A program made the position numbers and the translations under genes. From a virus, in IMG/VR virus record IMGVR_UViG_3300028384_000336, positions 1 to 31,361 of that record: a stretch of 31,361 nt of DNA, one strand, 5' to 3'. Shown piece by piece: positions 1 through 31,361 of this stretch; the stretch's first letter is position 1, and the number at the start of each line of letters is the position of its first letter. The notes under the pieces were generated by a model, which saw nothing but the letters and a program-made list of their open reading frames with translations, did not search any database and was not told the origin of the DNA.

Positions 1-461
1 GTATATGAAACGCTATAATTCTCGTTAAACTGATAATACTTGTCGTCGAAGCAGAATTCAACTTTTCCTCTTTCATCGCCGTCCTCGCTGTTTTCATGTG
101 TTTTCATATTGTGAACAAATTTTCGTGTCCACATTTTTAGTCCGCCGTTACCGTACATTAGTCCATTAACGTGTACTTTGCCGCACCAACTAAAAACGTG
201 TTCTGGAGTAACTCCTAGTTCTTCAATATCAACTACTTGATTTAAAAATTCTGGATCAATAATATTGTCAGCATCTACAGTAACAAAGTATTCTGTTTCC
301 GATAAATCAGCACAGGCTTTGTGTGCAGCATCCGAACCTTCTACTCCGTGTACACGTTTAGCCCACGGCACTTTTTGACACAAGTCGGCATAGTTTTTTT
401 CTGCATTTGGTTCGTCGTAGGATAAAAAGATAATATCCTGATCTACTACTTTAATTTTCAT
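1..461 (-). CDS. GT2-like glycosyltransferase, N-terminal part (runs off window)
   Basis: ATG at 461-459 opens a frame that stays open for 153 codons to the window edge, so only the N-terminal part is visible. Near residue 12 is LSYDEPNAEKNYADL, then VPWAKRVHGV (31-40), AAHKA (45-49) and VDADN (62-66). The last looks like the DXD metal and nucleotide-sugar site of a GT-A fold enzyme. NGLMYGNGG (99-107) follows. From memory, this string of motifs recurs in phage-encoded proteins annotated as family 2 glycosyltransferases or hypothetical. The start overlaps the stop of the upstream gene by 11 bases, which suggests translational coupling, and no strong Shine-Dalgarno is visible. It is the last visible member of a putative sugar-transfer cassette. 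The acceptor cannot be read from sequence. The C-terminus is missing because of the window boundary, not because the gene is broken. Confidence 0.72.
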   Translation of the reverse strand, partial: MKIKVVDQDIIFLSYDEPNAEKNYADLCQKVPWAKRVHGVEGSDAAHKACADLSETEYFVTVDADNIIDPEFLNQVVDIEELGVTPEHVFSWCGKVHVNGLMYGNGGLKMWTRKFVHNMKTHENSEDGDERGKVEFCFDDKYYQFNENYSVSY

Positions 462-1023
462 CTTTTACCACGTGTAAATAATTTTCAAATACTTTGCCAC
501 AAAACAAACTTACATCGTTTCTTTCAGCAACAGATTTTTTAATATTTTCAATTTCATAATCATCACTATACAAAACATTATACATTCTAATTTCTAAAGT
601 GTCTAGTAAAATATTAGGATCATTCTTTTTTGTTATGTATATAAATTGGGACTTGTCTTTATAATATGCAGTTGAAGTGAGTGTTTCTTTCATATCGTCC
701 GATAATTTAACAAACCATTTACTATCTTTTTGTATTATCATAAATGTGTTATCATGGTTATCAGTGTTCGAAACCGGAATACGATGTATACTTTTGTCTA
801 CATCAAAATGATTTAAATCTCTATGTTTAAATTTTATTTCAAACTTCTTTTCTGAAACTGCTGGTACAACAATATAGTCTTGCATATTCTTTGCACCTGT
901 TGTAAACTCCGAATATGTGTCTGCATCAATTTCAATGTAAGGTGACGAATTGTCAAGTTCGTTTGTTGCTTTCCAAATCTCGCCAGTATCTTCTTTAAAA
1001 TTTACAAAAAAATTCATATCCAT
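451..1023 (-). CDS. Unknown protein between glycosyltransferase genes
   Basis: A 190 aa acidic protein that I do not recognise. It has no signal peptide, membrane segment or low-complexity region. It is rich in Asp, Asn, Lys and aromatic residues and looks like a compact soluble beta-rich protein (IVVPAVSEKKFEIKFKHRD, KWFVKLSDD). It begins one base after the stop of the GT8-like gene upstream, and its stop overlaps the start of the GT2-like gene downstream, so it is almost certainly co-translated with them. The first ATG (1023) is preceded by AGAGAG at a usable distance; a second ATG at 1017 (residue 3) is an alternative start. Its position inside a glycosyltransferase cluster suggests a role with those enzymes, for example as acceptor or accessory subunit, but that rests on context only. 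Confidence 0.75.
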   Translation of the reverse strand: MDMNFFVNFKEDTGEIWKATNELDNSSPYIEIDADTYSEFTTGAKNMQDYIVVPAVSEKKFEIKFKHRDLNHFDVDKSIHRIPVSNTDNHDNTFMIIQKDSKWFVKLSDDMKETLTSTAYYKDKSQFIYITKKNDPNILLDTLEIRMYNVLYSDDYEIENIKKSVAERNDVSLFCGKVFENYLHVVKDEN

Positions 1024-1024
1024 A

Positions 1025-1843
1025 TTATAAGCTCTCTAATAATTCGTCTGTCAAAAATTCATCTTCAACATAGTGTAATACTCTAGTTTGTAAAAAATTG
1101 CCTAACAGTAAAGAACCGTCATCTCTGTAATATTTTCCTATAACTCTTGTCCACTTTTCTGGAATATTATACCATCCTTGAGCCCTTGGCTTCATATGTG
1201 TGAAAGTGATATAACTATCAGATTGTGTAATGTCTTTTTCATTATCTAAAATTTTACTGGCAATGGCAGCACATAAATCAATACTACACCATTTCTGATA
1301 TTCTTCTTTAGCATACTTTGAATAAAATAATTCCCAGTTGTTAACTATAACTTCTAATAAATTATAAAATTCTTTTGCAGTGTTTCCTTTTTTAAAATAA
1401 TGCAATGCACTATATAAGTTAGGTAATTCATTTGCATCAAAAGTTTTTCTATATGCTCTACTAGTAACTAACTCATCTCTATAAGTTCTAACATTACTTA
1501 CAAAGAATAAATCTCGTTTAGCAAGTTCATCCCACCAGTGTGTAATGTCTGTAAGAATAAGCATATCTGCTTCTAGTACGATAGTTTCATCATATGGACT
1601 GGCATGATAAACTTTCCACCGATTTTCAATCTTCCATTCTGATGTGTCTGCACTATCTGTCCAAGGTATAGGAATAATCTGATCAAAAACTTCTTGCCAT
1701 TCTTGAGGGACATTGTCATTAGTAATTAAACTAATTTTTTGATCTTTATTATACCTATGCAAACTTTTAGCAAGAGCATATGCTTGTCTAATATAGTCAG
1801 TCTTGCTATTATTTTGTGCTAATAAACAGAAACCTCTATTCAT
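1025..1843 (-). CDS. GT8-like glycosyltransferase paralog A
   Basis: A 272 aa protein resembling GT-A fold sugar transferases of the family 8 type. The start MNRGFCLLAQNN is followed by a Rossmann-like segment ending in ISLITND (37-43). ASPYDETIVLEADMLIL (81-97) matches the position where GT8 enzymes carry a DXD metal-binding motif, here written E-A-D (91-93). An LHYF segment (147-150), CSIDLCAAIA (186-195) and a C-terminal HY pair (257-258) line up with the paralog encoded just upstream, which keeps a classical D-T-D. The ATG at 1843 has GAGG nine bases upstream and lies inside the 3' end of that paralog (8-base overlap). The glycosyltransferase call is moderate and the substrate is unknown. 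Replacement of the first Asp by Glu could preserve metal binding, change specificity, or mark a weakened enzyme. Confidence 0.72.
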   Translation of the reverse strand: MNRGFCLLAQNNSKTDYIRQAYALAKSLHRYNKDQKISLITNDNVPQEWQEVFDQIIPIPWTDSADTSEWKIENRWKVYHASPYDETIVLEADMLILTDITHWWDELAKRDLFFVSNVRTYRDELVTSRAYRKTFDANELPNLYSALHYFKKGNTAKEFYNLLEVIVNNWELFYSKYAKEEYQKWCSIDLCAAIASKILDNEKDITQSDSYITFTHMKPRAQGWYNIPEKWTRVIGKYYRDDGSLLLGNFLQTRVLHYVEDEFLTDELLESL

Positions 1844-2696
1844 TTTGTAGTGCCTCGCTAATTGCTCTATCTAGACTAAACTTATTCATAATATGAATGT
1901 TACAGTTTTTAATAGAACCTACATGATAATGCCCCTTCCAATGTTTCTTATCAAGCAAAAATGTGTATTGCTCGTCATCCATTTTAACTAAGATATCGGA
2001 ATCACTTGTAAACCATAATCTTCCCGGAAGCGGCTTAGGCCAAACTGTTCTTTGATGTCCGTTATAGATATGTATTGCAATACTAAATGCAAAATCATTT
2101 CTAAAAATTTTATTAGGAATTTGATAAATTAATCTGTAAAAATGCCAGTTGTCTTTTATATGTCTAATAAGTTCAAAGAACTGTTCCATAAATTGACTTT
2201 TTTTAAAATAAAAGACTGTAGCCCAATACATATCAACACTTCTATCACTAATTTTATTAAATCGATGTTCGTCTGGTCTGTCCATATTAACATCTGTAAT
2301 ATAACGCCATATTAAAAAATCTTGGTCTGTATCGAATGCATTTAAAAGTAAATCGTTACCGATGATAAAATCAGTATCCATTACAATAGTTTCGTCAAAA
2401 GGTGAAATTTCGTATGCAGAACCTCTATCAAAGTTACGCCATTCGAGATCACGTTTACTCATTGTACCGTCTCGGTATGTTCTCTTTTGTTTACATTCAT
2501 ACCAATCAAGTGTAATAATATGCTCTATATATTTTTCATAATAAGGATATTGACTTTTTAAATAGTCAGCATTGTCTGTAGCAATAGCTACATCAAGTCC
2601 TAAATGCTTTTTAATTTTTTTTGCACAAAACATTGCTTGTTTAACATAATCAACTGTATGATTATTTTGTGCAAAAAGCAGTACGCCTTTGCTCAT
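1836..2696 (-). CDS. GT8-like glycosyltransferase paralog B
   Basis: A 286 aa protein clearly related to the next gene downstream. Both open with an AQNN segment (9-12 here) followed by an Asp-Tyr pair and a Gln; both have S-P-(F/Y)-DETIV before the acidic motif and share a later F-A/C-A-I-A helix. MDTDFIIGND (106-115) is a good GT8-type DXD motif (D107, D109), and YFKK (163-166) corresponds to YFKK in the paralog. HIMNK (268-272) near the end may play the role of the C-terminal His that binds phosphate in GT8 enzymes. There is no membrane segment, so the protein is probably cytoplasmic. Its ATG overlaps the TGA of the upstream gene (ATGA). AAGG is present but far upstream, so translation is probably coupled. 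The pair looks like a tandem duplication followed by divergence. Confidence 0.77.
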   Translation of the reverse strand: MSKGVLLFAQNNHTVDYVKQAMFCAKKIKKHLGLDVAIATDNADYLKSQYPYYEKYIEHIITLDWYECKQKRTYRDGTMSKRDLEWRNFDRGSAYEISPFDETIVMDTDFIIGNDLLLNAFDTDQDFLIWRYITDVNMDRPDEHRFNKISDRSVDMYWATVFYFKKSQFMEQFFELIRHIKDNWHFYRLIYQIPNKIFRNDFAFSIAIHIYNGHQRTVWPKPLPGRLWFTSDSDILVKMDDEQYTFLLDKKHWKGHYHVGSIKNCNIHIMNKFSLDRAISEALQNE

Positions 2697-3040
2697 AGAT
2701 CGACTAGACCTTCGACTGTTCTATTCTTTTTAATTTCGTTATACTTGTCGTAGTATTCATATGTTGTAGTAAAGTAAATATCAAGAATATCATCTAAAAA
2801 CTGTTCTAAGTCAGTAACTTCAATAGGAGTATCGTTATCGTCAATTAATACTGCACTTGTTTGCTCTCTTGTTACAAGAGTTTGACAAAATGTAATCAAG
2901 TCTCTATTTACAGAAAACTTGCCGCCGTTTAAATAATGTACACAATTTTCTAAAAATTGCTCTCTAACAATCCTGCGCTGATTGTTGAGAGTTACCATAT
3001 AATTTGAAAACTCAAGTGCTTTTTCTAGTCTTTCATCCAT
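2693..3040 (-). CDS. Small conserved-looking protein, first gene after the sigma70-type promoter
   Basis: A 115 aa acidic protein that I cannot name. It is mostly helical, with MDERLEKALEFSNYM at the start, ten-residue runs of Leu, Phe and Glu, an internal acidic strand (VLIDDNDTPIEV) and a Tyr-rich helix near the end (TTTYEYYDKYNEIKKNR). The open frame extends upstream to a TTG at 3094, but I chose the ATG at 3040. GGAG (3050-3047) stands six bases before it, whereas the longer version would begin inside the promoter's own TTGACA. The stop overlaps the next gene as ATGA. A protein of this type sits near tail-fibre genes in some marine T4-like phages, from memory only. It could be structural, a chaperone or regulatory; the sequence does not decide. 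Confidence 0.75.
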   Translation of the reverse strand: MDERLEKALEFSNYMVTLNNQRRIVREQFLENCVHYLNGGKFSVNRDLITFCQTLVTREQTSAVLIDDNDTPIEVTDLEQFLDDILDIYFTTTYEYYDKYNEIKKNRTVEGLVDL

Positions 3041-3065
3041 AAGATTCTCCAAGTATAATACTAGT

Positions 3066-3094
3066 AGTATATACTCAGATTGTTTGTTTGTCAA
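3066..3094 (-). promoter_or_regulatory. Sigma70-type promoter (TTGACA-N17-TATACT)
   Basis: Reading the minus strand, TTGACA (3094-3089) is followed by exactly 17 bases and TATACT (3071-3066). The -35 box is perfect, the spacing optimal, and the -10 box differs from TATAAT at one position. It begins three bases after the stop codon of the 365 aa gene. Transcription should start near 3059, giving a short leader that contains the GGAG of the next gene. Nothing in the 57-base gap looks like a T4 late box. In T4-like phages such host-type promoters drive early genes, so the downstream glycosyltransferase cassette may be transcribed at a different time from the fibre genes. The element is seen directly; its use is inferred. 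Confidence 0.72.
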
Positions 3095-3097
3095 GTA

Positions 3098-4195
3098 TTA
3101 TGTGAGTCGAAGTTCTGTGACAATGTCCGGACTAGGCTCCGGAACACTTACATACGATCCTGTTGGTCGGGATAAGTCGATACCTGCACCCATTTCGCCA
3201 CCTGACGATAGAACAGATTCGTCAACTTGAGGTCCGATACCAGTTTGGTCGCCTGTATCAACGTCATGAAATTCCCATTTAAAAGTTATTTCGTCATAAC
3301 TGCTGTTACGCTTTACATATAGTGTATAAAAGTTTTCAGCATACTCTGCCTGACTTCCGTTTTTCTTAGCAATTAGCTGATAACCTGTAGTAAGCTGATA
3401 AAAGCCGAATGCACTTTCAATTGAGCCGCCGATATCGCCATCTACGTTAGTATTACCGTCTCGATAATTTGCTGAGCCATCACCGGTAGTGCGATTTGCT
3501 TCAAAAATTGCATTTCCGGCATTTCCTAATAAAGTTCCCCAGTCGGTATCTTTTGCAGTACCTCCTGACAAGTATTGAGATAATCTAATATTACCGCCAG
3601 CATTAAAAAAGTGTCTAGCATGATCTGCTCCACTTGCAGTAACTCTAGTACCACTACTATCAGTACATTCGTATCCACCTTCAAAAATAACACGAATTTC
3701 GCAATATACAACTTGTCCTTGTCCTGCGCCGCCCCATGTTGTAGTTCTAACAGTGTTTGCAAATGCTCTAGTTGTTGTTACTGTTCTTTGTGTAGAATCA
3801 ATTGCATTTTTTTGAGATTGTATTTGTGTGATAGCGTTAACCCAGTCGTTAACTCCTTTGTCTGTTTCCGGACTGTCAATAGTAAAGTTGTCGCCCGAAA
3901 TTCTAGTAACACTAGGACCACTTACATCTGCTCCGATAATATAGTCATCTGGTATTTCGTTTGCAATTACATCTGAATTAGATTGGTGTCTTGAACATTT
4001 ATTAATATCTGTTCTTACCGTATTCCATTCATTATTGTTAACTAAGTCGTTAGTTCCTCTTGATGAAGCATTTTCTTTGCTAAGAACAATTTGTCCGTAG
4101 CCATCTGCTCCAGAACCTAAACCGAGAATAGTAGTGACACCATCAACTACGTCATTGTAGTCTGAGCCACTAACCAGTGCGCCAACTGATGCCAT
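3098..4195 (-). CDS. Presumed virion protein, paralog of the 301 aa protein upstream
   Basis: A 365 aa protein, probably a structural component. It shares a chain of motifs with its upstream neighbour. DGYGQ (31-35) matches NGYGQ, RTDINKCSRHQ (61-71) matches RTDINRAHVHQ, and RHFFNAGGNIRLS (194-206) matches RRAFFNAGGEIQMS. AEYAENFYTLYVK (283-295) matches ADYYAENRYFIYAK, and RPTGSYVSV (343-351) is nearly identical in both. AAGGAG lies just upstream of the ATG at a good distance, and only three bases separate it from the preceding stop. The many Thr, Ser, Gly and Asn residues and alternating hydrophobics suggest a beta-rich extracellular or virion protein. No enzymatic motif is seen. It closes the structural operon; the next gene has its own promoter. 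I recall related proteins in marine T4-like phages but no assigned function. Confidence 0.82.
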   Translation of the reverse strand: MASVGALVSGSDYNDVVDGVTTILGLGSGADGYGQIVLSKENASSRGTNDLVNNNEWNTVRTDINKCSRHQSNSDVIANEIPDDYIIGADVSGPSVTRISGDNFTIDSPETDKGVNDWVNAITQIQSQKNAIDSTQRTVTTTRAFANTVRTTTWGGAGQGQVVYCEIRVIFEGGYECTDSSGTRVTASGADHARHFFNAGGNIRLSQYLSGGTAKDTDWGTLLGNAGNAIFEANRTTGDGSANYRDGNTNVDGDIGGSIESAFGFYQLTTGYQLIAKKNGSQAEYAENFYTLYVKRNSSYDEITFKWEFHDVDTGDQTGIGPQVDESVLSSGGEMGAGIDLSRPTGSYVSVPEPSPDIVTELRLT

Positions 4196-4198
4196 ATT

Positions 4199-5104
4199 TT
4201 AATCTCCTTCGTCAAGACTTGATTGAGTAGAATAACTAGGAGAATCTACAGATACATAACTTCCTGTTGGTCTGAGTTGTTTTACAATACTTGTAAGTGT
4301 TCCTCTAACAATTTCGTCATCGTTAGGATCGCCCTGGTCATTATCTAAAAATTCAATTCTAAATTGAATTGCATTATTAGCAGTTTCTTTAGCATAGATA
4401 AAATATCTATTTTCTGCATAATAATCTGCTTGACCACGTCTTTGGAAAATTTCCTGGAAACTTGCTGTTAAATCAAAGTTGCCCACTGGTTGTACAATAC
4501 CAGCTGCTCCTGTTTTAGTAGTAGTATCTTTTCCAAATCTAATAGTACCCATGTTTGTTAAAATACTATTCCAATCTTGTCCTTTAGGACTATTGTCACC
4601 TACAATTTCTGCCGACATTTGGATTTCTCCGCCAGCATTAAAAAATGCACGTCTGTGATTTGCATCATCAAAGTTTACAGTAAACATGTGAACAAGCTCA
4701 CCTGCCCATCCTGCAAAACGTGTGCTGGTTGTTGCTGTTTCAAGTGTAACTTGTGTTCCGTCAACTTCGCCAGCATTACCTTCGAGAATAGTTACTACTG
4801 CAATATAAGCATTAAAGCCCTTTTCAGTGTCGCCGTCAATATCATTGGCGCCAATAGTTTGTTCAACACTAATTTCTGTTAGTGAACTAAGACTTCCTGT
4901 TTGATGTACATGTGCTCTATTGATATCTGTTCTTAGCAGATTCATATGTTCTGCCGTAACTGATTCGCCTACTGCAACAGGAGCACTTACAAGATCTTGT
5001 CCATACCCGTTACCACCGAAACCGGCTCCAAGTAAGTTTGCTACTCTAGCTTGTAACGAATTATAATTCGCTGCGGTTATTAGGCTTCCTGGGTTTACAG
5101 ACAT
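4199..5104 (-). CDS. Presumed virion protein, first of a paralogous pair
   Basis: A 301 aa beta-rich protein homologous to the gene immediately downstream. Conserved blocks are GNGYGQ (31-36), LRTDINRAHVHQ (57-68), RRAFFNAGGEIQMSAEI (151-167) and LRPTGSYVSV (277-286), with a short acidic tail. It lacks about 60 residues of the inserts present in the longer paralog. The ATG at 5104 has AGGAAG upstream, and a perfect TATAAATA late box lies 30 bases before it, overlapping the previous stop. The protein is therefore expected in late infection. Two conserved His (65, 67) around the HVHQ segment could be structural or metal-binding, but the paralog keeps only one of them (RHQ), so I would not claim a site. 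Function unknown; fibre, collar or baseplate decoration are all possible. Confidence 0.82.
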   Translation of the reverse strand: MSVNPGSLITAANYNSLQARVANLLGAGFGGNGYGQDLVSAPVAVGESVTAEHMNLLRTDINRAHVHQTGSLSSLTEISVEQTIGANDIDGDTEKGFNAYIAVVTILEGNAGEVDGTQVTLETATTSTRFAGWAGELVHMFTVNFDDANHRRAFFNAGGEIQMSAEIVGDNSPKGQDWNSILTNMGTIRFGKDTTTKTGAAGIVQPVGNFDLTASFQEIFQRRGQADYYAENRYFIYAKETANNAIQFRIEFLDNDQGDPNDDEIVRGTLTSIVKQLRPTGSYVSVDSPSYSTQSSLDEGD

Positions 5105-5133
5105 ATATTCTACTTCCTATAAAGTGCTAGTAT

Positions 5134-5141
5134 TATTTATA
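5134..5141 (-). promoter_or_regulatory. T4-type late promoter box TATAAATA
   Basis: The minus strand reads TATAAATA, the exact T4 late promoter consensus recognised by the phage gp55-type sigma factor. It ends 30 bases before the ATG of the 301 aa gene, which leaves room for a short leader with AGGAAG. The box overlaps the TAA stop of the upstream 509 aa gene. No -35 box is expected for this class. Confidence 0.75.
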
Positions 5142-6666
5142 CCTTTAATACGCACTCAACTAATTTTTCTTCTTCGGCTTCGTTAGTTTCAAGTGCTATA
5201 CCAATAAATGCTTTTGTAGGTGTTGTAGTACACACTCCGTCTTCCCAAGCAAATACTCCCTGTCCTTTTCTAACAGATCCGCTAACACGTACAGGAACTC
5301 GTCCTTTTAGACCAATTGCTTGACCATCAATATCTTTATTCATCAAATAAGCAGGCGCATCTGAAATAACACCAATTGCAATGCTTTCTGCTTTAGCAGC
5401 ACACGCTTCTGCATCTTCATCAAAAGATATTGCCATAGCAGTACCTACTGGATATTCTTGATCAGTTGTATACTTTTCTGCTAAGTCAGCATATTGCGCT
5501 TCTGTTGCCACACCTTGGAATTTGTTTGCATATAAGTCACCTGCTGCATCACGTACTGCAACAGTATTTGCACTATCTGCTGTTGACGGATATCTTGCAT
5601 TTGCTAAAGGATTAGCAGCATCATACGCTCCTACATTTAATGACGATGCAATACTTGCTAGGCCAGTAATGTTATCTGCATAAATGTTCGGCCACGGATA
5701 GTCTACTGATCCTAGTGTAGATGTACCAACTTGTGGTCCGCTTGGTTGTGTTTCTGTACCTACTACAAAACCCGGAACTACTGCATCAGCAAAAATACGT
5801 AACGGATTTAGGATTGTACCTAAGTTATTTTTAGCACGGAATTCAATTTGTGTTCCGTTTTCGTTTGCAATTACTGCTTTATTATCTAGCTCTACTTTTA
5901 GTTTCAAGTCACCGTCGTCACCAACTTGTAGACCTGTATCACTAAATCTTGCAAGTCCTGCAAACGTTGCACTCTGGTTTCTAACATACGCAGTTGCAGG
6001 CTCGCCGCCTAATTTTTCTGCGTTAGTGGCAGTACCTGTGATTCTCCAATCGCCCGACGAAACACCACCTGAACTGTTTAATGTATTCTTTAATGTAATA
6101 CCTTGACGTATTCTGTCAAAGCCCGGAATGTTACTATCAACATCACCTGTATCAATTGTAAAATCTTGCGAACTAACTGCAAATACTGTTTCATCATTTA
6201 CAACTGCTGTAATAATTCCTCTAGTAGTACCATTAATGTCGCGAACTGAACGGCTTACAATTTGTGTTTGTCCTGAGCCTGCACTTTGGGGTCCGATAAG
6301 TACAAAGTCTCCGCCATTGTATGTGTAAAGTTGTTCGTTGTCTTGATCCCACCAAAAATCACCTTCTTTTAGACCTGTAGGAACACTTGAGCTAACTTCT
6401 GCTCCGCCTGTTGTGCGCCATTTTAATCCATCATAGAATTTTAGTTTACTGTTTCCGGTATCAAACCAAATTTGACCTGCAATCTTACGTGGCGGCTCTG
6501 CCTGTCCAGCAAAATTCTCTAGTAGAAAAACAAAGTTTTCGTTTTGTATCTCACCGTATCCTGCATAGTTTTTACCAACTAGCTTTAGATCGGTGGTTTG
6601 GTCAATAGTACCGTCTTCAATTTTCCAAGATCTGCTATTGCTATATGTATCAATTGTATATGCCAT
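5137..6666 (-). CDS. Tail-fibre-like protein with ADLAEKY C-terminal domain
   Basis: A 509 aa fibre-like protein. The N-terminal module (about 1-130) is shared with the next two proteins upstream: GKNYAGYGEIQNENFVFLLENFA (31-53), GQIWFD (64-69), LKFYDG (75-80), GDFWWD (102-107). The middle is a Gly/Asn/Thr-rich beta shaft with a PWPNIYADNITG strand (324-335). The C-terminal domain starts at ADLAEKY (393-399) and continues with EYPVGTAMA (404-412), GVISDAPAYLMN (432-443) and LKGRVPVRVSG (453-463). From memory this domain ends many tail fibres of marine T4-like phages. It faintly resembles self-cleaving G2 peptidase domains, but I see no catalytic residue to support cleavage. AGGGG precedes the ATG, and a GATAAATA late box lies upstream. 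It probably binds host surface or anchors other fibres. Confidence 0.87.
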   Translation of the reverse strand: MAYTIDTYSNSRSWKIEDGTIDQTTDLKLVGKNYAGYGEIQNENFVFLLENFAGQAEPPRKIAGQIWFDTGNSKLKFYDGLKWRTTGGAEVSSSVPTGLKEGDFWWDQDNEQLYTYNGGDFVLIGPQSAGSGQTQIVSRSVRDINGTTRGIITAVVNDETVFAVSSQDFTIDTGDVDSNIPGFDRIRQGITLKNTLNSSGGVSSGDWRITGTATNAEKLGGEPATAYVRNQSATFAGLARFSDTGLQVGDDGDLKLKVELDNKAVIANENGTQIEFRAKNNLGTILNPLRIFADAVVPGFVVGTETQPSGPQVGTSTLGSVDYPWPNIYADNITGLASIASSLNVGAYDAANPLANARYPSTADSANTVAVRDAAGDLYANKFQGVATEAQYADLAEKYTTDQEYPVGTAMAISFDEDAEACAAKAESIAIGVISDAPAYLMNKDIDGQAIGLKGRVPVRVSGSVRKGQGVFAWEDGVCTTTPTKAFIGIALETNEAEEEKLVECVLKV

Positions 6667-6691
6667 TTATAAACCCCTGTTACGACATTAG

Positions 6692-6699
6692 TATTTATC
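6692..6699 (-). promoter_or_regulatory. T4-type late promoter box GATAAATA
   Basis: The minus strand reads GATAAATA in the 38-base gap between two fibre genes, 26 bases before the ATG of the 509 aa protein. It fits the NATAAATA form of late promoters in marine T4-like phages. The spacing to the start codon is like that of the other late boxes here, which supports function. Confidence 0.65.
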
Positions 6700-6704
6700 T
6701 GCTT

Positions 6705-8609
6705 TTATGTAATTGGTGTCGTACGTACCCATTGCCATGCATTTCCATTTACTTCAAATTCCATAGTTGCCCTACTAGGCACTAAGTTTGCATCACCTGT
6801 AATAGGTGCAAAGTTCACATCTTGAAGTACAGATTCAAGTTGTGGTGTTGTACTATCCTCTGGATCTACATAAACAGACACATATGACTTTGAAATGCTA
6901 GTGTCTACGTCAATACCTGTAACTGTTGTACCCGAATATGATGTAGCATACACTCTGGCAACAGATCCGTCTTGTTTTTCCGATGCAGGAAACATAAAGT
7001 TTAGTACACCGATAACATCGTTGTATGGTCCGCCGTCAACATTAAAGTTTGCAGATGGATTTGAAAATCCAGTACAGTCTAAATACGTTGATACTGCTGT
7101 TGAACTAATTTCTGTATCAACATAACCTTTAGTTGCAACTGTATCATCTGTCGAAGATGAAATCGGTGATGTAACACCTACAATTCTTTGATTATTAATT
7201 GTAATGTCGCCTGTACTTCCGATGTTTAACGGAGCACTTGATGTTATAGTGCTGTCATTAATTGTAATATTGTCAACAGTTAGTGTTTGTAACGTACCTA
7301 CCCTAACAAGACCTTCTGCATATATAACAGTATCATGTAGTCTATTAGAACTTAGTTTAGTTACATTTCCAATCTTATAAACACTATTGTCAGTTAAATC
7401 AAAACTTTGATTAGATGTCCAGTTACCTGTTTCGTATTCCCATGTAAAGTCTTTACTACCGTCACTAGATCTAACAATAATACCAGCACCGTCAACTTGT
7501 GCGTCTGTGCCTTGTGTGCTGTCGTCTAATAAACCAAGTTCGATGTTTTTATCTTCAACACGCAAACTTGAAACATTCAAATAAGTAGTGTCACCGTTTA
7601 CTTGTAAATTACCTTCTACTTCAAAATTACCAGTAACTCTAGCATCACCTTCGACATCAAAGTCTACAGAAGGTGCATCAGTAAAAATACCAACACGCTT
7701 TTCAGATGCATCTACATAAAGTGCATTATCAAAAGAGTTACCTCTACGTGACCTAATTGCAAAATCTCGGTCCGAACGTTGTGTTTCTAAAACTGTTACT
7801 AAGCCTTGTGTAACCTTTAATACTACATATTCTGTATCCGAAACACCTACCGAAAGTCCTGATGCATTTTTAACTTTTAAACTACCGCTAGTCTGTGTAT
7901 CTCGGTCAGTTTTCATAAAGTTATCTGTTGTAAACTCCTCTAATGTATTATTGTCAATTAGTGAGCTTGTACTTTCAGCCGTGCCCCTAAATCTAAAATC
8001 AGTACTTACAGGATTTAAACCTATTTTTATAAGCTGTCGTCTTGGATTTCTATTGTCGTTCGGATCTACCGGAAATCCTGTAATGTTTTCTCTAGGTCTA
8101 AACTGTGTTCTTGAAATAATACCAGTTAGCGTACCGTTGACATACATATATAAAACTGTTTGGTCTTGACCATTTTCGTCAATTAGCGTAAATGCTTCAA
8201 ACCCTGTTTTACCTTGCGCTGCTGAATATTGTGGTCCTACTAGTACAACATCTTCGCCGTCAAAGAAATATAACTTATTGTTTAAACTATCAATCCACAA
8301 ATCGCCTGTAACTAGATTTGGTCTGTCGGCGCCGATAACTGCACCTGATGCTGCACGGAATGTTTCACCTGTATAAATTTTTAATCTTTCTTCAGCAGTA
8401 TCATACCAAAGCTGACCAACTAACGGTGACCCTGGAGCACTTGTTTTTGCAAAGTTTTCCATTATCTTGATAAAATTTTCGTTTAAAAATTCACCAAATC
8501 CTTTATAGTTTCTGCCAACAAGTGTAATATCTGTAGAGGTATTATCTATTTGACCGTCTACTAGATCTACTAATAATTCGCCGTTTGTTTTGTTTAGTTT
8601 ATAGCTCAT
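6705..8609 (-). CDS. Tail-fibre-like protein, second of three
   Basis: A 634 aa protein with the same N-terminal module as its neighbours: VGRNYKGFGEFLNENFIKIMENFA (31-54), GQLWYD (65-70), GDLWID (102-107), VVLVGPQ (121-127). FRFRGTAES (205-213) corresponds to FKFFGTAEK in the 697 aa protein. A shaft follows, with the VGIFTDAPSVDFDVEGD pattern (306-322) typical of phage appendages and a run of alternating strands (GNFEVEGNLQVNGD). INNQRIVGVTSP with ATKGYVD (471-498) resembles the trimerising segment of long tail fibres. The C-terminal part (500-634) is a unique domain without a recognisable fold, ending WQWVRTTPIT. Only two bases separate the gene from the one upstream. GGAAGAG precedes the ATG. 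Most likely trimeric and a host-contact or connector protein. Confidence 0.85.
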   Translation of the reverse strand: MSYKLNKTNGELLVDLVDGQIDNTSTDITLVGRNYKGFGEFLNENFIKIMENFAKTSAPGSPLVGQLWYDTAEERLKIYTGETFRAASGAVIGADRPNLVTGDLWIDSLNNKLYFFDGEDVVLVGPQYSAAQGKTGFEAFTLIDENGQDQTVLYMYVNGTLTGIISRTQFRPRENITGFPVDPNDNRNPRRQLIKIGLNPVSTDFRFRGTAESTSSLIDNNTLEEFTTDNFMKTDRDTQTSGSLKVKNASGLSVGVSDTEYVVLKVTQGLVTVLETQRSDRDFAIRSRRGNSFDNALYVDASEKRVGIFTDAPSVDFDVEGDARVTGNFEVEGNLQVNGDTTYLNVSSLRVEDKNIELGLLDDSTQGTDAQVDGAGIIVRSSDGSKDFTWEYETGNWTSNQSFDLTDNSVYKIGNVTKLSSNRLHDTVIYAEGLVRVGTLQTLTVDNITINDSTITSSAPLNIGSTGDITINNQRIVGVTSPISSSTDDTVATKGYVDTEISSTAVSTYLDCTGFSNPSANFNVDGGPYNDVIGVLNFMFPASEKQDGSVARVYATSYSGTTVTGIDVDTSISKSYVSVYVDPEDSTTPQLESVLQDVNFAPITGDANLVPSRATMEFEVNGNAWQWVRTTPIT

Positions 8610-8611
8610 TC

Positions 8612-10705
8612 TTATTCTCTTCCGGTATAGATAATGTAATTAACTGTAACTGTAGGAGGCATAATATTTAATGGCTGTCCTACATCATTACTGCTAATAA
8701 TGTTACCGCTGTTCGGTAATTTTTGCCCTTGCTCTGTTGCAGTTGGTGCATCAACTAAACTTACTGCATCGTCGTCAGTAGGGTCAATTCTATCCTGTAC
8801 TGCATAAAACTGGTTATTGTTTTCATCTTTTAAACTGTGCTGGTGTTCTGGTAAATTAGTAACATCAATAATTTTATCTTCGCTACCGTCTAATGCACCT
8901 ATAACATCTGCCGATCCAGCAGTAACAACATTAGCACTTGTGCCGCCAATATTATCTGCACCAAGAGGCAAACGTCCTCTCATGTCTGGAACTTTAAAAA
9001 ATCCTGGTGTAACTTGCGATTCTGGACCGAATTTAAATCTAATTGCTGAGAACAGTTCTTGGAAGTCTTCGCGACTTACTTCTTGTCCGTTACATAATAA
9101 CCAACCCGAAGGTGCTTCATCTCCGCCATATGGCATCATTACACCTGGTGGATTTGTTGGTATAGTCTTTAATAAATTTTCTTTAGTTACTTTTTTGATA
9201 CCCGGAGCATTACCGGATATTTGATTAACTAGCAATTCATCGCTATTTAAAACTTCTGTAATTTCAGGTTTCTGTGCAACAAACTGGTTTGAAATTTCTG
9301 TACGGAATTTTTTCTGTAGCGGTTGTTCTCCTGTTGGTAATGGATCTCCATTACCGTCAACGCCGTTATTAAAGTTAGGATCTTGAAACTGTCCATCAAA
9401 TTCTACAGGAACAATCGTAGTTACATCACCTTCCATAATAAATGTAGTACGCGATGTAAGTTTATCTGATTCTGTTGAACGACCAGTAATTGTACCACTA
9501 ACGTTACCAACTAAGTTTCCTGTGAACGTTGTTGCATACATATTTCTAAATTTTACTGTGGGCGATCCTATATCTCTAATGTTATTGTCGTCAGCCACAA
9601 TGTTTGTAGCCGTTAACAAGTCTAATAGTTTAGTTTCGCCGCCAACGTTTAACTTTTGTCGAATACCGGCTCCGCCTCTAACTTGCAATGAGCCGTTATT
9701 AATTGTTGCACTATCTGTTGTATCATTGATAATAACACTGCCACTAGAACGGATATTACCTACAACGTCTAGTGCTTCATCTGGTGCTTCTGTATTAATG
9801 CCTACACGTAAATTTGAATCGACTCTAATAACCGTTCTTGTAATATTTTCATTACGCACACGCAAGTCAATGTTTGATCCGCCGACGTTGTGCTGAATAA
9901 TACCTGCTTGACCTTCAACCCCTACTGTAAGTTCTCCGTTAATACCATAGTTAATACCTTGGTTGTTTTGAACATTTATAGGAAACAATGTAGTGGAAGT
10001 AGTGTCGCCTCTGAGAAAATCTCCGGCTGCAATAACTTGATTATTAACGATCATACTTTCTGCTTTTTCAGCAGTACCGAAGAATTTAAAATTACTAAGT
10101 CCGTCGGAATCAGTATCTCTGTTAATAAGATTAATACCTGGTTGTATCTGTGAAAATCCAGCAATAGTAGTTTTTGGAATAAAAATGTTGTCCGAGCCGT
10201 TAATAATAGCAACAGTTTGACCAGCAACTTCAATACGTAAAATTGTATAAAGTTCATTATCCTGGCCAACAATTTGGTCTGCTCTTGCTCCTGTTGATAG
10301 GCCTTCTGAAAAGCTAGGACCTACTAGGATCCAACCACCACCTGTAAATAGGTACAACTGCTGGTTATCTGTATCTACCCATAAGTCGCCCGTCTGTGCT
10401 AGTGCAGGAGTACTAATAGATTTTGTAATACCGCTTGCCGGAACCCAGTTGGTTCCGTTATAAACTTTTAAATTTTCTGACCCTAACGTACTGTCATACC
10501 ATAGCTGACCTTCTACAGGATTACTCGGTTGTACCGTAGATGCAAAGTTTTCTAACAGATGTAAAAAGTTTTCAGCAATAGTTGCTCCATATGCTGTAGT
10601 ATTACGTCCTGGAAGTCCTAAAGACGTTTGACTATTAATAGTTCCGTCTTCAACTGTAATAGTTCCTTTGTTTGCCGAGTCTGTAAAGCTGATTGTATAT
10701 GACAT
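8612..10705 (-). CDS. Short-tail-fibre-like protein with phage tail collar domain (gp12-type)
   Basis: A 697 aa fibre. The N-terminal module shared with the two downstream proteins covers about 1-130 (GRNTTAYGATIAENFLHLLENFA at 33-55, GQLWYD 66-71, GDLWVD 106-111). The shaft contains VGINTEAPDEALDVVGN (301-317) and GNLVGNVSG (396-404). The C-terminal part has the phage tail collar fold known from T4 gp12: PPGVMMPYGG (519-528), PSGWLLCNGQ (532-541), FKVPDMRGRLPLG (570-582), then LPEHQHSL (618-625), where H621 and H623 match the His-x-His metal site of gp12. PPTVTVNYIIYTG (683-695) closes the chain as in other collar proteins. GAGGGG stands six bases before the ATG. By analogy this fibre makes firm contact with the host surface. 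The collar assignment is strong; the receptor is unknown. Confidence 0.9.
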   Translation of the reverse strand: MSYTISFTDSANKGTITVEDGTINSQTSLGLPGRNTTAYGATIAENFLHLLENFASTVQPSNPVEGQLWYDSTLGSENLKVYNGTNWVPASGITKSISTPALAQTGDLWVDTDNQQLYLFTGGGWILVGPSFSEGLSTGARADQIVGQDNELYTILRIEVAGQTVAIINGSDNIFIPKTTIAGFSQIQPGINLINRDTDSDGLSNFKFFGTAEKAESMIVNNQVIAAGDFLRGDTTSTTLFPINVQNNQGINYGINGELTVGVEGQAGIIQHNVGGSNIDLRVRNENITRTVIRVDSNLRVGINTEAPDEALDVVGNIRSSGSVIINDTTDSATINNGSLQVRGGAGIRQKLNVGGETKLLDLLTATNIVADDNNIRDIGSPTVKFRNMYATTFTGNLVGNVSGTITGRSTESDKLTSRTTFIMEGDVTTIVPVEFDGQFQDPNFNNGVDGNGDPLPTGEQPLQKKFRTEISNQFVAQKPEITEVLNSDELLVNQISGNAPGIKKVTKENLLKTIPTNPPGVMMPYGGDEAPSGWLLCNGQEVSREDFQELFSAIRFKFGPESQVTPGFFKVPDMRGRLPLGADNIGGTSANVVTAGSADVIGALDGSEDKIIDVTNLPEHQHSLKDENNNQFYAVQDRIDPTDDDAVSLVDAPTATEQGQKLPNSGNIISSNDVGQPLNIMPPTVTVNYIIYTGRE

Positions 10706-10708
10706 TTA

Positions 10709-11323
10709 TTACCCCTCGTTGAACCCTGTTAAACTTTGTACCCTTACGGTATAATCAATTTGAATTAATCTGTTTAATGACTTTTGAATTGGATGGAAAA
10801 CTACATGAGTTAACAAACGTCCTGTACCGTCTGGGCTATAAGCTCTAAGTCCTAACTCGTCAAAAACATAAAGGCCGTCAGTTCCGGTTGATGTATCAAA
10901 TGCTTCTTGCCCGTTTGGTTCACCGTAATCTAATAAACAAGTAACTAAAATATCAGTATAGTTTGTACCGCTTATGTGTCTTGTTTCAATCTTGTTCCTT
11001 GCCGGATCAATATTGTTAACACTTCTATCATCTACAACTTTTGTAAATGTTTGGTTATATAAACTAGCATTTGTTCCTGTGCTGTTTGGTGTTAGATATG
11101 TAATAATACCTGTTGGATCTACCGAAGTACCACCGTTACCAAAGTTCATTTCATGAATCCAACCTTGTCCTGCATTACTCAAACTTTCAGCAAGTGCTAT
11201 ACTCATGTTTTCATAATGAATAGCATTTCGTTTGTTAATTAGAACTTCGCCAGATTCTGGGTCATGAATCTTTATGTGACCTTCTAGTAATATTCCTTGT
11301 TTATCGTTAAATGTATCAGCCAT
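10709..11323 (-). CDS. Conserved small structural protein following the giant gene
   Basis: A 204 aa protein, probably part of the virion. It opens with a strand-rich segment (GILLEGHIKIHDPESGEV) and has a Gly/Asn/Thr-rich centre (MNFGNGGTSVDPTG). It ends in a block that I recall as conserved in marine T4-like phages: VFDELGLRAY (153-162), LLTHVVFHPIQKSLNRLIQIDYTVRVQ. No enzyme motif, signal peptide or membrane segment is seen. It lies between the giant protein and the fibres, about where T4 has small wedge genes such as 8 and 9. It could therefore be a wedge or fibre-attachment protein, but the sequence itself does not show homology to those. AGGA precedes the ATG, and a GATAAATA late box overlaps the stop of the giant gene upstream. 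Confidence 0.78.
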   Translation of the reverse strand: MADTFNDKQGILLEGHIKIHDPESGEVLINKRNAIHYENMSIALAESLSNAGQGWIHEMNFGNGGTSVDPTGIITYLTPNSTGTNASLYNQTFTKVVDDRSVNNIDPARNKIETRHISGTNYTDILVTCLLDYGEPNGQEAFDTSTGTDGLYVFDELGLRAYSPDGTGRLLTHVVFHPIQKSLNRLIQIDYTVRVQSLTGFNEG

Positions 11324-11341
11324 TTTTATTTCCTGTCAATG

Positions 11342-11349
11342 TATTTATC
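11342..11349 (-). promoter_or_regulatory. T4-type late promoter box GATAAATA
   Basis: The minus strand reads GATAAATA, overlapping the TAA stop of the giant gene and lying 19 bases before the ATG of the 204 aa protein. It would let the fibre genes be transcribed independently of the 14 kb gene ahead of them, which makes sense for stoichiometry. Confidence 0.65.
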
Positions 11350-14300
11350 GCGGTAGATCAATACTCTTTCCACGCAAGAAAGTTGCTACTTCTGTACCAG
11401 ATATTCCTAGCGGTTTTGCCTCTCCTGTAGACGGATCTACTATTTCGTTCCAAATTTCTCCACGCTTTCTTACTATAGTTAGTTTTGTATTTGGTTCAGG
11501 TGGTGTAGTTAGACGCACATATGCTCCTACGTTTTTATTAACAGCATATTCTGCTTCTAGCCAAATGTCGCCTGCTGGACTAAATTGTCCTTTAGTTACA
11601 TCATATGTATTTAAAGGATTTTTTCTTAGTCGCTTACCGTTTGCAAAAATTTCAATATCTTGTGCTTCCCAATATTCTTCTGGTATACCGCCTTCTTCAT
11701 AAGGTGCTTTATACCATCCAGTTTCGGTATCTGGATTCCAGATGTTTGCACTAATTGGGTTAGGTTGAGGTGCAAACGGTAATAATACCTGTACATATTC
11801 TAATGCTTTCGATATAACAAGACTTGTTGCTGGTCTTAGAATCGGTACAGTTTCAGTATCATTATAAATTACAAGATCGTAAGCACCAACTGGCATTGCT
11901 GCTGTTATAAATGTAAATTGATTTTCATTTACATATGTTGTAGATAACTCTTGTATATCTCCGTTTTCGTTTTGCATTAATGCTTTAACTGTTGGTCTAA
12001 AGCCGCTACCGTTAACTGTAGCAACTTGTCCACCTAAAGGAAATACTGTATTATTGTTAAAATTATAAGCAATACCGTCAAACGTTATAGACGGATCAGG
12101 ATCATATACTTCTGTTAATGGATTCGAGTCGTACTTTGAACGTAAGTCAACATAGTTTCCAGAAAATACAACAACGTTTTCTTCAATGTCTTTATACGGT
12201 AGTGTTGTTTCGATACTTTGATTTACTAGTATTGACCCTGCTTCGTGTACTTCAGGAATACTTGTACCGCCTGTTCCTCTACGCAGTTGTTTTAGTACAT
12301 TGCCTTCTTTACGCAAATACTCAATACGTTCTTTATTCATAAACACAATTCCTGGACGATCACTCGAAGGTTCAGGTAAATTTCCGTTTTCTTTTTCTGC
12401 TAATGTAATAGTTCTATCGTACCAGTTTAGAGGTTGTTCTAATTCATAGTATCCATCTCTATCAAGACGTTTGTATATATTTCTATTTAAAATATCTTTA
12501 AATTGTCTCCAACCAAATTTAATACTTACTGGTGGATTTGAGAAATGCATAACATCAATTACATCGTTTTCATAAAGTGGTGCAGTAAATTTAATAGTTT
12601 TCTTATTTTCTAATAAGATATAATCAGCTGTAGGTGTAAGCCATCTTCCGTTTAGGCTAACCCAAACATAATCTACGCTCAATGCTTCAGATCTTATAGT
12701 AAGCAATCCGTTGGTTAGTAATCTATAATCAGTGTAACCGTCTGATCCTACTGTCATTTCTGTACGCTCAATAACATCGTAGTTCTCTCTATCAATTCCC
12801 TGACTGTCATGATTAGTAAACTGATATACCCTAATTGTAGTATCAGCAGCAGGTGCTTCGTCAAAATGTACTATTGCAGGTGTACTATCTCCGCCAGCAG
12901 TGTCAACCCATTCATTACTATCATCGTAGTATCCAAATCTGTATTCACCTGTTGTGATAATGTGTACTTTTAATTCGTCACCTTCGACTGCAACACCTCT
13001 GTTTAGAATTACTGTACTACCAGGTTGTGCATCTGGGCTTATAGCAGGATTAAACGAACCTGCACCTTCGTATGTCCATTCTTGTAAAAACTCTAGCTTT
13101 CTTCCATTTAGAAATACTTCTATTTCTCTACCTTCTACGGTTCCTACTGGAACTTGCCATACTTTTAATCTAAACTGTGTCTGATTTTCTTCAACTGTAA
13201 ACACTTCGCTATATCCGGCATTTAGGACCTTGTCATCGAGCATTACAATAGTATGATATGCAACAGGATCTTGCTGCAACGGAACCTTATTTAAAGTGTA
13301 AGCAGTTGAACTACCATCTGCTATAATTTCTTCAACAGATACCTTACTAAACGAGTCTACTTCGTTATCAAATATTGCAAATTGAATTAATTTATCTGCA
13401 ATAGGAGATGTAACAAATCTAATAACACATCTTCCTGGAATTGCATAGGATTCATCTGATTCTAGTAGCTCAAATGGTATTTCTTCGCCGTTAACTGTTA
13501 CATACGCATGTACTGTTTCTGTATATGTTACATTGGTTAGATATTCTTGTGTACTTCCGTCTGTGGTAAATTCGTCGTAATCTAAAATATTATTACCGCT
13601 AACGCCCATACTAATTACTACAATCGAATCATTGTTATCTGGTGCATTATAAAAAGTAAGATCACTTGTTTTATAATCAATCTTATAAAGATTAGCATCA
13701 GCTATTGAACCATTAATTTTTACAATAACACTTTCAAAACTATACGGACGTTGTCTAATATTAAATGTACGTGTCTGTCCGTTACCAGTAAACTGTGTAG
13801 TCTGAATTAAACTACTTCCGCCAACAGGTCTTTCATAAACTGTAATATCTAATGTATCTAGTAACTGTCCAGGAATTACTTCTTCGGGACCTTTACCAGT
13901 TGTTTCTGTAACAAATCCGTCACCGTCAATATTAATTTCATCTGAATTAATACCTTTAGCTGTTGTATAAGCTAAATCACCGCCGGAGATATCTGTATCA
14001 TAACTTTCTGAATCAATTAGTCTTGATCCGTCTGAAGTAGATTTAATAATTTTAATAATTTGTGACGGTGGATTATCAGGGCCATTAGTATTGTTTTCTA
14101 AAAATGTTCTATAACCATTTTCGTTATCAATAGTAAGTGTGTCTATAATACCGTCACCAATAAGTGTTTCCATAAATGCATTAGTGTTGTCTACACTTGA
14201 AGTGCCGTCCCATTCTTCGTCGTCAACACGTATATCATTAATATAAACATTATATTTTACACCCTTTTCTAAAGGCTTGGATAAGTTGAATACTAGTGTC

Positions 14301-17300
14301 GATCCGTCTGTTTCAAAAATTTCTTCTTCAAACGTGTCATCGTAAACGTCCCATTGTCCGTCATACCAGTTACCAGTATCCCATCCCGGTGGTGACCCAA
14401 ACTCGAAACTTTTAACTTCTACGCCGCCGTAATCAACACCGTCCATTAACTGACTTACATCTTTACCTATTTGACCGTCTGCTGGATTATAGAATAAATT
14501 AATTCTATCTTGTGCCTGAAGTAAGTTAACAGATTTTTTATAATTAACTTGTATTTCTAAATTATTAGCAGGTGGATCAACAAAATTAATTTTTCCATAA
14601 TATAGCTGAGATTCTGAATTATAAATGTTTTCATAGTCATATTGACTATTTAGAACTAGCTCACCGTTTACTAACACTTCAATAGTATTAGTACGCATGT
14701 CCATTGGCCATTTTAATTGGTACTCAGTTTGTGATCCGTTTGCAGTAAATGTTTCTTGCTCATTCAGTTGAGTAATAAAGAAATTACCAGTTACTCTATC
14801 AAACTTGATAGTGGTATGCATATTTCTTACTTTACTTTCTCCAAGGACTGCTGTAAGTTTTGCCTCACGTCCGCCTTCTGCTATTGTACCATTAATAGTA
14901 ATTTCAGGAGTAATATAGTACCCACTACCCTGATCTTCTACAACAACACTAGATATTTTTCCGCCTGGTCCTAAACTTGCTTTTGCTGTTGCGTTACCTT
15001 CAATAGTTATTACCGGCGCAAAAGTATATCCTTCTCCCGGATCTGAAATTTCTATTTCAGTAACTTTATAAGATGAATTCTCTAACCAGAATCTTTCTGG
15101 ATATGTAGAAAATCTATCCCCACCTTGCCCAGTTAACACACCATTAATAAGTCTAATATTATTAGTTTCAATAGTCTGTGTTACTCTGTCATATGCCGGT
15201 GGTGTATCAAAGTCTGTAACTACGCTAGAACTATTTTCTAAGTTATCATATGTAGAAGTATATTGTCTAATTGACGACTTGTAGGGTTTAACTTCTTGTA
15301 TATAATCTTCATAACTTTCAAGACTGTCATTTTTAAATGTAACTTTTTGTTCTAATGCACCAACATTATGCTGTGCTTTTACAAAACTTGTTTTAAATGC
15401 CCAGTCTACATAACCTTGTTCTGCAAATACGTAACGCAAACTTGCAAAGAATAGTTTGTTGTATTCGTCTGCTAAGTCATTAACAAGAATATCTTCTTTT
15501 AATGCTTGCATAATAATTCTAATTTCTTCAATCGGCTGACTATCAAAGAACTGTGTATCAAATGTTTGTGTATCAAATCCAACTCTGCTATTTTGTACAT
15601 TAAACAAATTTTCTGTAAATTGAATTGTACCGTTTTGTCTGCCTATAGTTTTATAGTTAACTGTATAATCAGTAGTATCCTGATCATCAATCTTCTCAAG
15701 CAATAGCCAACCTTCGCCACCTACATTTAAAATTTTAACAATGTCACCAAATTGATCGTCGATTGTTTGTAGTTCATAACTTTGCGGTATTACATGATCA
15801 ATTTCTGTGAAAGAATTATACCCATCTGCATACCAATCTACATAATTCCAATATTTTGTAACATCATATGCTTGGCTATTAATTCTTAGCCAATCGCCAG
15901 TTACTGGATTTCTATTATATAGAGCCCACTTACCTCTAATTTGACTGTCCGCTGTAACTAGTGCAGCAAATGGTCGAATTATTATAGAAGTATTTTCACT
16001 ATAGTTATTACCACTTTCAATAATTTCAGCAGTATCTAATCGTCCTTGACTATCTATAGTAAATTCAATTTCTGCACCATATCCTGTACCTTCAATAGTG
16101 TACGAAGGCGGAACTCTATATCCGCGACCTTTGTCATTAATAGTAAGTCGTATAATCTTACCGTTTTCTATGATCGGTGTTATTGTTGCTGTAGTAGCTT
16201 TTGCTGTACCGATAAAGTCTAAATCAATATCTGTATCTACAACAACATCGTACAATCTTGTAGTTTGACTTGGTGCAGGATCTGTGTCCTGTAGTTTAGT
16301 AAGATTTTTTTCTTCTTCAACTAAGTTGTCTATTAAAACAGTGTTTACTCTTTCAATAATTTGTTTTAATGCTTCTGTTCTGTTAATAAACCATCCTTGT
16401 CTCGGCTTATTTAAAATACCATACCTTTCATTAGGAGCAAGATTTGTATCAGGAACAGGTCTCGATTGTGCATCATAACCTACTAAACTATCAATCCATT
16501 TTGTTTCAATTTCTTTGTAAGGTTTACTTGTGCCTAAACCTTCTGTTAAAATTTGATACTGATTATGAATATTGCTTTCTTGATTGCTGTATGTCCAATA
16601 TTGAATACTTAGAACAATATCCAAGTCAGAGACTAATTCCTTACAGTTATGCACCGATAATTCGCCATTACCATAGAAAGATACAAATCTATAACCTGCT
16701 CCGTTTGGATCTTCAATTAGGTTTTTTATAGTTTGTATACTCGAATTTCTATTTTCGACATCCGGAATGTTAGTTTTATCTTTAACCCAGAAGTAATATA
16801 CCTTATCAAAACGCTGTGCAATTTCGTCGTACACTCTTCTTTCTACGTATGCATCGTTACCATACAATGTAGACCCAGTTATTCCTAAGCGTTCGCCTTC
16901 GGGTTGTGAACTTATTCTGTCCCAGTCCTGAGGCAATACTTTACTTTCAACCCATTCGTAAACATCAATACTACCACCCGGAGCAAGTCTATTAACATTA
17001 TTAGTTTTATAGATAATATTACCTTGTTTAATATCATAAAATTTAGCATTTCTAGTATTCCACCAAACTTGTCCAACTTGGGACGGCCCCCAGTTAGATA
17101 ATTCGTTAATCCTAGCAGTTGTACTAGATCCTACGTTATATATTGCAGGATCAAACATTGTTTTATAACGTATTTCTTCATCTGCTGGTCCAGCAATTTT
17201 ACCCTGGTCAACTGCAATATAATCTAAATTTTCAACTACAACATTTTTCTCTTTATCATAAAGCATTACACGTTTAATTTTAGAAACGTCAACCGGTAGT

Positions 17301-20300
17301 TGAGGTTGTCTATGCGCAGACCAAATAGGGGTTGTCTGATCTCTTCTATAGTCTAGCACCAACCCTTGTTTTCCGTCTGCATTATCATATCTCGGTAAGG
17401 ACATGTAAATGTGATTTCCTTTGGCTGTAATGTTTCTACCAAAGAACTTAGCAGATTTATCATTGAAATCTAATGTCTGACCAAATACTAGTGTTTCGTC
17501 AATTCTTTCATAAACATAAACAACACCGTTATTTGCAATTTCGTTTTTAAATGTAGTAAAGCTATTATCAAATGTAGTTCTATCAACAATTTGACTATCA
17601 GTATCAAGAATATATTGCTTACCTGGTGTGTTACTGCCAGGATATAATCTATCTCTAAATCCGTCAAAACGTGTAACATCGTCGCTGCTTGCATTAAATG
17701 CACTAGCAAATAATGTATCCCCGTCAAAGTCTAATTCGCCGCCAAAGTATTCACCTCTTACAGGAGTAGCACTTATTAGTGTTTGTGTTAATTCAAACTG
17801 TCCATTCACTTGTTTATAAATGTAGATCTTTCCAGACTCTTCAACAGTAGTATCTCCGTTTGGTGCACCAATAGCAATTAGTTTTCCATCTTGGCTAATG
17901 CTAATTGATGTGCCAAACTCACTGTCTATAGTAGAACTGTCGCCGCCGGCAACATATTGTGTATCATTTGGAATATATCCAAGAAAGTCGTATGATCTAA
18001 TACTATCACTAGTTGCAATATCCCAATCTAAAATATTAAATTGTGCTGTTGGATCATTAGGATCTTCGGTATTGCCTTGAACATTTGTTTTTGCAAGATA
18101 AAATTCACCATCTAGGAATACAATATCTCCTACATAATAATTTCTCTCAGGAGCAAACTCGCCTTTAAATCTTTTATCCTTTGCAAGTTCCCAATTATAA
18201 TCTATACCCTCTTCATCTGTACCGTTATTAACAAAGTATATTCTTCCAGGATTGTCTGTAGTACCATTGCCGCGACAACTTATAAATGCTTTATATAAGT
18301 CTCCTTGTTTAGACATTTTAATTTTACTACCAATGCCTAGACCATTAATTTCATCAGGAACAATAAATGATCCTACACTAGTAAATGTAGCAATATTTTC
18401 TCTTTGATAAACTGTAAAAAATCCATAGTCGGAAAGATTGTTGCTTATACCATTGCCGTCTGCTGATATGTTAAACACTTCTCTCCAGTCAAAATTAATC
18501 TGATCCGGAATATTTGGAGATGTTGGCAAACCTAATATTTCAAAGTCTTTATAAATTACATATTCAGCATCTATAATAGTGTCATTAGCTGGTACTGTTT
18601 CGATCGGTCCGGCTAATTGGAATACACATAGTTTACCGATTCCAATTTCGTCTTGACCTAAAGAAGTTGCTTTTATATCTCCTAGTGTTCTGGTTACAGA
18701 ATAAATTGTACCAGTATCTGTAGGATCTCCTAAAAATTCAATATCTGCACTTGCACCATAATTAGTACCTAAAGACCAATCGCCTACTTTGTTGCTAACA
18801 AAAATTGTAGCGTTAATACCATTACGCTGATAGAATTCTACTTTTGCAGTTGCACCAGTTACTCTGTCTCTTACAAACTGTCCTACTCTAGGTTCATATG
18901 GTCTACCAAAGTCGTCTGTTTCCTCTAGCTCAAAGTCAATATATCCGTCCCATAGACCAACTAAAGTATGCTTTTTGTTTACTGTAAATTGTGTAAGACC
19001 AGTTGGAGTAATATCAACAAAAGATCCGTCAACAAAACTAGGAAGTCTGTAAACTTCTACACCAATAGTGTCTCCTACTGTAATTCTATCAGTTAAACGT
19101 TTTGGTGCTCTCATTACAAACAAATCACTCAAGATAGGATCTAGTTCTCCGTAAGCACCCGGCGAACCTTGATAAGTTAATGTTCTAATATAAGAGTGTT
19201 GACTATTTTCTCCACTGAATATATCATCATTTTTATAATCAAGTACGTTACCGCCCGCTGCTTGCGGATCTGCTTTACCGCTTGGTATAACATTATAAAC
19301 TGCTAATGCTTTACCTTCGTCTTCAATTGTAGTGCCAACGCTATATTCTTCTGTTGTATTAAACCACCAGTAGCCTCCTAAGTCATCACTCGTATCTACA
19401 TCTTCTTCTACAGGAGCAACTCTTTGGAATTCGCCAACAAACTCGCCTGTTTCTAAAAATAATGATCCAGACACTGGCCATCTACCAACAGACCCTTTAA
19501 CATAGACTGTTGTTCTGCCTTCGTCAGTGTATGTATATGCCACATAACCACTAGCACCAGTAGTATCAACTTGTAAGTCATCTCCTGGAATTGTGCTAAC
19601 ACTATTAACATATAACACTACATCAATTTTGTCAACAATAGTTAATCCGCTTTCGAGATATTCTTCGTTAATTATGTCATATGCTCCGTTAAACGGTTGC
19701 CTAGGTGTAGTCGGTGCTGCTTGGTTTGCACTAGTTGTTAAATACCAATCTAAAAATACAGTATCTCCTGGACCTGTTGCAGTATATGCATCAGCTGGCG
19801 CTCTTACAAGAATATGATCTGTATTGTCGTCTTGATCTACAAACGGATAGTTACCAACTAATAAACTATTAAACTGTGTTTCGCCTTGTGTAATATTATT
19901 TTTTTGCACTACTTCAATAATAGATCCAAAACTACCAAAAGGTTGACTGTCTCTTGCGCCTTCGATATCAACTAGTGCTTTCCACAAACTATCACTATAC
20001 TTTACAATATCGTCATTTTCGTAATCAGCAGCAGGGTCATAGGTGCCTTTAAATTTAGTTTTTACATTAGATGCATCTGGTGAACCTGCAATAATAAACT
20101 TACCGTCTGAACTTATAGCAATTCCTTCGCCAAAGGAAATTCCACCGTCGGAAATATTATCTTCTGGTTCTATGATTTGTGTAAATTGGAAGTTCTGATT
20201 ATTGCCGCCTCTAGTGTATACAAATACTTTACCATTACCGTCAGCAGTAGGCGACGACAATGCCATTGTAACATTTCTACTATCAATTGCAAGTGCTTGC

Positions 20301-23300
20301 CCAAAGTTATTGTTTACGCCAGTTTCTTCTGCAGGGATTTTTTGTAATAGTCCATAAGACTGTGAATTTTTTAAAACTTTCCAAAACCCGTTTTCATCTT
20401 CGTCTACCCAAATTAAAGTATTTTTATCAATACCTTGTTGTGCTAATTGGTTAGCTTTTTTATAATCTCCAACTCTAACAGAAATAAACTTAGTTAGTGA
20501 ACCATCACATGAAGGGATATCTTCAATAATTTCTGTTGTTTCAATAATAATTTTGTTTAATTTTACATCAATAACCTTATAGAAACCTTCTACAGGTTCT
20601 GTACTTTGTATTGAAATAGGATATGTACTATCAGGTGTACTTCTATCAGTTACGATTAAATCATATAATCCAATAACATCTCCAACATTAATATCGTCTG
20701 GGGCATTACTTAGAGTTATAGTAAACTGATTCTTATCTTCAGCACCAATACTAATAGCAGTTGCGTTACCTTCAACTGATAATACAGACCACTTAGTGCG
20801 CTTATGTTGAAATACATTCCAGGACTGTTTTTGTGTACTGACCCAAACATACCCTTTATGTTTTATGTCGGTAAATTTTTGATCTAAAATATCATAATAA
20901 TCGCCTAGTACTACAGAAACATCATCAATATGTACATACCCTGCCGTTTTAGTGAACTCAGGTAATAATTCAGTTTTTGGTAAATTATCTGGAGTATAAG
21001 TTTTAGGCTTTTTATATAATTCAAAGTCTTTGATTCTGTATACTAAATCAGTACTTGTGCTATCTTGATTTGTTAACAATATAGGCTGTGGCTCAGCTCT
21101 ATATTTTTTCTCGTCTAGAACTAGTTCAACTTGATCAAATCCTTCTGATGCACCATACTGTCCTTGCTTGATTGCCCATTCTTCATAAAAGTCTAAACTT
21201 TCTTTATCAGCACTACTTAGAACATCGAATAATTTGTCTAAACTGTTTCTAGTTCCTTTATCTTGAATCATGCCTTGATAAAATTTGTATTGGCTTACTT
21301 CGTCATTAATAATGTTTTCTAAGTATTGACGCTTTTGATAGCCGATTAGATGTTGCGCAATTTCTTGTTGTGCAACGTCAAAGTTATCTGTGTCAAGGCT
21401 ATAAAAATCTGCAAACTGATTTGTCTTATATTCGAAATTAGTTGTCATAGAAGACTCTGGTTTTTCAGATAATCTAGTCCAATCCTCCTCGTTAAATAAT
21501 TCAGTACCTTTGAGCTGACCTTTAGAACTATAATAGAACTCTTTATTTTTTACAAGTGCTCCGGTGTCATAATCAGTCCACTGTTGCCACTCAGTAATTT
21601 TAGCTTCGTTATATATGAAGCCCGGAATATTTAAACTGCCGTCCCAGTTATCTGTTCTGTATCCTAGTACTTTAATGCGCTCTTGTCTATATCCAGTTGA
21701 CGGTTGATAAATTACATCGCCAAATACACTAAAATTGTCAATTAAAACTATGTGCTCTTTTTGTACAACAGGAAGTTTAACAGCATATACACCGTCTTGC
21801 GTATTCTTAGGTTGTACTTGAAGTTTGTTAGGATTAGATCTATTAATTCTAGTAAACTCGTCTGTAAGTTTTGTACCGTCTGATTTTAATAAACTATATC
21901 CGTAAAAATTATCTAGTATATTATCTACAACAGCATATTCTGTTTCAAAGTTAATTTCGTCAGCAACTGGGCTCATTGCAATAAGTGCTCCGGCACTCCA
22001 GTTTTGTGTAGTCCAGAATAAGAATTCTCTACAACTATTATTCCAATCAGATATTACTTGTGCTTCGCCATCAAAATATTCAAATCTAAAACCTTCAGAT
22101 TCTAAGTAACTTTGATATCCTAGAAGGAAATCTATTACATCTTGGATAGTTGTAAGCACTGTTCCGTATGGTAAAAGTTTTACATTACTAGTATCAAACG
22201 TTTTTCTAAAATAAGCATCTGAGCCGCCACTAGTCGGAAGTTTAGGAATTTTTGTATACTTTGAAGAATCAAAGTTTGCTGCCGATGTGTGAGTTTCAAT
22301 TACTTTATAAAATGCTCCTTGATATTGTACATTTTTACCTTCAATATATGTTTGTAAAGGTTCCCATTCTGTAAATGGTTCACTAACACCTCCAACATTT
22401 ACAAATACATCAGAGCCTGTCGGAAGTGCTCTATGATATTTAAATGCCGGAGTTTCTGTATTATAACCTCTAATTACAAAACCACTAGTTTCTTTTTGTA
22501 CAATTACACCACTATAATTAACTAATTTAATTGCAGAACTAGTGTTTAAAATAATATTATAGTTTTCTTCTGGTATAAAGACATTACCCTTGTTTAAAGG
22601 TGTTCTACTATCTAAGATTAATTTAAACTTTGATTTATCTGTAAATCCACCTACTCTAAATGCAAGAACATTTTGTAAACTTTTTAGCCTAGTGTTATAT
22701 TCTTTAAACGACGATGTTATATTACTTGACATATAATTAGAAATATAATTTACTAAACCACTAGTTAATACTTCTTTACTGTCGCTGTGAGTGTTTGGAA
22801 AAACTAAATCTTTTAAAGTTATATGATCGCCTGTTTCGGTATATATTAGTTGTCCTAATAAATTTTTTACCTGTCTTGATCTGTCAAAACCTGTTGACAT
22901 AAGCGAAGGCATATTATTAATTGCCCAACTAGTAATAATAGCAAAAGGATATTCTGAACTTCTTCTCCAAGCACTTTCTACCGGACCATTGTCGCCAAAA
23001 GAGAACGACGAATCAATTCCGGTACTATCATAAGTTGTCGGAAGATTGGCATTTGACGGACTTAGTAACTTGCCGTCTGCATCTACCGGAAGGAATTGAG
23101 ACAATCCTGGACGTTCATATTTCTTGTTAATAATAAATGGCTTATTTGGTTCTCTAATAATACCCTTTTCGATATCTTCCCAAAGTAATCTGTTTTCAGA
23201 AGTATACGGTGCAGGCCCGTATTGATCTTCCCACCATGTAGGTTTTATTGTATACCCTAACATTTCCCACGGGTGTGTATGCGGACGATCTGTATCGTAT

Positions 23301-25522
23301 ATCTTATTATACGCACCTCGCCACCAACCGGGTAAAGATTCTCCGTCAGGACCTTTCATATTTTTATAGTTGAAACTAAATGAATCTAGTCTACTAAAAT
23401 ATTTGTGCTCAGTATAATCTTCGTCGACTAAAGTCAACCACTGAACAAAATCGGTAATCATTGGAGAATAAATGTCTTCTCTACTAAAACCTGTATCTCT
23501 AAATGTTCCGCTAATATATGTATTAATATCGTGGCATGTAGGATCATACGGTACTTTAATATTATTAAATATTCTACGTTCTAATTCTATAATTAAATTA
23601 TCTCTAAAATCTTGATACGCTCTAATTACGCTCCCATCATGACCTTGTATCATTAAAGGTGAATTAGGATATGTATCGTCGTTATAGATAGTTGGCTCGT
23701 ATAAAGGATATAACCCTAACTTAGTTGGTGTAGCAGGAATGTATGATCCGTTTGTTGTTTCGTATTCGTTGATTTCAATAACATCACCGAATTGTTTTTC
23801 AACAGTGATATTTAGATAACCTTCCGAATTAAAAGTATAATCTTTTTTATGAACTAGCTGTTCTTCATTTAAATAAACTGTTACTGCTCTAGTACTAATA
23901 TCGTCAAGTGTAAAAATATTATTGAGTGCAAAAAATTCTGCTTGAGCATCTTCTACAGTAATTCTAGTAGTAACACTTGGTCCGTGTGCAATCATATCAC
24001 TAAAGTAAAACGGCATTGTATTTGTTTTATCTTTATTAATTGCATTTAGAATAACATCAACATGTTGTTTAACTGGACCTTCAAAGCCTATTGTTTCAGC
24101 TGTTTCTAAAAATAGTCTTTTAAACTTACTATATTCTTTTCTTGCAAATCGTAAAGAATTAACTAAGTTACTTTCTCTGTCTAGTAAACTAAACATTGAT
24201 AAGTTTAATGGCGAACTATTCTTGATAAACTTACGTCCGTATTTGCTTTGATTATTAATATCTCTTAGATTGCTCGGCCCTGGAAATATACCATCAAAAC
24301 CTGGAATATTTTCTGTGATAGTTGACACATGCTCTGTAACTTCACCTAAAGTAAATGTTTCAATATTTTCATTTAGAGGGTTGCGCTCTAGGTTATGTGC
24401 AATTTCGTAATGCCCGTTATTATTTTTAGGTGTACTAGTATAACTTTTAATAATAATATTTGCATCAACATCAATATCAGTTATAAAGTTTATTGCTTTA
24501 AATTTGTCAGCTGTTGAAATAATTTCGTAATCATTTCCTTCATACATTGTTTTGTTATTAACTTTTATAATTAGTTCAAGATCATCAATAAACGCAGATC
24601 TGTCATAACAGTTAATCGGATAGTTAGTTCTTGTACCATCATTTACATAACGTAAGATAACTGCTTGCTTAGAAAACTCGTTAGATTTCTCATAACGTCC
24701 TGCCGATTTAAACTGATTTCTGTTATTAAATTTTCTTAGATATCCTTGTCTAGCACTAATTTCATATGTAATATCATTTACTTGATATTCATATAGGTCT
24801 TTGTTATAATCAAAGTTAAAAAGAATATCGCCAACATTATCAATACTTCTGTATGCTAGTGGAAATCCTAATACAGGGTCATTTTCACCTTGTCCTTGTT
24901 GATAACTAAAAAGTTTAGTACCCCTAAAGTTATTTGCAGGATAATATACTTCGTCTGAAAAACTGTTTCCACTAACATCAAACAAATCAAATAATGGCGC
25001 TTGATTTACTGAGGTTTTTTCTTGTGCTCTATTCCAATTATTACCATCATAGTACCATATCGATCCAGCATAATCGTCGCCTTTAGTAACTAAAACGTTT
25101 TCATTTGGCCCGGATTCAGTATCGTCTGTTGGTACTAAAGTAATTTGACCCTGAACTCCCGAACCTTTAAATTGTATAAATCTTACTTCAAATACTTTTC
25201 CTTGTACTAACGGGTCTGTGTCTGCAAGGAAAATAATACGCATGCCTTCAGATAATTGTACACTATCAACATTGTAGCCCAAACTACCTTCAATTGTACT
25301 AAAAGCATCAGTTGTATAGTCGTCTATAAGATCGATTGCTTGTTTGGATTTTGTACCAAAGTTATAAAGTTTTATTCCTGCTTCAAATTCAATAATAGGT
25401 CTGTTTGCACGTTGTGCTTGATCTATTAAACTTTCACTTTTTGTAATACTCGATGCTAGATCAATTACATCTTTATGGAACCATCTATTGTATCTTCGTC
25501 TCCGACCCCTTCGATATACCAT
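11345..25522 (-). CDS. Giant multidomain baseplate/tail protein (4725 aa), main part
   Basis: The gene follows gp6 and a 340 aa segment, where T4 has wedge gene 7. From NRWFHKDVI onward the N-terminal region matches my memory of giant structural proteins of marine T4-like phages, including PHTHPWEM (747-754). Visible parts: FG-GAP-like propeller blades with FG at 1740, 1797, 2536, 2593 and 2694; four CBM5/12-like segments near 1053, 1312, 1825 and 2453; Gly-Tyr repeats near 3132 and 3496; about seven DGST-type beta repeats (3592-4330); an RRGTGG motif (4414-4419); an IPT/TIG-like domain (4466-4560); and an FLRGKSIDLPR end. No catalytic motif was found. The ATG at 25522 has no Shine-Dalgarno, and the first 15 residues (VYRRGRRRR) look like an out-of-frame reading. 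The true start is doubtful, and the protein is probably continuous with the 340 aa gene. Role inferred: baseplate periphery or host adhesion. Confidence 0.85.
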   Translation of the reverse strand: MVYRRGRRRRYNRWFHKDVIDLASSITKSESLIDQAQRANRPIIEFEAGIKLYNFGTKSKQAIDLIDDYTTDAFSTIEGSLGYNVDSVQLSEGMRIIFLADTDPLVQGKVFEVRFIQFKGSGVQGQITLVPTDDTESGPNENVLVTKGDDYAGSIWYYDGNNWNRAQEKTSVNQAPLFDLFDVSGNSFSDEVYYPANNFRGTKLFSYQQGQGENDPVLGFPLAYRSIDNVGDILFNFDYNKDLYEYQVNDITYEISARQGYLRKFNNRNQFKSAGRYEKSNEFSKQAVILRYVNDGTRTNYPINCYDRSAFIDDLELIIKVNNKTMYEGNDYEIISTADKFKAINFITDIDVDANIIIKSYTSTPKNNNGHYEIAHNLERNPLNENIETFTLGEVTEHVSTITENIPGFDGIFPGPSNLRDINNQSKYGRKFIKNSSPLNLSMFSLLDRESNLVNSLRFARKEYSKFKRLFLETAETIGFEGPVKQHVDVILNAINKDKTNTMPFYFSDMIAHGPSVTTRITVEDAQAEFFALNNIFTLDDISTRAVTVYLNEEQLVHKKDYTFNSEGYLNITVEKQFGDVIEINEYETTNGSYIPATPTKLGLYPLYEPTIYNDDTYPNSPLMIQGHDGSVIRAYQDFRDNLIIELERRIFNNIKVPYDPTCHDINTYISGTFRDTGFSREDIYSPMITDFVQWLTLVDEDYTEHKYFSRLDSFSFNYKNMKGPDGESLPGWWRGAYNKIYDTDRPHTHPWEMLGYTIKPTWWEDQYGPAPYTSENRLLWEDIEKGIIREPNKPFIINKKYERPGLSQFLPVDADGKLLSPSNANLPTTYDSTGIDSSFSFGDNGPVESAWRRSSEYPFAIITSWAINNMPSLMSTGFDRSRQVKNLLGQLIYTETGDHITLKDLVFPNTHSDSKEVLTSGLVNYISNYMSSNITSSFKEYNTRLKSLQNVLAFRVGGFTDKSKFKLILDSRTPLNKGNVFIPEENYNIILNTSSAIKLVNYSGVIVQKETSGFVIRGYNTETPAFKYHRALPTGSDVFVNVGGVSEPFTEWEPLQTYIEGKNVQYQGAFYKVIETHTSAANFDSSKYTKIPKLPTSGGSDAYFRKTFDTSNVKLLPYGTVLTTIQDVIDFLLGYQSYLESEGFRFEYFDGEAQVISDWNNSCREFLFWTTQNWSAGALIAMSPVADEINFETEYAVVDNILDNFYGYSLLKSDGTKLTDEFTRINRSNPNKLQVQPKNTQDGVYAVKLPVVQKEHIVLIDNFSVFGDVIYQPSTGYRQERIKVLGYRTDNWDGSLNIPGFIYNEAKITEWQQWTDYDTGALVKNKEFYYSSKGQLKGTELFNEEDWTRLSEKPESSMTTNFEYKTNQFADFYSLDTDNFDVAQQEIAQHLIGYQKRQYLENIINDEVSQYKFYQGMIQDKGTRNSLDKLFDVLSSADKESLDFYEEWAIKQGQYGASEGFDQVELVLDEKKYRAEPQPILLTNQDSTSTDLVYRIKDFELYKKPKTYTPDNLPKTELLPEFTKTAGYVHIDDVSVVLGDYYDILDQKFTDIKHKGYVWVSTQKQSWNVFQHKRTKWSVLSVEGNATAISIGAEDKNQFTITLSNAPDDINVGDVIGLYDLIVTDRSTPDSTYPISIQSTEPVEGFYKVIDVKLNKIIIETTEIIEDIPSCDGSLTKFISVRVGDYKKANQLAQQGIDKNTLIWVDEDENGFWKVLKNSQSYGLLQKIPAEETGVNNNFGQALAIDSRNVTMALSSPTADGNGKVFVYTRGGNNQNFQFTQIIEPEDNISDGGISFGEGIAISSDGKFIIAGSPDASNVKTKFKGTYDPAADYENDDIVKYSDSLWKALVDIEGARDSQPFGSFGSIIEVVQKNNITQGETQFNSLLVGNYPFVDQDDNTDHILVRAPADAYTATGPGDTVFLDWYLTTSANQAAPTTPRQPFNGAYDIINEEYLESGLTIVDKIDVVLYVNSVSTIPGDDLQVDTTGASGYVAYTYTDEGRTTVYVKGSVGRWPVSGSLFLETGEFVGEFQRVAPVEEDVDTSDDLGGYWWFNTTEEYSVGTTIEDEGKALAVYNVIPSGKADPQAAGGNVLDYKNDDIFSGENSQHSYIRTLTYQGSPGAYGELDPILSDLFVMRAPKRLTDRITVGDTIGVEVYRLPSFVDGSFVDITPTGLTQFTVNKKHTLVGLWDGYIDFELEETDDFGRPYEPRVGQFVRDRVTGATAKVEFYQRNGINATIFVSNKVGDWSLGTNYGASADIEFLGDPTDTGTIYSVTRTLGDIKATSLGQDEIGIGKLCVFQLAGPIETVPANDTIIDAEYVIYKDFEILGLPTSPNIPDQINFDWREVFNISADGNGISNNLSDYGFFTVYQRENIATFTSVGSFIVPDEINGLGIGSKIKMSKQGDLYKAFISCRGNGTTDNPGRIYFVNNGTDEEGIDYNWELAKDKRFKGEFAPERNYYVGDIVFLDGEFYLAKTNVQGNTEDPNDPTAQFNILDWDIATSDSIRSYDFLGYIPNDTQYVAGGDSSTIDSEFGTSISISQDGKLIAIGAPNGDTTVEESGKIYIYKQVNGQFELTQTLISATPVRGEYFGGELDFDGDTLFASAFNASSDDVTRFDGFRDRLYPGSNTPGKQYILDTDSQIVDRTTFDNSFTTFKNEIANNGVVYVYERIDETLVFGQTLDFNDKSAKFFGRNITAKGNHIYMSLPRYDNADGKQGLVLDYRRDQTTPIWSAHRQPQLPVDVSKIKRVMLYDKEKNVVVENLDYIAVDQGKIAGPADEEIRYKTMFDPAIYNVGSSTTARINELSNWGPSQVGQVWWNTRNAKFYDIKQGNIIYKTNNVNRLAPGGSIDVYEWVESKVLPQDWDRISSQPEGERLGITGSTLYGNDAYVERRVYDEIAQRFDKVYYFWVKDKTNIPDVENRNSSIQTIKNLIEDPNGAGYRFVSFYGNGELSVHNCKELVSDLDIVLSIQYWTYSNQESNIHNQYQILTEGLGTSKPYKEIETKWIDSLVGYDAQSRPVPDTNLAPNERYGILNKPRQGWFINRTEALKQIIERVNTVLIDNLVEEEKNLTKLQDTDPAPSQTTRLYDVVVDTDIDLDFIGTAKATTATITPIIENGKIIRLTINDKGRGYRVPPSYTIEGTGYGAEIEFTIDSQGRLDTAEIIESGNNYSENTSIIIRPFAALVTADSQIRGKWALYNRNPVTGDWLRINSQAYDVTKYWNYVDWYADGYNSFTEIDHVIPQSYELQTIDDQFGDIVKILNVGGEGWLLLEKIDDQDTTDYTVNYKTIGRQNGTIQFTENLFNVQNSRVGFDTQTFDTQFFDSQPIEEIRIIMQALKEDILVNDLADEYNKLFFASLRYVFAEQGYVDWAFKTSFVKAQHNVGALEQKVTFKNDSLESYEDYIQEVKPYKSSIRQYTSTYDNLENSSSVVTDFDTPPAYDRVTQTIETNNIRLINGVLTGQGGDRFSTYPERFWLENSSYKVTEIEISDPGEGYTFAPVITIEGNATAKASLGPGGKISSVVVEDQGSGYYITPEITINGTIAEGGREAKLTAVLGESKVRNMHTTIKFDRVTGNFFITQLNEQETFTANGSQTEYQLKWPMDMRTNTIEVLVNGELVLNSQYDYENIYNSESQLYYGKINFVDPPANNLEIQVNYKKSVNLLQAQDRINLFYNPADGQIGKDVSQLMDGVDYGGVEVKSFEFGSPPGWDTGNWYDGQWDVYDDTFEEEIFETDGSTLVFNLSKPLEKGVKYNVYINDIRVDDEEWDGTSSVDNTNAFMETLIGDGIIDTLTIDNENGYRTFLENNTNGPDNPPSQIIKIIKSTSDGSRLIDSESYDTDISGGDLAYTTAKGINSDEINIDGDGFVTETTGKGPEEVIPGQLLDTLDITVYERPVGGSSLIQTTQFTGNGQTRTFNIRQRPYSFESVIVKINGSIADANLYKIDYKTSDLTFYNAPDNNDSIVVISMGVSGNNILDYDEFTTDGSTQEYLTNVTYTETVHAYVTVNGEEIPFELLESDESYAIPGRCVIRFVTSPIADKLIQFAIFDNEVDSFSKVSVEEIIADGSSTAYTLNKVPLQQDPVAYHTIVMLDDKVLNAGYSEVFTVEENQTQFRLKVWQVPVGTVEGREIEVFLNGRKLEFLQEWTYEGAGSFNPAISPDAQPGSTVILNRGVAVEGDELKVHIITTGEYRFGYYDDSNEWVDTAGGDSTPAIVHFDEAPAADTTIRVYQFTNHDSQGIDRENYDVIERTEMTVGSDGYTDYRLLTNGLLTIRSEALSVDYVWVSLNGRWLTPTADYILLENKKTIKFTAPLYENDVIDVMHFSNPPVSIKFGWRQFKDILNRNIYKRLDRDGYYELEQPLNWYDRTITLAEKENGNLPEPSSDRPGIVFMNKERIEYLRKEGNVLKQLRRGTGGTSIPEVHEAGSILVNQSIETTLPYKDIEENVVVFSGNYVDLRSKYDSNPLTEVYDPDPSITFDGIAYNFNNNTVFPLGGQVATVNGSGFRPTVKALMQNENGDIQELSTTYVNENQFTFITAAMPVGAYDLVIYNDTETVPILRPATSLVISKALEYVQVLLPFAPQPNPISANIWNPDTETGWYKAPYEEGGIPEEYWEAQDIEIFANGKRLRKNPLNTYDVTKGQFSPAGDIWLEAEYAVNKNVGAYVRLTTPPEPNTKLTIVRKRGEIWNEIVDPSTGEAKPLGISGTEVATFLRGKSIDLPR

Positions 25523-26487
25523 TCTGAATTTTGATATTTTTCTGGCTGAACTTCGCCTTCAAATCTTACTTTTAATCCGTTAGATAACTGCCATCCATTT
25601 CTAGTAGTATATTGTTTTTTACCAACAAGCTCTGCATCTACGTCAATAAATGTTGCTTCTGAAGCATTACCAACTTTAATTACGCCGCCGACGTTAATAT
25701 CATTTTCTGCAACATAAAAAATTTCATTAGGAGTATCAGGACCTAATGTTAATTCAATAATTCCTTGCTCAACAGATTGCGCACTAATACCGTCAACGAT
25801 CAAAAATTCTTCGTCTAAAGTTCTTGCTGTTTTAAATGTAAGAGGTAATCCAGGAGTGTTAACTTCAAAAACATATTTTACGCCTCTATATAATTTTAGA
25901 CTAGGATTATTTGTTAATCCATCTGGAGTAAACAAATAGGAAAAATCACCAAGTGCTTCTTGAAGTTCTACTGTGTAAGTTGATGTAATTTCTTTTTCTT
26001 CGCCAGGAATAACAACTGTTTGTGGCCCATTTGGTAACCAATAATACTCGCGAAAGTTTGTAAATTTGTCCCAGTCAATATGCGGATTCCATGTGTAAAA
26101 CTCTTGCTTATTGTTTCGACTATGACTATTATTTTTTCCGCTAAAGTTAGCAATTTGATTCATGTAATCACGATAGTCTGCATAAAAGTCTACATTACCT
26201 AATGAATCTTTAATAACACTTACAGGTTCTAATTGATAGTTTTCTCTGTCTAACGAAACTTCTTCTAAGTAACTATCCTTAGTATTATATGCTTTAGCTG
26301 TGCGTCTTCCAACAAACCCGTTAACCTTTTCTGCTACACCTGGTTGAATTAACTGATCTAATGTAGACTGTAAAAATTTCTTATTTTTATCAGTTCTAAA
26401 ATATTTTGGAAGATGATAAGAACTTGTTCTTTTTTGATTTCCGCCAGTTGGAACTGGAAATTCATTCTGATCGTTATCTTGAGCCAT
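25465..26487 (-). CDS. N-terminal segment of the giant baseplate/tail protein (340 aa)
   Basis: The segment contains YHLPKYFRTDKNKKFLQSTL (24-43), IQPGVAEKVNGFVGRR (47-62), WNPHIDWDKF (133-142) and YYWLPNGP (148-155). I remember these as the N-terminus of very large structural proteins in marine T4-like phages. Residues 195-275 (YRGVKYVFEVNTPGLPLTFKT, then GVIKV) look like a cupredoxin-type beta domain. The end, EWYIEGVGDEDTIDG, breaks off at a TAA in the middle of what looks like a conserved region. The next gene begins 58 bases earlier in the -1 frame. The start ATG shares one base with the gp6 stop (TAATG), and GGAGG lies 12 bases upstream. I read this as one half of a split or frameshifted gene rather than an independent protein. 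Confidence 0.8.
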   Translation of the reverse strand: MAQDNDQNEFPVPTGGNQKRTSSYHLPKYFRTDKNKKFLQSTLDQLIQPGVAEKVNGFVGRRTAKAYNTKDSYLEEVSLDRENYQLEPVSVIKDSLGNVDFYADYRDYMNQIANFSGKNNSHSRNNKQEFYTWNPHIDWDKFTNFREYYWLPNGPQTVVIPGEEKEITSTYTVELQEALGDFSYLFTPDGLTNNPSLKLYRGVKYVFEVNTPGLPLTFKTARTLDEEFLIVDGISAQSVEQGIIELTLGPDTPNEIFYVAENDINVGGVIKVGNASEATFIDVDAELVGKKQYTTRNGWQLSNGLKVRFEGEVQPEKYQNSEWYIEGVGDEDTIDGSIKM

Positions 26488-29400
26488 TAGTAGCTGTAGC
26501 CTCCGTTATTCGAACTAGTACTTCCTGTAGAAGTTGAAGTAGTGCTTGTAGTGCTTCCTGTAGAAGTTATGCCGTTTGTTATATCCTGTGCATTGCTAGT
26601 AACTGTTGTACTTTGCACACCTACATTAGTTACTGTAGATTTCAAGATAACTTCTCCTTGTGCTTTTAATTTCGATGCTGTCAATGCATCTATAATGTCT
26701 ATTGCATCAACTGTTGCACCACTAATGAAAATTTCATCTGATTCTGATTTAATTTCGTATAGTGATCCAAATGATTGAGATTCTTGTACTGGCACAATTA
26801 CAAATGCTGATATATCAGGCGTAAGCTGTGTCATAACATAATTTGCTAATTCTGAAAAGTAAAATGTTTCGCCAAAGTCCCAATTTTCTAATGCAAAGAA
26901 TTCATTAATTGCACCTATAACTCTAGCTTTAACATCGTTGTCGTTAATTACTTTATCTTTATTTTTTACAATTTTAAACCTTGCTTGCAAATCGTCATTC
27001 GCCTCGCTGCCAAACAGTATCTTATACTTAACCGGATGATAGATAATTTCATCTGTAAGTGATTTAATTTTGTTTAATTCGCTTCCGTATTCGATATATA
27101 GTTGATCACTACTCGGGGGTAATGGTTTATTACCTGCTCTTTGTGTGAGCCACAATCTAAACTCGTTGTCATAATTTCTTGTTAACAGATACATATCAAT
27201 AATATTGCTTACACTTGGATCAATTCTTGATCCATTGCCAGCAGCATGGATGTATCTAAATTTAATATTATCTCTACCTAAGCGAGCTTTGTAATCAGTA
27301 GTTAATGTTAGTTTTAATGTTTCTAAGTTTAATACTTCAAATATGTCTTCATCGATATAATAAAAAATTTGACCATCTTTTTCGTATTCACTAAATGGTC
27401 TAATTTCGCTTTTTGAATTTAAAACAATTACATCTTGATTTTGATTATTAAAATAGTTAAAATCTTCGACGCCGTCTTCTGTAATATATTTTTTAAAGAT
27501 AATATATTTAGATGTAGTATTAACTGTTGGAGATACTATTTCATCAAATAGATCTGCGTCATCAACAATGCCATCTTCGTCGTCATCGTAGTAACTAACT
27601 TCTAGTTTTTTACTATCAACATACCCTTCGCCGTCTTTATATGCGTCAACAATTTCCCATTTGAAATCTTGTGTAAATGGTATAGTGCTTGCAGTAGGAT
27701 CTTTAGGATTAATATTTAAAACTGTAATTGTGTCTTTAATAATTTTGCCAGTTTTGTTATCGTAGATTTTATCGTTTGAATCATAATAAAATCTAACTTC
27801 ATTGTCGCTTTCGTATACATAGCGCATTGATCTATATGTTACAGAAAACGACTCTCCATTATTTTCAAATAACAACAGCCAACTTGCATCTAATTGTTGG
27901 TTCGTAGTATCTCCAGTTTTACCTGTTGAAAACTCTTCTCCAATTGCTAGGTTATTTTCTGTGACCAATTTCCATTGCGAGTCAACTTGATCAAAACGTA
28001 ACCCAAAAACTTTATAAGCAAAAATCTGATCATACAACTGTTGTTTAACACCAGATTCTAAATCGTTTGCTAATGGTGGTTTAACTTCTGCTAGTACTGC
28101 TCCAGTTGGTATTGTTTCATTTACAAGTACTGCTCCTAGACCATCTTCTCTTTCTTCGAAACCTGTTCCATTAATGCCTATAACTTTTACCCATTTATAG
28201 TACGTATCTCCAACAACAGACGTAGGACCATTAACTAAGTTACCATTTTTATCAAAATGATTAGTACTTGTATCTAAATCTGTTGGGTTTTCTTTTTCTA
28301 CAAATCCTGGCGATACAAATTTAATTAGTGTGCCTTCTTTTACTAGTCGTAGAATAGAACTTGTAAATGCACCTAATGTAGACGGAACACCTTCTGAGTT
28401 AGAAAAATATCCGCTTGTAAATTCGGTATCTTTGGTAGTTTGTTGCCATTGAATGTTTAGATCTCTTGTAAGTATTCTAGGAAACTTATCAAAGTAATAA
28501 TTTCTTACTTTGATGTCTTGCAATATAGGAATAATAATATTTTCTACTGCACCTTCAACGTCTGTTCTTGTAGTAAATGAGAACGACCTAATCCTATCTT
28601 GGTATTCTTTATAGATAACACCGTCATTGCCATATAGCGTTGTTTGACTGTATTTTCCAGTTGCATCAATTAAATCAAAATATCTACTAATACCACTGCT
28701 GGTTCTGTTTACTGATTTAGTTTTAACAATTTGTTGGTTAATTGCTAACGGAGCGATTTGATAATCTTCTCCGGTAACCATTCTATTCTGTGTATAATAA
28801 GTCGACGGTGCTTTTGATTTAATGCTTTCAGTAGTTTCACTTACTGAACTGTTGTCAACTGTATATTTTAAACTATAAACTATAGTAATTTTTTCTTCTC
28901 TACCCTTCTTAGATAGATACGGAATGTTTACTGTGATGTTTCTAAAGTCTTTAGGTCTTACAGTTACACGCTGATTTAGCCCTGTTCTAAAGTATACTTT
29001 GAAATTTCCTTTAGGAAGTTCGCCAAATGTACCGTCACTAAAAATTAAACTAATTCTGTCATCGACCCTTGTTAACGCACTGTAAATTTTTCTTTGATCT
29101 TTTTGTACAGAATTATAAATGATATTATTACCTTCCAAGGCATCAACTTTAGTCCATAATTCTCTTTCATTACCGAGTGTATCGAGCTCATATAACCAAA
29201 CGTCGGTATTATTAATGTTTGGTGTCTCAATAGCAACTGTTTGATTAGATGAAGGATTTGTTACTGTAAAAGTTCCTTGATCTAATTCGCCTTGACGGAA
29301 ATGACTAAAAAATCCTGTATTATTGCTCGAAGGTCCTTTACCGTCATCTCTATAAATGAATGCAAAGTTGTTTCCTGGAAACGGTGCTTCTTCTAAGATT

Positions 29401-30065
29401 GTATCTGTAATATCAGTTGAAACTACTTCAAACTTAGTAGCACGGCCGTCAAGTGTTTTGTTAAATCCGTATGCTGGAACGTCAGTATTAATACTATTAA
29501 ATCTATACTGCTCTGTACTTATTCCTGAAATCAGTTCTTTTTTGTTAGGACGACCAAAAGTACCGTTAACTGGTAATGCTGTATTCATTACTTTAATAAA
29601 CTGTTCGTACCAGTTTACGTTAGAAGGGTCATTCCATACAATAGTTTGATTTTGCAGATTAGTTCCGTTGCTATCAATAATTTCTTCAGAAGTTCTTATG
29701 CTATCAATTTTTATTAAACCGTTAGCTGACTGATTACGCTTAGGATTATACGATAGCAAACGTGCTAAACGTAGTACACTTTCTCTACGTTCTGCTAGTT
29801 CTAAATAGTTTTCACGAGCATTTAGATCAATACGGAAACTTATATTTTGTCCAAGGAATGCAATAAGATCTATAAGAGCCAAATATTCACTTGATTCTAC
29901 GTAATCATTAAAATCTTCTGGATAGTTTTGACGAAGATATTGTATCATCGTTCTGCGTAAATTATCAAAGTCATAACTTTGAAAATCTGCATTACGGAAG
30001 GATTGGTATACACGCTTCCAATCTTCAGTCTGTAATAATCTGTTTTGTCTATCTGTAGAGGACAT
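26487..30065 (-). CDS. 6: Baseplate wedge protein gp6
   Basis: A 1192 aa protein, about 1.8 times the length of T4 gp6 (about 660). The N-terminal region is the gp6 signature as I know it from T4-like phages: QNRLLQTEDWKRVYQSF, then FDNLRRTMIQYLRQNYPEDF, ALIDLIAFLGQNISFRID, and NARENYLELAERRESVLRLA. The C-terminal core holds the baseplate-J-like part, with KIKSLTDEIIYHPV, a helical VKARVIGAINEFFALENWDFGE stretch, and FSELANYVMTQLTPD. In the baseplate gp6 dimers join neighbouring wedges with gp25, gp53 and gp7. The extra length is central plus a Ser/Thr/Gly tail (GSTTSTTSTSTGSTSS) that would be flexible. AAGGA stands seven bases before the ATG. Gene order gp25-gp6 agrees with the assignment. 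Confidence 0.92.
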   Translation of the reverse strand: MSSTDRQNRLLQTEDWKRVYQSFRNADFQSYDFDNLRRTMIQYLRQNYPEDFNDYVESSEYLALIDLIAFLGQNISFRIDLNARENYLELAERRESVLRLARLLSYNPKRNQSANGLIKIDSIRTSEEIIDSNGTNLQNQTIVWNDPSNVNWYEQFIKVMNTALPVNGTFGRPNKKELISGISTEQYRFNSINTDVPAYGFNKTLDGRATKFEVVSTDITDTILEEAPFPGNNFAFIYRDDGKGPSSNNTGFFSHFRQGELDQGTFTVTNPSSNQTVAIETPNINNTDVWLYELDTLGNERELWTKVDALEGNNIIYNSVQKDQRKIYSALTRVDDRISLIFSDGTFGELPKGNFKVYFRTGLNQRVTVRPKDFRNITVNIPYLSKKGREEKITIVYSLKYTVDNSSVSETTESIKSKAPSTYYTQNRMVTGEDYQIAPLAINQQIVKTKSVNRTSSGISRYFDLIDATGKYSQTTLYGNDGVIYKEYQDRIRSFSFTTRTDVEGAVENIIIPILQDIKVRNYYFDKFPRILTRDLNIQWQQTTKDTEFTSGYFSNSEGVPSTLGAFTSSILRLVKEGTLIKFVSPGFVEKENPTDLDTSTNHFDKNGNLVNGPTSVVGDTYYKWVKVIGINGTGFEEREDGLGAVLVNETIPTGAVLAEVKPPLANDLESGVKQQLYDQIFAYKVFGLRFDQVDSQWKLVTENNLAIGEEFSTGKTGDTTNQQLDASWLLLFENNGESFSVTYRSMRYVYESDNEVRFYYDSNDKIYDNKTGKIIKDTITVLNINPKDPTASTIPFTQDFKWEIVDAYKDGEGYVDSKKLEVSYYDDDEDGIVDDADLFDEIVSPTVNTTSKYIIFKKYITEDGVEDFNYFNNQNQDVIVLNSKSEIRPFSEYEKDGQIFYYIDEDIFEVLNLETLKLTLTTDYKARLGRDNIKFRYIHAAGNGSRIDPSVSNIIDMYLLTRNYDNEFRLWLTQRAGNKPLPPSSDQLYIEYGSELNKIKSLTDEIIYHPVKYKILFGSEANDDLQARFKIVKNKDKVINDNDVKARVIGAINEFFALENWDFGETFYFSELANYVMTQLTPDISAFVIVPVQESQSFGSLYEIKSESDEIFISGATVDAIDIIDALTASKLKAQGEVILKSTVTNVGVQSTTVTSNAQDITNGITSTGSTTSTTSTSTGSTSSNNGGYSY
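26521..26568. repeat. Short direct repeat in the gp6 3' end
   Basis: A 15-base unit, CTTCCTGTAGAAGTT on the plus strand, occurs at 26521-26535 and again at 26554-26568. On the coding strand it encodes the repeated Ser-Thr-Gly-Ser part of the gp6 low-complexity tail. Each copy also contains a tiny CTTC/GAAG inverted pair. It probably arose by slippage or duplication and could vary in length between strains. Confidence 0.7.
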
Positions 30066-30090
30066 TCGCTATTCCTTGTTTATACAATAA

Positions 30091-30098
30091 TATTTAGC
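30091..30098 (-). promoter_or_regulatory. Degenerate late promoter box GCTAAATA upstream of gp6
   Basis: In the 57-base gap before gp6 the minus strand reads GCTAAATA, one mismatch from NATAAATA. It lies 26 bases before the ATG, the same spacing as the GATAAATA box before the 509 aa gene. The rest of the gap is AT-rich and shows no convincing hairpin. Position supports it, sequence only partly. Confidence 0.35.
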
Positions 30099-30122
30099 AG
30101 ATATTAAAAAGTGCGTATATAA

Positions 30123-30575
30123 TTATTGCTGTAAGAAGCCAGCAGATTCATCGAATTTAAATTGCAGTTTTTCAACAATGCTGTATGGTAGATATGCTAA
30201 CTCGCATTCAACGAGGAGTCCGCTTTCATAAGAATCTACAGTTATTTGATTTACTTGTACTCTAGGATCATAATTAACAATTCTAGTGACGTTTTGTACA
30301 ACTGCATTTTTAACATCATCAGTTAGGGGTTCAAACAGAATGTCCCAGATAATTGTACCAAATTCAGGATCTGATAACTTTTCGCCCTGACGTATATGGA
30401 AATGATTTATAATGTCTTGTTTGATTAGAGCAATATCATATAAAGTATTTGAGTTTAGGTTAGAATTGACTGTACTAAAACCCTTGTATGTAGGGCCTTG
30501 ATCTGCAATTTTATCTGCAATAGTACTAGATTTTACTTTTATTTCTTTGTATAATTTTTTTTCTAAACTGCTCAT
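30123..30575 (-). CDS. 25: Baseplate wedge protein gp25
   Basis: A 150 aa protein, close to the usual length of gp25 (about 130). YKGFST (30-35), IKQDIINHFHIRQGEKL (51-67), DPEFGTIIWDILFEPL (69-84) and a conserved tail-sheath-initiator-like core identify the gp25/W family. These sit in the inner baseplate, contact the first sheath ring and help start sheath assembly. The family is sometimes annotated lysozyme-like from old literature, but no hydrolase active site is visible, and a structural role is what is known. The gene sits between the gp5-like gene (12-base gap) and gp6. A Shine-Dalgarno is present as AAGG at a slightly long distance from the ATG. Confidence 0.93.
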   Translation of the reverse strand: MSSLEKKLYKEIKVKSSTIADKIADQGPTYKGFSTVNSNLNSNTLYDIALIKQDIINHFHIRQGEKLSDPEFGTIIWDILFEPLTDDVKNAVVQNVTRIVNYDPRVQVNQITVDSYESGLLVECELAYLPYSIVEKLQFKFDESAGFLQQ

Positions 30576-30587
30576 AACGTATTTACC

Positions 30588-31361
30588 TTAGGGTTTATTG
30601 AACGTGTCTCGTATTTCAGGAAATGGAGGTTCGGGCAGTTCATCTGTAGTTCCATTTAGTAATAATCCTTGCCTTGCTTCTTCATTTTCTGGATCGTCAT
30701 ACGGTTTTGCTTCTGTTTCTTCAGGCACAAAATTCTTAGGATCAAGATGTTCGTGATCCGGCCAAGGTTCGTGATGCGGAACACGAACTGGAACACTCGC
30801 GACTCCTGCCTCTTCTGCTGGACTATCCGAACTGTTCATGTAAATTTTTCCGTCAGTTGTTTCGTTGTGATTGCCGCCAGCGTATATGTTTGTGTTTCCG
30901 TCGGCTTTTAATTTACCGTCTGCATCTGCTTTGATTTCCCAGTTACCAATTGTATGTACAAAAAAGTTTTCTTCAGTAGTAATGTTCATATTACGTTTTG
31001 CTTCAAAATTAATATCTCTATCAGCATAAAAATTAATATCGTTTTCTGTTCTAAAACTTATACTGTCTTTTGCATAAACATCAATTTTACCATTTCCTGT
31101 CATTTCAATCCAGCTATTGCCGCTACCGTGAGAAATGTAAATCAAATCTTCAGTGTTATGCATTAGAATTTGATGTCCTGACCTAGTTCTAATTCTTACT
31201 AAATCACTGGCAGGGTATTTTTTATTTCCGTCTGTTTCACCATCTTCAAGACTTGCATACTCCATTTTATCAGCATCTCTGCCGCTCGGAGGGTTCTTGC
31301 GAAATAAACTACCGTCACCGTCATCCATTACAAAACTAGATCCGCCTAGTCTATTATAAGG
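30588..31361 (-). CDS. 5: Baseplate hub gp5-like protein, C-terminal needle part (partial)
   Basis: The frame is open from the window edge (31361) through 257 codons to TAA at 30590-30588. The ATG at 31328 is internal, since the residues before it (NRLGGSSFVMDDGDG) continue a motif I know from gp5-type hub proteins of marine T4-like phages. The visible part begins with VRIRTRSGHQILMHNTEDL and WIEMTGNGKIDVYA, then a run of alternating strands (ISFRTENDINFYADRDINF, KRNMNITTE) typical of the trimeric beta-helix that forms the tail spike needle. It ends in an acidic, Pro-rich tail (ETEAKPYDDPENEEARQG). The OB-fold and any lysozyme domain would lie outside the window, so whether this hub carries a lysozyme cannot be judged. 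It precedes gp25 by 12 bases. Confidence 0.85.
   Translation of the reverse strand, partial: PYNRLGGSSFVMDDGDGSLFRKNPPSGRDADKMEYASLEDGETDGNKKYPASDLVRIRTRSGHQILMHNTEDLIYISHGSGNSWIEMTGNGKIDVYAKDSISFRTENDINFYADRDINFEAKRNMNITTEENFFVHTIGNWEIKADADGKLKADGNTNIYAGGNHNETTDGKIYMNSSDSPAEEAGVASVPVRVPHHEPWPDHEHLDPKNFVPEETEAKPYDDPENEEARQGLLLNGTTDELPEPPFPEIRDTFNKP

Follow-up and report, generated by a model that had tools for sequence, protein, structure and literature searches.

Three cultured jumbo phages carry a single coding sequence that covers both pieces of the gene described here, which is broken in the DNA under study. These are ORF070 of the Klebsiella phage RaK2 (9981 nt), YP_010678859.1 of the Pseudomonas phage PA5oct (11574 nt), and AUZ94962.1 of the Agrobacterium phage Atu_ph07 (13350 nt). 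Their N-terminal regions are homologous to that of our sequence, with an overall identity of ~25-30%. In RaK2 and PA5oct, the giant coding sequence follows a baseplate wedge subunit, which is also the gene order found here, and in Atu_ph07, it follows a hypothetical protein of a size like that of the baseplate wedge gene. The record annotates the PA5oct coding sequence with ESI-MS/MS, and on that basis the intact protein counts as part of the virion in that phage. The motif DYxxIxRxxxDGNxWS followed by NxW(F/Y) is kept in all three phages, apart from minor differences (RaK2, for example, has N in place of D). In the alignment, RaK2 is without much of the middle N-terminal domain.

The window, that is, the whole stretch of DNA analysed, is a single contig of 31,361 nucleotides, a 31-kb IMG/VR virus record. 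The upstream neighbour of the giant gene is a baseplate wedge subunit of 1192 aa in the gp6 position (26487..30065, minus strand), which matches phrog_10646 (E 7.9e-300) and phrog_219 (E 4.1e-20). Beyond it, on the same strand, are a gp25-like baseplate wedge subunit of 150 aa (30123..30575; phrog_261, phrog_43) and a gp5-like baseplate hub subunit with tail lysozyme (30588..31361; phrog_13211, phrog_430), cut by the contig end. The giant gene lies directly downstream of the large gp6-position gene, as is expected of the phrog_10938 family. A preliminary description, made from the sequence alone, had called the giant protein a baseplate protein and proposed aligning it with giant structural proteins of marine T4-like phages. 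The label is reasonable by synteny and by the annotation of phrog_10938 as a virion structural protein, whereas the likeness to T4 is confined to the neighbouring baseplate genes.

Three consecutive tail-fibre-like genes of 509, 634, and 697 aa occupy positions 5137-10705 on the minus strand; they share N-terminal matches to the same families, phrog_15511 and phrog_14394, which suggests that the fibres are paralogues with one kind of attachment domain. A Collar domain is present in the 697-aa protein, and the 509-aa protein has a C-terminal Peptidase_G2-like autoproteolytic domain slightly under the Pfam cut-off. Downstream of the fibres, positions 1-5104 (minus strand) are a still uncharacterised section of the tail region with genes of 133-365 aa, most of them without a PHROG match at a threshold of E 0.001; among the six scanned, only that of 272 aa has one.

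At the site of interest, two ORFs are found on the minus strand. The 340-aa ORF (25465..26487) corresponds in its first 330 codons to the N-terminal portion of the giant structural protein of the virion, and its last 10 codons are out-of-frame read-through beyond a deletion. Relative to it, the 4725-aa ORF (11345..25522) is in the -1 frame; the first nine residues of the 4725-aa ORF, MVYRRGRRR, are likewise out-of-frame read-through, and from codon 10 onward its 4716 codons represent the rest of the same protein. The two ORFs overlap by 58 nt (25465..25522, minus strand) as a result of the frame change. The zone open in both frames is larger, comprising 94 nt (25465..25558, minus strand), and nowhere else could a -1 shift fuse the two ORFs. 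A Shine-Dalgarno match of 5 nt precedes the 340-aa ORF (GGAGG) and the gp6-position ORF (AAGGA), and matches of just 3-4 nt are found at several other genes of the window; upstream of the ATG at 25522, none was found. The next usable starts in the frame of the 4725-aa ORF are at 25282 and 25243, ~80-90 codons further in. No X_XXY_YYZ heptamer occurs across the 94-nt zone. The coordinates, lengths, overlap, and relative frame given earlier for the two ORFs are thus reproduced, as are the lack of a Shine-Dalgarno sequence before the downstream ATG and that of a classical slippery heptamer.

Uncultured relatives were collected by scanning viral contigs with each of the two pieces. This returned 160 loci, of which 157 hold both an anchor ending in EGVGD and an anchor starting with RYNRW; they represent 142 distinct contigs and 115 distinct spanning sequences. 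In every one of the 157 loci, the anchors are in one open frame and 180-189 nt apart (60-63 codons; 183 nt in the closest relatives), as opposed to 2 nt in the window. The preliminary description had given YxxEGVG and NRWFH as parts of a single polypeptide in relatives, usually with tens of residues between them, and had proposed a comparison with sister genomes. The comparison bears out both points, all 142 spanning contigs being intact across the site and none having the two-ORF boundary. A search for relatives of the N-terminal piece in contigs of prokaryote genomes returned none.

In nine relatives, the single open frame has 4198-5245 aa, the lower value coming from a 24-kb contig, the smallest of the nine, and the complete genes read in four relatives encode one protein each of 5049-5239 aa. 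Among the closest relatives are IMGVR_UViG_3300000401_000002 (L002/L162; single ORF of 5153 aa), IMGVR_UViG 3300017752_002639 (L011/L163; 5230 aa), and IMGVR_UViG 3300000929_000042 (L003/L164; 5239 aa), each with 183 nt between the anchors vs 2 in the window. They share with the window the gene start region and the gene end, and their protein identity to it is 83-85% in the first 330 residues and 70-83% in the rest. The closest relative compared has ~84% identity, and no near-identical sister genome was among those compared. Downstream of the site, the same gene has no further stop in 213,361 codons (640 kb) of 112 contigs, so the giant gene is seldom broken in this way. Taken with the uninterrupted frame in 142 of 142 contigs, this count places the break in the window, as judged from these sequences, far beyond chance.

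Both pieces can be recognized as parts of one protein. The profile phrog_10938 matches the 340-aa ORF at positions 18-157 (E 1.2e-27) and the giant ORF at positions 558-1257 (E 1.6e-127), that is, in collinear order; one uninterrupted frame is a trait of this family, and the window has two ORFs in different frames. Residues 1-330 of the 340-aa ORF share 84% identity with the N-terminal end of the 5153-aa ORF of L162, with a pN/pS of 0.17. The remaining 4716 codons of the 4725-aa ORF align with residues 392-5153 of the same protein at 83% identity, with a pN/pS of 0.16, only whole-codon gaps, and no further break. On these values, the rest of the gene is under purifying selection and gives no sign of general decay; hence, the break must be very recent, unless the phage does not carry it at all.

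Some observations concern the domains of the two ORFs. Residues ~165-290 of the 340-aa ORF (25600-25990, minus strand) give a weak match to phrog_677, a baseplate wedge tail fibre connector. The fold search with this part retrieved only cupredoxin-type sandwiches of poor superposition (TM-score ~0.15 or less over the query), a hint only; this part resembles a beta-sandwich insertion that RaK2 lacks. Searching PDB sequences with the N-terminal alignment gave no convincing match. The 4725-aa ORF contains CBM_5_12 (a carbohydrate-binding module) and an FG-GAP repeat at residues 1052-1083 and 2535-2569, and its residues ~2525-2699 match the same part of the relatives twice, which suggests a varying repeat number in this portion of the protein.

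The deletion junction lies at 25495..25498 (minus strand) with an ambiguity of 0-3 nt in the exact point, within GGAGACGAAGA, where the break had been placed beforehand. The missing length is 181 nt against each of the relatives L002-L011. In L002, the edges of the deleted segment are GACGAAATACAAC and GGTCAAGATACAATC, and the window reads GACGAAGATACAATAG. With L002 as background, exact microhomology across the crossover amounts to only ~2 nt (AA), inside an imperfect pair of 9-10 nt, GAAATACAA / CAAGATACAA. This similarity is compatible with slippage from one short tract to a similar one, whether in the phage or in vitro, but 2 nt are often expected by chance. Searches of other viral contigs for the junction, with the exact 21-mer and with a degenerate pattern, both returned zero, and a literature search found nothing bearing on it.

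Other origins of the break were considered and rejected. A hairpin-driven deletion is not indicated, as folding of the L002 region with single-stranded DNA parameters gave a stability no greater than that of shuffled sequences (z 0.27). The missing segment has not been relocated within the window, where no copy of it was found. An intron or intein does not apply: the window lacks DNA and has none added, and every relative has the segment as in-frame coding sequence.

In a structural model of the intact relative (mean pLDDT 56.9), residues ~150-340, the only usable part, are predicted with confidence to fold into a beta-domain, and the deleted stretch sets in just ahead of the last strand of this domain. 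Most of the DYxxIxRxxxDGNxWS motif, which every relative examined keeps, is lost from the window with the missing stretch.

The two ORFs are very probably one giant-protein gene broken by a deletion of ~181 nt, a damaged copy and not a regulated or two-gene arrangement. The gene would encode a baseplate-associated virion protein of ~5100 aa, and the ~181 nt would have been lost between codon 330 and would-be codon 392 (L162 numbering). The ancestry as a single ORF, the size and place of the deletion, and the integrity of the remaining gene follow from the comparisons above; the frame breaks because 181 nt do not make up a whole number of codons. Ribosomes entering at the real start would make a truncated product of 340 aa, leaving a 4725-aa remainder without a proper start, and we infer that the broken copy is non-functional. 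The deletion may have arisen in the phage itself, as a defective or very recent variant formed by replication slippage, or during amplification, sequencing, or assembly. The earlier reading of the ORFs as pieces of one polypeptide, separated by a deletion or an error in the sequence and not by programmed frameshifting, agrees with relatives that have one ORF where ~181 nt are missing here.

Programmed -1 ribosomal frameshifting would join the two ORFs into one protein, and they do overlap in the correct relative frame over the 94-nt zone. Neither a slippery heptamer in the zero frame of the overlap nor an overlap or signal conserved in relatives was found: the relatives have a continuous frame in which no shift is needed, a shift would be unable to supply the 60 missing residues, and the region of the relative (the strand folded, with single-stranded DNA parameters, rather than that of the window) has no unusual structure. 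Since there is no heptamer, no shift in the relatives, and absent DNA is not recodable, this mechanism is excluded in practice, its probability being close to nil. A real heritable deletion could alternatively have yielded two functional genes, with the 340-aa and 4725-aa proteins made separately and assembling together. Both ORFs are open and under purifying selection relative to their homologues, and RaK2-type phages show by their reduced middle domain that the region tolerates remodelling. Yet such selection is equally expected with a very recent or artefactual break, the lost stretch holds a motif conserved down to RaK2, and the arrangement is absent from all the other 142 contigs and from the junction searches. 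The second ORF has no ribosome-binding site of its own and no counterpart with the same boundary in relatives of at most ~84% identity, its usable starts being those far inside the frame. This split is highly improbable, and so, to the same degree, is a marine phage lineage with a fixed 181-nt deletion, in which two separately translated subunits would assemble without the conserved linker motif. The suggestion that a deletion had created two genes is thus not upheld. Neither the two-gene nor the frameshift arrangement is a real feature, though the deletion is present in the contig.

Within the favoured explanation of one broken gene, the narrower question is whether the phage in the sample was intact, the 181 nt having been removed by a chimeric read, amplification slippage, or mis-assembly. 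The junction is unique among the viral contigs searched and known from a single contig, the gene is otherwise perfect, and a conserved motif is lost, all of which speak for an artefact. Conversely, the junction has no long exact repeat to confuse an assembler, only the ~2 nt (AA) of exact microhomology, and such breaks are otherwise absent from the giant gene in relatives; assembly seldom breaks this gene at random (0 other stops in 640 kb of 112 relatives), which somewhat favours a real deletion. On its own, a purely technical origin is put barely above an even chance, and between artefact and deletion in the phage, the balance leans slightly to the former.

As a caution for annotation, the 340-aa and 4725-aa ORFs should be treated as one broken gene that is whole in related phages, and neither as two genes nor as a frameshift. 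The comparison also brings out DYxxIxRxxxDGNxWS...NxW as a small motif of this protein common to the uncultured phages and to jumbo phages of the RaK2, PA5oct, and Atu_ph07 types.
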